Assembly: GCF_026626635.1 (NCBI RefSeq)
Contig: NZ_JAPNKA010000001.1
Location: 62,001-126,000, forward strand
DNA: 64,000 bases
Reading direction: 5' to 3'
Source of the DNA: Archangium lansingense
Lineage (GTDB): Bacteria; Myxococcota; Myxococcia; Myxococcales; Myxococcaceae
In this document: piece by piece, positions 1-64,000 of the stretch
Layout: every line of letters begins with the position of its first letter
How positions within the stretch are numbered: position 1 is the stretch's first letter
Notes under the pieces: model-generated
What the model was told of the DNA's origin: nothing
What the model saw: only the letters and a program-made list of their open reading frames with translations
Database searches by the model: none
Translations under genes and position numbers: made by a program

Positions 1-209
1 CTCCAGGAAAGCTTGTCCCAGGCACGTATTCGGTGATGCTGAACAACTACAGCGGGACAGCGGGAACCGATGCCACCGTTCGCATCCGCGCAGGGTCCCA
101 GTTCCGTACGTATATGCAGGTGATGGATGGCCCAAGTTACGGGGCGAATTTGATTGAGCTGGTGAAGGTGAAGTACGGAATCGACGGCTCCTTCTCCTTC
201 TCGAGATAG
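1..209 (+). CDS. 3' end of a protein with a C-terminal beta-sandwich-like domain
   Basis: Only the last 68 or so residues are in the window, read in the third forward frame from base 3 and ending at TAG 207-209. The piece contains PGTYSVMLNNYSG and alternating hydrophobic strands (TVRIRAG, ELVKVKYG), a pattern common in secreted or cell-surface beta-sandwich modules. The gene start and the main domain lie upstream, so the function cannot be given. Confidence 0.6.
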   Translation, partial: PGKLVPGTYSVMLNNYSGTAGTDATVRIRAGSQFRTYMQVMDGPSYGANLIELVKVKYGIDGSFSFSR

Positions 210-608
210 CTGCAAGCGGAATGCGACCGACTCTCCCTGGGGAGGGGGGCGGGGAACGACGGTGAAGGGAGGTGGGCTCCACTCGCGGAGCCCAGGCGGG
301 CCGTGGGCTGGCGGGAGACCCGGGCTGTGGCGGAACGCCACGGTCTCCCAGAATGCCGCACCCGCCTCTGTGGCGGAACGCCTCTGCGTGTCTGGGGGCC
401 TCGTTCCTCCCCCTTCACCGTGCACGTGCGCTGCCCGCGGAGAATCGAAGGCCGTTCGTGCTCCCGAGGCTCGCGACAGACGCTGAGTTGCGCACACGGG
501 GGTTCAACCCGGGGCGCGTGGCACCCTCACCCCGTCCCTCTCCCGGAGGGCGAGGGGATATTAGGGCCTCGGGTCTTCTGTTCTTCTGTTCTTCGGGTCT
601 TCTGTTCT
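210..608. other. intergenic region, no convincing gene
   Basis: This 399-base stretch lies between two convergent genes. Open frames in it have no family signature and look like chance high-G+C frames. It contains a 15-base direct repeat CTGTGGCGGAACGCC (325-339 and 368-382), one copy of the CCCTCTCC/GGTGAGGG palindrome (523-557) and a short imperfect tandem array of TTCTGTTCTTC units near 578-610. Confidence 0.6.
523..557 (-). repeat. CCCTCTCC/GGTGAGGG intergenic palindrome, single copy
   Basis: The sequence reads CCCTCAC, then a C-rich linker, then a CCCTCTCC-type hairpin whose other arm is GGAGGGCGAGGG. It matches the ends of the ~121-bp elements near 18.7 and 47.2 kb and lies between the ends of two convergent genes, where it could act as a transcription stop. 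Confidence 0.6.
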
Positions 609-611
609 TCA
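578..611. repeat. short imperfect tandem repeat TTCTGTTCTTC
   Basis: Several near-identical units of TTCTGTTCTTC / TTCGGGTC follow one another just beyond the stop codon of the minus-strand cyclase. This is visible directly. It is probably slippage-generated low-complexity DNA and no function is claimed. Confidence 0.5.
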
Positions 612-2234
612 GTCCGGCAGGTGCAGCCGGTGGTGGCGCAGGGGTTTTGCTACGTTCTTCACCGGCGTCTCCGTCAGCTCGCCGTAACGCAGCGATTGGA
701 TGACCGGGTCCTGGCTCCCCTCCAACGCCTGCTTCACCGGCTCCATCACCAGCATCTCGCGGAAGCCCGCCAGCGATTGCAGCCGCGCCGTCTGGTTCAT
801 CCCCGTCGAGAAGCCCGTGTAGTCCTGGTTCGGCCCGAAGAGTCCGCACAGCGTCGGCGCCAGGTTCAGTCCCACCGCCACTCCCAGCCCCGGCATCCCC
901 ACCCGCTCGCAGATGGTTCTCACCTCCGGGTCCGCGCTCATCGCCGCCGTCGTGCGCTGGATGTCGCACGCCGCCCTCACCAGCGCTTCCGCCCGCTCGC
1001 GACGGCTGTCCCGGAAGAACGGCGGGCCGAACAGGCCGATGATGCAGTCGCCCACCATCTTGTCGAACACGCCCCCGTGCCTCCACAGCAGCTCCACCAT
1101 CCGCTCGCTCCACCGGTCCACGAAGCGGCCGATGCGCGCCGGGCTCTCCAATTGCTCGCACAGCCGTGTGAAGCCGTTCAGGTCCGCGAAGAGGATGCCC
1201 ACCTCCTCATCCCGGCCCACCAGGTAGCGCGCCGCGTAGTCCGGCACTTGCAGCAGCTCGTCGATGGTGTCCGCTGGGAAGAACTTCGACAGGTGCGTGC
1301 GCTCCCGGTTGTAGTCCACCAGCCGCTGGCTCAGCGTCGAGGCCAGCACCCGCACCAGGTCCATCGTCTGGCTGGAGAAGCCCTCCTCGCCTGACCACAG
1401 CAGGATGCGGCCCAGTTGCTGGCTCTGCAGGTGGCCCGAGATGAGCACCGCCTCCATCACCCGCGGCTGCCCCAGTGCCTGCTTGAGCCGCTCCTCCCCC
1501 GGCCGTAGCAGCTCGGCCCCGTGCTCGCGCAGCACCGTGTCCAGCTCCGCCGAGGGTTTATCCCCCGAGTCGTACTCCAGGTGCCCGTGGCGGTAGGCGC
1601 GGTAGTGCAGCACCGAGTGCCGCACCGCATCTCGGTACACCAGCAGGAAGCCCGGCACTCGCACTCGCTGCGCCAGCGTCAGCACCACCTGGTCCATGCC
1701 CGCCTCGAAGACGGGATTGGCCAGCAGCTGGTTGAGCCGGAGAATCAGCTCCTGCTTCTCGCTTGCGCTGTGCACCAGCAGCAGCACCGTGTCGAGCTGC
1801 TCGGCCACGGTGTCCAGCATTCGCTCCAGGCGCTGCGCCTGCTCGGGCCGGGTGTGGTCTCCCACCAGGTACAGGCCGATGAGCCCCACCGTCTGGCCCA
1901 TCACGTCCAGCGTCTGGCTCACCACCGTGCCGTCTCCCTCGCGCCGCGTGCCATGGGGACCGGTGAGCAGCGGGCCTGGGAAGACACCGCCGAAGTCCCC
2001 CGTGTGGAAGGTCTGCTCGGCCAGCTCCTCGTTGCGCGTGGTGACCGCGATGCCCTGCGCCCCCAGCTCCCGCAGCACCGCGGGCAATATCCGCTGGAAG
2101 GTCTGGGCCAGCGAGTACTGCTCCCGGATGCACTCCTCGATGAGCGAGTCCACCTCGCGGTTCAGCGCGTGCAGCATGCGAAGCTCCTCGAGCCCGGTTT
2201 CGGTGGACTCCGGCGTGGTCCGTGTCGCGGTCAT
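609..2234 (-). CDS. class III adenylate/guanylate cyclase with N-terminal sensor (GAF-like) region
   Basis: This 541-residue protein joins an N-terminal helical/GAF-like sensory region (about 20-310) to a class III nucleotide cyclase domain (about 340-515). The metal-binding aspartates are visible as FADLNGFT (D351) and MVGDCIIGLFG (D396). K392 fits an adenine-selecting lysine, and N480/R484 in GMNQTAR match the transition-state pair, so the domain should be active, probably making cAMP. No signal peptide or membrane helix is seen, so it is likely cytosolic. It starts 25 bases after the cysteine-synthase-like gene on the same strand, which suggests one transcript. The signal sensed is unknown. 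Confidence 0.85.
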   Translation of the reverse strand: MTATRTTPESTETGLEELRMLHALNREVDSLIEECIREQYSLAQTFQRILPAVLRELGAQGIAVTTRNEELAEQTFHTGDFGGVFPGPLLTGPHGTRREGDGTVVSQTLDVMGQTVGLIGLYLVGDHTRPEQAQRLERMLDTVAEQLDTVLLLVHSASEKQELILRLNQLLANPVFEAGMDQVVLTLAQRVRVPGFLLVYRDAVRHSVLHYRAYRHGHLEYDSGDKPSAELDTVLREHGAELLRPGEERLKQALGQPRVMEAVLISGHLQSQQLGRILLWSGEEGFSSQTMDLVRVLASTLSQRLVDYNRERTHLSKFFPADTIDELLQVPDYAARYLVGRDEEVGILFADLNGFTRLCEQLESPARIGRFVDRWSERMVELLWRHGGVFDKMVGDCIIGLFGPPFFRDSRRERAEALVRAACDIQRTTAAMSADPEVRTICERVGMPGLGVAVGLNLAPTLCGLFGPNQDYTGFSTGMNQTARLQSLAGFREMLVMEPVKQALEGSQDPVIQSLRYGELTETPVKNVAKPLRHHRLHLPD

Positions 2235-2259
2235 CGGTGCCCCCTGTCTTCGTCCCGCG

Positions 2260-3216
2260 CTAGGCGGTGCCCTTGGGTTGCAGCAGCTCCGTGGAGAAGT
2301 AGCGCTCCATCCGGTCCGGGAAGAGCGTCACCACCTGCGCCTGCGGGCCCAGCTGCTTCGCCGCCTCCACCGCCGCCGCGTAGTTGAGCCCCGACGAGGG
2401 CCCCACGGGGAAGCCCCGGCGGATGAGCGCCTGCGCGGTGCGCATCGCCAGCTCGTCCGAGATGTTCAGCTCCACCAGCCCCGGCAGGTCCGCCTCGCGG
2501 TACAGCCGTGACAGGCCGTCCACCACGCCCGGCACCCGCGAGCTGAAGCTGCAGCACTCGAGGTCGGTGCCCAGCCCCGAGATGGGCTTCGCCACGAAGG
2601 GCGTCACCGGGCAGCCCGCCTCAGCGAAGGCCTGGTACAGCCCCACCACCGTGCCGCCCGTGCCCACCCCGCTCACCACCGCGTGCACCAGTCCGCCCGG
2701 CACCTGGGACAGAATCTCCTGCCCCGTCCACACCCGGTGCGCCTCCGCGTTGTCCGGGTTCTCGAACTGGCGGGGCGCGAAGGCCCCTCGCTCACGGGAG
2801 ATTTCCTCCGCCCGGGCGATGGCTCCCCGGATGCCGGAGTCACGCGGCACCAGCTCCACATTGCCGCCATAGGCGCGGATGGTGAGCACACGCTCGCCCG
2901 TGACGCCCTCGGGCATCACCGCGGTGAACTTCAGGCCCATCTGTGCCGAGGCCAACGCCAGTGCGATGCTCGTCGAGCCGCTCGAGGCCTCCACCACCTC
3001 GCCGCCTGGGCACAGCTCACCCAGCCGCCACGCCTTCTCCAGCATGTAGCGCGCGATGCGGTCCTTCGTGGAGCCGCTCGGGTTGAGGAACTCCAGCTTG
3101 CACCAGATGGTGGGGCCCTCCGCCTCCAGGCGGACGGGGACCAGCGGGGTGGGGGCGATGGCCTGGAGGAAGCGGCCATCCGCGGGGAGCGGGCGACAGG
3201 GAGGACGTGAGGTCAT
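2260..3216 (-). CDS. cysteine synthase / cystathionine beta-synthase-family PLP enzyme
   Basis: A 318-residue fold-type II PLP enzyme of normal length for CysK/CysM. The PLP lysine is in NPSGSTKDR (K51). The substrate loop reads SSGSTS, where typical O-acetylserine sulfhydrylases have TSGNTG. The phosphate-binding loop GVGTGGT and the C-terminal GPSSGLN motif are present. The SSGST form is also met in Cds1-type cysteine desulfhydrases and some cystathionine beta-synthases, so the exact reaction (cysteine formation or breakdown) is open. The start was set at ATG 3216, where family similarity begins; an in-frame extension to 3432 has no homologous features. It is followed at 25 bases by the cyclase gene. 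Confidence 0.8.
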   Translation of the reverse strand: MTSRPPCRPLPADGRFLQAIAPTPLVPVRLEAEGPTIWCKLEFLNPSGSTKDRIARYMLEKAWRLGELCPGGEVVEASSGSTSIALALASAQMGLKFTAVMPEGVTGERVLTIRAYGGNVELVPRDSGIRGAIARAEEISRERGAFAPRQFENPDNAEAHRVWTGQEILSQVPGGLVHAVVSGVGTGGTVVGLYQAFAEAGCPVTPFVAKPISGLGTDLECCSFSSRVPGVVDGLSRLYREADLPGLVELNISDELAMRTAQALIRRGFPVGPSSGLNYAAAVEAAKQLGPQAQVVTLFPDRMERYFSTELLQPKGTA

Positions 3217-3332
3217 GGCGGGTCCGGAAGTCCGCCTCACATATCGTGAAAGCCCCCGCTCCGGGAGTCTTCCTCCGGCATGACGCGCTGCTCCTCCGGC
3301 CGCCTCCCGGGCGAGGGGGCGGAAAAGCGGCG

Positions 3333-3530
3333 TCATCGGGGAGGTGGGCGTGGGACCCGGGCCACCTTCTTCGCGTGCGCGAGCGATTCCAGATGTTCCC
3401 GGCGCAGGGGCTTCTCCCGACGAAGCCGGCACACCCTTCGCTCCGCGTCCTCCAACAGGGCGAGGAGGACGCGATCCTTCTCCTGGCTCAACGCTGTGCC
3501 CTGCGCCTCACGCTCGACCCGAAGAGCCAT
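3333..3530 (-). CDS. possible small coupled protein overlapping the HAD gene end
   Basis: A 65-residue frame starts with an ATG inside the last codons of the upstream HAD gene, so the two overlap by 23 bases. Codon third positions are mostly G/C, as in real genes of this DNA. The product is charged and helical (SQEKDRVLLALLEDAERR), with no known domain. A related but decayed stretch is seen near 7632-7660. It could be a small translationally coupled protein or a chance frame. Confidence 0.35.
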   Translation of the reverse strand: MALRVEREAQGTALSQEKDRVLLALLEDAERRVCRLRREKPLRREHLESLAHAKKVARVPRPPPR

Positions 3531-4398
3531 CGATGATCTGGAGAATCTGCTCAAAGTGCGAGAGCCGATGTGTCGGATGCGCATTTTTGCGAGCATCGCC
3601 ATCAAGGATGCTCGCAGCGTGGCGCTTCGTGATCGCTGGAGCCGAGATGATTTCGAGCCGCTCCTTGTACTCTAGCGAAACGTAGGTGCCGTATTCGGCC
3701 CAGCAGTCCACGGCGCCGACCTCCCGAGCAACTGCCACGTCCTTCTTGAGCGCGTCACCCACGACAAGCGTCTCCGTCGGAGAAACACCCATCTCCTCGC
3801 AAATGCGCCGCAACCCGAGCGGATTTGGTTTCTCGTAGTCCCGAGGCAGCTCCGTCACTTTGCATGCCGCCCGGTATTCGCCCTGCTGATCCTTCTGCTC
3901 AATGCGCCGAGAGATCTTCTTCTCCCCGTCATCGCTCTTCGGAAACTCGAATCCCGGCAGGCAGTAGATGGCGTCCAGATGCTGATCGAGTTTGAGCAGC
4001 TTCGCCCGGACTTGCACGGGATTGCGCGGCGCATCCGTAAGCGCCACCACGGGGATACCTCGCTGTTTCAGCTTTTCAAGCGTCTCGATGACGCCCGGGT
4101 ATGGCTGGAGGTACTTCTTACGGGCATCCTGGAATGCGGTGGCGGCCGGCTCGATGATCAACTTGTCGAACGAACCGAACTCAGGGAATGCAGTGAAGAT
4201 CTCCGACTCCTGGAGGACGAACGGATACTCGTTCGATTCGTACTTCGCGTAGACCTTTTTGAGCGCCTGCACGATTTTGATGCGGGGCCAGTCGGTCGAC
4301 CGCTCCACTGAGCTGACCAGTGCCTCTACCGCCGGAACGATGTAGTCGATCCACGAATACAGCGTTCCGTCCATGTCCGTAACAACCAGCCGAATCAT
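3508..4398 (-). CDS. HAD-superfamily hydrolase
   Basis: A 296-residue haloacid-dehalogenase-type phosphohydrolase. Motif I is VVTDMDGTLY near the N-terminus, motif II is the T of VVALTDAP, the motif III lysine is in EKPNPLG, and motif IV is VVGDALKKD, where acidic residues bind Mg2+. The extra cap-like segment between motifs I and II is consistent with a phosphatase acting on a small metabolite; the substrate is unknown. The ATG at 4398 was chosen because motif I follows at once and GGAG lies about ten bases upstream. Base composition is visibly more A/T-rich than its neighbours, suggesting horizontal transfer. The gene stands apart, divergent from the Ser/Thr kinase. Confidence 0.8.
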   Translation of the reverse strand: MIRLVVTDMDGTLYSWIDYIVPAVEALVSSVERSTDWPRIKIVQALKKVYAKYESNEYPFVLQESEIFTAFPEFGSFDKLIIEPAATAFQDARKKYLQPYPGVIETLEKLKQRGIPVVALTDAPRNPVQVRAKLLKLDQHLDAIYCLPGFEFPKSDDGEKKISRRIEQKDQQGEYRAACKVTELPRDYEKPNPLGLRRICEEMGVSPTETLVVGDALKKDVAVAREVGAVDCWAEYGTYVSLEYKERLEIISAPAITKRHAASILDGDARKNAHPTHRLSHFEQILQIIDGSSGRA

Positions 4399-4766
4399 GA
4401 GGTGCGCTCCAGGCAAGACACAAAGGTGCCCGAGCGATCTACACCCTTGCTGAGGTGGACTGTCCACGAAGTTCTTGGACAGAGTCGCGCAGAGGAGAGA
4501 GGCGGCTTCCGGGCGCGAGTTCGCGCAACTGGTCCGATGGTCGGACCAGTTCGAGCCGCGTGCGACCGGAAGGTTCCTCGCATCCGAGTTTGTGGCCAGG
4601 GTGCGGAGTCCTCCGGTTCTGTACCTCCGGAGAGGCCAGCAACAGGCGTTCGTGCTCTCGCGAGGGGTTTGTCTACTGCGAGTGGACGGCGTGATGGGCG
4701 CACGTACTGCGTCCCCGGCCGGGGTGCTTGACCTGATACGTTGAGGTCTTCAGAGGTAGGCCCCGC
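4399..4766. other. divergent intergenic region with hairpin repeat
   Basis: The 368 bases between the HAD gene and the Ser/Thr kinase gene contain no supported gene. They must hold both promoters. A long imperfect hairpin of the CAACTGGTCCGA family lies at 4506-4572. Confidence 0.6.
4506..4572. repeat. CAACTGGTCCGA hairpin repeat, copy 1
   Basis: The core 4527-4551 is a perfect inverted repeat with arms AACTGGTCCGA / TCGGACCAGTT around a 3-base TGG loop. Outer arms CTTCCGG at 4506 and CCGGAAG at the right end extend it to an imperfect stem of about 67 bases. Two further copies occur at 46983 and 56302. No tract of T follows, so a classical terminator is not obvious. Confidence 0.75.
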
Positions 4767-5729
4767 GTGTCCGCACATCCACCGTCCCCAGTCCCGAGCA
4801 TCCCGTCCCCTGTCGCGGCAATGGGAGCCCTGCGTCCGCCCGACATGTCCCCGCTACCGCCCGGCACCCGCATTGGCGGGGACGTGGTGGAAGGCGAGCT
4901 GGGCTCCGGCGGCTTCGCCACCGTGTACCTGGTGCGCAGCCCCGAGGGCCGCCTTTACGCCCTCAAGCTGTTGCCCCTGGATCAGGGCGAGGAGCGGGCC
5001 GAGCGCGCCTGGCGAGAGCTGTCGCTGGGCATGCGCCTGCGCCACCCCAATCTCGCGCGCCAGCTCGGCGGCGGCCAGTGGCCCGAGGACAACCCCCGCT
5101 TCCTCTGGCTGAAGCTGGAGCTGATTGAGGGCCTCACGCTGGAGGAGTGGGGCCTGGTGCCCGGGCGCACCGTGGCCGAGGTGGTGGAACGAACGTTGGA
5201 GCTGGCACGCGCGCTGGCGGTGATGCACGAGGCGGGTGTGGTGCACCGCGACGTGAAGGAAGCCAACGTGCTGGTGCGCGAGAGCGACGGGCAGGCGGTG
5301 CTGGTGGACTTCGGAGTGAGCTACCGCAAGGGAAGCCCCACCCTCACCAAGGGGATGTTTCCCCCGGGCACGCTGCCCTACCGCGCTCCAGAGGCCTGGG
5401 CCTATGCCCGCGCGCACGTGGGCGTGGCGGGCGCGCACTACCGGGCCGGGCCGGGGGATGACCTCTACGCGGTGGGCGTGGTGCTCTACTGCCTGCTGAC
5501 GGGTCGCTTCCCCTTCCGTTTCACCGACGACGGCGGAGTGGACGTGGAGGCGGTGCTGAACCAGGCGCCGCTGTCGCCGCGCCTCGTCAACCCGCGCGTG
5601 CCACGAGAGGTGGAGGCGGTGTGCCTGCGGCTGCTGGCGAAGAAGCCCGAGGAGCGCTACCCGGGCGCAGTGGCGCTGTACGAGGCGCTGGAGGCGGTGA
5701 AGGCCGGGGCGGACGCGTCCTGGAAGTAG
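4767..5729 (+). CDS. eukaryotic-like Ser/Thr protein kinase, soluble
   Basis: A 320-residue Hanks-type kinase consisting of a short Pro-rich N-terminus and the catalytic domain only. Visible are the glycine loop GSGGFATVY (46-54), the ATP lysine in ALKLL (K67), the alphaC glutamate (E84), the catalytic loop HRDVKEAN (D162) and DFG (D181). There is no membrane helix or extracellular sensor, unlike PknB. The GTG start at 4767 is preceded by GAGGTAGG. It leads a three-gene set with an anchored protein 27 bases downstream and a DUF2381 protein, a neighbourhood seen repeatedly in myxobacteria, so the two downstream products are candidate targets or partners. Confidence 0.9.
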   Translation: MSAHPPSPVPSIPSPVAAMGALRPPDMSPLPPGTRIGGDVVEGELGSGGFATVYLVRSPEGRLYALKLLPLDQGEERAERAWRELSLGMRLRHPNLARQLGGGQWPEDNPRFLWLKLELIEGLTLEEWGLVPGRTVAEVVERTLELARALAVMHEAGVVHRDVKEANVLVRESDGQAVLVDFGVSYRKGSPTLTKGMFPPGTLPYRAPEAWAYARAHVGVAGAHYRAGPGDDLYAVGVVLYCLLTGRFPFRFTDDGGVDVEAVLNQAPLSPRLVNPRVPREVEAVCLRLLAKKPEERYPGAVALYEALEAVKAGADASWK

Positions 5730-5756
5730 CCGCTGCACCCGGAGAGACGGCCCGCC

Positions 5757-6551
5757 GTGAAGCCGTGGGCACGGCGGGGCCGGGTACTTGCGGGAGTGGG
5801 CGTGGGGTTGGCCCTGGCGCTGGGGGCGTGGTGGCTCGGCTCCGGCCAGGAAGTAGCGCCCGTGAAGCCCGTACCGGAACCTGCGCGAGCCGTGGCCGCG
5901 CCTCCCGCACCGGAGGCGCCCCCTCCCGCGGCCGCCGCCCCGCCGGTGGCGCCCCGAAAGGACAGTGCCCCCGTGAAGACGAAGCAGCAGCAGACGCCTG
6001 GCCCTCAGCCTGAAGCAGCCCCCAAGGGCTGGGGACCCGCCGTGCGCAACGCGTGTGCCGGCCTCACCGGCTTCGCCCTCCAGGCCTGCATTGCTGGCCA
6101 GCAGCAGGTGCCGCCCTCGCCCCCCGCTCCGCCTCCCCAGGAGTGCCCCGCAGGGGCCTTGGAGACGATGACGCGAGTGCTCGAACTGCGCATCGGAGAC
6201 AGGAAGAGCGTCGATTGGGGCGACGTGCGCGGCAGGTCCGTGCGCGTGTACGAGGACACCCCGGTCCGCGTGGCGGGGGACTGGGAGGCGGGGGCGGACT
6301 TCACGGGCAGGGGCTACAAGACCGCGCTGCCGGGCTACACCCGCATCTCCGGGCGGCTCTACGCCAGGGAAGGGCGGGTGTACGGCCGCCTCACCGCGGC
6401 GCGCACGCCCGACGGGGTGACGTACCCGGTGTGCATGGAGCTGATGGATACGGATAGCAACGTTGGCCTCGAGCTCCAGCCCGGCAGCGAGCCGGGGAAG
6501 ATGATGGTCGACCCCGTCGTGCGTGTACGGGTGGTGGACCGTTTCAAATAG
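5757..6551 (+). CDS. membrane-anchored or secreted protein of unknown function, kinase cassette
   Basis: A 264-residue product with an N-terminal hydrophobic segment (about residues 10-28) after a basic start, then a Pro/Ala-rich linker (about 35-85) with alternating charge, and a C-terminal globular region from about 115 rich in beta-strand pattern and ending in VVRVRVVDRF. Two cysteines (ACAG, ACIAG) sit ahead of this domain. It starts at GTG 5757 with GGAGAG upstream, 27 bases after the kinase, so the two are almost surely co-transcribed. I do not recognise the C-terminal family. It is likely exported or tethered in the periplasm. Confidence 0.75.
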   Translation: MKPWARRGRVLAGVGVGLALALGAWWLGSGQEVAPVKPVPEPARAVAAPPAPEAPPPAAAAPPVAPRKDSAPVKTKQQQTPGPQPEAAPKGWGPAVRNACAGLTGFALQACIAGQQQVPPSPPAPPPQECPAGALETMTRVLELRIGDRKSVDWGDVRGRSVRVYEDTPVRVAGDWEAGADFTGRGYKTALPGYTRISGRLYAREGRVYGRLTAARTPDGVTYPVCMELMDTDSNVGLELQPGSEPGKMMVDPVVRVRVVDRFK

Positions 6552-6657
6552 GGCGGCTCGAAGCCAGGACGGGCGCGCACCTGACACGACCGGGCAGGAG
6601 GTGTGGTAGAGGCCAACTTCCCCGGTCTTGTCCGCATTGCCTGGAGGTTCGCGCCTC

Positions 6658-7596
6658 ATGTCCGTCCTGTCCTCCGCCGCCCTGGTGCGGCTCGTGCTGC
6701 TAGCCGTCCCCCTGGGTGCCTCCGCCTCGCCCCCGCCGCCTGACTGTGAGGCAGGTACGCGCCACTTCGAGGTGACGGCGGACACGCCCGGTAAGGCGCA
6801 CGAGGTGTGCATCCACCCGGGGCTCACCACCAGCTTCCTCTTCGACACGAAGCTGGGGCGTGTGGAACTGGCCAGGCGGGAGTGGTTCCGGGTGCTGGCG
6901 GATGAAACGGGCCTCACGCTTGTTCCCACGGTGGCACTGGGAGACGGGGAGCGGGTGCCACTGACAGTCTCCTTTCAGGGCGGAGATGCCCCCGCGGGCG
7001 TCACCTTCACCCTGGTGGTGCACCCGTCCGAGGCCGCACGGCTGGTCGAGGTGACACGCCAGCCCCGCACGCTCGCCTCCTCCCGGGAAGGCGAGCAGCA
7101 GGCGCGGGCGGAGGCCCGGCAATGCCGGGAGGAGAAAGCGCGCCTGGAGTCGGCGTGTGCCGGGCGGACGGGTCTCCTGGGTCTGCTCGCCCAGGAACTG
7201 CTGGGCGAGGGGGGCATCGCCGATAAGAACATCACCAAGAGCGTCACCTCGCGCTCAGGCAACACGCTCCAATCCATCGAGGCCAGCAGCTACCGCACGG
7301 ACACCGCGCACCTGGAGGGCGGACAGAGGGTGGTGCGGCTGGTCGTGAAGCAGGAGTTATGGAACCACGGGAGCACGCCCTGGACGCCCGCAGGTGCGGT
7401 GTTGGTGAGCCCCAAGGGGGTGGAGTGGAAGGCGCTCGACATGTGGACGCGGGAACCCATTCCCCCCGGGAAGTCGCAAGTCGTCGGGGTGGAGGTGGAG
7501 ATGACGGAAGAGGCGGCGCGCGGCACTTTCACACTGAAGCTGTGGAGCCAGGACGGTAGCGCCGGGGAGCTCTTCGACGGCGTGACGTTCCCGTAG
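6658..7596 (+). CDS. DUF2381 family protein (myxobacterial paralogous family)
   Basis: A 312-residue protein with a signal peptide (cleavage probably after GASAS, about residue 23) and the layout of the Myxococcus DUF2381 paralogous family: an N-terminal beta domain, a helical segment rich in Arg/Glu with two cysteines (RQCREEK, ESACAG), and a C-terminal beta domain with the GxxVVRLVVKQELWN and WTPAGAVLV strands. The function of the family is not known. ATG 6658 is preceded by GGAGG; an in-frame upstream GTG-type extension is less likely because the signal peptide begins here. It follows the Ser/Thr kinase and anchored protein genes on the same strand, which is a common setting for this family. 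Confidence 0.85.
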   Translation: MSVLSSAALVRLVLLAVPLGASASPPPPDCEAGTRHFEVTADTPGKAHEVCIHPGLTTSFLFDTKLGRVELARREWFRVLADETGLTLVPTVALGDGERVPLTVSFQGGDAPAGVTFTLVVHPSEAARLVEVTRQPRTLASSREGEQQARAEARQCREEKARLESACAGRTGLLGLLAQELLGEGGIADKNITKSVTSRSGNTLQSIEASSYRTDTAHLEGGQRVVRLVVKQELWNHGSTPWTPAGAVLVSPKGVEWKALDMWTREPIPPGKSQVVGVEVEMTEEAARGTFTLKLWSQDGSAGELFDGVTFP

Positions 7597-7624
7597 CTCG
7601 CGGGTGCCTGCTCTAGTTCAACAC

Positions 7625-7639
7625 CCTCTCAGGGAGAGG
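7625..7639. terminator. short hairpin CCTCTC-AGG-GAGAGG
   Basis: A perfect 6-base stem with a 3-base loop lies 28 bases past the DUF2381 stop codon and between convergent genes. It resembles the core of the CCCTCTCC palindrome family. No T-run follows. Confidence 0.4.
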
Positions 7640-7751
7640 AGGACGCGAGCCTTCTCCTGGCGGTGTGCCAGCCCGCGCTCTCGTTACGTACGCCGCACCA
7701 GCACACTTCTGGGCACGGTTTGTCATTCGCTCGCAAGGGCCAGTCTGGAAC

Positions 7752-8780
7752 TCAGAAGTGCAGGCCGACGCCCGCGAACGGGCCGCCAATCTTGTCCCGG
7801 TGCACCACGCCGTCCAGGTAGCCCCGGTCATCCAGCAGCAGTCCGCGCCAACCCGCTCGCACCGTCAGAGCGCCCAGGTGCATCGCCAGGGCCGCCTGTC
7901 CATCCAGTTGCAGGTGTGGCAGCGGTACCCATTGCACGCGCCCCTCTACATCAAATGGTCCGAACAGGCACCGCTCGAACGACAGTGCCAGGCTCGGTCC
8001 GATGAAGGTGATGTCCGGCGCCCGCGCCATGGCTACGCCTGCCTCCCACCGCAGTCGGCCGCGCTCGCTCGCGTACGGGGCGAATGTCACGCTCGCGTCC
8101 GCCAGGTGGATGCGGTCCTGGCCCTCCGAGCCGTCATCCGTGTTCAGCATCAGCGTCGTGAAGCGCGTGGAGATGCCCCAACGCCGCTCCTCGAGGCCCA
8201 GGTTGAGCCCCACCGTTCTCCCTTCTTTCCTCAGGTAGCCCGCCTCTGCTCCCATGCGCACCATCATCACCCGATGGTTCGGCTCATCTGGCTCCTGCGC
8301 CGCCGGACGCGGGCGGTACCGACGGTGGTAGTACGGGACATAAGCCCCCGTGACGCTAATCCACCCAACCCCCGGCGTGAGAATGGGCCGTCGGGGGCGC
8401 GGGCCCTTGCCCCCACCGGAGTTGCCGCCGTTGCCTCCATTGTTCGGCGAGTCATCCGAGCCCCGGCCCACCGGCGTGGCATCGTGGACCCGGGTCCTCC
8501 CGCTGTTGCTGCCGTGCTCGTGGGAGCTCCACCCTCCCGAGCCTCGGCCGGAAGAGCTGGAGCCCGAGGATCGTGAGCCGCCGGAGCTGGACGAGCTGGA
8601 ACCGGAGGCGCGTGAGCCACCCGACGAGGAAGAGCTGGAGCCGGAGGACTTGCCGAAGCGAGCCTCGGCCACGGTGGCGGTGAAGAAACATCCGGCCGCC
8701 ATCGCGGCACACAATGTCTGCTTGGAGGTGGGCAGGGGAGGCCTCCTGGGAATGCGGTTCCGAGCCTGCCATCCAATCAT
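7752..8780 (-). CDS. Ser/Gly-rich outer-membrane-barrel-like protein
   Basis: About 342 residues. A hydrophobic stretch ending in ATVAEA looks like a signal peptide, followed by a long low-complexity region of Ser, Gly and Arg (about residues 45-125, with runs such as SSSSSSGGSR) and then a C-terminal region of alternating beta strands that ends in GVGLHF, an aromatic C-terminal residue as in outer-membrane barrels. The strands are rich in charge alternation (RLRWEAGVAMA, VEGRVQWVPL). This points to a small surface barrel with a disordered N-terminal passenger; no specific family is recognised. The start is uncertain: ATG 8780 is used, GTG 8804 is possible. Confidence 0.6.
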   Translation of the reverse strand: MIGWQARNRIPRRPPLPTSKQTLCAAMAAGCFFTATVAEARFGKSSGSSSSSSGGSRASGSSSSSSGGSRSSGSSSSGRGSGGWSSHEHGSNSGRTRVHDATPVGRGSDDSPNNGGNGGNSGGGKGPRPRRPILTPGVGWISVTGAYVPYYHRRYRPRPAAQEPDEPNHRVMMVRMGAEAGYLRKEGRTVGLNLGLEERRWGISTRFTTLMLNTDDGSEGQDRIHLADASVTFAPYASERGRLRWEAGVAMARAPDITFIGPSLALSFERCLFGPFDVEGRVQWVPLPHLQLDGQAALAMHLGALTVRAGWRGLLLDDRGYLDGVVHRDKIGGPFAGVGLHF

Positions 8781-8906
8781 CTTTCCGAGCCGTCGGGCCG
8801 CCACTCTCCATGCGGTGACTCATGCCAGACAGGAGGAGTGTCCATGTCAGGAACACCGCCGTGCCGAGTGTCGTCAGCCATACTGCGGCCCGGCGAGGAG
8901 GACGGC

Positions 8907-9092
8907 ATGTCGAACCTGGTGATCGAACGCCTCACTGGCGAACCGTCAATCGAGGCCCCGGAGCCCGAGTACGACACGACCACCGCCGCGTACCTCCAGC
9001 GCTACTGCCATGAGTTGATGACTCCCCACGAACGTACGGCCCTGTCTGCGTGCAGGGTGAGGACCCTTCGGTTGAGGAACAGGGAGGGGTGA
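8907..9092 (+). CDS. small hypothetical protein
   Basis: A 61-residue frame with ATG at 8907 preceded by GAGGAGGAC, a good ribosome site. The product is acidic in its first half (EPEYDTTTAAYLQRYCHEL) and basic at the end. It ends 12 bases before the exonuclease-like gene on the same strand, so it would be its operon leader. No family is recognised. Confidence 0.45.
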   Translation: MSNLVIERLTGEPSIEAPEPEYDTTTAAYLQRYCHELMTPHERTALSACRVRTLRLRNREG

Positions 9093-9104
9093 TAGCCTCC
9101 ACCC

Positions 9105-9761
9105 ATGTTGTTCCTCGACCTGGAAGCCTACGCACCTCCCGATGACCGCACCGCGAGCTTGAGCTCGCTCGTCGTCAATCCCGGGCGGCCGGGACACCTG
9201 CTGCTGGGCGGCTGCTTCTTCAGCAAGCGCTTCGAGGACCCCGTCCCCGAGGCTCCAGAGGTGCAGGGGCTCTGGCTCTGGAACTTCGAGTCCGAGGCCG
9301 CCCTGCTCAAGGCCATCAAGGCGCGCTTCGAGGAGGAGTGGTGGCGGCAGCGCGAGGAGAAGGTGCGGGTGATGGGCAAGCCGGCGACGGACCTCGTCGT
9401 CTGCGGCGCGGGGATCGCCAAGTTCGACCTCCCGGCGCTCTACTGCCGCTCCCTCTTCAACGAGATCGCCAGCCCGGCTGAGTTGTTCGAGGTCTTCTTC
9501 AAGTCTCGGCCTATCGACCTCGCCAACGAGGCCAGCTTCCTGTTCCCCGGGGAGCCCATCCTGTATCCCAAGACGACTCGAGAGATGGCCCAGCGTCTGG
9601 GACTGCATGAGCGCAAGGGCTCCAGCAAGGGGGTCTGGGAGAGCTACGAGAGCCGCGACTACGGCGCCATCGAGCAGCGGACCGAGAACGAATTGCGGCT
9701 CGTGCTGGAGATCTACAAACGTCTCCAGCAGAAGATCGTCCGGGCCCCGCGGGCTACGTGA
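9105..9761 (+). CDS. DEDD-type 3'-5' exonuclease-like protein
   Basis: A 218-residue protein with the outline of the RNase H-like DEDD exonucleases: FLDLEA at the start (DxE, residues 4-6), a central hydrophobic strand with an aspartate in KFDLPALYCRS, and a C-terminal helix with ESRDYGAIEQRTENEL where the last acidic residue would lie. The spacing fits predicted PolB-like exonucleases, but the third motif is not canonical (Glu and Tyr are present, the usual Asp is not clear), so activity is uncertain. Its last 8 bases overlap the end of the convergent L12-like paralogue A. It may act on RNA or DNA; no partner is evident. Confidence 0.55.
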   Translation: MLFLDLEAYAPPDDRTASLSSLVVNPGRPGHLLLGGCFFSKRFEDPVPEAPEVQGLWLWNFESEAALLKAIKARFEEEWWRQREEKVRVMGKPATDLVVCGAGIAKFDLPALYCRSLFNEIASPAELFEVFFKSRPIDLANEASFLFPGEPILYPKTTREMAQRLGLHERKGSSKGVWESYESRDYGAIEQRTENELRLVLEIYKRLQQKIVRAPRAT

Positions 9762-10725
9762 CGGTGGAGGGCCGAACCTCCACGCTCGCGCCGGCTTGCC
9801 GCAGTTGGCTCGCCAGCTCCTCCGCTTTCCCGCGCAGCCGCCACTTACACGCCGCGATGGGCTCCGCGCCCTGCAGCGCGCACACCTCCTCGTAGGTCAG
9901 CGGCCGCTGGTCCCGGAGCAGGCGTTTCACGTCCTCCGGCTTGTCCCCCAGGGCCGTCAGCCAGACGTCGAACCGCTCCCGCTTCATCGGTGGCTGGCTC
10001 GGCCGGAGGAACGCGAGCGGGTCGGCGTCGGGCCAGGCCTCGAACACCTTCACCGCGAGATACAGGTTGTGACCGCGGGCGATCCGCTCCACAGCGGTGA
10101 AGCCGGCGGGGAGATCCTCGAACGCGGCGCCCATTCGTAGTACCGGCTCGCCGAAGCCGTGACCCGCCTTCCAGGCGGGGAGGACGTTCCAGTCGATTCC
10201 CGTCACCAGCGGTCCATCCTCCGCGTTCAGCTCGTCCACGAGCGCCGCGAGCAGCTTCTCGGTCTCCTCCTGGCCATGCTCGCCCTTCCAGAACTCGAAG
10301 ATGCTCACGATGGGGTGGTGCGCGTGATCCAGCTCGGTCTCCACCCTCCCTCCGCGGGCGTAGATGAATTCGCCGATCGTTCGCGGCAGCGAGATGGTGA
10401 AGTCGTGGTGCACGAACACCTGGTGGCCAATGGCCCAGACGTCCGGCGCGGGCTTCCTCCCGGAGAAGGATGGCCAGTCGTCCCAGGCGCCGATGTTCTC
10501 ACCCCCGGTGAGCCCGTGCTTCTGGATGAAGACGTCCAGCGGTGAGGGCCGCTCGTGCTCCTTCATCGCCGAGTACGCCGTCTCCCACCAGACACCATGG
10601 GCGTCGAGCACCTCCTTCAGCTCGGCCGCCGCCTGCGTTGCCAGCTCCTCCTTCTCGAACCGGCCCACGATGGTGTAGCTGCCGCTGTTGTTGCTCGCGA
10701 AGGCATTCCAGACGTGAATCTTCAA
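9754..10725 (-). CDS. uncharacterised protein with L7/L12 CTD-like end, paralogue A of the radical SAM cluster
   Basis: A 323-residue protein sharing its order of segments with the upstream gene. It opens with KIHVWNAFASNNSGSYTIV, nearly identical in both paralogues, then a variable Trp-rich region, then a shared central part (DGPLV..., PLAFLRPSQPP). Residues about 251-318 read FDVWLTALG ... KPEDVKRLLRD ... GKAEELASQLRQAGASVEV, the spacing and hydrophobic pattern of the ribosomal L7/L12 C-terminal domain, which docks translation GTPases. No signal peptide or membrane helix. The gap to the upstream paralogue is 37 bases. The domain call is an inference from pattern; the function is unknown. 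Confidence 0.7.
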   Translation of the reverse strand: MKIHVWNAFASNNSGSYTIVGRFEKEELATQAAAELKEVLDAHGVWWETAYSAMKEHERPSPLDVFIQKHGLTGGENIGAWDDWPSFSGRKPAPDVWAIGHQVFVHHDFTISLPRTIGEFIYARGGRVETELDHAHHPIVSIFEFWKGEHGQEETEKLLAALVDELNAEDGPLVTGIDWNVLPAWKAGHGFGEPVLRMGAAFEDLPAGFTAVERIARGHNLYLAVKVFEAWPDADPLAFLRPSQPPMKRERFDVWLTALGDKPEDVKRLLRDQRPLTYEEVCALQGAEPIAACKWRLRGKAEELASQLRQAGASVEVRPSTVT

Positions 10726-10762
10726 GGGTGGATCTCCTGCTCTCAGTTCATGACGCCAGGCG

Positions 10763-11710
10763 CTACTCGGCGGGGCGCAGCTCCGCGTTCGCGCCGCACT
10801 CGCGCAGGAATCGCACGGCCTGCTCGGCCCGGGCCTGGGTGAGCCGCTTCAGCACCGTGTCGGGGATCAACTTCAACAGCCCTGGGACGTCGACGTATCT
10901 GCCGTGCCGCAGCTTCTCCAGTCTGAGCGCCACCTCTTTCGCCGAGTATCCCGTCCCGAGAAGCCAGACATCGAACAGCTTCCGCTTGAGCGGCGGCTGC
11001 GAGGGTCGGAGCCAGGCCAGTGGATCTCCCAGCGCCTCGTCCTCGGACACCTGCACCGTGACTTCCAGGCCGTGGTGGCGTGCGAGGGTCGCCACCCCGG
11101 TGAAGCCCGCCGCGAGGTCGTGGAACGCCGCGCCCAGGGTCAGGACCGGCTCGTTGGGTTTGGAGCCCTCCCTCCACGCGGGCTGGATGTCGAAGGGGGC
11201 CTGCATCACCAGCGGCCCATCGTCCGCGTGCAACTCTTCCACGAGGGCGGAGACCGTCGCGGCCTTCGTCTTCTTCGGCAGCGTGCCGCGCAGCTCGAAG
11301 CGGCTCACCAGGTCGCCATGCGCGTGCCGGATGACCTTCTCCACCTTCCCGCCGCGCACCTTCAGAAACTCCTCGTAGGAGTCCTGCAACCCCAACGTCC
11401 AAGGGTCGTGCAGGATGACCTGATGGCCTGTACTCCAGGCGCGCAGCTCGCCCTGGTCCGCCCAGTCGGCCCCGGTCTGCGTGAGGCTGTTCGCCTGGGT
11501 GAAGGCCCGCAGTGGAGAGGGTGTCTCCGGCTCCGGCCCCTCCTCGTTCCATCTGGCCCCGGGCGTCCGGCGCCACCCTTTCTGTGCCGCGAGCACCTCG
11601 GACAGCTCGGCCGCCACCTGGGCCGCGAGCTCCTCGGAAGGAAACCGTCCCACGATGGTGTAGCTGCCGCTGTTGTTGCTCGCGAAGGCGTTCCAGACGT
11701 GAATCCTCAC
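10763..11710 (-). CDS. uncharacterised protein with L7/L12 CTD-like end, paralogue B, coupled to radical SAM gene
   Basis: A 315-residue paralogue of the next gene. The start is GTG 11710, which overlaps the TGA of the radical SAM gene as GTGA and is preceded by GAGGGAGG, so translation is coupled. Shared features are the N-terminal IHVWNAFASNNSGSYTIVGRF-type block, a central segment (DGPLV...GAAFHDLAAGFT) and the C-terminal FDVWLLGTG ... RAEQAVRFLRECGANAEL, which matches the L7/L12 C-terminal pattern with more drift than paralogue A. The tight coupling suggests the radical SAM enzyme acts on this protein or with it. No known family is recognised with confidence. Confidence 0.7.
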   Translation of the reverse strand: MRIHVWNAFASNNSGSYTIVGRFPSEELAAQVAAELSEVLAAQKGWRRTPGARWNEEGPEPETPSPLRAFTQANSLTQTGADWADQGELRAWSTGHQVILHDPWTLGLQDSYEEFLKVRGGKVEKVIRHAHGDLVSRFELRGTLPKKTKAATVSALVEELHADDGPLVMQAPFDIQPAWREGSKPNEPVLTLGAAFHDLAAGFTGVATLARHHGLEVTVQVSEDEALGDPLAWLRPSQPPLKRKLFDVWLLGTGYSAKEVALRLEKLRHGRYVDVPGLLKLIPDTVLKRLTQARAEQAVRFLRECGANAELRPAE

Positions 11711-12726
11711 GACGCCCCTCCCTCGTACGTCTCCAGCCCGTACCCCGCCACGCGCGCGCAGCCCGGCAGCCGCGAGGCCGAGGCCAGCTCCATCCGTCGC
11801 TCCCGCCACACCTCCATCACCTCCGCCGCGTCCCTCACCGGGATGGCCACGTGGTGGAAGCTGCACGGCATCACCTTCCGGTCGCTCGTCAGCACGAGGT
11901 AGTCCCTTCCCGCGCCGCAGTCCGTGCGCTGGAACAGCCGGGGCACGCTCTCCATGCGCTCGCCCCAGCAGACGTCCAGCTTGAGCTGGCACCGGCCCTC
12001 GAGTGCTCGGCCCAACAGCTTCACGCGCCGCGCCAGCTCTCTCGCTTGCTCCGGCGACAGGTGCAGCGCCCGGTCCGCTCCGTTGTAGCTCAGCAGCAGC
12101 ACGTCCCGGCAGCCGCGTGATACCAGCTCCAGCACCACCGTCTCCAGCGAGGCGAGGCGCTCGGGCGTCACCAGGTAGTTGACGCCGAAGCGTGCCTCCG
12201 CGTCCGCCAGCTCCTCCACCTTCCGCCGCCAGTCATTGTCTTCGTAGAGCGACAGCCGGCACTGTCCGTAGCGTCCCCGGATGGCCGCCAGCCGCCGCGC
12301 GTTGAGCGCCAGCCCATTGGTGGTGAAGCTCACCGCCAGTGGCGTCTCGTCGTACAGCCGGCACACCAACTCCTCGAAGCGGGGGAACACCCACGGCTCG
12401 CCCCCTCCAAAGGCCACCTCCAGCACTCCCGCCTCCGCCAGGCCCGCCAGCATCCGGAAGGCCTCGTCCGCCGTCCAGGCACTCCTCGCCTCCACGTCCC
12501 GTGAGCAGAAGGTGCACGCCAGGTTGCATCGGTTGGTGATGCCGAACTGGAGCGCCCTCGGCGCGCGCTGGCGCAGGTGTGCGGTCTCCGGCCCCTCGCA
12601 CAGCGCGTTCATCCCGCTGTCGCGATCGAAGAGCAGCAGCGCTCCATCCATGGGGAAGCGGCGCAGGCGGGCAAGCGCGGGCGGGACGGGGAGGTGCTCG
12701 AAGGAGGGCAGGGGAGCTTCGGCCAT
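11707..12726 (-). CDS. radical SAM protein with SPASM-like C-terminal cysteines
   Basis: About 339 residues. The SAM-binding [4Fe-4S] motif is CNLACTFC (C67, C71, C74), followed by FGGGEP (the GGE motif, about 107-111) and SFTTNG. Four cysteines in the C-terminal part (C253, C270, C288 in MPCSFHH, C323) are spaced like a SPASM or twitch auxiliary-cluster region. Enzymes of this build commonly modify peptides or proteins by radical chemistry. The ATG at 12726 is used; an in-frame extension to 12882 lacks family features. It is the first gene of a minus-strand set with two paralogous proteins and is divergent from a sensor kinase 191 bases away. Confidence 0.85.
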   Translation of the reverse strand: MAEAPLPSFEHLPVPPALARLRRFPMDGALLLFDRDSGMNALCEGPETAHLRQRAPRALQFGITNRCNLACTFCSRDVEARSAWTADEAFRMLAGLAEAGVLEVAFGGGEPWVFPRFEELVCRLYDETPLAVSFTTNGLALNARRLAAIRGRYGQCRLSLYEDNDWRRKVEELADAEARFGVNYLVTPERLASLETVVLELVSRGCRDVLLLSYNGADRALHLSPEQARELARRVKLLGRALEGRCQLKLDVCWGERMESVPRLFQRTDCGAGRDYLVLTSDRKVMPCSFHHVAIPVRDAAEVMEVWRERRMELASASRLPGCARVAGYGLETYEGGAS

Positions 12727-12917
12727 GGCGGATGCGCTGACGGTAGGCCGTGGCGGACCTGACGCGCTCGCACGCCAGCTCCACGGGCCGCAGGGCGCGG
12801 AGGATAGCCTGGAGGCCCTCGTTTCAGGCAGGTCGAAGGGGGGCGCCCCCCTCTCGCATGGCGTGGGCGGTCGTGCGAGCATGCACGGGTGTTGGTTGGT
12901 CGATCCGAGGCCCGGCG

Positions 12918-14624
12918 ATGACGATTCGCGCCAAGGTGTTCCTGTTCGCCTTGTTGGCGGTCGGGCTCGTATGCCTCATGGGCGTCCACCTCTTCGTCGG
13001 GGCGCGCAAGGGCCAGTACATCCGCGAGCAGTTGACGGCCATCCAGGAGCAGCGCGACGCCTATGAGCGGCTGCACGGACTCGCCTGGCCCTACCTCAAC
13101 CAGCTGGCCCAGATGCGGCGGGTGGAGGGCAGCACCACGATTGTGCAGCGCGAGCTGATGGAGAAGGTGGAGCTGGAGCTGGTGCGGCTCGATGAGAGCC
13201 TGACCCGGGAGGCGCGGTGGTTGGGGGAAAGGACCGTGGAGTCCGAGCGCCAGTCGCAGCGGGAGCTCCGCGAGGCGCTGAGGCGATGGTCGGAGTGGTC
13301 GGCCGCGCGCATCCAGGCTCTCCCCGAGGGCTCCTCGGTGGGCTCCACGTTGGAGTGGTTGCTGTACTCCCAGTTCGAGCAGTCCGTGGGGCAGCGCATC
13401 CAGGCCATGCAGCAGGCCGAGAAGGACGAGATGGAGGAGCTGGGGCGCCGCTGGGATGCGAGCGTACAGCTCACCCAACAGCTCGCGCTGGTCTTCCCCG
13501 CCATCTGCCTCCTGCTGGTGCTGGCGCTCGCCTTCGCCATCCTCAACCCCTTGCAGCGCTCGCTCCAGGGGCTCATGACCGTGGCGGAGCGCATCGGGCG
13601 GGGGGACTTCGACTTCCGCCTCCCCGCCGACGGCCATGACGAGCTGGGCCGGCTCACACACGCCTTCAACCGGATGGCCCGTGAGCTGCGCGAGCTGCTG
13701 GACGAGAAGCAGCGGCTCATCCGCGCCGAGGCCGAAGCCACCGAGCGCGAGGCCCGCCGCTACAACGCCCTGCTGGAAGACACGGTGCACACTCGCACCT
13801 CCGAGCTCGCCGAGGCCAACACCCGCCTCCAGGACAGCCTCCAGCAGCTCCAGGCCGCCCAGGAGCAGCTGCTCTTCGCGGACCGACTCGCCTCCGTGGG
13901 CCGGCTCGCCGCGAGCGTGGGACATGAAATCAACAACCCGCTCGCCTTCATCCTCAGCAACCTGCGCTACGTCCACCAGGAGCTTCAGGAGCTGCCCGGC
14001 GCTCCCTCCGAGGAGTCCCGCCAGGAGATGGTCTCCGCGCTCTCCGAGGCGAGCGAGGGCGCCGAGCGCGTGCGCCTCATCGTGCAGGACCTCCGGTCCC
14101 TCTCGCGGCCGGATGACATGGTGCTCGGTGCGGTGGACCTGGCGGAGGTGGTGCGCGCCTCGGCCAAGATGGCCCGTCACGAGGTGAGGGACAAGGCGCG
14201 GCTGGTGGAGGACTGTGGCGGGGTGCCTCCGGTGCGCGCCAACGCCGCGCGCCTGGGCCAGGTGTTCCTCAACCTCATCATCAACGCGGCGCACGCCATT
14301 GCACCGGGCCGGTTGCAGGAGAACGAGATTCGCGTGCAGGCGCGGCTCTCGGCCCCAGGCCACATCACCGTGGAGGTGCGCGACACCGGGGACGGCATCT
14401 CCCCCGAGAACCTGCGGCGCATCTTCGACCCGTTCTTCACCACCAAGCCCCAAGGCGTGGGGACGGGGTTGGGGCTGTCGGTGTGCCACCGCATCATCAC
14501 CGCGCTCGGCGGGGAGATTCGCGTCGAGAGCGAGCTCGGCCGTGGCACCAGCTTCTTCATCACCTTGCCCGTGGCCGAGAGTTCCGACGACTCCGGGCCT
14601 TCCTCCGGCCAGTCCGCGGCCTGA
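12918..14624 (+). CDS. HAMP-type transmembrane sensor histidine kinase
   Basis: A 568-residue kinase: transmembrane helix 1 (about 7-27), a helical extracytoplasmic sensor (28-188), helix 2 (about 189-209), HAMP (about 211-263), a long coiled coil, the dimerisation box SVGHEINNPL with phospho-acceptor H336, and an ATPase domain with NLIINAAHAI, DTGDGISPENL and GTGLGLSV. The FTTKPQGVGTGLGL form is typical of the myxobacterial four-helix sensor kinases. No receiver domain and no cognate regulator lie next to it, so the partner is unknown. ATG 12918 was chosen at the first membrane helix; upstream in-frame codons add a non-homologous stretch. Confidence 0.9.
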   Translation: MTIRAKVFLFALLAVGLVCLMGVHLFVGARKGQYIREQLTAIQEQRDAYERLHGLAWPYLNQLAQMRRVEGSTTIVQRELMEKVELELVRLDESLTREARWLGERTVESERQSQRELREALRRWSEWSAARIQALPEGSSVGSTLEWLLYSQFEQSVGQRIQAMQQAEKDEMEELGRRWDASVQLTQQLALVFPAICLLLVLALAFAILNPLQRSLQGLMTVAERIGRGDFDFRLPADGHDELGRLTHAFNRMARELRELLDEKQRLIRAEAEATEREARRYNALLEDTVHTRTSELAEANTRLQDSLQQLQAAQEQLLFADRLASVGRLAASVGHEINNPLAFILSNLRYVHQELQELPGAPSEESRQEMVSALSEASEGAERVRLIVQDLRSLSRPDDMVLGAVDLAEVVRASAKMARHEVRDKARLVEDCGGVPPVRANAARLGQVFLNLIINAAHAIAPGRLQENEIRVQARLSAPGHITVEVRDTGDGISPENLRRIFDPFFTTKPQGVGTGLGLSVCHRIITALGGEIRVESELGRGTSFFITLPVAESSDDSGPSSGQSAA

Positions 14625-14782
14625 GCTGTCACGCGCTGGACGTCCGCGCGCTTCAAGGGCTTCACGAGCGCAAGGTGTTCAACGTTCGGCCTCGTGAAAT
14701 TCCGCACGCCCCCAGCGTTTGGAAACAGGCATCCCCATGCTGTGGGCACATGTCTCCCGACAATCGGGGGGAGGAGGAACGG

Positions 14783-15151
14783 ATGCCACCGCGTGGAGTG
14801 AAGAGCCAGAAGCGTCAGCGGCAGTACTCGAAAATCAAGCAGTCCGCGCGCAAGCGTGGGGCCAGCACGGGCCGAGCCAAGCAGCTTGCCGCTCGCGTCG
14901 TGAACAAGCAGCGCAGCAAGGCCGGTGAGGCGAAGGGCTCGTCGAAGAAGAGCTCGACGAGGACCTCCGCGAAGAGCTCGACGCGCCGGGCGAAGCCAGT
15001 CCGCAGCACGCGCAGCGTCGGAGGCAAGTCCCGCAGCAGGACCACCGCCAGCGGCAAGACGCGGCGTAAGGCGAGCTCGTCGCGCTCGCGCACCCGCTCC
15101 ACGTCGTCGCGCTCGCGGGGCAAGAGCTCCTCGTCGCGCTCGAAGAAGTAG
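14783..15151 (+). CDS. Lys/Arg/Ser-rich histone-like protein
   Basis: A 122-residue very basic protein. The first 50 or so residues (RGVKSQKRQRQYSKIKQSAR, then RAKQLAARVVNKQRSK) resemble the short KxRxYxxIKxSxxxRG...A...VNKxR family often labelled plasmid stabilisation protein. The rest is low complexity: SSKKSSTRTS, RSRTRSTSSRSR and similar, as in bacterial histone H1-like proteins such as HctB and AlgP. It should bind nucleic acid non-specifically. ATG 14783 is preceded by GAGGAGGAAC. It is flanked on both sides by intergenic DNA and is likely monocistronic. Confidence 0.75.
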   Translation: MPPRGVKSQKRQRQYSKIKQSARKRGASTGRAKQLAARVVNKQRSKAGEAKGSSKKSSTRTSAKSSTRRAKPVRSTRSVGGKSRSRTTASGKTRRKASSSRSRTRSTSSRSRGKSSSSRSKK

Positions 15152-15165
15152 GCAAGCCGCGAGCG

Positions 15166-15200
15166 CCCCCTCTCCCTGTGGGGGAGGGTGGGGGTGAGGG
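15166..15200 (+). repeat. CCCTCTCC/GGTGAGGG intergenic palindrome, single copy
   Basis: Reads CCCCCTCTCCCTGTGGGGGA then GGGTGGGGGTGAGGG, a half of the ~121-bp element seen in full at 18679 and 47190. It lies 14 bases beyond the stop of the histone-like gene and may serve as its transcription end. Confidence 0.65.
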
Positions 15201-15290
15201 TCTTCTGGGAGGCCCATCACCACAGCCAGGCTGTCACATCTGGATTGGCCCCCCTCCTGCACGGAGGTGCGACGAAGAAGGGGGTCAACC

Positions 15291-16925
15291 TTGTCGCGTT
15301 TCGTGGCCGTCTCCGCAGCCGCCGCTCTCTCTCCTGCTGAACCCTGCTCCAAGCCAGAGCCCAAGAAGTTCCGGCAAGTCATCCCGCTCGAGGATGCCCG
15401 TCCTCGGCTGCGGGTCATCCCTTTTCGCTCTGGAGCCCGCCCGGGGCACGAGGCGCTGGCCCCTGGAGAGGGCTGCAGCCTGCACATCGGCCTGTTCGAC
15501 TCGCGGGACGCTCGTGAGGAGGACAGCGGAGCGCTCTGGCTGCTCTACGCGCTGCACCCGGGCCTGGGCCGCCACCGCGTGCAGGAGTCCCTGCGGGTGC
15601 GCCTCTCGGTGTGGTTGCTGCCGGACTGCCCGGAGGACGGTGGCCCCCTCGCGCTCCCCGGTTTGCTGTGCCACGAGGTGCCACTGTGCCAGCCGTCGTG
15701 TGCCAATGAGGCCCAGCTCGTGCGGGCCGAGGCGCCTCCGGCCGGCGTGTCCCATGGCTGCTATGTCGCCGCGCTGCCGTACGCCGCCGTGCGCGAGGGG
15801 CTCGCACGCCTCGGTGCCGCGGGGGCGGAGGCTTTCTCGCTCGCCCACCTGTTTCACCGCCGCTTCCGGGTGCTGCTGGAGCTGTGCGCCGGGGACAAGG
15901 TGCTCTCGTGCGACTCCACGGAGGTGGAGCTCTATGACCTGGGGCGCTTCGGCTCGCTGTACCAGCGGGTGCTGGACGGGCTGGTGCGGCCGGACACGGA
16001 CGCGCAGGCCGCGAGGCGGGGCGCGTGGGGGCTCTTCTCGATGGCGCACCACCCCTGGTACCCGGTGCTGACCATCGGCATGGACAAGGCGCGGCTGTAT
16101 CTGGAGGCCATCGAGAGCGATGTTTCGCGGCACACCACGCACCTGCCGGATCCACGCTGGCTGGTGCGCGTGGGGCTGTACCTGGAGCTGCTCACCGTTC
16201 TGGGCATCCTCGAGGCCGTGCGCGACGAGTACCCGGACCTGCTCTCCGCCGAGGAGCGCCACCAGCTGGAGACTGCGCCTGCGTTGGCGCCCATTCGCGA
16301 GCGGCTGGATGTGGCGGCGTGGCGCGAGGTGTGGGAGCTGCGGCACATCGCCGTGCCGTCACGGCAGCAATGGTGGGGCAGGGTGGTGGAGGCGGGCAAC
16401 CTGCTGCGCAAGCAGCGAGCGACCCTGGCCTTTCTGGAGGCGCACCACGAGGACCTGGAGCGAGCGCTGGAGCTGGCCGGGCCCGCGCTGGGTGGGACCC
16501 ATGCGACCTGGCTGCGGGTGTTCCAGGACGCGGAGCGGGCGGTGCTGCGCAACGTGGACGCGGTGTTCCCGGAGCTGCGCATCCTGCCGGCCCAGTGGCG
16601 CGAGTGGGTGCTGTGGCGCGAGTGCGGCGACTTCGTGGCGCTGGGCCTGGGTCGGCTGCCGGGGTGGCTGAGCCGGTGTGTGGGGGACCGGGGTGGGCTG
16701 TTCGCCTCGGCGAGCCGCGAGTACCGGCGCTCGATGAACGCGGTGGCGCACCGGGCCCGCGAGCGCGGGTGGATGGACTACGTGGGAGGAGAGTGCGTCC
16801 CGCGCGAGGCCAGCCTCATCGAGCCCCGCCTGGGTTTCGAGCGGATGCTGCGCGTTCAGCGTGCCGAGTCCGAGGCGGCCGGTTGCCTCCCGGGCGCGGG
16901 CTTGCTCGGGCTGGTCTCGAAGTAG
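15291..16925 (+). CDS. large uncharacterised protein
   Basis: About 544 residues with no recognised domain. The first third is beta-rich (RLRVIPFRSG, ESLRVRLSVWLLPDC, with several cysteines between 100 and 140), the rest is mainly helical with many Trp and Arg. No signal peptide or membrane helix is evident. TTG 15291 is preferred because AGAAGGGGG lies just upstream; GTG 15267 in the same frame is possible. Its last 70 bases overlap the convergent SAF-domain gene. The pattern of an N-terminal beta domain plus a long helical tail does not allow a function to be given. Confidence 0.7.
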   Translation: MSRFVAVSAAAALSPAEPCSKPEPKKFRQVIPLEDARPRLRVIPFRSGARPGHEALAPGEGCSLHIGLFDSRDAREEDSGALWLLYALHPGLGRHRVQESLRVRLSVWLLPDCPEDGGPLALPGLLCHEVPLCQPSCANEAQLVRAEAPPAGVSHGCYVAALPYAAVREGLARLGAAGAEAFSLAHLFHRRFRVLLELCAGDKVLSCDSTEVELYDLGRFGSLYQRVLDGLVRPDTDAQAARRGAWGLFSMAHHPWYPVLTIGMDKARLYLEAIESDVSRHTTHLPDPRWLVRVGLYLELLTVLGILEAVRDEYPDLLSAEERHQLETAPALAPIRERLDVAAWREVWELRHIAVPSRQQWWGRVVEAGNLLRKQRATLAFLEAHHEDLERALELAGPALGGTHATWLRVFQDAERAVLRNVDAVFPELRILPAQWREWVLWRECGDFVALGLGRLPGWLSRCVGDRGGLFASASREYRRSMNAVAHRARERGWMDYVGGECVPREASLIEPRLGFERMLRVQRAESEAAGCLPGAGLLGLVSK

Positions 16926-17224
16926 CTCCAGTGGAGCGGATCTCCCGCCACGACGGACACCCGCAGCTTCTGGTTGATGATGTACGTGGCGGTTTCCGGC
17001 AGGACGACGTTGCTGGTGACGAACTGCTCCGGGATGCTCCGCTGATTGAGGTATTCGAACGTGATGACCGTTCCCTCCTCGATGTCCTGGCTGGCGACGA
17101 CCACGGGCACGAGGTTCCAGCCCGCGCGGACCTTCCGGTTCGTCCACAACCCGCTGACCACCACTCCGGCGATCAGTCCGATGAGGAGCCCCAGCATCAG
17201 GCCCACAGGCGGCTTCTGTTCCAT
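16856..17224 (-). CDS. SAF-domain membrane protein (CpaB/RcpC N-terminal type)
   Basis: A 122-residue protein with one N-terminal membrane helix (about 8-27, LMLGLLIGLIAGVVVSGLW) followed by a SAF-type domain, recognisable from VPVVVASQDIEEGTVIT, EYLNQRSIPEQFVTS and the hydrophobic AGDPLHWSYF end. SAF domains occur at the start of Flp pilus assembly protein CpaB and in sugar-binding antifreeze-like proteins. Here the domain stands alone, without the rest of CpaB, so it is probably a small periplasmic carbohydrate- or pilus-related protein. The ATG has GGAG 9 bases upstream. It lies 19 bases downstream of the glycosyltransferase gene and overlaps the convergent gene's end. Confidence 0.7.
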   Translation of the reverse strand: MEQKPPVGLMLGLLIGLIAGVVVSGLWTNRKVRAGWNLVPVVVASQDIEEGTVITFEYLNQRSIPEQFVTSNVVLPETATYIINQKLRVSVVAGDPLHWSYFETSPSKPAPGRQPAASDSAR

Positions 17225-17243
17225 GAGGAGCGTCTCCGGGCGT

Positions 17244-18287
17244 TCAGTCGCCCAGCGCTGAATGGTACACCCGCGCGAGGGCTCTCGCCTCGTGCGCCAC
17301 GCCGAAACGTGCCCGGGCCTCCTCGGCGGCGTTGAGCCCCACCTGCCGCGCCCGCTCCGGCTCGTGCAGCAGCTCCCGCAGCAGCTCGCGCAGCTCCGCC
17401 ACGTTGCCGGGCTCGAAGAGGAAGCCGGTGCGGCCGTGCTCGATGAAGGAGGGCACGTGCGGCAGCCGGCTCATCACCGTGCAGCAGCCGCAGGCCATCG
17501 ACTCCAGCATCACCATGGAGAAGGACTCGAAGTGCGTGGGGTTCACCAGCACGCTCAGCCCCTGGTACCAGGGCACTACCGGGCGCTGCTCTCCCGCGAG
17601 CACCAGGCGCCCTCCCGTCGCGGCGCGTAGCTGCTCCGCCCACGCGCTGTCTCGTCCCTTGGCCAGCCCCACGAGTACGGGCGTCCACTCGGAGGCGGGC
17701 AGCTCGGGCAGCAGCGGGGTGAGGGCCTCGACGAAGTCTCCCTGGCCCTTGCTGGGACGGATGCGTCCCACCACGCCCACCCCGCGCCGGCCGCCGAGTC
17801 CCAGGGCCTTCCAGGCCGCATCCCTATCCACCGGAGGGGTGAAGCGCTCCAGGTCCACGCCGTGCGGGACGAGCTGCGAGGGCCTCCCCATCCACCCGGC
17901 GCTCTGGGCGTTGAGGGTGACGAGCTGCTCGGCGAAGCGGGTGAGGAAGCGGGTGTAGCGGCCCGGCGGCTTCCCTCCATGGCGCGTGTAGACGAGCCGC
18001 ACCTCCCGGCCCACCAGTCGCAGCAGCAGCCCGGCCAGCAGCTCGTTGTTCCGGTGTGCGTGCCACACCACGGGCTCCTGGCGGATGCGCCGCCATAGCT
18101 CGCCCCAGGTGATCCGCGGCACGTCCTCCTCCAGGTTGCCCCCCACCGCTCGCGTCTCCATCAGCCGCGCCAGCTCGGTGACGATGCGCTCGGTGTGGGC
18201 GGTGACGCCGGTGCGGCGCCGGTGGAAATGGGGGTGGACGACGAGCAAGGCGCCGCCGTCTGTACCCCACTCCTGATCCGCCCGCAT
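17244..18287 (-). CDS. GT4-family glycosyltransferase
   Basis: A 347-residue GT-B glycosyltransferase of family GT4. The N-terminal domain has VWHAHRNNELLAGLLLR and VPHGVDLERF, the hinge before the C-terminal domain. The C-terminal domain has GVVGRIRPSKGQ and the EX7E-type motif in FESFSMVMLESMACG, which binds the sugar nucleotide. It would transfer a hexose onto a lipid or polysaccharide, as in LPS core, O-antigen or exopolysaccharide assembly; donor and acceptor are unknown. It is cytosolic or peripheral to the membrane. The SAF protein gene follows at 19 bases and may be co-transcribed. Confidence 0.85.
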   Translation of the reverse strand: MRADQEWGTDGGALLVVHPHFHRRRTGVTAHTERIVTELARLMETRAVGGNLEEDVPRITWGELWRRIRQEPVVWHAHRNNELLAGLLLRLVGREVRLVYTRHGGKPPGRYTRFLTRFAEQLVTLNAQSAGWMGRPSQLVPHGVDLERFTPPVDRDAAWKALGLGGRRGVGVVGRIRPSKGQGDFVEALTPLLPELPASEWTPVLVGLAKGRDSAWAEQLRAATGGRLVLAGEQRPVVPWYQGLSVLVNPTHFESFSMVMLESMACGCCTVMSRLPHVPSFIEHGRTGFLFEPGNVAELRELLRELLHEPERARQVGLNAAEEARARFGVAHEARALARVYHSALGD

Positions 18288-18380
18288 CTGGCGTCTAAAT
18301 GGTACTCCTTGGCGCCCCTTTGTCAGTGTCTAGGGGGGATGTGGCGCATGTCTCCTACCTTGTGGTATGAAGGTGTGCTC

Positions 18381-18626
18381 ATGCCTACGTCTCTCCCTCG
18401 CGGTTGGCTGCTGGGGTTCGCGATCTGGTTCGCGAGCACCGCCTGGCTCTATGCCTACATGAGCCGCGCCCAGGCGGAGCAGTCGTGGGAGCTCCAGCAG
18501 TTGCGGCAGGAGGTCTCGGAGATGCACCGGGAGGTACTGTCCTGCCAGCTGGAGGCCCAGGGCCGGGCCGAAGCGCGCAGGTCGGCGCCCACCGACGGGC
18601 CCGTGCTCACCCAGGGCCGCCGCTGA
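18381..18626 (+). CDS. small membrane-anchored coiled-coil protein
   Basis: An 81-residue protein with one hydrophobic segment (WLLGFAIWFASTAWLYAYM, about 9-27) and then a helical, coiled-coil-like part (SWELQQLRQEVSEMHREVL). It resembles small single-pass proteins of the inner membrane. The gene is divergent from the glycosyltransferase and ends just before the paired CCCTCTCC repeats. No family is recognised. An upstream GTG in the same frame is possible. Confidence 0.55.
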   Translation: MPTSLPRGWLLGFAIWFASTAWLYAYMSRAQAEQSWELQQLRQEVSEMHREVLSCQLEAQGRAEARRSAPTDGPVLTQGRR

Positions 18627-18678
18627 TCCACCCAGTGGAAGGTCCGTGCAGTCCTAGGACCTCTGGGCCCGTGGAAGT

Positions 18679-18800
18679 CCCCTCTCCCTCTGGGAGAGGG
18701 TCAGGGTGAGGGTTTTCCCCCCAGTGGTTCATGGCTGAGACGAGGGGAGACACGCCGGCGACTACCCTCACCCCCCGCCCTCTCCCAGAGGGAGAGGGCG
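18679..18800 (+). repeat. MITE-like element, ~122 bp, full copy 1
   Basis: Two convergent halves, 18679-18712 (CCCCTCTCCCTCTGGGAGAG followed by GGTCAGGGTGAGGG) and 18763-18800 (the reverse form, TACCCTCACC...CTCTCCCAGAGGG), flank a spacer of 50 bases. The spacer matches, on the opposite strand, the spacer of the element at 47190-47310: both contain CATG(G/A)CTG(A/C)GACG and GACACGC. It therefore looks like one mobile or hairpin-forming unit, not independent terminators. It lies between two genes transcribed in the same direction. Confidence 0.75.
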
Positions 18801-18920
18801 CATGCGCAACCAGCAGGGCGCTCGCGTGCTGGGCGGCCGGGCTCGGGCCGCACCGGGCTCCCGTGTGAAGAAGCACCCGAGGTCAGAGGTTGACTCCAGG
18901 AGGTTACCTCCGGAGTCATC

Positions 18921-20258
18921 ATGGACCGTACGGGCAGTGCAGACCTTCCCCTCCACTCAGGCCGCGTGCCGGATTGGCTCGCCGAGCGCATGGCGCGCAT
19001 GAGCCGCGTCGTGGTCGAGGCGCTCGTGCTCCACTACGGCCGCCACGAGGTGCTGCGCCGGCTCGCTCACCCCTTCTGGTTCCAGTCGCTCGGCGCCGTC
19101 ATGGGCATGGACTGGCACTCCTCGGGCGTCACCACCACCGTGCTCGGTGCGCTCAAGCGCGGACTCACCCCGGGCGGGCGCCAGCTCGGGCTGTACGTGG
19201 TGGGTGGCAAGGGCATGCAGGCGCGCCGCACCCCCGACGAGCTGCGCATCATCGGAGACCGGGTGGGCATTGATGCGGACGCACTCATCCGCGTCAGCCG
19301 GCTCGCAGCCAAGGTGGACAGCGCCGCGGTGCAGGACGGCTTCGAGCTGTATGCCCACAGCCTCATCCTCTCGGACGACAACGCGTGGGCCGTGGTGCAG
19401 CAGGGGATGAACGCCGACGCCCGGCAGGCCCGGCGCTACCACTGGCTGTCCGAGGGTCTGGGCAGCTTCGTGGAATCGCCTCACGCCGCCATCGAGGGCC
19501 CCAACCAGGGCGTCATCCTCAACCTCACGGACAGACGCGCCTCGCGGGCCCGGGCCGCGCAGGTGGAGCTGGTGTCCCAGGGGCCGGACGTGGTGCTGGG
19601 CGCGCTGCGCAAGCTGCGTCCTCGGCTGGAGCCCGCGCCCGTCCCCTTCACCCCGCTGCTGCCCCACCTGCAGATGCCCGTGCACGAGGAGGTGACGCGT
19701 GACGATGTGCTGCTGCGCCGGCTCCACGGCACGCTGGCCGCCGCGGCCGAGCAGGGCCCTCGGGACTTCGCCGAGCTGCTGCTCACCCCGGGCGTGGGCG
19801 CGCGCACGGTAGCGGCGCTGGCCAGCGTGGCCGAGGTGATCCACGGTTCGCCCTCACGCTTCACGGACCCGGCGCGCTTCGCCTTCGCTCAGGGCGGTAA
19901 GGATCGGCACCCCTTCCCGGTGCGGCTGGATGTCTATGACGAGACACTGCGCGTGCTGCGCTCGGCGGTGGATGCGGCGAAGTTGGGCAACGCCGAGCGG
20001 CTCCAGGCCATCCGCGAGCTGGATAGACAGGCGCGCCGGCTCGAGGCCCTGGTGGCCAAGACTTCCACCGGAGCCTCCTTCGAAGAACTCGTCCAAGAGG
20101 GGTGGAAGGACGTCCCCGAGCTGCTGCCCACCGACGCGCCTCCGCGCCGGCCCTCGGGACGTCCTGGCTGGCGGCGTCAGCGCGTGGAGCGGAGTCAGCT
20201 GGAGCTGCCCGGCCTGGACGATGAGACTCCGGGGGGTTCCTCGTCTCCCTCCCGATAA
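18921..20258 (+). CDS. DUF763 family protein
   Basis: A 445-residue member of DUF763, a family spread among archaea and some bacteria. It opens with MDRTGSADLPLHSGRVPDWL, a signature block, followed by ALVLHYGRHEVLRRLAHPFWFQSLG, and a helix-hairpin-helix-like LLLTPGVGARTVAALASVAE stretch (about residues 275-295) that suggests DNA contact. The C-terminus is basic and Pro/Arg-rich. The family is sometimes found near DNA-repair genes; the biochemical role is not established. ATG 18921 is preceded by GGAG. It is flanked by repeats upstream and a two-component kinase downstream, transcribed in the same direction with 169 bases between. Confidence 0.8.
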   Translation: MDRTGSADLPLHSGRVPDWLAERMARMSRVVVEALVLHYGRHEVLRRLAHPFWFQSLGAVMGMDWHSSGVTTTVLGALKRGLTPGGRQLGLYVVGGKGMQARRTPDELRIIGDRVGIDADALIRVSRLAAKVDSAAVQDGFELYAHSLILSDDNAWAVVQQGMNADARQARRYHWLSEGLGSFVESPHAAIEGPNQGVILNLTDRRASRARAAQVELVSQGPDVVLGALRKLRPRLEPAPVPFTPLLPHLQMPVHEEVTRDDVLLRRLHGTLAAAAEQGPRDFAELLLTPGVGARTVAALASVAEVIHGSPSRFTDPARFAFAQGGKDRHPFPVRLDVYDETLRVLRSAVDAAKLGNAERLQAIRELDRQARRLEALVAKTSTGASFEELVQEGWKDVPELLPTDAPPRRPSGRPGWRRQRVERSQLELPGLDDETPGGSSSPSR

Positions 20259-20427
20259 ATAGCTTTCTCGGCGTCTGCTCCACTGGAGGGCGAGGGGCCG
20301 GCCCCGAAGGGGGACGCTCGACGTGCAGGACCGCTGTTTCCTTCCTGGGCGGGACCGGTCGGGGTGGATCGTGACGGTAATCTGTCCGGTGGCGCCTGCC
20401 CCCCCAGGCGAGTAGGGAGCCCTCATC

Positions 20428-22623
20428 GTGTCGAGCAGCCACTCCGCACCTCCCGCGCGACGGGGGACCCAGCTCAAGCGGGCCTCTCCTCCGCGGATGG
20501 AGGGGCGGGTGTTGGTGGTGGATGACACGGACGCCAAGCGCTACCTCATCGTCCATACGCTGCGCCTGGCGGGCATGCAGGTGGTGGAGGCGGTGAGTGG
20601 TGCGGAGGCCCTCGCGGCGGCCCGGTCGGGGCCGGACGTGGTGGTGCTGGACGTGCGCCTGCCGGACATGAGCGGCTTCGAGGTGTGCCGCCGACTCAAG
20701 GAGGACCCGGCCACCGCTGCCATTCGGGTGCTCTACAGCTCCGCGCTGCTGCAGGACGCGGAGTTGGAGGAGCGGCTCTTCGAGGATGGCGCGGATGGCT
20801 ACATTTCCCAGCCCATCGAGTCCCGGCACCTGGTGGCGCAGACCTGGGCACTGGTGCGGATGCGCCGGGCCGAGCTGGAGCGTCAGCGCGAGCGCGAGGC
20901 GTCCCAGGCCGAGCAGGCCCGGCTGCAGTGCGAGCTGGAGAAGACGCGGGCCCGGGCGCGCCGGCTCACCGAGTCGGGGGTGGACCTCTCCGAGCGCCGA
21001 GAGGCCGAGCGCCGGCTCAAGCACCTCATGGCGGAGCTGGAGTCCAGCGAGGCTCGGCTTCGCCTGGCGCTGGACTCGGCCGAGCTGGGCGCGTGGAGCT
21101 ATGACCTCACCACCCTCGAGCACCACTGGGACACGCGCGCCAAGGAGCTGTTCGGGCTGCCGCCGGAGGCTCCGGTGGACATGGAGCTGTGGCGAGCGGC
21201 AACCCACCCCGAGGATCGGGAGTGGGTGGAGGCGTCGGTCCGGCGCGCGGTGGCCCGGGAGAATGAGGGCTTCTTCTCGGCCGAGTACCGGACGGTGGGG
21301 GTGCAGGACGGGGTGTTGCGGTGGGTTGCCTCTCGGGGCCGAGTCCTCTTCGACGCGGACGGGCGGCCCACCCGGCTCTCGGGCACCTACCTGGACATCA
21401 CCGAGCGCAAGCTGGACGCGCAGCGCGCCGCGGACCTCCAGGCCACCACTGCTGCCTTCGCGCATGCGCTCACCTCCGAGCAGGTGGGGAAGGCGCTGGT
21501 GGAGCACGGGCTGAAGTCCCTGGACGCCTATGCGGGTGCCCTCTGCCTGGTGGAGGGCGAGCACATGCGCATCCTCAGCTACTTCGGCTACCCCATCCGC
21601 TTCGCCCAGGACAACAGCCTCTTTCCACTCGGCGTTCGCACCCCCTCCACCGTGGCCATTCTCGAGGGGCGGACTGTTGCGCTCCAGGCCTCGGAGTCCA
21701 TGGAGCGGGAGTGGCCCGAGTTCGCCCAGCTGCTCCAGGGGAGCCGCAGCCGCTCCTGGCTGAGCACGCCGTTGAGGGATGGAGCGCGGGTGGTGGGCGT
21801 GCTGGGGCTGAGCTTCTCCTCGCTGCGCCGCTTCAGCGCGCAGGACAAGGCGCACCTGGAGTCGATCTGCCGGTTGTGTACCCAGGCCCTGGAGCGGGCC
21901 CGGCTCTACGAGGAGGAGCGGCGGGAGAAGGAGGAGGCCCGGGAGCGCTCCGAGCTGGAGCAGCAGTACCTGGGCATGGTGAGCCATGATTTGCGCAACC
22001 CGCTGGCCGCCATCTCGCTGGGGGCGCGCACGCTGCAGCGATTGCAGCGGCCGACGCCGGAGGCGGTGTTGCGCACGGCTGGGCGCATCGCAACGAGCGC
22101 GGACAACATGGGGCGGATGATCTCCGATCTGCTCGACTTCACGCGGGGGCGGCTGGGCGGAGGCATTCCGCTGCAGCGCACGCGCAATGACCTGGTGCGG
22201 TTGTGTCAGGAAGTCATCGACGAGTTCATGGTGACGCACCCGGACCGGCGCATCCTCCTGGAGGGAGACGCGCGCTGCGAGGGGTGGTGGGACGGGGAGC
22301 GCATGCGCCAGGTGCTCTCCAACCTGCTGTCCAACGCGCTGAGGCACTCACGAGCGGGGACCGCGGTGGCCGTGCGGGCCCGGGAGCTGGAGGGCGAGGT
22401 GGAGCTGGCGGTGTCCAACGAGGGCGAGCCCATTCCGGCCGAGCTGCTGCCGGTGCTCTTCGAGCCGTTCCGCCGGGGCATGGCGAAGTTCCGGCCGGCG
22501 GGCAGCCTGGGCCTGGGCCTCTTCATCGTGCATCAGGTGGTGACGGGGCACGGCGGGCGGGTGGAGGTGGGCTCGGTTGGGGGCGTCACCTCCTTCTCCG
22601 TACGGATGCCGCGCGGGGCCTAG
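20428..22623 (+). CDS. hybrid REC-PAS-GAF sensor histidine kinase
   Basis: A 731-residue soluble kinase: receiver domain (about 26-140; acidic pair D32/D33, phospho-acceptor D75 in VLDVRLPDMSG), a coiled coil, a PAS domain with PAC (about 195-335), a GAF domain (about 340-505), the dimerisation box MVSHDLRNPL with H520, and an ATPase domain with LLSNALRHS and GSLGLGLFIVHQ. In the receiver the conserved lysine position reads SQP instead of KP, which may weaken the phospho-switch. Such REC-led kinases usually take a phosphoryl group from another kinase. The GTG start is used. It ends right at the boundary of the accessory island. Confidence 0.85.
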   Translation: MSSSHSAPPARRGTQLKRASPPRMEGRVLVVDDTDAKRYLIVHTLRLAGMQVVEAVSGAEALAAARSGPDVVVLDVRLPDMSGFEVCRRLKEDPATAAIRVLYSSALLQDAELEERLFEDGADGYISQPIESRHLVAQTWALVRMRRAELERQREREASQAEQARLQCELEKTRARARRLTESGVDLSERREAERRLKHLMAELESSEARLRLALDSAELGAWSYDLTTLEHHWDTRAKELFGLPPEAPVDMELWRAATHPEDREWVEASVRRAVARENEGFFSAEYRTVGVQDGVLRWVASRGRVLFDADGRPTRLSGTYLDITERKLDAQRAADLQATTAAFAHALTSEQVGKALVEHGLKSLDAYAGALCLVEGEHMRILSYFGYPIRFAQDNSLFPLGVRTPSTVAILEGRTVALQASESMEREWPEFAQLLQGSRSRSWLSTPLRDGARVVGVLGLSFSSLRRFSAQDKAHLESICRLCTQALERARLYEEERREKEEARERSELEQQYLGMVSHDLRNPLAAISLGARTLQRLQRPTPEAVLRTAGRIATSADNMGRMISDLLDFTRGRLGGGIPLQRTRNDLVRLCQEVIDEFMVTHPDRRILLEGDARCEGWWDGERMRQVLSNLLSNALRHSRAGTAVAVRARELEGEVELAVSNEGEPIPAELLPVLFEPFRRGMAKFRPAGSLGLGLFIVHQVVTGHGGRVEVGSVGGVTSFSVRMPRGA

Positions 22624-22945
22624 TACTACTGTGTCATGAAGTGGAGGAATTGCCGACGCAGCAGGAGGTTGCTGGCCCATGCCGGTACGAGCAAGCACGC
22701 CCGAGGAGAGGCTCGAGGCGTACCTCCATCGGTTGGGGACGGTAATGGGATACGCGGCTCGGCTGGAGCCGTTGCGCGGCGACCCGACGGGACTGCTGTT
22801 ACCGGGCGAGCGCAATAGCGTGGAGCCAATGGCGGCGAAACTCGAGTCCACGCGAGTCAGGGCGCGGCACCAGTCGCTGCTGTTTCCAATGGGTGAGGGG
22901 GATTGCACCAGGGTGCTTTCGCCTCGCTGGGCGTGGGGGTGGACA
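22624..22945 (+). pseudogene. IS701-family transposase N-terminal remnant
   Basis: From ATG 22679 the frame reads MPVRASTPEERLEAYLHRLG and then GLLLPGERNSVEPMAAKLES, followed by RVRARHQSLLF. This is the N-terminus of an IS701-type DDE transposase (typically ..EPLRAYCTGLLLPGERKSVEPMAA..). It breaks down after about residue 70 and runs on without a stop into the lipoprotein reading frame. The preceding GTACTACTGTGTCATGAAG, 1 base past the kinase stop, may be the old IS end. The catalytic part is gone, so the element is dead. Confidence 0.7.
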
Positions 22946-25282
22946 ATGCGCGCTGAGGCCCTGGTGCTCAGGTGGGCGGCGCTGCTGATGGGCGCCGTGC
23001 TGCTCTCCACCGGTTGCGTCACGCTCGGGCCGCGACACGGCGGCAGCACCTCGGAGGGCGCCCGCGCCCTCTCCACGCTGCGGGAGGCGGGCGCGACGGT
23101 GCCTCCTCTTGATGCGCGCTCCTCTCTTGCTTCCATGGAGGCGGGCGAGCACGCCTTCTCCTCCGGGGTGCACGAGCAGGAGCGGCTGCGCCGCCGCCGC
23201 AGTGCCCGCGGGCTGGGCTCGTCCTCCGCCCTGGAGAGCCCGGGCGAGGCGTCCGCGGACGAGGTGGCCAGCACGGGGCTCGTTCCCGAGGAGCCGCCCT
23301 CGTGCGGAGGGCAGGCCGTGCCTCCGGGCTGGCCCGACTTCGCCTCCAGCCGTGAGGAGTTACTGGCGCCCTTCCTCACCTGCACCTCGCCCGGGGAAGT
23401 CCTCGCCCTGCAGGAGCGGGTGGACATGCCCCGGCTGCTGGAGGCCCTGGATGACTGGCGCGCGGTGCGCTTCGGTGCCCTGGGCCCACCGCGCGAGGAT
23501 GTTGCCCGCCTGCTCAACGAAAAGCGCACCGCCCTCCTCGTGAAGGCTCCCGAGGCCTATGGGCGCCTCTACTCCGCGGTGCTCGCCGTCTTCATCGTCG
23601 ACTCGGCCTATGACGATGACTTGAGGGAGATTCTCTTCCTGCTGGCCCGGGACAAGCGGCTGGAGGAAACCCTCGCGCTGCTGCCCGCCTTCCAGGTGGC
23701 GCTGGAGAAGAGGGGGCTGAAGCCCAAGGCCCGTGTGGACAGGGACTCCGAATTCGGAGACGTGGGCCGAGGCGTTCTCCGATTCGGCGCCGACGCGCTC
23801 TCCAGCACTCTCGTGAGCGACGGAGGGCGTGAGCTCGCCTTCTTCCCCATACGGAGCCAACTGCCGCCGGAGTACCAGGAGGCCCTCGCTAGGGCCCAGC
23901 GGGAACTGGTGGAGCACGCCTCCGTGGGCACCCTGGCGCTGAGTGCGTTTGACGACCTCACCTTTGGTGTTCCGCTGGGTGGCTACCACTTCGCCGCCAA
24001 CTCCCTGCATGGCGTGCGGCTGCTCTGGCAGGGAGAGTGGGAGCAGGGCACGCGCGAGGTGGCGCCGGCGCTGGTGCTGGCCTTCGTCGCGGGTGGCAAG
24101 GGCGTGCGCCACCTCGCCAAGGGAGAAGGTGCCACGGGGGGGCGCCTGCGCACCGGGTTGGAGGCCGTGGAAGCGCGGCTGCGGACGCTGACGGAGACGG
24201 CGCGGCAGCTTCACGGGTTGCTGGGCCCGGAGGGCCTGCGGCAGGTGGTGCGCGACATCCGGGCCAGCCGGGAGGCGGGCCGCTTCGTCGCTGCGGGCGG
24301 AGCGGACGCCGCGCTGGCGCTGCTCGAGGCCGGGGGAAATGTGGCCAGGGCCCGGCCGCTCATGTCCAGGGCCAGACCCGGGGCCTCGGGCTCCCCAGTG
24401 AAGAGTGGAGAGAGAGCCAGCACCGGGAAAGCCACCGCGGCGGCGGACGATGCCGCACGACCCTTCCCGAAGCAGGCCCCTGTCACGGAGGGCCTGGGCA
24501 CCCTGGCCTCGCTGGTGGACGAGGGAGCGGGCCACACGCTCCCGGTGGTGGAGGCGAAGCTCGCGGCGGCGGAGCTCGAGGCCGCGGGCCTGCGCCTGCC
24601 CAAGGACGTGAGGGTGCTGGAACAGCACCGCCCCTCCCTCGAAGCCCCGCCGCCCGAGGCCCAGGGCAACCCGCGCTGGCGCGAGTACGTCGAGTACTAC
24701 AACACGCGCTTCAAAGAGGTGGAGAGTGGCACGGCCGCCGAGGGCCCCCTCAAGTGGGCGCCCTACGAGCAGTTGCGCGGGTGGTTTGCCCGGGGGCTGG
24801 CCTTCGAGCGCGACATGGTGAGGATGCTGCAAGAGGACGCGAAGAAGCCTCGGGCTCAGCGCAGCTTTCTCGGGGACTTCGACAGGCCGCGCATCGAAAT
24901 CCAGGTGGGCGTGAGGAAGCCGGGCACCGGCCTGCGCTACGCGGATGTGCTCGTCATCGAGGAAGGCGCGCTCGGCGGAGGGCCACGGCGCGTGGAGTCA
25001 TTCAGTTTCAAGAGCCGCGACCTCTCGGGGCTGGGGGAAAAAGCCCTGAAAGCTCAAATGATCGAGGACGCAAGCGAGGCCCTACAGAAGTACGGTGAGG
25101 CGCTGGATATCCGCCGAGGCTCCCTCCAGTCCCTTTTACCAGGGAGCGGTGAGGTGCAGGTGTCGAGAGTTCGCCTCATCTACGAGGGGGGCAAACCCAT
25201 GCCCAAGAATGTGGACCTGTTGAAGACAGCCGTGGACGAGACCAAGGCAGCGGTTCCGGGAGTGGAGGTGGTGTTTCAATGA
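22946..25282 (+). CDS. large myxobacterial lipoprotein, toxin-like, module 1
   Basis: A 778-residue lipoprotein with signal peptide and lipobox LLSTGC (acylated C24), so it should sit in a membrane facing outward. A variable region (about 30-330) precedes a hydrophobic helical part (FGVPLGGYHFAANSLHG; VAPALVLAFVAGGKGVR), a Pro/Ala-rich linker (about 470-560) and a conserved C-terminal domain of about 200 residues with FERDMV, RIEIQVGVRKP, YADVLVIEEG and SFSFKSRD. The spaced D and K in this last part recall PD-(D/E)XK nucleases but the ExK is not clear. It shares stop/start ATGA with the partner gene, as toxin/immunity pairs often do. A full paralogue is at 39949-42270. ATG 22946 was taken because the signal peptide starts here. 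Confidence 0.7.
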   Translation: MRAEALVLRWAALLMGAVLLSTGCVTLGPRHGGSTSEGARALSTLREAGATVPPLDARSSLASMEAGEHAFSSGVHEQERLRRRRSARGLGSSSALESPGEASADEVASTGLVPEEPPSCGGQAVPPGWPDFASSREELLAPFLTCTSPGEVLALQERVDMPRLLEALDDWRAVRFGALGPPREDVARLLNEKRTALLVKAPEAYGRLYSAVLAVFIVDSAYDDDLREILFLLARDKRLEETLALLPAFQVALEKRGLKPKARVDRDSEFGDVGRGVLRFGADALSSTLVSDGGRELAFFPIRSQLPPEYQEALARAQRELVEHASVGTLALSAFDDLTFGVPLGGYHFAANSLHGVRLLWQGEWEQGTREVAPALVLAFVAGGKGVRHLAKGEGATGGRLRTGLEAVEARLRTLTETARQLHGLLGPEGLRQVVRDIRASREAGRFVAAGGADAALALLEAGGNVARARPLMSRARPGASGSPVKSGERASTGKATAAADDAARPFPKQAPVTEGLGTLASLVDEGAGHTLPVVEAKLAAAELEAAGLRLPKDVRVLEQHRPSLEAPPPEAQGNPRWREYVEYYNTRFKEVESGTAAEGPLKWAPYEQLRGWFARGLAFERDMVRMLQEDAKKPRAQRSFLGDFDRPRIEIQVGVRKPGTGLRYADVLVIEEGALGGGPRRVESFSFKSRDLSGLGEKALKAQMIEDASEALQKYGEALDIRRGSLQSLLPGSGEVQVSRVRLIYEGGKPMPKNVDLLKTAVDETKAAVPGVEVVFQ

Positions 25283-26619
25283 AGTGGCTGAGCGTGCACG
25301 ATCTGAAGCCGGAGGATCTCCTCCGACTCGAGTTCGACACTGTCTTCGACCAGCAGGCGGCGCTGGAGGGACAGCTGGAGCCCTTTCTCCAGGCACTCGA
25401 GGAGTACGCCGGCGAGTGGTTGCCGGACGTCGTTGAAGGCAAGCGGCGCCGCAAATACTCCCGCGCCGCCGTCTGGAAGTCCCTTGAAGAGGAGCGCGGC
25501 CAAAGAACATTGGGGCTCGGACTTTATCGGACGAAGTGGCCCGCGTTGGACATGTCGCTCAGTCTCTGGTTTCCGCCGCTGCCTCCCAAGCTGGGAATCT
25601 TCATCAACGTGAAGCCCCTCTCCTTCTTCGCGGGGGCGGAGCGCTGCCAGCACTTCGTGGAAATGGTGCGCGCATGGGCTTCGCATTACCCCGTTACGTA
25701 CGCTAAGGCCCACAGCACTGATGACACGCAATTGACGGACTCGCCCAACTTCGGCCGCGACGACGAGACTCGCCGCAGAGACGGGTTCGACAAAGTCTAC
25801 GAGGTGTTCTGGCTCAACGTCTTCGGTCCCAAACTGGTGGAGACGGTCGGTCGCGAGCGAATGCTGTCCACCCCAGCCCACTGTGTGGAGGAACTGCCCA
25901 ACGGCTCCGTCCTCCTGGTGACGTGGCCCACCGTGGCGGATTTCGCCAGCAAGGAGGCACGGCTCGCACAGGCTCGCGCCCACGCCCACCTCCGGCCGGA
26001 CCTCGACTTCGACACCGTGCTGCGTACCTTGCATGAGCGCAGTGCCATGCTCGCCCCTGTGGAACCCCGTTTCCATCCGGACCTGGCCCCGCTTCTCTCG
26101 CGGGTGGTGGACGGCGCCGCGAGTCACGAGCGTCAGCGCAGGATCGCCGAGCTCAACGCGTGGTGCCCTCCTGAGCCCGAGGAGTGGCGCCCTGCTGACT
26201 CTGCCCTTCCTGCGGATGTAGAGAATGTGGAGCGCGCTCTCCAGCAGTACAGCCTCTACGCCGAGCATCTCGTGGCGCTGCTGCACTCGGAGGTGCCCTC
26301 CGTCTTCGAGGCCACGCCCGAGTCGCTCACGGATGCCGACTTCTACTTCTGGCGCGAGGAGTTCCCGAAGAGCCGCCAGCGGGAAGCCATCGACGAGCAC
26401 GCGGTGCCCGCCATTGGCGCGTACCTGGGCGAGGTGCTGGTGCGCAACCTGGGCGGCCGGTGGATTCCGCGACAGAAGCTCGAGGAGGCCCAGGTCCTCG
26501 TGGGCAACCGTGTCTGGCTTCCTTTCGTCCGGGCCCGCAACTACATGCGCTCGCTCCAGGCTCTGCTGGACTGCTCCCTCACCTGGCTCTACCGCGTGGC
26601 CGAGCGGCACCGGGGCTGA
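25279..26619 (+). CDS. cytoplasmic partner protein of the lipoprotein, immunity-like, module 1
   Basis: A 446-residue soluble protein starting at the ATG of an ATGA overlap with the lipoprotein stop. Two parts are visible: an N-terminal half (to about 200, with LPDVVEGKRRRKY, LYRTKWPALDMSL, KPLSFF, FVEMVRAW) and a C-terminal half (about 205-446, IGAYLGEVLVRNLGGRW, ARNYMRSLQALL). No signal peptide or membrane helix. The C-terminal half is almost identical to the paralogue at 38609-39952, the N-terminal half is more diverged. Close coupling to an exported toxin-like protein suggests immunity or a chaperone role; this is inferred from context only. Confidence 0.65.
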   Translation: MKWLSVHDLKPEDLLRLEFDTVFDQQAALEGQLEPFLQALEEYAGEWLPDVVEGKRRRKYSRAAVWKSLEEERGQRTLGLGLYRTKWPALDMSLSLWFPPLPPKLGIFINVKPLSFFAGAERCQHFVEMVRAWASHYPVTYAKAHSTDDTQLTDSPNFGRDDETRRRDGFDKVYEVFWLNVFGPKLVETVGRERMLSTPAHCVEELPNGSVLLVTWPTVADFASKEARLAQARAHAHLRPDLDFDTVLRTLHERSAMLAPVEPRFHPDLAPLLSRVVDGAASHERQRRIAELNAWCPPEPEEWRPADSALPADVENVERALQQYSLYAEHLVALLHSEVPSVFEATPESLTDADFYFWREEFPKSRQREAIDEHAVPAIGAYLGEVLVRNLGGRWIPRQKLEEAQVLVGNRVWLPFVRARNYMRSLQALLDCSLTWLYRVAERHRG

Positions 26620-26748
26620 AGCGTGAAACGACACGGTACCACCCTGGACATGAAGCTGCGGCTGGAGGTGGGGCGGCGGCACGGGGGGCTTCCGGCAGGG
26701 GCGTGGACTCCCTCGCGGCGGGGACGGTAGCAGCCGGGAACATGCGTG

Positions 26749-29442
26749 CTACTTCGAGCGCGGCGGGCGGAACGACGGCGCGGCAGCCAGCAGCTCTCGC
26801 AGTCGCCCTTCGGGTACGCGCTCCCACGCGCCGGCCGGGAGGAGCGAGCCGAAGAGGCTGGCGTCGAAGAAGTGCTGCCGGCGCATGACGCGGTCCCACT
26901 GAAACGCGTCGTAGGTCCCCTCGAAGATGAGCTGCCGGACCTCGATGAACGGTGGCTCGCCCTGCGCACCCTCCGCGAGCCACGTTTGCGCCCGCTGCTC
27001 CCACAGGCTGCCCTTGCGATCGACGCGCCCGATCTGCTGCTCGAGGACGGCCGGGTTCCATTCGGCGTGGAACTGCACGACGACGCGACAGGACTCGTGC
27101 AGGTTGAGCCCTTCGCGCCCGACCTGGCTCTGCGCGATGAGTACCCACGGCGAGGCGCCGGGCCGGTTGAAGGCGGCTTGGAGGTAGCGCCGCGTCTGCC
27201 AGCGCGTGTCTCCCTCGAGCAGTCGGGCGTGGACGCTCTGTCGCCCGTTGTCGTCCTCGAGGAGCGCCCGGAGCGCCTCGTGCCGGAGAACGGCCTGCTC
27301 CTCGTCGACATCCTCGTTGTCCAGCTCTCCGAGGAGTGGTCGCAGCCGCTCTTCGACGAACTCGGCGGCCAACGCGTCGAAGCGCTCGTGGGTGACTTCG
27401 TCGGACTCCGAGGTCGTCGCCAGGAAGTCGTCGAGGACGAACGAGACGAGGTGGTCCTCCAGCGCGCCCTCGAGCTCGCGGTCGACCGGCGCGCCGCCGA
27501 GCAACGTCGGGTCGGTGCACCACGCTACGACCGGCTTCTTCGCGCGCTCGCGCACCTGTCGGCGCAAGCGCTTGTAGTCATTGTGGCAGTCGGTCAGCGC
27601 GCGGCGCATCTCGGCGCCGTTGCCCATGGCCAGGCGCCCCGAGAGCGCGCGCTCCGCGCGCAAGCGCTCGAGCTGGCGAAGCGCGATCCCGAGCAACGCG
27701 GAGTCGGTGTGAACATCGTGAGCGATCGGCCTGCTCGCGTCGGCCGCGCGCAGCGCGTGGCGCACGTTGAGCACGTCACGGAGGAGCCGAAGCGGGCGCA
27801 GGAAGACGCCGAAGACGAGCACCTTCTCGCGGTTCAGCGTCCAGCCCTCGATCTCCTTCACAGCAGCGAGGATGCGCGGGTGCTCGGCGTCGGGGTCGAG
27901 CTCGGCCCCGTTCACGGGCGGTAGTCCTTCGAGCACGCGCTTGCGGCCGACGCGCAGACGTCGATACCAGTAGGCTGTGCGCGCGATCTTCCCGCGCGTG
28001 TGATCGTCGACGACGCCGGGCTCGGGAATATGGAGCGGCTCTTCCGTCTCCGACAAGTCGATGCTGACGTGGCCCGCCGACAGCTTCGTGTACGCATCGC
28101 GCACCGCGCGCGGCCAGTCCGCGGTGTCCTTGAGCGTCAGCCCGCGAGCGCTCTGGCTCATGCACTCGGCGGCGAACAGCACGTCGAGCCACGGCGAACG
28201 CTCGCCGACCGTCTCAGCCCAGCCGATCCTCAGCGGCAGTACGTTCCGATGCGGATGTGGGGCGTCACGGAGCCTCCCGGCGGGCAGCTTCTCCCGGAAG
28301 CCTTGGACCAACGGGTCTTCATTACGCCGACGCCGCGTGACGTACGGTGCCAGCGTCTCGGCGAAGTCCCTCGCGGCCGCGCACAGCTCGTCGAGGCGGC
28401 TGTCCTCGTCGGGCGCAACGGCCGCGCGTCCCGCGGCGTCATGCAGGCGCTCGATGACCTGGTTCCCTCGCTCGCGATCGATCTCGCTGCGCGCGCGCTC
28501 GAGGAGCTCGAGCCACTGCGACAGCTTGAGCTCCATCGGTGTCGCCGTGAGGCAAAGCCGCTGCCCGCTCTCCGGCTGCTTCAACAGCACATCGACGAGA
28601 CGCGCGAGCACGGTGCCGGAGACCGCCCCCATCGCCGTGCCTTCGACGTCCACCTCACCCCGGCTCTTGTGGGCCTCGTCGATGACGAGGAGGTCGAACT
28701 CGCCGAGCCACAGGCCCAGGAGATCCTCCACGAGGAGACGCCCATCGTCCTTGAGTGCCTCGATGAGCTTTCTGTTGTCGCCATCTCGCCGGTACGGCGG
28801 CAACTGATCGAGGCGCTCACGGAGCTTGACGCGGTCCTGCCCCCGTACCTGGCGAACCAGCTCTGAGGCGATTCGCCCGGTCGTCACATGCGGATCGTCG
28901 AGCAACCTGCCAGCGAAGGTCCGTCGATCGTCGCGCGTGGCCTGCGCCGTCAGTTCCGCGCGAACGTAGGAGGGAAGGGCTACGCGCCACTCCGCGGGTC
29001 GTCTGCCCTGCCGGACTTGTGGCGCGCGGAAGCCATGTGAGACCAGGAGCCATTCCGTGGCCCCCGGCGCCGGGGCGATCTCCTCCCAGGTCTTCGACTT
29101 CGCGTCTTCGATGAAGTCTCGTACCGAGGTGAACGTCTTGGCGTACGGCATGCCCAGCATGCGCGCTTCGTGCTGCCACTGGTGCATGAGGCCGTGCGGG
29201 ACGACGACGGCGGCCCGGCCGCCTGCTTCGAGGACCGCGTGGACCACGGCGCACGCGATGCGCGTCTTGCCGGTGCCGACCTCGTCGGCCAGCACGACAC
29301 CGCTCTGCGGCAGCCGCTCGGTCATCCACGTGAGCGATGCCCGCTGACCGTCGTCTAGGTGCTGCTCCTCACGTGGCCTGGCCGCGTCCTCCGCGACGCG
29401 CTTTCGAAGCGCGCTGGCTGCGCGGGCCCACGAGAAGCTCAT
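26749..29442 (-). CDS. SNF2/SF2-type helicase of a candidate defence operon
   Basis: An 897-residue helicase-like ATPase. Visible are Q-like upstream residues, Walker A in DEVGTGKTRIA (about 53-60), Walker B/DEAH in LLVIDEAHKS (255-258), motif III LTATPMEL, and the C-terminal RecA-like motifs QVGREGLNL and QQIGRVDRKGS. The order and long insertion between lobes are of the SNF2/RapA-type translocases found in restriction-like systems. Its start ATG 29442 overlaps the stop of the PLD gene (ATGA), so translation is coupled. Codon choice is visibly different from the housekeeping genes nearby. In concert with the PLD nuclease it would move along or unwind foreign DNA. Confidence 0.85.
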   Translation of the reverse strand: MSFSWARAASALRKRVAEDAARPREEQHLDDGQRASLTWMTERLPQSGVVLADEVGTGKTRIACAVVHAVLEAGGRAAVVVPHGLMHQWQHEARMLGMPYAKTFTSVRDFIEDAKSKTWEEIAPAPGATEWLLVSHGFRAPQVRQGRRPAEWRVALPSYVRAELTAQATRDDRRTFAGRLLDDPHVTTGRIASELVRQVRGQDRVKLRERLDQLPPYRRDGDNRKLIEALKDDGRLLVEDLLGLWLGEFDLLVIDEAHKSRGEVDVEGTAMGAVSGTVLARLVDVLLKQPESGQRLCLTATPMELKLSQWLELLERARSEIDRERGNQVIERLHDAAGRAAVAPDEDSRLDELCAAARDFAETLAPYVTRRRRNEDPLVQGFREKLPAGRLRDAPHPHRNVLPLRIGWAETVGERSPWLDVLFAAECMSQSARGLTLKDTADWPRAVRDAYTKLSAGHVSIDLSETEEPLHIPEPGVVDDHTRGKIARTAYWYRRLRVGRKRVLEGLPPVNGAELDPDAEHPRILAAVKEIEGWTLNREKVLVFGVFLRPLRLLRDVLNVRHALRAADASRPIAHDVHTDSALLGIALRQLERLRAERALSGRLAMGNGAEMRRALTDCHNDYKRLRRQVRERAKKPVVAWCTDPTLLGGAPVDRELEGALEDHLVSFVLDDFLATTSESDEVTHERFDALAAEFVEERLRPLLGELDNEDVDEEQAVLRHEALRALLEDDNGRQSVHARLLEGDTRWQTRRYLQAAFNRPGASPWVLIAQSQVGREGLNLHESCRVVVQFHAEWNPAVLEQQIGRVDRKGSLWEQRAQTWLAEGAQGEPPFIEVRQLIFEGTYDAFQWDRVMRRQHFFDASLFGSLLPAGAWERVPEGRLRELLAAAPSFRPPRSK

Positions 29443-31334
29443 CGCAGACCCCACGCGCGGGCAGCGCCATCCAGCACCTCGAAGTACCGGGCTCGCTGCT
29501 TGTCGGTCAGGTGTGGCGAGCTCAGCTCCGGCTCTCGGAGGTGTGCGAAGACGTCGAGCCGGTGCGTCCGCCATGTCGCGATGAGCGCCTCGGGGAACGA
29601 CGCGCGGAACATCCTGTCGAGGTGATCGAGCCAGTCGTCGAGCATCGACTCCGGGAGCGCGGCCTGGAGCGCGGCGACCTGCTCGACGAGCTCGGCGGAG
29701 GCGTGCAGCGCGTAGCTCTTCTCCTGCTCGGGTGCCGCCCCTTTGCCCGCGCCCTTGGTGCCGCCGCCGCCGCCGTCATCACCGTCATTACCGTCGCCGT
29801 CGTCGGTGGCCTCCGCGGGACGGATGGGGAAGTCGAGGAGCGCCGCGAGCGCGTCCGCGTAGGTGTCGAAGCGCGGTGGCTGCCAGCCGACACGCCCGGC
29901 TGCATCCACGACGGGCACGACCCACTTGCGGTTGCTCTCTCCGCGCACGCTGAGGGCGGCCGGGTTCTCGCCGTTCTTCAGGGGGACGTCATCCCCTCGC
30001 TGCACGTCGAACCAGTCGCGCCCCGTCCACGAGATGCTCACGCGCGTCCCGGCCGTGACGTCCTCGCGCCAATGCAGGCTCAGACGTCGCGACGGTTCCG
30101 GCTCGAGGGTGGCCGAGAGAATTGGCGGTGCTTCCAGGATGGGCTGTGCGTCCGGTGCGTCACCCTCCTGGCCCACTATCCACTCGTCGCCGTCGATCGT
30201 CCCTGCTTCATCGGTCCAGAACAACCAGCGCCCGATGGCCTCGCTGTCGAGCCGCTCGTCTACCGCGAAGACCACGCCGGTCTCCACGTTCCCCTCGGGC
30301 ATCGCACCGTGCGTGAGGATGCCCCGGCGCGAGAGGTTGCCAGAGCCGAGGTAGAGCCAGCCATTGCTCACGTGACCATCGCGGAGATAGCCGGCGTACA
30401 CGAACTTCGCGTGCAGCCTCCGGTTGTGGTCCAACGCGTCGAAGGGCCGAACGAGCTCCCAGCCCTCGGTCTCGCCCTCCTTGGCCCATGTCGCCACGGC
30501 GCCCGCTTCGCCGGGATCGACGAGCGCCACGCGCCGCACGTTCGCGGTGAACACGCCCAGGTCCTCGAGCTTGCCGAAGACATCGGGCTTGCGTGCCTTG
30601 GCGGACGGCTCTTCGTAGAAGCCGGAGCCGCACAGCAGCAGGTTCCTCGGCTTGTCGATCGCGCTGCGGAAGCGCTCTCGGATCTGGTCATACAGCGGGC
30701 GATCGAGCGAGTGGATGAAACGCGGCTTGCGGTTCGCGGGCGCTACCGAGGATGCGGCGGCAAGGAGCGCGTCGAGCCGCGCGGTCAGCTTGCGCTCATT
30801 CGTTGGGAGACTCTGTTCGTCGCGGTGGAAGCGCCGCGCGAGGAGCGTCTCCACGAACGCGCCGGCCGCTGCCACTTCCGCACGGTCCTCGGCACGGGCG
30901 GTGCCATCGAGCGGGAGATCGACGACCCAGACCAGCTCGAGCTGCTGCCGCGCCGAGGTATAGGTGAAGTTGGCCGTGAGGACCGCGAGGCGAAGGTGGA
31001 CCGGCGCGCCCGTCCGGTTCGGAGCGAACGCGAGCAGTGCGACCTTCGCGTGCAGGAGCGAGCCGGGATTGACCGCGCGCGGCTGAAACTCGTGAAGACC
31101 GGGGATGCGCCCTGGTGGGAAGACCGCCTGCCGCGACGACGACGAGTGCCCGTCGAGCATCAGGTACACGAGCACGTTCCCCAGCTCCGCGCGCTGTCGC
31201 GGCCGGAGGCCCGTGAAGCGCTGCACGGCGTCCTCGAGGAAGTCCTCAGTGCCCGTCATGGCGACGAGGACCGCGCTTTGCCCAACCATGCCCTCGGGCG
31301 GCACGAAGATGTCGAGGAGCGTCTCGGCGCTCAT
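29439..31334 (-). CDS. phospholipase D-family nuclease of a candidate defence operon
   Basis: A 631-residue PLD-superfamily protein with two half-sites: LLHAKVALLAF (H95, K97) with N122 in TANFT, and RLHAKFVYAGY (H308, K310) with SGN (N333). Such HxK...N pairs are typical of DNA-acting PLD proteins, as in DISARM DrmC and restriction enzymes of the BfiI type. An acidic Gly/Asp-rich linker (GDGNDGDDGGGGG) precedes a helical C-terminal domain of about 100 residues. Its start overlaps the upstream gene's stop as ATGA, and its stop overlaps the helicase start in the same way. It is the likely nuclease of the set. Confidence 0.85.
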   Translation of the reverse strand: MSAETLLDIFVPPEGMVGQSAVLVAMTGTEDFLEDAVQRFTGLRPRQRAELGNVLVYLMLDGHSSSSRQAVFPPGRIPGLHEFQPRAVNPGSLLHAKVALLAFAPNRTGAPVHLRLAVLTANFTYTSARQQLELVWVVDLPLDGTARAEDRAEVAAAGAFVETLLARRFHRDEQSLPTNERKLTARLDALLAAASSVAPANRKPRFIHSLDRPLYDQIRERFRSAIDKPRNLLLCGSGFYEEPSAKARKPDVFGKLEDLGVFTANVRRVALVDPGEAGAVATWAKEGETEGWELVRPFDALDHNRRLHAKFVYAGYLRDGHVSNGWLYLGSGNLSRRGILTHGAMPEGNVETGVVFAVDERLDSEAIGRWLFWTDEAGTIDGDEWIVGQEGDAPDAQPILEAPPILSATLEPEPSRRLSLHWREDVTAGTRVSISWTGRDWFDVQRGDDVPLKNGENPAALSVRGESNRKWVVPVVDAAGRVGWQPPRFDTYADALAALLDFPIRPAEATDDGDGNDGDDGGGGGTKGAGKGAAPEQEKSYALHASAELVEQVAALQAALPESMLDDWLDHLDRMFRASFPEALIATWRTHRLDVFAHLREPELSSPHLTDKQRARYFEVLDGAARAWGLR

Positions 31335-32614
31335 CGAGTACCTCGCGGGTCAACGTCACGCAGGAGCGAGTGCAGGTTCGCGAGGCGGAAGGTCCTGCCG
31401 GTGCGATCGGGCTCGATGCTCTCCGCGCCGTCCTCGAGGCCGCCTGCCTCGCCGGTGGCGTCGATGATGCGGAACAGCGGGCCTCGGACGACGGAGCCAT
31501 CGGCGAGCCCGAGCACCTTGCCCGCGCGCCCAACCAGAAGCCGGATGGCCTCGGCGTCATCGGCAGCAACGACCGCATCGGCGAAGGAGCGGCTCGTGGC
31601 CTCCATCACCGAGGCGCTGTTTGCCTTCTCCACGTAGTTCTTCGCGGCCGTGCGCAGGTCCGCGATGGCCCTCTTGAGCGCCGGGTCGTTGGCGAGCGTC
31701 GCGAGCTTCACGCCGCCGCGTCCTGGCTCCACCGCGCGGGTCAGGTTGGCGACTGCGTCGCGAGCCCGGTCGAGCACCGCGCCGAACCGGAGAGCCGCGA
31801 CGAGCTCGTTGGCTTGCTCGCGATGACCAGCCTCGCGAAGCCGGGGCACGACCACGCCTTCGATGTCCGGCAAGTCGGCCTTGCGCCCAAGCGCCCGCTC
31901 CAGGCGCTGCCGCTTCTCGCTTGCTGGCGTCGAGGTTCCGAGGAGCCTCGAGCGGACCAGTGCACGCTCTTCGTCGGTGGCGTGTTCGGGCGAGAGCGCT
32001 TGAAGGAGGGTCCTGGGCCAGCCAGAGAGCTCCCGGTCGCCGTCGAGCCACCCGAGCAGCCACTTGAGGAGGCTCGTCCCGCCCTTGCCGACGCGCTGTT
32101 CGAGGAACGCGTTGGCCAGGGCTCGCCCGATCGGCTCCAGCTCGAGGAGATCGAAGCGTGAGCCGCGCGCGAAGCCGAGCCCACCGTCGACCCGAATGGC
32201 GCGCGTCGCGGCCTGGCGGTGCGTGTTCCGCACGTAGCTTGTCGCCTGGCGCAGCCGGTGGAACGACCACACCTCCCGCTCGGTGTCGCGACCGAACGCG
32301 CGGCGTCCGAGGATACGCGGCGACGGGGCCTGCGGATCGACGAGGTACTCGAGCTTGCAAGCGAGTGCCTCGATGCCATGGCAGATGGCCGTTGGCTTCG
32401 GCGCGTTCGAGCCCTGGCTCGCCAGCTCCTCATGGAGCGCGAGTGCGGCCAGGGGCCACGAGAGCTGCCTCGCGAACCAGATGCGACCGAGTTCGGGCAC
32501 CACGAGCTCGCGGAAGAACAGGTCGGCCGCGCGCAGATCGAAGTCGAGCGAGAGCCGCGAGGACGTGACCTCGCTCGGTGCAGGAGAGAACCAGTATGCC
32601 GCTGTGTCGCTCAT
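31331..32614 (-). CDS. uncharacterised first gene of the helicase-PLD operon
   Basis: A 427-residue, mostly helical protein that I do not recognise. The N-terminus (SDTAAYWFSPAPSEV, DFDLRAADLFFRELVVPELG) is followed by Arg-rich helices (REVWSFHRLRQATSYVRNTH), a central GxxLLKWLLGWL segment, and a C-terminal helical region. There is no signal peptide or clear catalytic motif. It is the first gene of the operon, coupled by ATGA to the PLD gene, and begins 66 bases past the malic enzyme stop, so the operon may carry its own promoter or read through. By position it may sense or specify the target. ATG 32614 was chosen; upstream frames lie inside the malic enzyme gene. Confidence 0.7.
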   Translation of the reverse strand: MSDTAAYWFSPAPSEVTSSRLSLDFDLRAADLFFRELVVPELGRIWFARQLSWPLAALALHEELASQGSNAPKPTAICHGIEALACKLEYLVDPQAPSPRILGRRAFGRDTEREVWSFHRLRQATSYVRNTHRQAATRAIRVDGGLGFARGSRFDLLELEPIGRALANAFLEQRVGKGGTSLLKWLLGWLDGDRELSGWPRTLLQALSPEHATDEERALVRSRLLGTSTPASEKRQRLERALGRKADLPDIEGVVVPRLREAGHREQANELVAALRFGAVLDRARDAVANLTRAVEPGRGGVKLATLANDPALKRAIADLRTAAKNYVEKANSASVMEATSRSFADAVVAADDAEAIRLLVGRAGKVLGLADGSVVRGPLFRIIDATGEAGGLEDGAESIEPDRTGRTFRLANLHSLLRDVDPRGTR

Positions 32615-32679
32615 GGGCCCGCCGCACGCCGGAACGTGCGGCGAGCCATCATACCGGCGGAACGACACCACCGGAACGG

Positions 32680-34395
32680 CTACTTCCCCGACGCGCGCCG
32701 GAGGGGGAGGAACTCGGGCCGCCACATCTCGGCCTCGAGCAGGCTCTCCAGGTCCTCGGGCAGCTTGCGCATGGCCACCTCCTCCTTCACCGCCTGGCGC
32801 ATGACGGCGATGGCCACCTGCCGGCTCGCCGCGCGCAGCCGGTCCATGCGCGGGTACAGCGCGCCCTGCGCCAGCCTCGCCCCGTCCGTGTAGTCCGCCA
32901 GCGCCAGCGACGCCGCCGTCAGCATGCCGTCCGTCACCCGCTTCGCCCGCGACAGCAGCACGCCCAGCCCCAGTCCCGGGAAGATGAAGGCGTTGTTGCC
33001 CTGGCCCACCGGGTGCGGCGCCCCGTCCCACTCCACGTCCTCGAAGGGGCTGCCCGTGGCCACCAGCGCCTTGCCCTGCGTCCACTGGTAGATGTCCGCC
33101 GGCACCGCCTCGCAGTTCGCCGTCGGGTTGCTCAGCGCGAACACCACCGGGTACGGCGTGTTCGCCGCCACCGCCTTCACCACGTCCTCGCCAAATGCCG
33201 CGCGCTGCCCGCTCAGCCCCAGGAGCACCGTCACCTTCGCCTCCCGCGCCGTCTCCAGCAGGCTCGGAATCGAGCCCTGCATCTTCCACCCCGCCACGCG
33301 CGAGGGCTCGTGCGCGAACTCCAGCTTGTACGGCTCCAGCCCCTTGCGGTCCTTCAGGATGAGGCCCTTGGAGTCGATGAGGTAGATGTGCTCGCGCGCC
33401 TGCTGCGTGCTCATCCCCTCGCGCTCCATGCCGCGGACAATCTGCCGCGCCACGCCCACGCCGCCCGCGCCCGCTCCGTGCACCAGGTACACCTGCTGGC
33501 CGAGCGTCGTCTGGCTGCGCCGCGTGGCCGACAGCAGGCCCGCCAGCACCACCGCGCCCGTGCCCTGGATGTCGTCATTGAGCGAGGGCAGCACGTCCCG
33601 GTAGCGCTCCAGCACGTCGAAGGCCTTCTGCTTGCTGAAGTCCTCCCACTGCACCAGCACGTTGGGGAAGCGCCGCTTGAGCGCCGTCACGAAGGCGTGG
33701 ATGAAGTCGTCGTACTCCTTGCCCTCCATGCGCGGCCGCTTCACGCCCAGGTAGAGCGGGTCATCCAACAGCTCCTTGCGGTTGGTGCCCACGTCCAGCT
33801 CCACGGGCAGCGTCACCGCCGGGTCGATTCCCGCCGCGGCCGTGTACAGCGACAGCTTGCCAATGCAGATGGCCAGGCCGCCGAAGCCCTGGTCCCCAAT
33901 GCCCAGAATCCCCTCGTTGTCCGTGGCGACAATCAGCTGCACGTCCGGGAAGGGCGTGTTCGCCAGCAGCGCGTCGATCTCCCCGATGTTCTCCGGGCTC
34001 ACCACCAGCCCGCGCGGATAGCGGTAGATGCGGCTGAACTGCTCCACCGCCTGCGCCACCACGGGGGTGTAGATGATGGGCATCATCTCCTCGATGTGCC
34101 GGTTCAGCAGCGCGTAGAAGAGCACCTCGCTGCGGTCCTGCAGCGCGCGCAGGTAGACGTGCTTGTCCAGGTCCGAGCGGAAGGAACGGAAGTTGGCGTA
34201 GGCGCGCTCGAGCTGCTCGTCCAGAGTGGACACGTGCGTGGGCAGCAGGCCCAGCAGTCCGAACTCGCGCCGCTCCTCCAGGCTGAAGGAGGTGACCTTG
34301 TTGAGCAGGGGCAGGCGGGTGAGCATCAGCCCCTCCAGGTGCGTCTCCAGGTAGGGCCGGCCGTGGGCGTCGAGCTTCTTCTCGTACTGTTTCAT
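32680..34395 (-). CDS. maeA: NAD-dependent malic enzyme
   Basis: A 571-residue malic enzyme of the long bacterial/eukaryotic type, which decarboxylates malate to pyruvate with NAD. Visible are MPIIYTPVVAQAVEQ, PRGLVVSPENIGEI, ATDNEGILGIGDQG, QWEDF, the NDDIQGTG block with metal-binding aspartates and VHGAGAGGVGVA, the NAD(P) Rossmann motif. The length equals that of E. coli MaeA. ATG 34395 follows a divergent region shared with the spermidine-synthase-like gene. It feeds pyruvate and NADH in carbon metabolism and is part of the conserved chromosome beside the accessory operon. Confidence 0.93.
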   Translation of the reverse strand: MKQYEKKLDAHGRPYLETHLEGLMLTRLPLLNKVTSFSLEERREFGLLGLLPTHVSTLDEQLERAYANFRSFRSDLDKHVYLRALQDRSEVLFYALLNRHIEEMMPIIYTPVVAQAVEQFSRIYRYPRGLVVSPENIGEIDALLANTPFPDVQLIVATDNEGILGIGDQGFGGLAICIGKLSLYTAAAGIDPAVTLPVELDVGTNRKELLDDPLYLGVKRPRMEGKEYDDFIHAFVTALKRRFPNVLVQWEDFSKQKAFDVLERYRDVLPSLNDDIQGTGAVVLAGLLSATRRSQTTLGQQVYLVHGAGAGGVGVARQIVRGMEREGMSTQQAREHIYLIDSKGLILKDRKGLEPYKLEFAHEPSRVAGWKMQGSIPSLLETAREAKVTVLLGLSGQRAAFGEDVVKAVAANTPYPVVFALSNPTANCEAVPADIYQWTQGKALVATGSPFEDVEWDGAPHPVGQGNNAFIFPGLGLGVLLSRAKRVTDGMLTAASLALADYTDGARLAQGALYPRMDRLRAASRQVAIAVMRQAVKEEVAMRKLPEDLESLLEAEMWRPEFLPLRRASGK

Positions 34396-34707
34396 GGGGG
34401 AAACTTCGTCTCGATGAAAATGGGGGGCGATCCCTTAACGGCTTGCCCTCGGCCGCAACAAGGTCCCCCACCGGGCGGGCATAAGAGCGGGTTCGGGTCT
34501 CCCATGCGGCCCATGTACGGCGCTTCGCGCCAACACGCCGCGTCAGCCAGTGCCGTCATCCGACGTGTCAGGTAGTTATTCCCAGGCAACGCGAGGGCTG
34601 TTGGCCCGCCTGGTTCGGGAGCGGCTTTGAACGTGGAACTGGCTACCCCGGGCCGGCACTGGTTCAATCCCCGCCCCGCTTCTTTCGCCGCAACTGGCCG
34701 AGGATCG
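34396..34707. other. divergent intergenic region
   Basis: These 312 bases separate the malic enzyme and the membrane spermidine-synthase-like gene. No supported gene, repeat or RNA was seen. Both promoters must lie here. An in-frame GTG-type extension of the plus-strand gene to 34627 is possible but lacks membrane or domain features. Confidence 0.5.
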
Positions 34708-37700
34708 ATGAACGCACGTGTCTGGAAGATAGCCCCCCTGCTGTTCGGCTCGGGATTCTGTGCCCTGGTGTACCAGACCGCGTGGCAGCGCGAGCTGCGC
34801 CTCATCTTCGGGGCCTCCACGGCCGCATCGGCCGCGGTGCTGGCCATCTTCATGGGCGGGCTGGGGCTCGGAGGCGCGTTGCTGGGCGGCCGTGTGGACC
34901 GGGAGAAGCGCCCACTGGCCTTCTACGCCAACCTGGAGCTGCTCATCTCCCTGAGCGCGGCGGTGACGCCGGCGCTGGTGTGGCTGGCGCGGCTCGTCTA
35001 CACGGGCCTGGGCGGCACGGTGTCGATGGGGCTGGGCTTCGGCTCGGTGGTGCGGCTGGTGCTCTCCGCGCTGGTGCTCGCGGTGCCCACGCTGCTGATG
35101 GGTGGCACGCTGCCGGCGGCGGCGCGCGCGGCGGAGACGCAGGACGACGTGCGGCGCCGGGCGCTCGCCGTCCTCTACGGCCTCAACACCCTGGGCGCGG
35201 TGGCCGGCGCGGCGGCCTCCACCTTCCTCCTCTTCGAGGTCTTCGGCACCCGCAGCACCCTGTGGCTGGCGGCGCTCCTCAACGTGCTGGTGGCCCTGAT
35301 TGCGCGTGCGGTGGCGCGGGGACTGCCCGACCATGAGGACTCCGCCGCACCGGCCGAGGCCGCTGCTGCTGCTGCCCCGGAGGCCGCGACGGCCTCCCTG
35401 CCGCCGCGCCGCTTCGTGCTGAGCGCCGCGGCGCTGGTGGGCTTCGCCTTCTTCCTCATGGAGATGGTGTGGTACCGGATGCTGGGGCCCCTGCTGGGCG
35501 GCTCCACCTTCACCTTCGGCATCATCCTGGTGGTGGCGCTGGCGGGCATCGGCCTGGGCGGCGCGGCGTACGCGGCGTGGGGCCAGCAGCGCCCGGCCAC
35601 CCTGCGTGGCTTCGCGCTGACGTGTCTGCTGGAGGCGCTGCTGCTCGCCGTGCCCCTGGCGCTGGGCGACCGGATGGCGGTGTTCGCTTCTCTCATGCGG
35701 CCCCTGTCCATCTTCGGCTTCGGCGGCCTGGTGCTGAGCTGGGCCATCGTCGCCGCGGTGGTGGTGCTGCCGGCAGCCTTCATCTCCGGCGTGCAGTTCC
35801 CCCTGCTGCTGGCGCTGCTGGGCCGCGGCGGTAACAACGTGGGCCGCCAGGTGGGCATGGCCTACGCGTGGAACACGGCGGGCTCCATCGTGGGCTCGCT
35901 GGCGGGCGGTTTCGGCCTGCTGCCGCTGCTCTCCGCCCCTGGTGTCTGGCGGCTGGTGGGCGCGGTGCTGGTGGGCCTGGGGCTCGCCGCCGTGGTGCTG
36001 TCGCTGCGCCAGGAGCAGGCGACGCCGGGACGCATGGTGCCGCCGCTGGCCGCCGCCGTGGTGGCCGCCCTGCTGCTCACCGCAGTGGGACCCACGGCCG
36101 CCTGGCGTCACAGCGCCATCGGCGCCGGCCGCGACAAGCTGGAAGGGGGCAACTCCATCAACGGCGTGCGCGACTGGATGGCTGGCCAGCGCCGCTGGCT
36201 GCGCTGGGAGACGGACGGTGTGGAGAGCAGCGTCGGCGTCCTCGGCGCCTACGGCCTGTCCTTCATGGTGAATGGCAAGTCGGACGGCAACAGCCTCGGC
36301 GACTCGGGCACCCAGGTGATGGGCGGCCTCATCGGCGCCTTCACCCATCCCAACCCCCGCCGCTCGCTCGTGGTGGGCCTGGGCACCGGCAGCACCGCCG
36401 GCTGGCTCGGCTCCGTGCCGGAGATGGAGCGGGTGGACGTGGTGGAGATCGAGCCTGCCATCCTCCACTTCGCGCGCATGTGCCAGGACGTCAACGAGCG
36501 CGTGCTCGACAACCCCAAGGTGAAGGTGCACCTGGACGACGCCCGCGAGGTGCTGCTGGCCTCCAAGGAGTCCTACGACATCATCTTCTCCGAGCCCTCC
36601 AACCCCTACCGGGCCGGCATCTCCAGCCTCTTCTCGCGCGAGTTCTACCAGGCGGTGAAGAAGCGGCTGGCGCCCGGGGGCATCTTCCTGCAGTGGCTGC
36701 AGACGTACGAGGTGGATGCGCGCACGGTGCGCAGCGTCTACGCCACGCTGTCCAGCGAGTTCGGCGCGGTGGAGACGTGGCACACGCAGGGTGGAGATCT
36801 CATCCTCATGGCCACCGAGCAGCCGCAGCGGCATGACTTGGAGCTGATGCGGGCGCGCGTGTCGCAGGAGCCCTACCGTCGGGCGCTGCCCGCCGTCTGG
36901 GGCACGAACGAGCTGGAGGGCGTGCTGGCACACTTCATCGCCGGGCCCGCGCTGTCCAAGGCGCTGGCCGAGGGCCAGGAGGCGCTCCTCAACACGGATG
37001 ACCTCTCGTACGTGGAGTTCGCCTTCGCCCGCAGCGTGGGGCGCAAGGACACGGGCTTCTCCTACCCGCTGCTGCGCAGGCGCAGCCGGGAGCTGAACGT
37101 GGACCGTCCGGAGGTGGCGCGCGGTACGGCGGACTGGCATCGGGTGGAGGAGCTGCGGCTGTCCGGCGAGCTTCCCTACTCCATGAATCAGCCTGGCGTG
37201 AACAAGGCCGCGCTGGAGAACCACCAGGCCTTCAGCGAGGCGTACCGCCGCAACCAGCACGCCAGGGCCCTGCAGCTGTGGCGCGAGGGCGGCTGGCAGC
37301 CCCGGGGCCCCATCGAGCTGGTCCGGGTGGCCGAGTCGCTGGCCGCCGCGGGTGAGGAGGCGGCGATGATGCCCTTCGTCGAGGAACTGCGCCCCACGAG
37401 GCCCTTCGATGCCGAGGCGCTGGTGGCCCGGCTGCGCAAGCAGCAGCAGCGTCCGGTGGAGGAGACGGAGTCGCTCGAGCGCGCCTTCGCCATCCTGCGC
37501 CAGACGCCCTGGCACAACCGCTCCCTGTTGCAGGATGCGCTGACGCAGGCGTTGACCATTTCCCAGAAGGACCCGGTCCTGGGGCGGCGGCTGTGGACCG
37601 CGCTGGACAAGCCCTTCTCCAACTACGCCGGGGAGAGCCTGCGCCTGGGCGTCCGGCTGGACATGGCCGATCGGATTGACCCCAAGGGGGGCCTGTGCGC

Positions 37701-37941
37701 CGAGGCCGTCGGGGCCTTCGAGCCCCACATCCCCTGGACCCAGCAGTTCCTCGAGCTGCGCTCGCGCTGCTACGTGACGAGCAACCACCCGATGCAGGAC
37801 CAGGCGCTGGAGGATCTCCTGACTTTCATGGAGGCGGAGCCGCCGCCGCTGTGGGACAACGGGCCGGGTGCTCCGGGTAGCCCCACGCCCGCGGAGGCCC
37901 CGAAGGACGCGCCGCCGGTGTCGAACGTGGGGACGCCGTAG
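34708..37941 (+). CDS. membrane protein fused to spermidine-synthase-like domain
   Basis: A 1077-residue fusion. The first 480 or so residues contain about ten to twelve membrane helices (starting IAPLLFGSGFCALVYQ) in an MFS-like layout. A spermidine/spermine-synthase-type domain follows (about 480-720): VVGLGTGSTAGWL for S-adenosyl binding, VVEIEPAIL, HLDDAREVL, FSEPSNPYRAGISSLFS. A helical TPR-like tail (about 750-1077) ends in a Pro/Ala-rich stretch. Related bacterial fusions are called spermidine synthase-like or fused MFS/spermidine synthase; their true substrate is uncertain. The SEPSNP motif differs from the polyamine-binding DSTDP of real SpeE, so polyamine synthesis is unlikely. Confidence 0.8.
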   Translation: MNARVWKIAPLLFGSGFCALVYQTAWQRELRLIFGASTAASAAVLAIFMGGLGLGGALLGGRVDREKRPLAFYANLELLISLSAAVTPALVWLARLVYTGLGGTVSMGLGFGSVVRLVLSALVLAVPTLLMGGTLPAAARAAETQDDVRRRALAVLYGLNTLGAVAGAAASTFLLFEVFGTRSTLWLAALLNVLVALIARAVARGLPDHEDSAAPAEAAAAAAPEAATASLPPRRFVLSAAALVGFAFFLMEMVWYRMLGPLLGGSTFTFGIILVVALAGIGLGGAAYAAWGQQRPATLRGFALTCLLEALLLAVPLALGDRMAVFASLMRPLSIFGFGGLVLSWAIVAAVVVLPAAFISGVQFPLLLALLGRGGNNVGRQVGMAYAWNTAGSIVGSLAGGFGLLPLLSAPGVWRLVGAVLVGLGLAAVVLSLRQEQATPGRMVPPLAAAVVAALLLTAVGPTAAWRHSAIGAGRDKLEGGNSINGVRDWMAGQRRWLRWETDGVESSVGVLGAYGLSFMVNGKSDGNSLGDSGTQVMGGLIGAFTHPNPRRSLVVGLGTGSTAGWLGSVPEMERVDVVEIEPAILHFARMCQDVNERVLDNPKVKVHLDDAREVLLASKESYDIIFSEPSNPYRAGISSLFSREFYQAVKKRLAPGGIFLQWLQTYEVDARTVRSVYATLSSEFGAVETWHTQGGDLILMATEQPQRHDLELMRARVSQEPYRRALPAVWGTNELEGVLAHFIAGPALSKALAEGQEALLNTDDLSYVEFAFARSVGRKDTGFSYPLLRRRSRELNVDRPEVARGTADWHRVEELRLSGELPYSMNQPGVNKAALENHQAFSEAYRRNQHARALQLWREGGWQPRGPIELVRVAESLAAAGEEAAMMPFVEELRPTRPFDAEALVARLRKQQQRPVEETESLERAFAILRQTPWHNRSLLQDALTQALTISQKDPVLGRRLWTALDKPFSNYAGESLRLGVRLDMADRIDPKGGLCAEAVGAFEPHIPWTQQFLELRSRCYVTSNHPMQDQALEDLLTFMEAEPPPLWDNGPGAPGSPTPAEAPKDAPPVSNVGTP

Positions 37942-37990
37942 CGGGGGAAGCCCTCCCCCTTCCGGGGTCTCCGCGCTAGGGTGCCGCCGC

Positions 37991-38551
37991 ATGTCGGAGA
38001 CCCCACTCGTCTTCAACCATACCGTCCAGGGACTGTTCTCCCGCACGTTCCCGGACGGGGTCCCCCCCGAGCTCAAGGCGCAGCTGCGCGTGGCGGGGGT
38101 GGACCTGGACAAGCCGCTGCTGCCGGCCTACCCGACCACGGTGTGGTCGCGCTGCATCGACCTGGGTGCCCGGGCCGCCTTCCCCGACGAGCCGCGCCGC
38201 GAGCTGGCCTGGCGCCGGATGGGCGAGCGGATGATCGACGGCTACCAGGACTCGATGATTGGCCGGGCGATGTTCTCCATGCTCCAGGTGCTGGGGCCGC
38301 GCCGGATGTTGCAGCGGGCGCAGAAGAACTTCCGCACCGGCAACAACTACAGCGAGGTCCGCATCACCGAGGTGTCTCCCACGGAGATGGAGCTGTGGTT
38401 CAACGAGACGGACGACGTGCTGCGCCACTTCACGGTGGGCCTGGTGCTCGCGGGCATGCGCGCCGGGGGCGCGGATGAGCCCCAGGTGCGGCTGCACGAC
38501 ATGGACGCGAAGGGCTTCACCATGCGCGCCACGTGGAAGCCCAAGGTCTGA
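37991..38551 (+). CDS. DUF2378 family protein (myxobacterial paralogous family)
   Basis: A 186-residue protein of DUF2378, a family expanded in myxobacteria. Signature segments are FNHTVQGLF, GVDLDKPLLPAYP, GRAMFSMLQVLGPRRML and NNYSEVRITEVSPTEMELWFNE. Function is unknown; another member is at 49504-50124. The last 31 bases (38521-38551) recur 3.7 kb downstream at 42268-42298, after an inserted lipoprotein/partner module, so the original 3' flank was probably the second copy. The coding sequence itself is intact. Confidence 0.88.
   Translation: MSETPLVFNHTVQGLFSRTFPDGVPPELKAQLRVAGVDLDKPLLPAYPTTVWSRCIDLGARAAFPDEPRRELAWRRMGERMIDGYQDSMIGRAMFSMLQVLGPRRMLQRAQKNFRTGNNYSEVRITEVSPTEMELWFNETDDVLRHFTVGLVLAGMRAGGADEPQVRLHDMDAKGFTMRATWKPKV
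38521..38551 (+). repeat. 31-bp direct repeat, left copy (3' end of DUF2378 gene)
   Basis: The last 31 bases of the DUF2378 gene, starting CATGCGCGCCACGTGG and ending in TGA, are repeated at 42268-42298 with one change (T to C six bases before the end). The two copies bracket exactly the lipoprotein/partner module. This is what an insertion at a gene 3' end by site-specific recombination or end-duplication would leave. No integrase is present between them. Confidence 0.85.
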
Positions 38552-38608
38552 AGTCCTTCTCGCCGCGGCATTCGATGGGACCACGGAGATGGTCCGAGGT
38601 GCGCCTCA

Positions 38609-39952
38609 TCAAGAGCCCCGGTGGCGTTCGGCCACGCGGTAGAGCCAGGTGAGGGAGGAGTCCAGCAGGGACTGTCGCGAGCGCATGTAGTTGCGGGCCC
38701 GGACGAAGGGAAGCCAGAGGCGGTTGCCCACGAGCACCTGGGCCTCCTCGAGCTTCTGGCGCGGAATCCACCTGCCGCCGAGGTTGCGCACCAGCACCTC
38801 TCCCAGGTAGGCGCCAATGGCGGGTATCGCGTGCTCGTCGATGGCTTCCCGCAGGCGGCTCGTCGGGAATTCCTCGCGCCAGAAGTAGAAGTCGGCATCC
38901 GTGAGGGACTCGGGCGTGGCGTCGAAGACGGAGGGCACCTCCGAGTGAAGCAGGGCCACGAGGTGCTCGGCGTAGAGGCTGTACTGCTGCAGAGCGAGCT
39001 CCAGGTTCTCCACGTCTGGGGGCAGGGCGGAGCCGGCGGGGCGCCACTCCTCGGGCTCGGGAGGTTGCCATGCGTTGAGCTCGGCGATTCTGCGCTGGCG
39101 CACGTGACTGGGGGCGCGGTCCACTACCCGCGAGAGGAGAGGGGCCAGGTCCGGGTGGAAGCGGGGCTCCACGGGGGCGAGCAGGGCGCTGCGCTCATGC
39201 AGGGTGCGCAGCACGGTGTCGAAGTCGAGGTCCGGCCGGAGGTGGGCGTGGGCTCGGGCTTGGGCGAGCCGGGCCTCCTTGCTGGCGAAATCCGCGGCGG
39301 TGGGCCACGTCACCAGGAGGACGCAGCCGTTGGGCAACTCCTCCACCCGGTGCGCCGGCGTGGACAGCATGCGCTCGCGGCCCACGGTCTCCACCAGTCT
39401 GGGACTGAAGACGTTGAGCCAACACACCTCATAGACTTTATCGAACCCGTCTCTTCGTCGAGTCGCGTCGTCGCGGCCAAAATCGGGGAAGCCCGCCCAC
39501 TCCATGTCATCAATGCTGTGAGCCACTGCATGGGGACCCGGGTAGCGCGCGGTCCAGGCACGCACCATCTCCACGAATTGGCGACAGCGCTCCTCCCCCG
39601 AAAAGAAGGAGAGAGGCTTTATCTTGATGGTGATGTCCAGTTGGGGCGCAAGAGGTGGGAACCACTGTCTGAGCGTGATGTCCAACGCGGGCCACTTCGT
39701 CCGGTAGAGCCCGATGGTTGTTCCTCTGTCGCGGCGCTCCTCGTCCAGTGCCTTCCAGACGGCGGGGCGGGCATATTTTCGTCGCCGCTTGCCTTCGACG
39801 ACGTCCGGCATCCACCCACCGGCGTGCTCCTCGAGCGCCACGAGAAAAGGCTCCAGCTCGCTCTCCCTTGCCGCCTGCGGGTTGAAGGCGCCTTGGAATG
39901 AGAACCAAAGGGAGTCCTCGTCCTTCTCGCCGTGAAACTCCAGAACCTTCAT
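38609..39952 (-). CDS. cytoplasmic partner protein of the lipoprotein, immunity-like, module 2
   Basis: A 447-residue paralogue of the protein at 25279-26619, on the other strand. The N-terminal half differs noticeably (SLWFSFQGAFNPQAARESEL in place of LRLEFDTVFDQQAALEGQL), while from about residue 205 on the two are nearly identical. The start ATG overlaps the lipoprotein stop as ATGA. No signal peptide or membrane helix. Proposed as an immunity or accessory protein for the adjacent lipoprotein on context alone. Confidence 0.65.
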   Translation of the reverse strand: MKVLEFHGEKDEDSLWFSFQGAFNPQAARESELEPFLVALEEHAGGWMPDVVEGKRRRKYARPAVWKALDEERRDRGTTIGLYRTKWPALDITLRQWFPPLAPQLDITIKIKPLSFFSGEERCRQFVEMVRAWTARYPGPHAVAHSIDDMEWAGFPDFGRDDATRRRDGFDKVYEVCWLNVFSPRLVETVGRERMLSTPAHRVEELPNGCVLLVTWPTAADFASKEARLAQARAHAHLRPDLDFDTVLRTLHERSALLAPVEPRFHPDLAPLLSRVVDRAPSHVRQRRIAELNAWQPPEPEEWRPAGSALPPDVENLELALQQYSLYAEHLVALLHSEVPSVFDATPESLTDADFYFWREEFPTSRLREAIDEHAIPAIGAYLGEVLVRNLGGRWIPRQKLEEAQVLVGNRLWLPFVRARNYMRSRQSLLDSSLTWLYRVAERHRGS

Positions 39953-42270
39953 GGGAACAACACCTCCACTCCCGGAATCGCCTTCTGAACCGCGTCCACA
40001 ACAGCCTTCAAGTTGTTGACCTTTGCAGGCTTGAGGTCGCCGCCCTCGTAGATGAGGCGTACCCTCACGACCTGCACTTCGCTGCTCCCTGGGAGAATGG
40101 ATTGGACGGAGTTGCGGCGGATGTCCAGCGTCTCGCCGTAATGTTTCAGGGCCTCGAGCGCATCCGCCTTCATCTGCGTTTCTAGAGCCTTGTCTCCTGA
40201 TTGTGAGAGGTCACGACTCTTGAAGCTGAACGTCTCCACCCGCAGCGGCTGTCCGCCGAGCGCGCCTTCCTCGATGACGAGCACATCCGTGTAGCGCAGG
40301 CCAGAATTCGGCTTCCTCACGCCCACCTGCGTTTCAATGCGGGGCCTGTCGAAATCACCGAGGAAGCGGCGCTCGGCCCGAGGCTTCGCCGCGTCCTCGC
40401 GCAGCAGCTTCACCATGTCGCGCTCGAAGGCCAGGCCCCGGGCAAACCACCCGCGCAACTGCTCGTAGGGCGCCCACTTCAGGGGGCCCTCGGCGGCCGT
40501 GCCCTGCTCCACCTCTTTGAAGCGCTTGTTGTAGTACTCCACGTACTCGCGCCAGCGCGGGCTGCCCCGGGCCTCCGGCGGCGGGGCTTCCAGGACGGGG
40601 CGGTGCTGCTCCAGCACCCTCACGTCCTTGGGCAGGCGCGGGCCCGTGGCCTCCAGTTCCGCCACCGCCAGCTTTGCCTCCACCACCTCCCGCGTGTGGC
40701 CCACCCCCTCATCCACCAACGAGGCCAGGGTGCCCTGGCGCTCCGCGGCAAGGGCTTGCTTCGGGGCGGGGCGTGCGGCCTCGTCCGCCGCAGTGGCGGC
40801 TTTCCCGGCGCTGGCCCCCGCACCGCTCTTCACGGGTGGGGAGCCCGTGGCCCCGGGCCTGGCCTTGGACATGAGCGGCCGGGCCTTGGCCACATTCCCC
40901 CTCGCCGCGTACAGCGCCAGTGCGGCGTCCATTCCCCCCACGGCCACGAAGCGGCCCGCCTCACGTCTGGCTTGTATGTACCGGGCCAGCTCCCGTAGGC
41001 CCTCCGCACCCATGCCCAGCTGCGCTTGCAGTTGCCGCGTCTTTTCCGCGAGGGCTCCCACTCGCGTCCGCACCGTCTCCAGCCCCCTCTGGAGTCCGGC
41101 TCCTCCTCCCCGGGCCTCATAGAGGGGGCGCACGCCCTTGCCCCCTACGTACAGGGTTGCCAGCAGCGCGACGGGTGTCAGCTCGCGCACGGCCTGCTCG
41201 TACTCGCCCCGCGAGAGCGAGTACAGCCCGTGGCCCGTACCCGCCGCGAGGTAGTAGAAGCCCAGCGGCACACCGAAGGTGAGGTGGTCCACACTGCCCA
41301 GCACCACGTTGCCCGCCGAGTAGTGCTGCTTCGCCGCCTCCCGTTCCACCTCGTCGAGGTCCTCCTGGTAGGAGGGGGGAAGCTGGCCTCGTTGCCGTGC
41401 GTAGTGGGTGTACCAGGCATTCTTCTCCTGCTCGTGGGTGAGCAGGTCGGTGGCGGCGCGGCCAGTCCCCCGCAGCAGGTCTCCGGGTTGGAAATCCCTG
41501 TCCGGACGAGCTGAGAGCTTCAGGCTTCGCGCCTCCAACTCCGCACGGGCCCTGGGCATCAGCCCCAGCGTGGACTCCAGCCGCTTGTCCCGGGCCAGCC
41601 AGAAGAGAAGCTCTCGCAGCTCATCGTCATAGGCCGAGTCGAGGAGGAAACGGACGAACACCTCGGCATGGGCGACTCCATATGTGTCGGTGGCATGGAG
41701 GAGGAAGGAGAGACGCTTGCGGTTGAGAATGCTGGCGGCGTCCTCGCGCACGGGCCCCAGCGGGCCGAGCCGCACGGCATCCCAGTCCGTCAGCGACTCC
41801 ACCAGCCGGGGCATGTCCACACGCTGCTGGAGTGCGACGTATTCGGCGGGCGAGGTGCATGTGAGGAAGGGGGCGAGGAGCGCGTCGCTGTCCTCGGAGG
41901 AGAAGTCGGGCCAGCCCGGCGGCACGGCCTGCCCCCCACAGCCCTGGGGGGTGGGCCCCATGCTGGCCACCACGTACTCAGGCGCCTCGCCCGCGCCCCC
42001 CCGCCGCTCCTGCTGGCCCGGCCCGGCGGACAGGGCGTGCTCGCCCCCCTGCGTGGAAGCAAGAGGGGAGAGTGCCGCGAGGAGCGGGGGCTCACTGGCC
42101 CCCGTATCTCGCAACGTGGAGAGGGCGCTGGAGCTCTCCAGGGTGCTGCCGCCATGTCGCGGCGCCAGCGTGACGCAGCCGGTGGATAGCAGCACGGCCC
42201 CCAACAGCGCGGCCCGCCTATAGGCCCAGGGAGGCGTAGGCACCCGGGGACGGCGCCCCGTCCACCTCAT
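39949..42270 (-). CDS. large myxobacterial lipoprotein, toxin-like, module 2
   Basis: About 773 residues, paralogous over the whole length to 22946-25282. The lipobox is again LLSTGC (C32 if started at ATG 42270). The N-terminal third and the middle are diverged; the C-terminal ~200 residues (FERDMVKLL, RIETQVGVRKP, YTDVLVIEEG, TFSFKSRD) are highly similar. A Pro/Ala-rich linker again precedes the end domain. The start codon chosen lies on the inner edge of the 31-bp direct repeat, with an alternative TTG at 42291 inside it, so the beginning of the gene and its promoter may have been changed by the insertion. Inferred to be a surface or secreted toxin-like protein. Confidence 0.65.
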   Translation of the reverse strand: MRWTGRRPRVPTPPWAYRRAALLGAVLLSTGCVTLAPRHGGSTLESSSALSTLRDTGASEPPLLAALSPLASTQGGEHALSAGPGQQERRGGAGEAPEYVVASMGPTPQGCGGQAVPPGWPDFSSEDSDALLAPFLTCTSPAEYVALQQRVDMPRLVESLTDWDAVRLGPLGPVREDAASILNRKRLSFLLHATDTYGVAHAEVFVRFLLDSAYDDELRELLFWLARDKRLESTLGLMPRARAELEARSLKLSARPDRDFQPGDLLRGTGRAATDLLTHEQEKNAWYTHYARQRGQLPPSYQEDLDEVEREAAKQHYSAGNVVLGSVDHLTFGVPLGFYYLAAGTGHGLYSLSRGEYEQAVRELTPVALLATLYVGGKGVRPLYEARGGGAGLQRGLETVRTRVGALAEKTRQLQAQLGMGAEGLRELARYIQARREAGRFVAVGGMDAALALYAARGNVAKARPLMSKARPGATGSPPVKSGAGASAGKAATAADEAARPAPKQALAAERQGTLASLVDEGVGHTREVVEAKLAVAELEATGPRLPKDVRVLEQHRPVLEAPPPEARGSPRWREYVEYYNKRFKEVEQGTAAEGPLKWAPYEQLRGWFARGLAFERDMVKLLREDAAKPRAERRFLGDFDRPRIETQVGVRKPNSGLRYTDVLVIEEGALGGQPLRVETFSFKSRDLSQSGDKALETQMKADALEALKHYGETLDIRRNSVQSILPGSSEVQVVRVRLIYEGGDLKPAKVNNLKAVVDAVQKAIPGVEVLFP

Positions 42271-42298
42271 GCGCGCCACGTGGAAGCCCAAGGCCTGA
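42268..42298 (+). repeat. 31-bp direct repeat, right copy
   Basis: Copy of the last 31 bases of the DUF2378 gene (30 of 31 the same), in the same orientation, 3747 bases downstream of the first. Downstream of it begins the end of the convergent 2OG oxygenase gene, which was probably the original neighbour of the DUF2378 gene. Confidence 0.85.
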
Positions 42299-42316
42299 GG
42301 CCGGCCCGGGAGGCCC

Positions 42317-43024
42317 TCACTTCCGGGGCGCGCCGCCGTAGAGCGTCTCGGCGCGGTGGAAGAGCACCCACGAGGTGATGATGTATTTGTCGTTGGACTC
42401 CGACACGTTGCCCCGGTGGGTGTGGGTGAAGCTCGCGGGGAAGATGAGCATGCGGCCCGCCTTCGATTGGACCTTCTTCTCCTGGTAGAAGAACTCGGTC
42501 TCGCCGCCCTGGCTCACGTCATTGAGGTAGAACTGGAAGGCGAGCACGCGGTGCAGGGGCTCGCAGCTCGCGTCCTTGGGATACACCTCCGAGTGCCAGT
42601 GCGGGTAGCCGCCGGAGCTCTTGAGGTACTTCTGCACGGTGAGGTCCCCGTAGCGGTAGAGGAAGCCGACGAGCTGATCGAAGACGGGGTCCCCCAGCTC
42701 GGCGAAGTTCTCCCGCGTGAGCGTCACCACCTGGCCCGTCTTGGGGTGCTTCGTGGAGAGGGAGACGGCGCCGATGAGGCTGTAGAGGTACTTGCGCAGG
42801 TAGCTCTTGAGCGGGGGAAACGCCGCGTCCAGCAGCCGGCGCAGCAGCGGCTGGTATTCCGCGTACGTGTTGAGGGTGAGGTCGTAGCTGTCCTTCTTGG
42901 TCAGGTCGACGCCGCCCCCGGTGCGGCCGCGCTGCACGTGGGGGCTCTTCTCGAAGAGCTGGAGGATGTCCTGGCACAGCGCGGGTGGCAGGACGCCGTC
43001 GTGGACCTCGATGAAGTCAGTCAT
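42317..43024 (-). CDS. 2-oxoglutarate/Fe(II)-dependent oxygenase
   Basis: A 235-residue oxygenase of the prolyl-4-hydroxylase-like fold. The iron ligands can be placed as YPHWHSEV (H144, E146 in an HxE version of the usual HxD) and TH/THRG (H201 or H203), with K213 in DKYIITSW as the 2-oxoglutarate anchor. GGETEFFY is the typical strand before the distal His. It would hydroxylate a protein or small substrate with O2 and 2-oxoglutarate. ATG 43024 is used. The FKBP lipoprotein gene lies just upstream on the same strand (21-base gap), so both may be co-transcribed. Confidence 0.82.
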   Translation of the reverse strand: MTDFIEVHDGVLPPALCQDILQLFEKSPHVQRGRTGGGVDLTKKDSYDLTLNTYAEYQPLLRRLLDAAFPPLKSYLRKYLYSLIGAVSLSTKHPKTGQVVTLTRENFAELGDPVFDQLVGFLYRYGDLTVQKYLKSSGGYPHWHSEVYPKDASCEPLHRVLAFQFYLNDVSQGGETEFFYQEKKVQSKAGRMLIFPASFTHTHRGNVSESNDKYIITSWVLFHRAETLYGGAPRK

Positions 43025-43045
43025 GGGGAACCCGGGCTCCGCGCG

Positions 43046-43510
43046 TCAGCGGGCGTAGATGAGCTCCACGTCGAAGACGAGCACCGAGTTGGGCGGAATG
43101 GAGGGGTAGCTGCCGTTCTGGCCATAGCCGAGCTCGGCGGGGATGACGAGCTTGCGCGTGCCGCCGACCTTCATGCCGACGAGGCCCTCCTCCCACCCCG
43201 CGATGACCCGGGGCTCGACCCCGAGCCGGAGCGCGAAGGGCTGGTTGATGTCACGGCTGCTGTCGAACTTCGTGCCGCTGGGGAGCCAGCCGGTGTAGTG
43301 CACCTCGAGGTAGCGGCTGGTCTTGGCCTCGGCGCCAGTGCCCACCACCAGGTCCTGGATATAGAGGCCGGAGTCGGTGCGCTGCATGGCCGCGAGGTCC
43401 ACGCCCAGCTCGGAGGCGAACGTCACGTTGGCTGGGTCTCCCGTGTCCGGGCCACAGGCAGAGACAGCGAACAGCAGGCACGCGGAGAGGATCGGGAGGA
43501 GTCGGTTCAT
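43046..43510 (-). CDS. FKBP-type peptidyl-prolyl isomerase lipoprotein
   Basis: A 154-residue lipoprotein (lipobox AVSACG, C19) with one FKBP domain. VHYTGWLPSGTKFDSS, VIAGWEEGLVGMKVGG, LVIPAELGYG and PPNSVLVFDVELI are the full FKBP consensus, including the active-site aromatic and Asp residues. It should speed cis-trans proline isomerisation of periplasmic or surface proteins. The gene precedes the 2OG oxygenase by 21 bases on the same strand. Confidence 0.92.
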   Translation of the reverse strand: MNRLLPILSACLLFAVSACGPDTGDPANVTFASELGVDLAAMQRTDSGLYIQDLVVGTGAEAKTSRYLEVHYTGWLPSGTKFDSSRDINQPFALRLGVEPRVIAGWEEGLVGMKVGGTRKLVIPAELGYGQNGSYPSIPPNSVLVFDVELIYAR

Positions 43511-43578
43511 CGAAGTAGGCCCTCGGGAAGGAAGGAAGCGCCCGAGAGCCTAACAAGGGTGGCCGCGCGCAGGTGGGC

Positions 43579-44373
43579 TCACCTGGAGCGCGTGCGCGGT
43601 CCTCCGCCTGCCCACTGGTACCCCACGGTGGCACCCGAGCCGATGAAGCCCAGGGCGATGTACTTGCGGAGCCACTGGAGCGTGCTGCGGTTATCCACGA
43701 CTTCCTCCAGGACTCCGTGAGCCACCACGCCCAGCAGCGTGCCCACGGCGGCACCTCCCAGCGCTCCGAGGAAGGCGCTTCCCCGATCCTGGCTGCCGTT
43801 GAAGACCAGCTCGCCCAGTCCCCACGTCCCCAGGGCCGCCAGCGGGGGCGTGAGCACCAGCCCCGCGCCGAACGCCGCCACGTCCAGCTCCGTCCAGCGC
43901 CCGCCCGACTCCGCCGATTGCAGGAAGAGCAGCCCCGCCGGCAACGCGCCCACCAGGCTGCCAGCCAGCGTCTCCGCCGCCGTCACCCACAGCCGCTCTC
44001 CGCCCATGCGGCTTGCGCCGTACACGCCTCCAAGCGGCACCAGCGAGAACGTCCCGTACATCACCCACGCCCCGGCGGACACGGGAGCGTCCGCGGCGAG
44101 GTGGGGAGACGTACGGACCGTCTTTGGCGGCGGCTCGGTCTTCTCCACCTCGGAAGCCTCTTCTTGGGGCTCCGGCTGGACGGGCGTGGCGGGGAACTCG
44201 ACGTTCTGGTCGGTCAGGAGCGGGAGCGCCACGGGGATGCCCCGCGCCCGTGCCTTCAGCGGTGACTCGTGGAGGGCCGGGAGGGGCCGGGCCGAGGCCT
44301 GTGATGAGGCGAGCACGGCCCCGAGCAGCGCGAGGGAGGCCAGGGAGGAGAGGAGGGAAGCAGGCAGGCGCAT
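43579..44373 (-). CDS. membrane-associated protein of unknown function
   Basis: A 264-residue protein with a signal peptide (cleaved after SASA, about residue 28) and a Pro/Glu-rich linker (about 60-90), then alternating hydrophobic and Gly/Ala-rich segments (FSLVPLGGVYGASRMGG, GSLVGALPAGLLFLQS, FLGALGGAAVGTLLGVVAHG) that could be short membrane helices. The end is basic. No family is recognised. The gene is transcribed away from the cardiolipin-synthase-like gene. Confidence 0.65.
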   Translation of the reverse strand: MRLPASLLSSLASLALLGAVLASSQASARPLPALHESPLKARARGIPVALPLLTDQNVEFPATPVQPEPQEEASEVEKTEPPPKTVRTSPHLAADAPVSAGAWVMYGTFSLVPLGGVYGASRMGGERLWVTAAETLAGSLVGALPAGLLFLQSAESGGRWTELDVAAFGAGLVLTPPLAALGTWGLGELVFNGSQDRGSAFLGALGGAAVGTLLGVVAHGVLEEVVDNRSTLQWLRKYIALGFIGSGATVGYQWAGGGPRTRSR

Positions 44374-44600
44374 GGTATTCAGAGAGGGCCCGCGGTGCAG
44401 CCGCCCCGGCCCGGCTCCCGGGCAGCGGGGACCTGGTGGTGGACCCGTGTGGCGGAGGGATGGGGCGGGTGTCGCGTTTCGTCCACCCGTGCACCTGGGC
44501 GGGCGCGTCCCAGCAGACAGAGAGGGTCCTCGCTTGTCGGCGGGTGGACGGAGCTCGGGCAGGCCCAGTCACTTGTGCGAGGCGTGACTAGCTTTCGCGC

Positions 44601-45854
44601 GTGAAGACGCCTTGGCCGCTGCTGCTGCTCGCTGGAGTGCTGGCGGGTTGTCCCCTGCCGAATCATCACCTTGCCCTGCGCATCCGGGACACCATCCCAG
44701 AGACCCACGAGGGGTTGTCGCTCGCCTGGTACCAGACAGTGGGCGTGGAGCTGGAGCCGGGCAATCACGTGGAGCTCGTCCACAACGGCCACGTCTTCGA
44801 CATGCTCGAGGAGGAGATTCGCGCCGCCCGCTCCAGCATTCACATCCTCCTCTATATCTGGCGTCCGGGGCACCCGTCGGACCGCATCATCCAGGCGCTG
44901 CGCGAGCGCCATCCCGGCGTGGCGTGCCGCGTCCTGGTGGACCCGCTGGGCAGCATCCGTTTCGAGGACAGCGTGGGGCCGGAGCTGGTGGCGGCCGGCT
45001 GCGAGGTGCGCATGTTCCGCCCGCTGCAGGGCACCATCTCCACCCTCAACCTCAAGCGCTTCCAATCGAGGCTGCACCGCAAGCTGGTGGTGCGCGATGG
45101 CATCTCCGGGATGACGGGCGGCTGGGGCATCTGGAAGAGCTGGATAGGAGAGGGGCGCAAGCCGGACGAGTGGCGCGATGCCAACATCTGGGTGCAGGGG
45201 CCGGCGGCGAGAGGCCTTCAACTGGCCTTCGCACAGAACTGGCAGGAGGCGGGGGGCGGCATGCTGCCGGCCGAGGCCTTCCCCGAGCCCATGCCCACCC
45301 CGGGTGAGGCGCGTGCCGGCTTCGTCACCCACACGGGCGCGCCGGTGCTCACCAACGCCGAGCGGATGACGCTGCTGGCGATTGCCTCGGCGAAGAAGCG
45401 GCTGTGGATCGCCAACTCGTACTTCATCCCCACGGGGGCCATTCAGGACATGCTCATCGCCAAGGCCAAGGCGGGCGTGGACGTGCGGGTGCTCACGCCC
45501 GGGCGGCACCATGACATCCCCCCGGTGCACGAGGGCCAGCGCGCCACCTACGCGCGACTGCTGGAGAACGGCGTGCGCATCTGGGAGTACGAGGTGTCGA
45601 TGATGCACTCCAAGTCGCTGTTGGTGGATGACCGGCTGTCGATGGTGGGCTCGACGAACCTGGACCCACTGGCGCTCAGTGCCGAGGAGGGCTCGCTGGT
45701 GGTGGACGACCCGGAGCTGGCGGCGCAGCTCGCCCGAGCCTTCGAGGAGGACTTGCAACACTCAGTGGAGATTCGCTGGGACTCGTGGCGTCGGCGCGGG
45801 CTCTTCAAGCGGCTGTCGGAGGGGGTGACGGTGCTCTTCGGCAAGTACCTCTGA
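44601..45854 (+). CDS. cardiolipin synthase/PLD-family lipoprotein
   Basis: A 417-residue PLD-superfamily protein with two HKD-type sites: RLHRKLVVRDG with TGG, and MMHSKSLLVDD with MVGSTNLD. The layout and the SIHILLYIWRPG segment are those of cardiolipin synthases (phosphatidyl transfer between phospholipids). Unlike ordinary Cls it lacks the two N-terminal membrane helices and instead has a lipobox LAGC (C16), so it may be an outward-facing lipoprotein phospholipase. GTG 44601 is used. It is flanked on both sides by independent genes. Confidence 0.85.
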   Translation: MKTPWPLLLLAGVLAGCPLPNHHLALRIRDTIPETHEGLSLAWYQTVGVELEPGNHVELVHNGHVFDMLEEEIRAARSSIHILLYIWRPGHPSDRIIQALRERHPGVACRVLVDPLGSIRFEDSVGPELVAAGCEVRMFRPLQGTISTLNLKRFQSRLHRKLVVRDGISGMTGGWGIWKSWIGEGRKPDEWRDANIWVQGPAARGLQLAFAQNWQEAGGGMLPAEAFPEPMPTPGEARAGFVTHTGAPVLTNAERMTLLAIASAKKRLWIANSYFIPTGAIQDMLIAKAKAGVDVRVLTPGRHHDIPPVHEGQRATYARLLENGVRIWEYEVSMMHSKSLLVDDRLSMVGSTNLDPLALSAEEGSLVVDDPELAAQLARAFEEDLQHSVEIRWDSWRRRGLFKRLSEGVTVLFGKYL

Positions 45855-46061
45855 GCCCCGTTCGAGCCCCCGCAGTGCCCCTTCCGAGCCCCATGGCGCG
45901 GTGCGTTGAGGTGGGAGGACGGCTGGCTGCCGAGCCACCGGGGAGAGAGGCCGTGGCTCGCCGCCTGCCCGCGCACCCGCTAAGCTGTGCTTTCCGACAG
46001 GGAGGCTTCACGGCAAGGCCGGCGTACTTGCTTCCCGTGTGCATCACCGCGGGAGGGCGGT

Positions 46062-46901
46062 ATGGAAGGCGCCATCACGAGTCTCAACAGCATCGTGGCG
46101 ATGTACCAGGAGGAGCGGTTCTTCCTTATCGCCATCTGTTCCACGCTGTTGAGCATCACGGCGTTCCTGTTCTTCGCCCTGCCCTGGACGTGGGTGGCCT
46201 GGAAGAACCCCGAGTCCTTGCGGAAGTACCGGGTACAGGGCCGGGACATCCCGGTGAAGCGGTGGTTCGCGCCGTCGCTGCAGCGCTTCGCCTTCAACAA
46301 CCTGGTGTCCTTCATGGGGGTGCTGGCCGCGTGGCCGGTGTTCCGCCTGTCGGGCATTCACGCTGGGGAGCTGCCCGCCTGGTACGTGATGGTGGGGCAG
46401 ATCCTCTTCTTCATCGTCCTGGACGACTTCCTCTACTACTGGATGCACCGGACGCTGCACACGCGCTGGCTCTACAAGCACGTGCACTCGGTGCACCACC
46501 GCATCACCACGCCCTACGCGCTCACCGGCAATTACATGCACGCGGTCGAGTTCATGCTGACCTCGACGCTGGTGCTGGTGGGGCCCTCGCTGGTGGGGGC
46601 GCATGTAGTGACGCTGTGGGCGTGGATTGTCTTCCGGCAGTTGGAGGCGGCGGACGGGCACTCGGGCTACGACGTGCCGTGGAACCCGGCGCTGCTCTTC
46701 CCCTTCTACAAGGGGCCGGCGTACCACGACTTCCACCACCGGCGGTTCTTCGGCAACTACGCGGGCTTCTTCGCCTACCTGGACAAGGTCTTCGGGGGCA
46801 CCTACTCGAAGGGGTACGAGGAGTACCGCCGGGCGAAGAATCCGCAGCCGGAGACGCAGTCTCCGCCGGAGCCCCAGCCGCAGCCTCAGCCGGAGCCGTA
46901 G
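46062..46901 (+). CDS. sterol desaturase / fatty acid hydroxylase family protein
   Basis: A 279-residue integral membrane di-iron enzyme with the three histidine boxes: HRTLH, HSVHH and HDFHH, plus further His (HAVEF). Three or more hydrophobic helices are visible (AICSTLLSITAFLFF; YVMVGQILFFIVLDDF; TSTLVLVGPSLVGAH). Members hydroxylate or desaturate sterols, carotenoids or fatty acids; myxobacteria make sterols and unusual lipids. The tail is a Pro/Gln repeat (PQPQPQPEP). ATG 46062 is preceded by GGGAGGG. A short hairpin follows the stop codon. Confidence 0.88.
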   Translation: MEGAITSLNSIVAMYQEERFFLIAICSTLLSITAFLFFALPWTWVAWKNPESLRKYRVQGRDIPVKRWFAPSLQRFAFNNLVSFMGVLAAWPVFRLSGIHAGELPAWYVMVGQILFFIVLDDFLYYWMHRTLHTRWLYKHVHSVHHRITTPYALTGNYMHAVEFMLTSTLVLVGPSLVGAHVVTLWAWIVFRQLEAADGHSGYDVPWNPALLFPFYKGPAYHDFHHRRFFGNYAGFFAYLDKVFGGTYSKGYEEYRRAKNPQPETQSPPEPQPQPQPEP

Positions 46902-46911
46902 CTTCACGAAC

Positions 46912-46930
46912 GTGTCCAACAGTCGGACAC
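46912..46930. terminator. hairpin 10 bases past the hydroxylase stop
   Basis: GTGTCCAAC / GTCGGACAC arms (one mismatch) around one base, starting 10 bases after the stop of the hydroxylase gene. The position favours a role as terminator, although no T-run follows. Confidence 0.5.
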
Positions 46931-46945
46931 CTTTCTGAAGACCGC

Positions 46946-47049
46946 GCCCAAGAACCCCTCGCCCTCCGGGAGAGCACGTCGCCAACTGGTCCGACTATCG
47001 GACCAGTTGCTCGAAGCCGAGCCCAAGAACCCCTCGCCCTCCGGGAGAG
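46946..47049 (+). repeat. two direct 29-base units around a hairpin repeat
   Basis: The unit starting GCCCAAGAACCCCTCGCC and ending CTCCGGGAGAG occurs at 46946-46974 and again at 47021-47049, with the CAACTGGTCCGA hairpin between them. The units correspond to the outer arm of the hairpin family, so this copy seems to have a duplicated left arm in place of the normal right arm. Confidence 0.65.
46983..47009. repeat. CAACTGGTCCGA hairpin repeat, copy 2
   Basis: Perfect 12-base arms CAACTGGTCCGA / TCGGACCAGTTG with a CTA loop. Same family as 4506-4572 and 56281-56350. Confidence 0.8.
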
Positions 47050-47189
47050 GATCCCCCCGTCGTTCAAAGGGGGGCAAGCCCCACGGGGTGAGGGTGCCAC
47101 GGGCCCCGGGTTTCCCCAGTGCTGGGCTCACCCACGCTTCTGTGCAGGAGGGCTGGAGCGATGTTCGAGAAGAAGTGAGTTGCGCATGC

Positions 47190-47310
47190 TCCCTCTCCCT
47201 TTGGGAGAGGGCGGGGGGTGAGGGTAGTCCCCTGCGTGTCACCCCGCGTCGCAGTCATGGGGCACAGGAGGGAAATCCCTCACCCTAACCCTCTCCCAGA
47301 GGGAGAGGGG
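47190..47310 (-). repeat. MITE-like element, ~121 bp, full copy 2
   Basis: Ends 47190-47224 (CCCTCTCCCTTTGGGAGAGG then GCGGGGGGTGAGGG) and 47277-47310 (CCCTCACCCTAACC then CTCTCCCAGAGGGAG) flank a spacer that is homologous, in reverse complement, to that of the element at 18679-18800. It lies between convergent genes. Confidence 0.75.
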
Positions 47311-47346
47311 ATGTCCTCAAGACCTTCGAGGACACTCCACTTCAGC

Positions 47347-47940
47347 TCACGGAGGGCCATAGCCCTGGCGGCGCGAGTTCAGCTCCACCGCGGTGGCGTA
47401 GATCTGCGCCCAGGCCTTGAACTTGATGCGGTTGCCCAGGCCCTTCTGATCATTGGCGTAGTGGAAGAGATCCTCGCGGAAGAGGGCATCGGCGGCCTTG
47501 CGCGCCTCGGGCCCGAGCGGCGTGCCCTTCTTCTCGTAGTAGCGAAGCAGGTCGTAGCCGTAGTCGTGCGTCTTGGCCATGGGATCGAACTCCTTGTCCG
47601 GGCCAATCTTCCCCGGGGCGGAGGCGTCGCCGTGAGGATCCTGCATCCGCTGGCCGTGCTTCGTCTGAATGGCGTAGGGCTTGTAGCCCATGACCTGCTC
47701 GAAGTCGGCCGGGGGCGGGCGAGCACCGGTGAGGTACTCCCGCATCAGCGTGCCGTGGTTGCCCGCGGGCGCGGCTCCCACCTTCGCCGTGCGCTGCAGC
47801 GCGTTGGCGGCGCCGGTGAACGTGTCCTGCTGGTGGGGACGCGTCTGGGCAACGGCGTTGGACGACGCTTCGGCCGGCGTCTCCGCGGGAGTGGAGTTGA
47901 CCGGGCGGCGCGGCGAGACTGGGGAGTTACGGACGAGCAT
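47347..47940 (-). CDS. possible secreted effector with phospholipase A2-like HD motif
   Basis: A 197-residue protein. The N-terminal 45 residues are Pro/Thr/Ser-rich and disordered (SPVSPRRPVNSTPAE), as in many myxobacterial secreted or injected proteins without a Sec signal. The C-terminal part has MAKTHDYGYDLLRYY (H125, D126) and KAADALFREDLFHYA (D151, D157), the order of a catalytic His-Asp and the later Asp of phospholipase A2 folds. The calcium loop is not evident and few cysteines are present, so this is a tentative assignment. No obvious immunity gene adjoins it. Confidence 0.55.
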   Translation of the reverse strand: MLVRNSPVSPRRPVNSTPAETPAEASSNAVAQTRPHQQDTFTGAANALQRTAKVGAAPAGNHGTLMREYLTGARPPPADFEQVMGYKPYAIQTKHGQRMQDPHGDASAPGKIGPDKEFDPMAKTHDYGYDLLRYYEKKGTPLGPEARKAADALFREDLFHYANDQKGLGNRIKFKAWAQIYATAVELNSRRQGYGPP

Positions 47941-48038
47941 GGGAACCTTGGGGGCAGCTTCTTCTCAAGTTATCGAAGTCCGCCGTACGGGAGTTGCGTA
48001 CCTGTGACTGACGCGCCGCGTGGTGCGGGGAGACCTCA

Positions 48039-48506
48039 GTGGGAACGGACCTTTATCTCGATGGGATGGCCCGGCTGGAAGCGGGGGACGTGGAAGAGGG
48101 GCGTCGGCTGCTGGAGGAGGCGCTCCAAAAGGCCCCGGGGGATGTGAAGGCAATGCACGGGCTGGCGCTCGCGTTGGACCTCGCGGGAGAGCGTGCCCGG
48201 GCGCTGGAGCTGCTGGAGTTCGCCCATGCCCGCGCACCCTCCGAGCCGGGACCCGCGTGTGACCTGGCCATGTCACTGCTGGAGCGGGGCGAGGACGCAC
48301 GGGCAGCGCAAGTGCTGGCGCCGGTGCTGGACGCTCAGCCAGACCAACCTCGTGCGAACCTCTACCAGGCCATGGCCCTGGCGAAGACAGACCCGGCTCG
48401 CGCGCGCTCTCTCCTGACGAAGGTGTTGCGGGACTCGGATCCGGAGCTGCGGCAGGAGGCGGAGGCCCTGGACCGCGTGCTGGCGGAGCACGCACCTTCC
48501 ACCTGA
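48039..48506 (+). CDS. TPR-repeat protein
   Basis: A 155-residue all-helical protein with about three to four tetratricopeptide repeats (LYLDGMARLEAGDVEEGRRL; AMHGLALALDLAGERARAL; ACDLAMSLLERGEDARAAQV). It should be a soluble protein-binding scaffold. GTG 48039 start. Its TGA abuts the stop of the convergent next gene with no base between. Confidence 0.8.
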   Translation: MGTDLYLDGMARLEAGDVEEGRRLLEEALQKAPGDVKAMHGLALALDLAGERARALELLEFAHARAPSEPGPACDLAMSLLERGEDARAAQVLAPVLDAQPDQPRANLYQAMALAKTDPARARSLLTKVLRDSDPELRQEAEALDRVLAEHAPST

Positions 48507-48926
48507 CTATGGCCGCCGGGGCAGGGACTTCACGAACGCGAGGTACTTGGAGTCAATGCCCTCGAAGAGCGCCTCGCCCCCGTGCGTCAAGGCCCGCGCG
48601 AGCTCCTCCACGGCCCGCTCCGTATTGCCCAGCTCCAGCTCGCACTGGCCCAGCCGCAGGTGGACGAAGGGCGTGCCCAGGCCGCCGGAGCTTCGTGCCG
48701 CTCCCTGCAGCGCGTGTTTGCCCTCGCTAAAGCGCCCCAGCTGGAAGCACATGTCCCCGAGCGCGGTGAGCACCCGGAGCGACACGTCGTGTTCCTCCAC
48801 GGGCCGGGGGATGAGCGCGAGCGCCTCGCGGTACTTCAGTAGCGCGGACGCCAGCTCCCGCTGCCGCGCGAGCTCCTCTCCCATGACGCACAGCTCGGAG
48901 ATCCTCTCGTGACGAGCGTCATCCAT
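48507..48926 (-). CDS. TPR-like helical protein
   Basis: A 139-residue helical repeat protein with TPR-type units (ASALLKYREALALIP; LTALGDMCFQLGRFSEGKHAL; LRLGQCELELGNTERAVEEL). The end GIDSKYLAFVKSLPRRP recalls small TPR proteins encoded beside toxins, but no toxin is seen here. No signal peptide. Convergent, zero-gap, with the other TPR gene; the two may be unrelated in function. Confidence 0.75.
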   Translation of the reverse strand: MDDARHERISELCVMGEELARQRELASALLKYREALALIPRPVEEHDVSLRVLTALGDMCFQLGRFSEGKHALQGAARSSGGLGTPFVHLRLGQCELELGNTERAVEELARALTHGGEALFEGIDSKYLAFVKSLPRRP

Positions 48927-48949
48927 GAGAGCTATTTCTAGCAGAGCAC

Positions 48950-49276
48950 TCAGACGTGCGGAGGGTGCCCCCCCTGTCCGTGGCGAGCGACGGCCAGCCG
49001 CAGCGCGTCCGGCTCGAGCATCACCTCATCCTCGTAGCACCAGCCCCAGTCCTCGCCGGGCTCGAAGGAGCGGATGACGGGATGGGACGTGGCGTGGAAG
49101 TGCTTGGTGGCGTGGCGGTTGGGCGAGGAGTCGCAGCAGCCCACGTGGCCGCACTCCAGACACAGCCGCAGGTGCACCCAACGGCCGCCGATGCGCAGGC
49201 AGTCCTCACACCCGGCCGTGCTGCTTGGACGGACGTCGCGAATGGACTCGAGGTGGGTGCAACCAGAGGTCTCCAT
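48950..49276 (-). CDS. UBP-type zinc finger protein
   Basis: A 108-residue protein that is nearly all a ZnF-UBP domain: CTHLESI, CEDCLRIGGRWVHLRLCLECGHVGCCDSS, then HATKHFHATSHPVIRSFEPG and the WCYEDEV end. The Cys and His ligands for the usual zinc ions are all present. In bacteria such small stand-alone fingers are of unknown role, as there is no ubiquitin. ATG 49276 is preceded by GGAG. Confidence 0.9.
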   Translation of the reverse strand: METSGCTHLESIRDVRPSSTAGCEDCLRIGGRWVHLRLCLECGHVGCCDSSPNRHATKHFHATSHPVIRSFEPGEDWGWCYEDEVMLEPDALRLAVARHGQGGHPPHV

Positions 49277-49503
49277 GGTGTGCGCTCCTTTTCCACCAGG
49301 GTAGGCACCCTCCGGCGACACGGCGGACAGCGGCCCGGACAGCGCACGGCCGGGCGGCTCGCCCTTCTGCCCCAGAGGCGTGTCCTCCGCTGAACAGCTC
49401 CGGGCTCGCCGGACGCCGCCGAACGTTGACCATCCAGCATTGCATTGCCCGTCTGAGCGCCCCCGGACTGGGGAAGCAGAGCGCCCATTCCTAATTTTTT
49501 CGT

Positions 49504-50124
49504 GTGACTGTCATGGGAGCGTGGGGCATGCAGGGGCTCGAGGGCTCGTGGGAGCTGGGGGTTGGGCGTCCGACGGCAACGCCGCGGCGGTTGGTGTTCG
49601 AGCACACGGTGGAAGGGCTCTTCCGCTTCTCGTTGCGCAGCCGCCTGTCAGCCCAGGCCTGGAATGGCCTGCGCGCGGCGGGAATCGACCTGTCCAAGCC
49701 CCTGCTGCCCGCCTACTCGTACGAGACGTGGAAGCGGGCCCTGGAGCTCACCGTGGTGGACCTCCACCCGCTGCTGCCGCGCGAGGAGGGGTGGCGCCGG
49801 CTGGGCCAGGAGGTGGTCAACGGCCTGGTGCACACGGTGATGGGCCGCGCCATGGTGGGAGTGGCCCGACTGCTGGGACCGCTGCGCTCGCTGCGCCGGC
49901 TGAACAACACGCTGCGCAGCGCGGACAACTATGTGGAGGCGCGCCTCACCGAGCTGTCGCCCACCTCGTGCGAGGTATGGATTAACGAGGTGATGGGCCA
50001 GCCCACCTACTACGAGGGGATTCTGCAGGCGTGTATTGCCCTGGCGGGTGGCCAGCGGGCGCGGGCGCGGGTGGTGTCGCGAGAAGGTTCCGGTGCACGC
50101 TTTCACGTGGAGTGGGAGGAGTAG
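49504..50124 (+). CDS. DUF2378 family protein (second copy)
   Basis: A 206-residue member of the myxobacterial DUF2378 family: FEHTVEGLFRF, GIDLSKPLLPAYSYETW, GRAMVGVARLLGPLRSL, DNYVEARLTELSPTSCEVWINEV. Function unknown. The sequence is distant from the copy at 37991-38551, so they are old paralogues. GTG 49504 or ATG 49513 could be the start. The coupled histidine kinases follow 138 bases downstream. Confidence 0.87.
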   Translation: MTVMGAWGMQGLEGSWELGVGRPTATPRRLVFEHTVEGLFRFSLRSRLSAQAWNGLRAAGIDLSKPLLPAYSYETWKRALELTVVDLHPLLPREEGWRRLGQEVVNGLVHTVMGRAMVGVARLLGPLRSLRRLNNTLRSADNYVEARLTELSPTSCEVWINEVMGQPTYYEGILQACIALAGGQRARARVVSREGSGARFHVEWEE

Positions 50125-50146
50125 GCCGCCTGGAGTGAGGTGAACT

Positions 50147-50162
50147 CTACCCACGTGGGTAG
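50147..50162. promoter_or_regulatory. perfect 16-bp palindrome, possible operator
   Basis: CTACCCACGTGGGTAG reads the same on both strands and lies 100 bases before the start of the sensor kinase gene and 22 bases after the DUF2378 stop. Such a size and position suit a dimeric repressor or activator site, but no match to a known site is claimed. Confidence 0.45.
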
Positions 50163-50262
50163 CAGGGGACTCGGCGAGCGGATACTTCCCGTCTCCCTGC
50201 TCTTGCAGCACTTGTGAGGGGTTCAGGCATACTCGCGTCCGGGTTGGGAGAGCCGCCCGTTC

Positions 50263-52179
50263 ATGTCGAGCATGTCCACCACCAGGGTCGCGCGAGCGCA
50301 GGGAGTCGGAGGCCTGGAGTCGCCGGGGCAGAGCTTCGCGCGCGCGCGTGGGACGGTGCGGCTGCTCGCGTGGTTGGACGCCTTCCTCGCGGAGTCGCTG
50401 CGCCGCGGGCCCGCCGAGGAGCTCGGACGAAGCCGGGTGCTGGCGGGCGCCAATGTCGTGCTGCTGCTGTGCTCGCTGCTGTTCCTGCTCTACGTGCCGA
50501 GGACGGGCTTCCCGCTGTCGCTGGCGCTGGTGGGCGTAGCGTGCGCGGGGGGCTTCGCGGCCTCGCTGGTGTTGCTGCGTCGGGGCACCTCCTTGCGGCT
50601 GCCGGGCATGCTGCTGTGCGCGATACTGACGGGCGGCTTCCTGGCCGCCGGGCTGCTCATGCCGGATCCCCACGTGGGCACGCATGCCATCTGCATGCTC
50701 ATCCCCATCCTGTCTGTCTACCTGCTCGGGCCGCGGACGGGCTTCATCTTCGCGGCGCTCGGCGCTCTGGGCGTGGGCGGAGTGCTGCCGCTGTGGCACA
50801 GGGTGGAGGGTGGCCTGTGGGCCCGTTCGTTGTTCGCCGCGCTCTTCATCCTGGGCGCCTGGGCGCTGAGCTGGCTGATTCTGGCCGCGAGAGATCAGGC
50901 CAACTCGGCGCTGGTGCGGGCGCTGCGCTCGCTGCGCGAGAACGAGAGCAAGCTGACGAGCCTGCTGGAGAACACCGAGGACATCGTGTGCTCGGTGGAT
51001 GCTGACGGGCGACTCATCGCGGCCAACCCGGCGCTCGAGGAGATGTACCGGGAGCTCATCGGCGCGGAGCTGTCGCCGGGCGACCCGCTCTTCCCGGAGC
51101 ACTCGCCGGAGCGCCTGCGCCGGCGCTGGCGCGAGGCCTCCGCGCAGGTGCTCGCCGGCAAGCGGGTGCGCTTCGAGGCTTCGCCCTCACGGCTGAAGCG
51201 GCCGCGGGTGCTGGACATCTCCCTCAACCCCGTGTTCGACGTGTCGGGCGGCCGCGTGGTGGGGATGACCGTCTTCGGGCGTGATATCACCGACCGCAAG
51301 GAGGCCGAGGCGCGGCTGGGGGAGATGCACCGCAGCCTGCTGGATGTGTCGCGCCAGGCGGGCATGGCGGAGATGGCCACCGGTGTGCTGCACAACGTGG
51401 GCAACGCGCTCAACAGCGTGAATGTCTCCGTCAACGTGCTGGCCGAGCGGCTCCACCAGTCCCGGCTGCCGGGCCTGAAGAAGGCCATGGACTTGATGGC
51501 CTCGCATGCGGCGGACCTGGGGGCCTTCCTCACGACGGATGGCCGGGGCAAGCAGCTGCCCTCCTATCTGCAGGCGCTTGCTTCGCAGCTGCTCGGCGAG
51601 CGGGAGGAGCTGCTAGATGAGGTGCGCACGTTGCAGAAGAGCGTGGAGCACATCAAGTCCGTGGTGAGCATGCAGCAGGAGCACGCGCGGTTCTCGGGCG
51701 TGGTGGAGCGGCTGGAGCTGACGGCGCTGCTGGACGATGCGCTGCGCCTGCAGGCCGTGTCCTTCGAGCGCCTGGGCATTCAAGTGCGGCGCGACTACCT
51801 CGAGGGCCACCACCTGGTGAAGGTGGATCGGCACAAGCTGCTGCAGATACTGCTCAACCTGCTGAGCAACGCGCGACAGGCATTGGTGGAGAGCGGGCGG
51901 GCGGACAAGCAGCTCACCATCCGGGTGGAGCGAATGGTGGCCGAGCGGCTGCGCATCGCTGTACAGGACAACGGGGTGGGAATCTCCCCCGAGGACGCCC
52001 CCCGGCTCTTTACCCAGGGTTTCACCACCAAGAAGGACGGCCACGGGTTCGGCCTTCACATCAGCGCACTGGCGGCGGCGGAGATGGACGCGTTCCTCTC
52101 TTGCACGAGCGAAGGTCGCGGCCAGGGTGCTACGTTCACTATCGATCTGCCCATCTCGGGCGAGGAGAACAGGGCATGA
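50263..52179 (+). CDS. membrane PAS sensor histidine kinase
   Basis: A 638-residue kinase with about six membrane helices (about 60-210), a PAS domain (about 230-345, ending DITDRKEAE), a dimerisation box VLHNVGNALNSVNV with H377, and an ATPase domain with LLSNARQAL, DNGVGISPEDA, GHGFGLH. The HNVGNALNSV form is a known variant of HisKA. The membrane region has no long loop, so it may sense within the membrane. Its TGA overlaps the ATG of the next gene (ATGA), so the two are one coupled signalling unit. Confidence 0.88.
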   Translation: MSSMSTTRVARAQGVGGLESPGQSFARARGTVRLLAWLDAFLAESLRRGPAEELGRSRVLAGANVVLLLCSLLFLLYVPRTGFPLSLALVGVACAGGFAASLVLLRRGTSLRLPGMLLCAILTGGFLAAGLLMPDPHVGTHAICMLIPILSVYLLGPRTGFIFAALGALGVGGVLPLWHRVEGGLWARSLFAALFILGAWALSWLILAARDQANSALVRALRSLRENESKLTSLLENTEDIVCSVDADGRLIAANPALEEMYRELIGAELSPGDPLFPEHSPERLRRRWREASAQVLAGKRVRFEASPSRLKRPRVLDISLNPVFDVSGGRVVGMTVFGRDITDRKEAEARLGEMHRSLLDVSRQAGMAEMATGVLHNVGNALNSVNVSVNVLAERLHQSRLPGLKKAMDLMASHAADLGAFLTTDGRGKQLPSYLQALASQLLGEREELLDEVRTLQKSVEHIKSVVSMQQEHARFSGVVERLELTALLDDALRLQAVSFERLGIQVRRDYLEGHHLVKVDRHKLLQILLNLLSNARQALVESGRADKQLTIRVERMVAERLRIAVQDNGVGISPEDAPRLFTQGFTTKKDGHGFGLHISALAAAEMDAFLSCTSEGRGQGATFTIDLPISGEENRA

Positions 52180-53522
52180 GTGCCGCCACCCCACCCAACC
52201 GCCGCATCCTGGTGGTGGATGACAACCAGGCCATCCACCAGGACTTCCGCAAGATTCTCTGTGCCGCTCCGGCGAGCACCGCCTTGGACGCCATGGAGGC
52301 CGCGCTCTTTGGCGGTCCATCGGCGGCGCCCGTGGACACGGGCTTCGAGGTGGACTCGGCCTACCAGGGCGAAGAGGGTCTGGAGAAGGTGAAGGCCGCG
52401 GTGGCCGAGGGGCGGCCGTACGCGCTGGCCTTCGTGGACATCCGCATGCCGCCGGGCATCGACGGCGTGGAGACGGTGCAGCGGGTGTGGAAGATGGACC
52501 CGGACCTGCAGGTGGTGCTCTGCTCGGCCTACTCCGACTACTCGTGGGAGGAGATGACGCAGCGGCTGGGCATCAGCCAGCGCCTGCTGATTCTGCGCAA
52601 GCCCTTCGACAACATCGAGGTGCGGCAGCTCGCGCACGCGCTCACCGAGAAGTGGGAGCTGCTGCGCCAGAGCCACCGGCGCTTGGAGGACCTGACGCGC
52701 GAGGTGGAGGAGTGGACGCGCGAGCTGTCCGTCGCCAACGAGCGGCTGCGCAAGGAGATGGAGGACCGGGCGCGGCTGGAGCTGCGGCTGGTGCAGGCCC
52801 AGCGGCTGGAGGCGCTCGGGCGGCTGTCGGCGGGGCTGGCGCATGAAGTCAACAACCCGCTGAGCGTCATCATGGCCAGCGTGGGCTTCATCCGCTCGGA
52901 GCTGGATGACCAGGCCAAGGGCGGCCGGCAGGCGGACCCGAAAGAGCTGAGCGAGGTGTGCTCGGACGCGCTGCTGGGGGCGGACCGCATTCTGCGCCTC
53001 GTGAATGACTTCCGGCTCTTCTCGAAGCTGGATGGGCAGCCGCAGGCGTGGGTGGACCTGCGCGAGGTGCTGGACCACGCGCTGTCGGGAGCCAGCTACA
53101 ACCTGGGGCCCAAGACGCAGGTGGTGCGCGACTTCCAGGACGTGCCGCCCGTGTGGGGCAGCGAGCAGGGCCTGGAGCAGGTGTTCCTCGGGCTGCTGAA
53201 CAACGCGGGACATGCCCTGAAGGGGGCCGCGGAGCCGCGGGTGACGGTGGTGGCTCGCCAGCGCGAGGACGGCGGGGTGATGATAGAGATCAAGGACAAC
53301 GGGGTGGGCATCGCCAAGGAGCACCTGAGCCGCATCTTCGATCCCTTCTTCACCACCAAGGCGCCGGGAGAGGGGACGGGCCTGGGCCTCTCCATCTGCT
53401 ACGGCGTGGTGTCGGGACTGGGCGGCGCCATCGAGGTGGACAGCACGCCGGGACAGGGTGCCACCTTCCGGGTGAAGCTGCCCAAGGCTCCCGAGACGGT
53501 GGCCTCGGCGAGCAGCCCGTAG
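52176..53522 (+). CDS. REC-linked sensor histidine kinase
   Basis: A 448-residue soluble protein: receiver domain (D88 in FVDIRMPPGIDG; K142 in RKPFD; a long insertion with Ala/Pro around 30-60), a coiled coil, a HisKA box LAHEVNNPLSV with H223, and an ATPase domain (GLLNNAGHAL, DNGVGIAKEHL, GTGLGLSI). The receiver would take phosphate from the upstream kinase or another. Translationally coupled to the membrane PAS kinase by ATGA. No output domain is present, so signal goes on to a further, unlinked regulator. Confidence 0.88.
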   Translation: MSAATPPNRRILVVDDNQAIHQDFRKILCAAPASTALDAMEAALFGGPSAAPVDTGFEVDSAYQGEEGLEKVKAAVAEGRPYALAFVDIRMPPGIDGVETVQRVWKMDPDLQVVLCSAYSDYSWEEMTQRLGISQRLLILRKPFDNIEVRQLAHALTEKWELLRQSHRRLEDLTREVEEWTRELSVANERLRKEMEDRARLELRLVQAQRLEALGRLSAGLAHEVNNPLSVIMASVGFIRSELDDQAKGGRQADPKELSEVCSDALLGADRILRLVNDFRLFSKLDGQPQAWVDLREVLDHALSGASYNLGPKTQVVRDFQDVPPVWGSEQGLEQVFLGLLNNAGHALKGAAEPRVTVVARQREDGGVMIEIKDNGVGIAKEHLSRIFDPFFTTKAPGEGTGLGLSICYGVVSGLGGAIEVDSTPGQGATFRVKLPKAPETVASASSP

Positions 53523-53600
53523 TCCCTTCCCAAGCGCCCCGGGATTGAGCTACCCCGGCGAGGTGCTCCGCCACGTGCGGGGCTTCACTCCCGGGGTTCC

Positions 53601-55772
53601 ATGCGTCCCACCCGTCTTCTGTCGTTGTGTCTGGCCGCGCTGCTCGCGCACGTGGCCTGCTCCACCACGCCGCCTGCACCGGCCGCTGCGCCCGCGCCCG
53701 CCGCCGAGGTGGTCGCCGCGCCCGCGCCTTCGGGGCCGGTGCCGCCGGTGGCCCGGCGCGTGCCCCATCCCGTCAACCTCCACGGGGATACCCTCCAGGA
53801 TGACTACTTCTGGCTGCGCGAGAAGGAGAACTCCGAGGTGCGCACGTACCTCGAGGCCGAGGCCGCCTACACCGCCGAGGTGATGAAGCCCACCGAGGCG
53901 CTGCAGGCGCGGCTGTATAGGGAGATGCTCGGCCGCATCCAGCAGACGGACCTGAGCGTGCCCTACCGCAAGGGCGGGTACTTCTATTACTCGCGCACCG
54001 AGGAGGGAAAGCAGTACCCCATCCTCTGCCGGAGGAAGGGAAGCCTGGAGGCGCCCGAGGAGGTGATGCTGGACCTCAACGTGCTCGCCGAGGGGCAGAC
54101 GTTCCTCTCGCTGGGCGACGCCGAGGTGAGTGATGACGGCCACCTGCTGGCGTACTCGCTGGATACGACGGGCTTCCGCCAGTACACCCTGCGGGTGAAG
54201 GACCTGCGCACCGGCCAGGTGGGCGAGGCGCGCATGGAGAAGGCGACGTCGGTGGTCTGGGCCGCGGACAACCGCACCCTCTTCTATGTGACGGAGGACG
54301 CGGCCAAGAGGCCCTCGAAGCTGTGGCGGCACACGTTGGGCACGGCGTCCTCCGCGGACGTGCTCGTGTACGAGGAGAAGGACGAGCGCTTCAATCTGTA
54401 CGCCCACCGCTCGCGCTCCGGGGAGTACCTGTTCACCGTCTCCAGCAGTCACACCACGAGCGAGGTGCGCGTGTGGCCGGCCCGCAAGCCCACGGCGGCC
54501 CTGACGGTGGTGGCGCCGCGCGAGCAGGACCACGAGTACAGCGTGGACCACCGGGGGGACCAGTTCTACATCCGCACCAACTCGGGGGGCCGCAACTTCC
54601 GCGTCGTCACCGCGCCGGTGAAGTCGCCCGGCCGGGAGAACTGGAAGGAGCTCATCCCCCACCGCGAGACGGTGATGCTGCAAGGGGTCTCCCTCTTCAA
54701 GAACCACCTGATGGTGTACGAGCGCGAGGCCGGGCTGCCGCACATCTCCATCACCGACCTGAAGACGCGCGCCGCGCACCGGGTTGCCTTCCCCGAAGAG
54801 GTGTACGCCGTCTTCCCGGAGATGAACGAGGAGTGGGACACGAAGCTGCTGCGCATCGGCTACCAGTCGCCCGTCACCTCGTCGTCCGTCTACGACTACG
54901 ACATGGTGAGCCGCGAGCGGAAGCTGCTCAAGCAGCGGCCGGTGCTGGGCGGCTATGACGCCTCGAACTACCAGACGGAGCGGGTGATGGTGGAGGCGAA
55001 GGACGGGGTGAAGGTTCCGGTGAACCTCGTCTACCGCAAGGGGCTGAAGAAGGACGGGAGCGCGCCGTTGTTGCTCAAGGGGTACGGTGCCTACGGGGCC
55101 TCGGCCTTCCTGGGCTTCAACTACAACGACGTGTCGCTGCTGGACCGGGGCGTGGTGCTGGCCACCGCGCAGATTCGCGGCGGAAGCGACCTGGGCAAGG
55201 CGTGGCACGACGCCGGCCGCATGCGCAACAAGATGAACACCTTCACGGACTTCATCGCCTCGGCCGAGGGGCTCATCGCCCAGGGCTACACCTCGAAGGG
55301 GCGGCTGGCCATCCAGGGCGGGAGCGCCGGCGGCCTGCTGATGGGCGCGGTGGTGAACCTGCGTCCGGACCTCTTCAAGGTGGTGCTGGCGAACGTGCCC
55401 TTCGTGGACGTGCTCAACACCATGTCCGACGCGAGTCTGCCGCTCACCGTGGGCGAGTTCGAGGAGTGGGGCAACCCCCAGGTGAAGGAGGACTACGAGT
55501 CCATGCGGCAGTACTGCCCCTATACCAACGTCACCGCGAAGGCCTACCCGACGCTCCTGGTGAAGACGAGCTTCAATGACAGCCAGGTGATGTACTGGGA
55601 GCCGGCCAAGTGGGTGGCGAAGCTGCGCTCCCTGAAGACGGACAAGAACCCGCTGCTGTTTCACATCAACATGAACGCCGGGCACAGCGGCGCGTCGGGA
55701 CGGTATGACCGGTTGAAGGAGATCGCCTTCGACCAGGCCTTCCTGCTCACGCAGCTCGGCGTGGAGCCGTAA
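53601..55772 (+). CDS. ptrB: oligopeptidase B (prolyl oligopeptidase family) lipoprotein
   Basis: A 723-residue serine peptidase of family S9A, protease II type, which cuts short peptides after Arg or Lys. The N-terminal beta-propeller (about 90-460) is followed by the hydrolase domain with GGSAGG (S575), FNDSQV (D660) and NAGHSGASG (H695); the spacings 85 and 35 are those of E. coli OpdB. A lipobox HVACS (C20) precedes a Pro/Ala-rich linker, so the enzyme is probably a lipoprotein, while most OpdB are cytosolic. ATG 53601. The GNAT gene follows 12 bases later. Confidence 0.92.
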   Translation: MRPTRLLSLCLAALLAHVACSTTPPAPAAAPAPAAEVVAAPAPSGPVPPVARRVPHPVNLHGDTLQDDYFWLREKENSEVRTYLEAEAAYTAEVMKPTEALQARLYREMLGRIQQTDLSVPYRKGGYFYYSRTEEGKQYPILCRRKGSLEAPEEVMLDLNVLAEGQTFLSLGDAEVSDDGHLLAYSLDTTGFRQYTLRVKDLRTGQVGEARMEKATSVVWAADNRTLFYVTEDAAKRPSKLWRHTLGTASSADVLVYEEKDERFNLYAHRSRSGEYLFTVSSSHTTSEVRVWPARKPTAALTVVAPREQDHEYSVDHRGDQFYIRTNSGGRNFRVVTAPVKSPGRENWKELIPHRETVMLQGVSLFKNHLMVYEREAGLPHISITDLKTRAAHRVAFPEEVYAVFPEMNEEWDTKLLRIGYQSPVTSSSVYDYDMVSRERKLLKQRPVLGGYDASNYQTERVMVEAKDGVKVPVNLVYRKGLKKDGSAPLLLKGYGAYGASAFLGFNYNDVSLLDRGVVLATAQIRGGSDLGKAWHDAGRMRNKMNTFTDFIASAEGLIAQGYTSKGRLAIQGGSAGGLLMGAVVNLRPDLFKVVLANVPFVDVLNTMSDASLPLTVGEFEEWGNPQVKEDYESMRQYCPYTNVTAKAYPTLLVKTSFNDSQVMYWEPAKWVAKLRSLKTDKNPLLFHINMNAGHSGASGRYDRLKEIAFDQAFLLTQLGVEP

Positions 55773-55784
55773 GGAGCCCGAGGC

Positions 55785-56279
55785 ATGCCCACCACCATCC
55801 GGCCCGCCCGAGTCGAGGACGCCCCCGCCCTGGGACGCATGGGCGGGGCGCTCGTTCGCCTGCACCACTCGTACGATTCCCAGCGCTTCATGACCCCCGC
55901 GGAGGACGTGGAGTCCGGCTACCAGTGGTGGCTGTCCCGCGAGTTGAAGCGTCAGGGCGCGGTGGTGCTGGTGGCCGAGCAAGAGGGCATGGTGGTGGGC
56001 TACGCCTACGCCACCGTGGAGGGACGTGACTGGAACGCGCTGCTCGATGCCCACGGCGAGCTGCATGACGTCTGGGTGGAGGAAGCGGCGCGAGGCAGTG
56101 GCGTGGGCGCGCTGCTCGTCGAGGAGATGGTGCGGCAACTGCGGACGCGGGGTGTGCCTCGCATCCTGTTGATGACTGCGTCGCGGAACGAGGCAGCGCA
56201 GCGGCTGTTCACCCGGCTCGGCTGGCGCACCACCATGGTGGAGATGACGCGCGAGGTGGAGGAGCCCGAGAAGGAGTGA
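55785..56279 (+). CDS. GNAT-family N-acetyltransferase
   Basis: A 164-residue acetyltransferase: TIRPARVEDAPAL at the start, VVGYAYATVE as beta4, VEEAARGSGVGALLVEEM as the acetyl-CoA P-loop (RGSGVG), and ASRNEAAQRLFTRLGWR as the C-terminal part. It should acetylate an amine; the substrate is unknown. Begins 12 bases after the oligopeptidase gene, so they share a transcript. A hairpin repeat follows the stop codon. Confidence 0.88.
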   Translation: MPTTIRPARVEDAPALGRMGGALVRLHHSYDSQRFMTPAEDVESGYQWWLSRELKRQGAVVLVAEQEGMVVGYAYATVEGRDWNALLDAHGELHDVWVEEAARGSGVGALLVEEMVRQLRTRGVPRILLMTASRNEAAQRLFTRLGWRTTMVEMTREVEEPEKE

Positions 56280-56280
56280 G

Positions 56281-56350
56281 CCCTCCGGGCGCGGTCGCGA
56301 GCAACTGGTCCGATGGTCGGACCAGTTGGCAACGCGCGAGCCCGGGAGGT
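56281..56350. repeat. CAACTGGTCCGA hairpin repeat, copy 3
   Basis: Core 56302-56328 with perfect 12-base arms and loop TGG; outer arms CCTCCGGGC at 56282 and GCCCGGGAGG at the right edge make an imperfect stem of about 70 bases. It starts 1 base after the stop of the GNAT gene and precedes the PhoD gene, where it may end transcription. Confidence 0.8.
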
Positions 56351-56529
56351 CCTCGGGGAATGGGGCAGTGCGCTGTTGATGGCGTGCCGGAAAGTGGACG
56401 CTCTCCAGCTCCCGCGTGGCGGACGGGAGACATGCTGCCCTGGAGTCGGAGACGTCCGTGTGGTGGGTGCTGCGTACCCTCCCGCGCTCCGGGCGTTCTC
56501 CTGGCCCGGCTCTACGCGGAGGAGTCTCC

Positions 56530-58641
56530 TTGTCCCAGCCCCTGCACCGCCGGACTGTCTTGAAGTGTCTCGTCGCCGCGGCGGCGAGCACCGCCTTCGG
56601 CTGTCATGACGATGAGCCACCCGTGGACGACGGGCGTGCGTACTTCCCTCAGTCAGTGGCCTCGGGAGACCCACGTGCCACCAGCGTGGTGCTGTGGACG
56701 CGCATGGTGGACCCCGATCGTCCGGACACCGATGTTGCGATCACCCTGGTGGTCGCCCTGGACGAGGACTTCAAACACCGCGTCCTGGAGCGCACCGGAC
56801 TGCTCGCTCAATCCGCGCATGATCATGCTCTCAAGGTGAAGGTGACGCGTCTGGAGCCGAGGACGCGCTACTACTATCGCTTCATCCTCGAGAAGGACGG
56901 CCAACGTCTGGGCTCGCCCGTGGGCCGCACTCGCACCGCTCCCGCCTCCGGCACGAATACGTCCGTCCGATTCGCGGTGGCCAACTGTCAGGACTTCCGC
57001 GGGCGCTACTACAACTCCTGGCACCGCCTGCTACAGCTCGACGAGGAGCTCGACTTCGTCCTGTTCATCGGCGACTACATCTACGAGGCCGACTCTTCGC
57101 TCGTGCCCTCGACGGACCCCACGCGCAACGTGCGCTTCACCGACCCCGGCTCCGCCCTGCCCAGGGACATGGGCGGGGGACGCGTGGAGCTCGTTGCTCA
57201 GTCGGTGTCCAACTACCGCGACCTCTACCGCACCTACCGCTCGGACCCCTTCCTGCAACAGGTGCACGAGCGCTACCCGTTCATCGTCACCTGGGATGAC
57301 CACGAGTTCTCCAACGACTGCTGGGACGCGCACGCCACGTACACCGATGGGCGCACCGATGAGTTCCAGCCCGAGCGGCGGCGCAACGCGGAGCTTGCCT
57401 TCTTCGAGTACATGCCCCTCGACAACACCGATGCGCCTCCAGGTGCCATCGACCTGGAGGGAGTGCCTCGTTACCCAGACACGCGTATCTGGCGTGACTT
57501 CGTCTTTGGCAAGCACCTGCGGCTGCTCGTCACCGACTACCGCACCCACCGGCCGGACCATCTCATCCCCGAGGATGCCTACCCCGCCACGGTGGCCATG
57601 GATGCGGCGGTGCTGGCCTCACTGGGTCTCACGGAGGCCTTCTCGGCGGATGCCTTCGCCTATGTGAACATCGGCGAGTTCCCCGCGCAGCAGGCTGTGC
57701 TGCGGGGCGCGTACGTGCAGCTCGCGGTGGGGGCGGGGCTGTCGTCCGAGGAGGCCTCGGCGCGGGCAGTGGCGGCCGTGCAGGGCAACCTCGCGCTGGC
57801 CTACGTCAACCCCGTGTTGGTGGCGGCGGCTCAGCCGGGGGCGGGGCCTATCGACCCGGTGGGAAATCCTCGGGGGCTGGCCTTCGTGCACATGGGGAAG
57901 CAGGACCTCTTCACCAGCATCGGCGCTCGCAACGTGGTCATCAAAGACACCTTCGATGTGTACGCCGCCTGGCGGTATGCCACCTCCGGCCGCGAGGCCC
58001 AGGACGCGCTCGGCGAGGCCCAGGAGGCCTGGCTGCTGGAGGCGGGTGAGGGCGCTCAGACGTGGAAGGTGGTGGCGAGCTCGGTGTCCACGACGTCGAT
58101 GATCTGGGACCTGAGGAACAAGCCGGACGTCGAGCCGCCCACGGTGCGCAACCGGTACTACTTCAGCGTGGACCAGTGGGACGGCTTCCCCGACAAGCGG
58201 CGCGAGCTGTTCACGGCCCTGCGGGAGCGAGCCGGTGGCCGTACGCTCGTCGTCGCGGGGGACATTCATGCGGCCTTCGCGTCGGTGGAGCACGGGGTGC
58301 CAGCCCTCACCGCGCCTGCCATTGCCTCCGCTGCCGTGCAGGAGGAGGCGGGCGAGGCGGTGGAGGCCGCGGGCTTCCCTCCTGGAACGGCTGTCTATCG
58401 CTACGTCGTCACCGAACAGGAGGCCACCTTCCGCGAGGGCAACCCGGGTATCACCTTCGTGGACAGCGACGCCCACGGCTTCACAGTGCTGGAGGTGGGC
58501 CCCGAGGTGGTGCGGGCCGCGTACCACCTCATCCCCAGCAGCGAGGTCCGGGTGAACTACGCGGAGCAGCCGGAGAAGCTCGCCGCACGCTTCTCCCGCC
58601 AGGACTTCCTCGTACGGCCCGGCGTCATCGACGTGGCGTGA
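56530..58641 (+). CDS. phoD: PhoD-family alkaline phosphatase, Tat-type
   Basis: A 703-residue metallophosphoesterase of the PhoD family (Ca2+ and Fe3+ dependent phosphodiesterase/monoesterase). The signal begins HRRTVLKCLVAAAAST, a twin-arginine motif, and ends in AFGC, a possible lipobox. Visible metal and active-site blocks are VANCQDF, FIGDYIYE, TWDDHEFSNDCW and VAGDIHAAF. It releases phosphate from organic phosphate outside the cytosol. TTG 56530 is chosen because GGAGGAG lies 6 bases before it and the Tat signal follows directly; longer ATG starts are unlikely. Confidence 0.88.
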   Translation: MSQPLHRRTVLKCLVAAAASTAFGCHDDEPPVDDGRAYFPQSVASGDPRATSVVLWTRMVDPDRPDTDVAITLVVALDEDFKHRVLERTGLLAQSAHDHALKVKVTRLEPRTRYYYRFILEKDGQRLGSPVGRTRTAPASGTNTSVRFAVANCQDFRGRYYNSWHRLLQLDEELDFVLFIGDYIYEADSSLVPSTDPTRNVRFTDPGSALPRDMGGGRVELVAQSVSNYRDLYRTYRSDPFLQQVHERYPFIVTWDDHEFSNDCWDAHATYTDGRTDEFQPERRRNAELAFFEYMPLDNTDAPPGAIDLEGVPRYPDTRIWRDFVFGKHLRLLVTDYRTHRPDHLIPEDAYPATVAMDAAVLASLGLTEAFSADAFAYVNIGEFPAQQAVLRGAYVQLAVGAGLSSEEASARAVAAVQGNLALAYVNPVLVAAAQPGAGPIDPVGNPRGLAFVHMGKQDLFTSIGARNVVIKDTFDVYAAWRYATSGREAQDALGEAQEAWLLEAGEGAQTWKVVASSVSTTSMIWDLRNKPDVEPPTVRNRYYFSVDQWDGFPDKRRELFTALRERAGGRTLVVAGDIHAAFASVEHGVPALTAPAIASAAVQEEAGEAVEAAGFPPGTAVYRYVVTEQEATFREGNPGITFVDSDAHGFTVLEVGPEVVRAAYHLIPSSEVRVNYAEQPEKLAARFSRQDFLVRPGVIDVA

Positions 58642-58701
58642 GGGCCGCGAGGTGTCTTGAGCCCTTTCAGGTGAGTCCGTGAAGGCGTGCCCGCGGCCAT
58701 T

Positions 58702-58726
58702 TCCCCTCTCCTCCCGGGAGAGGGAG
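58702..58726. terminator. hairpin between convergent genes, repeat fragment
   Basis: TCCCCTCTC and GAGAGGGA arms around CTCCCGG lie between the ends of phoD and the convergent cyclase/ATPase gene. It resembles the core of the CCCTCTCC family and may stop transcription from both sides. Confidence 0.5.
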
Positions 58727-58740
58727 CATTCATCACTGTA

Positions 58741-61700
58741 TTAAAGGGCGGACGCCTTCGCGGGAGCGGGCAACAGGGGCGCCTCCAGGGCATCGAGCGC
58801 CTGCAGCGGGCCCTTTGCGCCCAGGTGCTCGAAGATGTGGCGGGCTCGGGAGAGGTGGAGCGCCCGAGTGCCGCCGAGAGCGGAGGTCCGGGCCAGCTCG
58901 TAATGGGCGAGCCCCTCGTCGGTGGGCATGCGCCAGGTGCGAGCGAGCTCCAGGGCTCGCTGCCACAACACCTGGGCGCGCTCGGGACGGCCTTCGAGCC
59001 AGGCCCGCGTCCCTTCGAGGCGGGCGGTGCGGCTGCGAGCGGTAGGGTGGAGCCGGCTCACCTTACGCAGCACCCGGAGGGAAGCGATGGCCAGTGCCCG
59101 AGGCTCGGAGTCTCCGGCGCCTCGCGCGGTCTCCCAGAGCTCCAGACACGCCTGCACCAGCGAGGTGAGGGAGGTGAGATCGGACCACACCAGCAGCGGG
59201 CGCTGACGCAGCAGGCGCAAGGCCTCACGCGCATGGACGAGCACCCGGGCGTGCTCTCCCTGTCGCTGGGCCACGAGCGCCGCGTTGCAGCGGAAGCGCA
59301 GCACGTTGAGCGGGTCCGCCAGGGCCAACAGCACCTCCGCCTCGCGCAGCCTCTCGGCGGCCTCCTCCAGCCGCGCGAGCAGCAACAGCGTGGGAGTCAT
59401 CTCCGTGAGGGCCCACAGCACGTTGATGACGTTGGAGACATCGTTCGCCACGGCCAGCATGGACTCGCGCACGTACTGGGCGGCACCCGGCTCGCGAGCC
59501 AGCTCCAGCCCCATGCCCAGCACCTCCAGGCCGGTGCACAGGGTGAAGGGATTGTTGTGGCGGCGGGCCCCGGCGATGCCCTGCTCCGCCAGCCGCAGGC
59601 CCTCTTCCCAACGCCCGAAGGTCAGGTGCAAGGCGCCCTCGACAATGTCGGTAGGCGGGTTCCTCGCGTCCACCGAGGCGCTGACGCGGCGGAAGTAGCG
59701 CCTCGCCAGCCCATCCATCCGGCCCAGGCCCGCCATGTAACCCAGCGAGTTGTAGGCCGCGGTGGCGGTGGAGAAGTCGCGCGCCGTCTCCGCCAGGTTC
59801 ACGGCGGCGAAGTTGGCGGTGAAGTGCTCCAGCATCTGGCCTGCGTAGAAAGTCTGCTCGGAGAGGGTGCTGAAGATGCTGGCGGCCAGGGAGAGCCGCT
59901 CCCGCTCTTCTTCCGAGCGCGGTGCCGGCAGCCAGCGCCCCAGCAGCATGCGCCCCACGTGCCGCACCACCTCCCTCGCCAGCCGGCCGCCCCAACCCGC
60001 ACGAGTGCCAGGCCGCGTCTGTCCCAGCAGGCGGAGCGCGCTGTCACAGTGGCGCAGGCTGTGCTCCGTCTCGCCCAGCGCGTGGTACGCGGCGCCGAGC
60101 CGTGCGCTCCAGCGGGCCTCGCGCATCGTGTCCATTGGCTCGGCACCGCTGGCGGCCAGTCCCAGGGCGCGCTTGAGCAGGGCCACCGTTTCCGCGTGGG
60201 CCCCGCGCGAGACCGCGGCCTCCGCGGCCCGCTCCAGGTGCTCCAGCGCTCGCTCGGGCTGCTCCGCCAGCCGCCAGTGGTGCGCCAGCAGCGGTTGGAG
60301 CTGTTCGCCTCGCTCCTCCTGGTCGCGCTCGTGCAGCAGCGCCACGGCGCGGTGCAGCTCCCGGCGCTGGGCGAAGGCCATCAGGTGGTAGGCCGCCTCC
60401 TGGATGAGCACGTGCTTGAAGGCATACACCGGGCCGGAGCCAGAGTCTTCTCGCTGCACGAGGTCCAACCGCTCCAGCTCGGCGAGCTGTTGTGGCAGCG
60501 TGGGACGGTCCGCCTCCACCGGGTGCACGTCGCGCAGCAGCTCGAAGGAGAAGGCACGGCCGAGCACGCTGGCCACCTTCAAGGTGAGCTGCTGTTGCTG
60601 GGTGAGCCGATCAATGCGGCTGGTGATGAGGCCCTGGATGGTGCCGGGCAGCTCCATCGCCAGCTTCTCCAGGGAGCGCGCGCCCAGCCGGCACTCGCCG
60701 CGCTCGATGACGAGGTAGCCGGCATCGCGCAGGGCACACGTCAGCTCCTCGCTGAAGAGGGGGTGTCCCTCGGCTCGGTCCCGGATGAAGGTGGCGGCCT
60801 GGGCGGGCAGGTTCCGCACGCCGAGCCGCTGGCACACCAGTGTCAGCACGTCGTCGTAGGACATGCGCCCCAAGGGCAGGTGCGCCGTGCCGGGCGAGTC
60901 GCGGAGCTGGCGGTACTCGGCGGGGGCCGACTCGCCCGGGGGACGCGTGGAGAGCACCAGCAGCAGCCGCTTCACCCGCCGCTGCACGGCGAGCGCAAGC
61001 TCCCACGAGGCGGAGTCCATCCAGTGCGCGTCGTCCAGCACCACCAGCCGGGGGCGCTCGCGGGTGCAGTCGTCGAGCAGTTGCACCAGCAGCTCGCGGG
61101 TGGTGGCGGCACGCAGGGCGGCCGTCATGTGACGCACCGCCTCGTTCTCCGGCACCTGCACCGGCAGCACGCCGTTGAGGAGCGGAGCCCACGCCTCCTG
61201 TTCGGGCCAGGCGCTCAGCCGCTCCATCAGGCGCGTGGTGCGAGTGGCTTCGTCCGGCAGGCCCTCGAGTCCCAGCAGGCGCGAGAGCACGGCGCGCCAC
61301 ACGTGCCAGACAGGGGAGCCCTCTACCGAGGAGCCCAGGCCCAGCGCGGTGTTCAGTCCGGCGGCCCGGGCACGCTCGATCATCTCGCCCACCAGCACGG
61401 ACTTGCCCATGCCGGCCTCACCCTCGAGCAGCAGGGTGCCACCCACGCCACGCTCGGCCAGGGCCCGCACCGCCGAGGCCAGTCGCGAGCGCTCCTCCTG
61501 GCGGCCCACCAGCCGCGTACTCGGACCGGGCGCCTCCGCGCTCTCGGTGCCCTGCTCGGGGCGGAACACCGGCACCGGGTGCGTAATCCCTCTCATCTTC
61601 AGGGGCGCGAGCGTCTCGAAGCGCAGCCGCGAGGAGGCCTGCCGGAGCGTGGTGGCGTCGCACAGCACGTCGCCCACCGCGGCCTGCATCAGGCGCGCGG

Positions 61701-62838
61701 CGAGGTTCACTGTATGGCCCACCATCACGTACTCGCGCCGCGTGGCTCCGCCCGTGGTGCCGCAGAAGACGCGCCCGGTGGCCAGGCCCAGACGGTACGG
61801 CACCCCCAGGGCCTTCAGCGGGCCCCGAAGGTCCAGCGCGGTCTGCGCCGCGCGCGCCGCGTCGTCCTCGTGTGAGAGCGGGGGCAACCCGAAGGCCGCC
61901 ACCATGATGACGCCCTTGTCGTCCACCACCACCTGGTTGGCGCTGCCCCCGTACCGGAAGAGGACGGATTGGAGGGTGCACAGCGCGCGTTGCAGCTCCT
62001 CGGGCCGCTGGCCGGCGGCAAAGCCGGGTTCGTCCAGGTTGATGAACATCACCGTGACGGTGCGGAACTCGGACAGCCACTGGCCGTGCCCTGCCTCCAG
62101 TCGGTGCGTCACCACTCGCGGGAGGTAGGCGCACAGGGCGGGCGCGAGCTCCGGTGTCACCGGCTCTGGCGGGCGCACGTCCGATAGTGGCACGGGCTCC
62201 ATCGCCACCAGCTTCCAGCCCGCGTTGCCCCGGGGCTTGCCCTGGGCCTCGTGCAGCAGCGGCCAGGCGCGGGGGCCGAGGATGATTTCTCCCGGCTGCG
62301 CCGAGTGCGCCGCCTGGGCCATCTCCAGCAGCGGTTCGCCCGAGGCCAGGAAGTCCCAGCGGCCCTTTTCGCCGCCGACGTCGGACAGCCGCACCGTCCC
62401 GGCGCCGATGCCCACCTTGAGCCGCAGCCGCACCCCGTCCACGGGCTCGCTGCCCTCGATGAGCGACTGGGCCGCCCGGGCGCACTGTGCCGCCAGCCTC
62501 ACTGCGCGCGGCAGCTCTCCATCCGGGTCCGCCGGCCACAGCGCTACTAGCGCGTCTCCGGCGAAGCGCAGGATGTCTCCACCATGCGCGAGGATGGTGT
62601 CGATGAGCCGGGAGAAGAAGGTGTCGAGGATGCCGCGCAGCCGCTCGGCGCCGGAGGGACCGCTGTTCTCCAGGGCCTCGGCCATGGCGGTGAAACCCGT
62701 CAGGTCGGCGAAGAGCACCGCGCCCTGCTGCTCACGCAGGGCTCCGGCGCGAGGCCGCGAGGTGTCCTCCTGGAGGGCGCGTACCAAGGAACCAGGCAGG
62801 AACGCCGCGAGTGCGTGCAGCCTCGAAGGGAAATTCAT
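58741..62838 (-). CDS. tandem class III cyclase / AAA-type ATPase / TPR regulator
   Basis: A 1365-residue protein built like soluble adenylyl cyclase. Two cyclase homology domains (about 38-200 and 258-425) are followed by a STAND/AAA ATPase (Walker A GEAGMGKS at 473-480, Walker B LVVLDDAHW further on) and a long helical TPR-like region. Domain 1 has the two metal aspartates (FADLTGF D45; RFAGDAL D95) but not the NxxxR pair; domain 2 has VNLAAR (N378, R382) but a poor metal site (FINLDEPGF). Together they could form one active site. The product would be cAMP. No signal peptide. ATG 62838 is used because the first domain begins soon after. Confidence 0.88.
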   Translation of the reverse strand: MNFPSRLHALAAFLPGSLVRALQEDTSRPRAGALREQQGAVLFADLTGFTAMAEALENSGPSGAERLRGILDTFFSRLIDTILAHGGDILRFAGDALVALWPADPDGELPRAVRLAAQCARAAQSLIEGSEPVDGVRLRLKVGIGAGTVRLSDVGGEKGRWDFLASGEPLLEMAQAAHSAQPGEIILGPRAWPLLHEAQGKPRGNAGWKLVAMEPVPLSDVRPPEPVTPELAPALCAYLPRVVTHRLEAGHGQWLSEFRTVTVMFINLDEPGFAAGQRPEELQRALCTLQSVLFRYGGSANQVVVDDKGVIMVAAFGLPPLSHEDDAARAAQTALDLRGPLKALGVPYRLGLATGRVFCGTTGGATRREYVMVGHTVNLAARLMQAAVGDVLCDATTLRQASSRLRFETLAPLKMRGITHPVPVFRPEQGTESAEAPGPSTRLVGRQEERSRLASAVRALAERGVGGTLLLEGEAGMGKSVLVGEMIERARAAGLNTALGLGSSVEGSPVWHVWRAVLSRLLGLEGLPDEATRTTRLMERLSAWPEQEAWAPLLNGVLPVQVPENEAVRHMTAALRAATTRELLVQLLDDCTRERPRLVVLDDAHWMDSASWELALAVQRRVKRLLLVLSTRPPGESAPAEYRQLRDSPGTAHLPLGRMSYDDVLTLVCQRLGVRNLPAQAATFIRDRAEGHPLFSEELTCALRDAGYLVIERGECRLGARSLEKLAMELPGTIQGLITSRIDRLTQQQQLTLKVASVLGRAFSFELLRDVHPVEADRPTLPQQLAELERLDLVQREDSGSGPVYAFKHVLIQEAAYHLMAFAQRRELHRAVALLHERDQEERGEQLQPLLAHHWRLAEQPERALEHLERAAEAAVSRGAHAETVALLKRALGLAASGAEPMDTMREARWSARLGAAYHALGETEHSLRHCDSALRLLGQTRPGTRAGWGGRLAREVVRHVGRMLLGRWLPAPRSEEERERLSLAASIFSTLSEQTFYAGQMLEHFTANFAAVNLAETARDFSTATAAYNSLGYMAGLGRMDGLARRYFRRVSASVDARNPPTDIVEGALHLTFGRWEEGLRLAEQGIAGARRHNNPFTLCTGLEVLGMGLELAREPGAAQYVRESMLAVANDVSNVINVLWALTEMTPTLLLLARLEEAAERLREAEVLLALADPLNVLRFRCNAALVAQRQGEHARVLVHAREALRLLRQRPLLVWSDLTSLTSLVQACLELWETARGAGDSEPRALAIASLRVLRKVSRLHPTARSRTARLEGTRAWLEGRPERAQVLWQRALELARTWRMPTDEGLAHYELARTSALGGTRALHLSRARHIFEHLGAKGPLQALDALEAPLLPAPAKASAL

Positions 62839-63165
62839 GCCGGACCACACCACCGCCGGGAGGGGGGAGACCCGGGGGCGGAAGAGGGCCCATTCGTAGC
62901 AGATGGTTGTCGCTCCAGCCACCTTGGATACGGGGCCCGAGAGCGAGCAGGCAGGCGAGCAGGGCCCGCTGTTCACCCGGAGTCTGGGCCCGTGCCTCGC
63001 GAGGTTCCTCTGTCAGGCGAGAGCGGGGCTCGCGCGGCGTGAGAATGAAGGAGCGCTCGCGCGCCAAGGAGTCGCGGAGGAGTCGGAGGCGCCCGACAGA
63101 ATGGGAGTCTCCCATCGGAGGCGCTGCGCCTGGGGGCCTTCGCTTCCGTGGGACTGGGGTGAACA
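62839..63165. other. divergent intergenic region
   Basis: These 327 bases lie between the divergent starts of the cyclase/ATPase and the last lipoprotein gene. No gene or repeat is supported. Both promoters should be here. Confidence 0.5.
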
Positions 63166-64000
63166 ATGCTCGCAGACTCGCTTCGGGCCCGGCGGACGGG
63201 CCTGCTGCTCGCCCTGGCCCTGCTGTCCACCGGCTGCGCGTCACTGACGCCACCGCCCGGTATGGGAACGGGCCTGCGCTACACGCTGGGCGAGGCTCCG
63301 GGGCATTCATCGGTCCAGGGGTCGGGTGTCGAGTCTCGCCACCTCCTCGTCTCAACGCCTGAATCCGAGGCGCCGGAGCGGTTGCATCGGCGCCGGGCCT
63401 CCCGTGCGGAGGTGACGGCCGCGGGCTCGGACAGCGCGGAGCGAGAGGCGCGGCAGCGGGCCCTCGCGGCTCAACTGGCGTTTCGCGGGGCCCTTCGTGA
63501 GGTGTCCGGCTCCACCCGCCGCATCTCAGGCGAGCTCGCCCGGCTCAATGCCAGTGGCTGGGGCCTCGCCAGCGGAAACGGTGTCTTTCTCCGCTACGCC
63601 GGCTACAGCGCCGCGCAACTGCGGTGGATTGACGCCCGGCTCGCCGCTGCCACCCGGCTGGTCAACGCCGCTTCGGAGGTGGAGGACCCGGACATGCAGC
63701 TCGCCCTGCTACGCCTGGCCGGTCCACGGCTCGAGGCCGCCATGATGGGCTCGCTCCTGCTCGCCGTCTGGCTCGACTTCCTCAACATCGCTGACGTCGC
63801 GCTCAGACAACACCTCTACTCCGTGGAGACGCTCTTCGCAGACATGTGGCGCTGGCAGGAGATGCTCGAGCCGGCGATGAGGGCGCTCTCCTCCCTGGAG
63901 CACGGGCAGATGGAGGCCGCGGCGCAAGACGTGCCCCCGCTGGTGGGCCACCTCACGGACGAATTCGCGGCCACCGTGGAGAGAATGCGCGTGGCGGCGG
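63166..64000 (+). CDS. lipoprotein of unknown function, 3' end outside the window
   Basis: At least 278 residues from ATG 63166, open to the end of the window. Basic N-terminus, hydrophobic segment and lipobox LLSTGC (C24), as in the two large lipoproteins at 22946 and 39949. It continues with an Arg/Ala-rich helical region (SAEREARQRALAAQLAFRGAL) and a hydrophobic segment AMMGSLLLAVWLDFL. It does not align with them beyond the signal, but it may be another of the large myxobacterial lipoproteins with a C-terminal toxin domain; the end needed to tell is not here. Confidence 0.65.
   Translation, partial: MLADSLRARRTGLLLALALLSTGCASLTPPPGMGTGLRYTLGEAPGHSSVQGSGVESRHLLVSTPESEAPERLHRRRASRAEVTAAGSDSAEREARQRALAAQLAFRGALREVSGSTRRISGELARLNASGWGLASGNGVFLRYAGYSAAQLRWIDARLAAATRLVNAASEVEDPDMQLALLRLAGPRLEAAMMGSLLLAVWLDFLNIADVALRQHLYSVETLFADMWRWQEMLEPAMRALSSLEHGQMEAAAQDVPPLVGHLTDEFAATVERMRVAA

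Follow-up and report, generated by a model that had tools for sequence, protein, structure and literature searches.

The counterpart against which the operon analyzed here is best read is Azaca, which comprises ZacA (DUF6361), ZacB (PLD-like), and ZacC (SNF2 helicase) and is entered among the defense systems in a review table. A PLD nuclease and an SNF2 helicase are also combined in DISARM (DrmC and DrmD, respectively) and in PDC-M27, a PADLOC candidate that possesses, by the models matched, a PLD-like B and an SNF2-type helicase C. A whole-word search of the literature found no paper naming Azaca together with ZacB, and neither DUF6361 nor the name PDC-M27 was found among the matches listed. 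In the window, i.e., the whole stretch of 64,000 nucleotides of DNA that was analyzed, an operon with these two types of proteins and a different first gene spans positions 26749-32614 of the minus strand.

This operon consists of gene A (31331-32614), encoding a 427-aa protein, a gene for a PLD-superfamily protein of 631 aa and predicted nuclease (29439-31334), and a gene for an 897-aa SNF2-type helicase/translocase (26749-29442), all read from the minus strand. On that strand, an ATGA overlap links A to the PLD gene (31331-31334), and a second one links the PLD gene to the helicase gene (29439-29442). The mechanically called helicase reading frame opens at position 29574; we chose the ATG at position 29442 because both junctions then read ATGA, as they do in five of the seven relatives checked (of the remaining two, one has ATGA followed by A and the other ATGA followed by GTGA). 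The gene order is preserved in relatives whose A proteins share 23-85% identity, and comparison with four relatives gave dN/dS values of 0.13-0.27 across the three genes, which demonstrates purifying selection. Taken together, these two findings indicate that the grouping of the genes reflects more than chance.

The PLD protein possesses two half-sites, H95/K97/N122 and H308/K310/N333, plus E351, and these catalytic columns are identical in all 14 aligned members. We take this HKN layout with E351 to be Tdp1-like. Pfam searches (E ≤ 1) found PLDc_2 in 8 of 10 PLD members and Tyr-DNA_phospho in 4 of 10 (best match 1.8e-6), and the protein is annotated here as a predicted DNA- or RNA-cutting enzyme. 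The helicase carries the invariant motifs ADEVGTGKT, DEAH, and QIGRVDR and matches the Pfam domains SNF2-rel_dom (3.4e-8) and Helicase_C (1.7e-8). The A protein of the window had no match at E ≤ 1 in Pfam, NCBIfam, or PADLOC; likewise, 11 A members gave nothing informative against Pfam, and 0 of 15 matched any PADLOC model at E ≤ 1. Searches of PDB sequences with A and with the PLD protein gave nothing useful. Homologs of A were 67-87% identical among the matches listed, and in Paracoccus a single 1004-aa reading frame encodes both A and PLD. A is possibly a recognition or adaptor subunit. The coordinates, residues, and profile searches agree with the earlier note on this DNA, which had described three same-strand genes with ATGA at each junction, two HxK...N half-sites in the second gene, helicase motifs in the third, and a first gene without a known motif.

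The A-PLD-helicase family was found at 22 distinct loci, which belong to several phyla and include plasmids. In every one of them, A adjoins PLD, and the helicase, whole or partial, comes next in 21; the contig ends in the remaining one. The profiles of A and PLD matched the same three of 195 genomes of the phylum (the window genome included), the same seven plasmid records (four of them typed as conjugative), and the same single viral contig. The phage collection contained no PLD match. The earlier note had named a first gene standing mostly alone elsewhere as an outcome that would speak against its proposal; where this was tested, the searches led by A matched only sites that possess PLD as well.

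Among 59 relatives, the operon is present in one, namely its own genome. Together with a multi-copy gene pair, it makes up a segment of about 10 kb (22620-32681) that is missing in all five same-genus genomes. This segment is flanked by a gene for a histidine kinase, a member of a tandem paralog family, and by the gene for malic enzyme (32680-34395, minus strand; Pfam and synteny), the conserved right-hand flank, which lies outside the system. In the same-genus genomes, the ends of the matches to the kinase and malic enzyme genes are separated by between 25 bp and about 1.07 kb; the empty site was read in all five genomes, three of which were aligned. Since the site is empty in each of them, the operon was probably acquired. 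Positions 22875-26619 constitute a multi-copy genomic element. The "dead IS" that the earlier note had placed beside the operon was not confirmed, as Pfam recognized nothing in 22679-25282. A spermine-synthase-like protein (34627-37941) with a weak match to Methyltransf_30 gave the only methyltransferase-type match among the eleven window proteins scanned.

Azaca resembles the window operon in its overall plan. In all 14 Azaca loci examined, the order is first gene, PLD, and helicase on one strand (the first gene is broken in L086, and gaps separate it from the PLD gene in L087-L089); the genes are usually coupled, and Azaca is likewise found on plasmids. The products of its first two genes (about 390-440 and 600-620 aa at four chromosomal loci) are similar in size to those of the window operon, the PLD proteins of both carry the motifs H.K...N and H.K...N...E, and both possess an SNF2-type motor, which measures about 1050 aa in Azaca versus about 900 aa in the window family. 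A comparison of the PLD profile with that of ZacB scored 95.7% (E 8.9e-9) over about 120 columns that cover the N-terminus and the first half-site, and the cross pairs A-ZacB and PLD-ZacA scored 1.5% and 0.1%, respectively. By this partial match, the PLD protein of the window family appears to be distantly, and detectably, related to ZacB. The profile match between the helicase and ZacC is limited to 54 columns of motifs. The ZacB model matched a short stretch of the PLD members from Haematobacter (2.9e-8) and Pantoea (8.4e-8), and it scores short matches in many genomes alike. It matches 33 of 398 genomes, at full length in only 4, and also 3 of 14 named control genomes; a short match to ZacB may therefore indicate no more than membership in the PLD superfamily. 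With the PADLOC models, neither the A nor the PLD protein of the window matched ZacA or ZacB at E ≤ 1.

The two also differ in the first gene: A has no detectable homology with ZacA. None of 11 A members matched the Pfam model of DUF6361 at E ≤ 5, and an hhalign comparison of A with ZacA gave P 0.083, with 44 of 200 column shuffles and 35 of 200 block shuffles scoring as well. An N-terminal "LGL...PG" pattern that both carry at comparable positions, seen by eye, was discarded because it had no support from shuffle tests, and the viral contigs contained no match to DUF6361. We rejected strict membership of the operon in Azaca on the grounds that A does not match ZacA/DUF6361.

In the PADLOC search, the helicase matched DrmD (1.5e-18), PDC-M27C (3.9e-16), BrxH, DpdE, and ZacC (2.3e-13), in each case only in the helicase motifs; the match to ZacC is weaker than the other four, and ZacC is therefore not favored over DrmD. 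DISARM was rejected, as the DrmD score (81 bits) lies far below the cut-off of 610 and its partners DrmA, DrmB (DUF1998), and the methyltransferase were not recognized among the window proteins scanned; these PADLOC, NCBIfam, and Pfam scans bear out the observation of the earlier note that no methyltransferase, DUF1998 gene, or other DISARM part adjoins the operon. BREX was rejected as well, with no core gene recognized among the window proteins scanned, and so was the single-chain PLD-helicase (NF042964, PADLOC PLD_Helicase), which scored 61 bits versus 1100 and corresponds to separate genes here. PDC-M27 shares the PLD protein and the SNF2 helicase with the operon; however, the window PLD protein and the 15 A members match none of its models at E ≤ 1. 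A further unit of the same three-part order (L094; 434 aa, PLD of 686 aa, SNF2 protein of 943 aa) encodes a PLD protein that scored 87% (E 3.9e-6, 313 columns) against the window PLD family and 3.3e-16 against ZacB, but its first gene has no detectable relation to A or ZacA. This unit adjoins a DrmD-like helicase. The suggestion of the earlier note that the type may not be described holds insofar as no PADLOC or NCBIfam model names the operon; it does not hold for the three-part plan, which is that of Azaca, nor for the PLD protein, which appears to be a distant relative of ZacB.

Several genes recur near the triplet at other loci, none of them constantly: an AAA ATPase with a WYL regulator in 9 of the 22 loci, an AddBA-like pair in 6, and BREX-1 PglZ-BrxL, directly adjoining, in 2. 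A PD-(D/E)XK protein search found the AddBA-like pair on 11 plasmid records, five with and five without the triplet; the eleventh (Thioclava) lies outside the triplet tally, and the unannotated locus L104 was judged by panel search alone. The pair was rejected as a core part because of the five records without the triplet. At one locus of this latter type (L100), a 103-residue helicase-like fragment lies upstream. At L082, a PADLOC-confirmed Azaca locus, an AddBA-like pair lies directly upstream, and it is 39% and 46% identical, over the full length, to the pair beside the Haematobacter triplet. The AAA/WYL unit was likewise rejected as a core part, since its homologs also sit apart from the triplet in the same genomes. 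A single AAA query found eight matches in the window's own genome, of which the top one reaches 39% across 142 residues; this indicates that no orthologue is present there. The neighboring genes may only mark defense islands.

Other explanations have to be weighed against this background. BREX-1 carries a methyltransferase. Its position beside two of the triplets, and DrmD as the best PADLOC match of the helicase, would suit a restriction-like system of the DISARM kind, in which the operon attacks DNA that lacks modification, self being marked by a methyltransferase encoded at an unlinked site in the genome. The low DrmD score, window PLD and A proteins that match no PADLOC model at E ≤ 1, and the eleven window proteins, among which Pfam recognized no DNA methyltransferase, render this very unlikely. 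The HKN plus E layout, the Tyr-DNA_phospho matches, and the AddBA-like helicase-nuclease pairs at six loci could instead point to DNA repair, with a Tdp1-like phosphodiesterase and an SNF2 remodeller clearing protein-DNA adducts or broken ends. However, the patchy spread, the absence from close relatives, the conjugative plasmids, and the BREX-1 neighbors fit defense better, and Azaca, which has the same plan, stands among defense systems in the review table; we consider a repair function improbable.

Somewhat less improbable, though still doubtful, is an interference set that excludes or destabilizes competing plasmids rather than phages. The seven plasmids and the contig classed as viral speak for it, whereas the contig carrying the window operon measures 13.76 Mb, Pfam recognized no transfer gene in the eleven window proteins scanned, and anti-plasmid and anti-phage action are not separable by sequence. 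We regard as a tentative possibility, of greater weight than the preceding ones, that the operon represents a separate defense class. A would then be a new, DUF6361-unrelated recognition subunit on a general PLD-SNF2 chassis to which bacteria add interchangeable first subunits (A, DUF6361, that of L094, and possibly more), the choice of trigger would reside in the first gene, and the Tdp1-like nuclease would act on DNA ends or protein-linked ends.

We consider it reasonably probable that the operon is a mobile module of the Azaca kind directed against phages (or plasmids), in which a PLD-type nuclease and an SNF2-type motor accompany a first subunit that varies; the best reading is that of an unnamed, divergent relative of such systems, outside the families named by PADLOC or NCBIfam. 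The compact module of likely defense role that the earlier note had proposed is supported as a mobile three-gene set by co-occurrence and patchy spread. We infer the following course of events, including the assembly of a complex, what triggers it, what it targets, and its effect on phages. The three genes are probably expressed from one coupled mRNA, and their products would act as one complex. Most likely, the SNF2 protein would move along DNA and probe what state that DNA is in, with ends, replication intermediates, or stalled complexes as the signs, and A would link the motor to the nuclease or set the recognition target. Recognition would free the HKN nuclease, which would then cut the invading nucleic acid. 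Because the module has no modification enzyme, self is probably spared since the intact host chromosome lacks the trigger, rather than by marking. Hachiman has two genes, from protein families other than those of the window operon. It serves as a functional comparison only: the helicase (HamB) is described as the sensor and the nuclease (HamA) as the effector.

If true, the assignment of the operon to the Azaca kind would make Azaca, the candidate PDC-M27, and the window operon versions of one chassis of PLD nuclease and SNF2 motor, the first subunit of which has been swapped or has evolved past recognition. They would then represent a class of defense without visible marking of self.

The operon lies on the minus strand (26749-32614) and comprises A, the first gene (31331-32614; 427 aa), PLD, which encodes a predicted nuclease of the PLD superfamily (29439-31334; 631 aa), and the gene for an SNF2-type helicase (26749-29442; 897 aa). 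These coordinates bear out the earlier note's description of three same-strand genes, both junctions (A/PLD and PLD/helicase) being ATGA overlaps. The helicase matches the Pfam families SNF2-rel_dom and Helicase_C, PLD gives weak Pfam matches to PLDc_2 and Tyr-DNA_phospho, and the Pfam scan of A was without any match. NCBIfam named none of the three proteins above cut-off, and PADLOC matches among them were confined to the helicase. The active-site residues of PLD (HKN/HKN+E) are invariant, in the arrangement known from tyrosyl-DNA phosphodiesterase 1.

The three genes form a genuine, conserved unit. Protein searches, each scoring 8000 candidates, yielded at least 251 homologs of A and at least 266 of PLD; among the 120 homologs listed for each (query excluded), identities were 67-87% and 70-87%, respectively. 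Sources among the matches listed include Vitiosangium, Corallococcus, Sorangium, Thiocystis, Bradyrhizobium, Desulfobacteraceae and Phycisphaeraceae; a 10.1-Mb contig of Corallococcus exercitus apparently carries two copies each of A and PLD (P0004/P0015 and P0151/P0207). Gene order was compared in a set of 22 loci, all distinct: the window, L002-L017, L025, L026, L042, L043 and L048. They were drawn from genome collections, plasmids and one viral contig, with L045 and L049 set aside as duplicates of L006 and L048. Most were retrieved via PLD, so that its presence is given and not a result. A adjoins PLD in all 22, and the helicase gene follows in 21, L009 stopping at a contig end and L043 retaining just the helicase start ahead of its own contig end. 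Damaged copies occur in L008, L009 and L016, the last broken by an IS21-type transposase gene, and in Paracoccus a single 1004-aa frame spans A and PLD. Co-occurrence of A and PLD elsewhere, which the earlier note had left to a search, was evident: searches led by A and searches led by PLD converged on identical sets, namely seven plasmid records, 3 of 195 phylum genomes (the window's among them) and one viral contig. Against four relatives (L002, L003, L004 and L006), dN/dS ranged from 0.13 to 0.23 in A, from 0.13 to 0.17 in PLD and from 0.22 to 0.27 in the helicase, which indicates that all three genes are kept and that the helicase evolves fastest.

The neighbours of the triplet vary. In 9 of the 22 loci the retrieved stretch includes a two-domain AAA ATPase accompanied by a WYL regulator, in six an AddBA-like PD-(D/E)XK and UvrD pair, in three a DUF2779 gene and in two BREX-1 PglZ-BrxL; no one of them is constant. 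The panel search covered 27 sequences, from which L044, L046 and L047, retrieved for the ATPase only, were not counted among the 22 loci. It found no match to these families in the window, and no full-length homolog of the AAA ATPase was found in the window's own genome. Near the ATPase of L006, a protein with WYL, WCX and GGDEF domains is encoded (2425-3735). The triplet of L048, a contig of 75 kb with a viral classification, is accompanied by AAA, WYL, ADP-ribosylglycohydrolase and AddBA-like genes; this contig may be a plasmid or island instead of a phage. Five other plasmid records (L100-L104) carry the AddBA-like pair and no intact triplet, with WYL or HEPN-like genes near it in four, and there the pair may constitute a separate two-gene defence unit.

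The operon is rare and was probably acquired. Searches for PLD recovered it from 1 of 59 relatives, namely the window's own genome, from 3 of 195 genomes of the phylum (own genome included), and from 2 of 398, 1 of 297 and 1 of 247 genomes in a further three phylum searches, whose counts each take in the centre genome. The malic enzyme gene (from about 32681) and the histidine kinase gene (to about 22620) are separated by between 25 bp and about 1.07 kb in 5/5 same-genus genomes, three of which were also covered by a second alignment. The kinase belongs to a tandem family there; its nearest copy is 74-76% identical and may be a paralog. Because the flanking genes are nearly adjacent in all five congeners, about 10 kb, made up of a multi-copy gene pair (22679-26619) and the operon, is extra in the window genome. 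Matches to the segment 22875-26619 range from several to many in each of the six genus genomes searched. This pair has a paralogous counterpart in the window (38609-42291), and Pfam gave no match for either; 38551-42270 is likewise absent between its flanks in L065, the relative with both flanks contiguously aligned.

The known system closest in layout is Azaca (ZacA, DUF6361; ZacB, PLD-like; ZacC, SNF2 helicase). The ZacB model matched 33 of 398 genomes (four of them, L080-L083, as full-length Azaca loci and the other 29 more weakly) and also 3 of 14 control genomes. Together with ten plasmid loci (L084-L093), these four gave a set in which the order DUF6361, PLD-like protein, SNF2-type helicase holds in 14/14, the first gene being broken in L086 and the first two separated by gaps, not overlaps, in L087-L089. 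Profile comparison of PLD with ZacB (95.7%, E 8.9e-9) indicates that the two are related; the likeness of the helicase to ZacC is limited to motifs. A compared with ZacA gave P 0.083, which does not exceed shuffled controls (44 and 35 of 200 scored as high). Directly before the Azaca genes of L082 (ZacA 1.9e-119, ZacB 1.8e-160) stands an AddBA-like pair whose two members are homologous from end to end to those beside the Haematobacter triplet (39% and 46% identity). Different UvrD and PD-(D/E)XK neighbours occur in L088 and L092. Another unit of first gene, PLD and SNF2 (L094:3267-14052; first protein 434 aa) adjoins a DrmD-like helicase gene (PADLOC 1.5e-279) and a gene whose product, judged by eye, resembles Hsp70. 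Two-gene units of a 550-615-aa protein and an 827-871-aa PLD-like protein occur at L095:5901-10083, L098:6724-11116 and L099:5691-9856, and no helicase was seen next to these units. The PLD-like protein of L095 matches ZacB and PDC-M27B, a component of a PADLOC candidate system, and the L095 first protein, the one tested, gives a motif match to DUF6361 (E 2.2e-4, probability 45%) through the shared PG..T..R.RY..F.PW.

The triplet is not described in the passages covered of PMC12839542, PMC11090510, PMC12458937, PMC12278908, PMC12926258 and PMC10740426; most subscription journals lay outside the search, and absence from print is not claimed. From the invariance of its HKN/HKN+E residues, we infer that PLD would be an active phosphodiesterase. 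The SNF2 motor would be the natural sensor, by analogy with Hachiman, in which the helicase is reported to be the sensor, and A would likely serve as an adaptor or recognition part. Since the module has no modification enzyme, DNA state is probably what the triplet would recognise.
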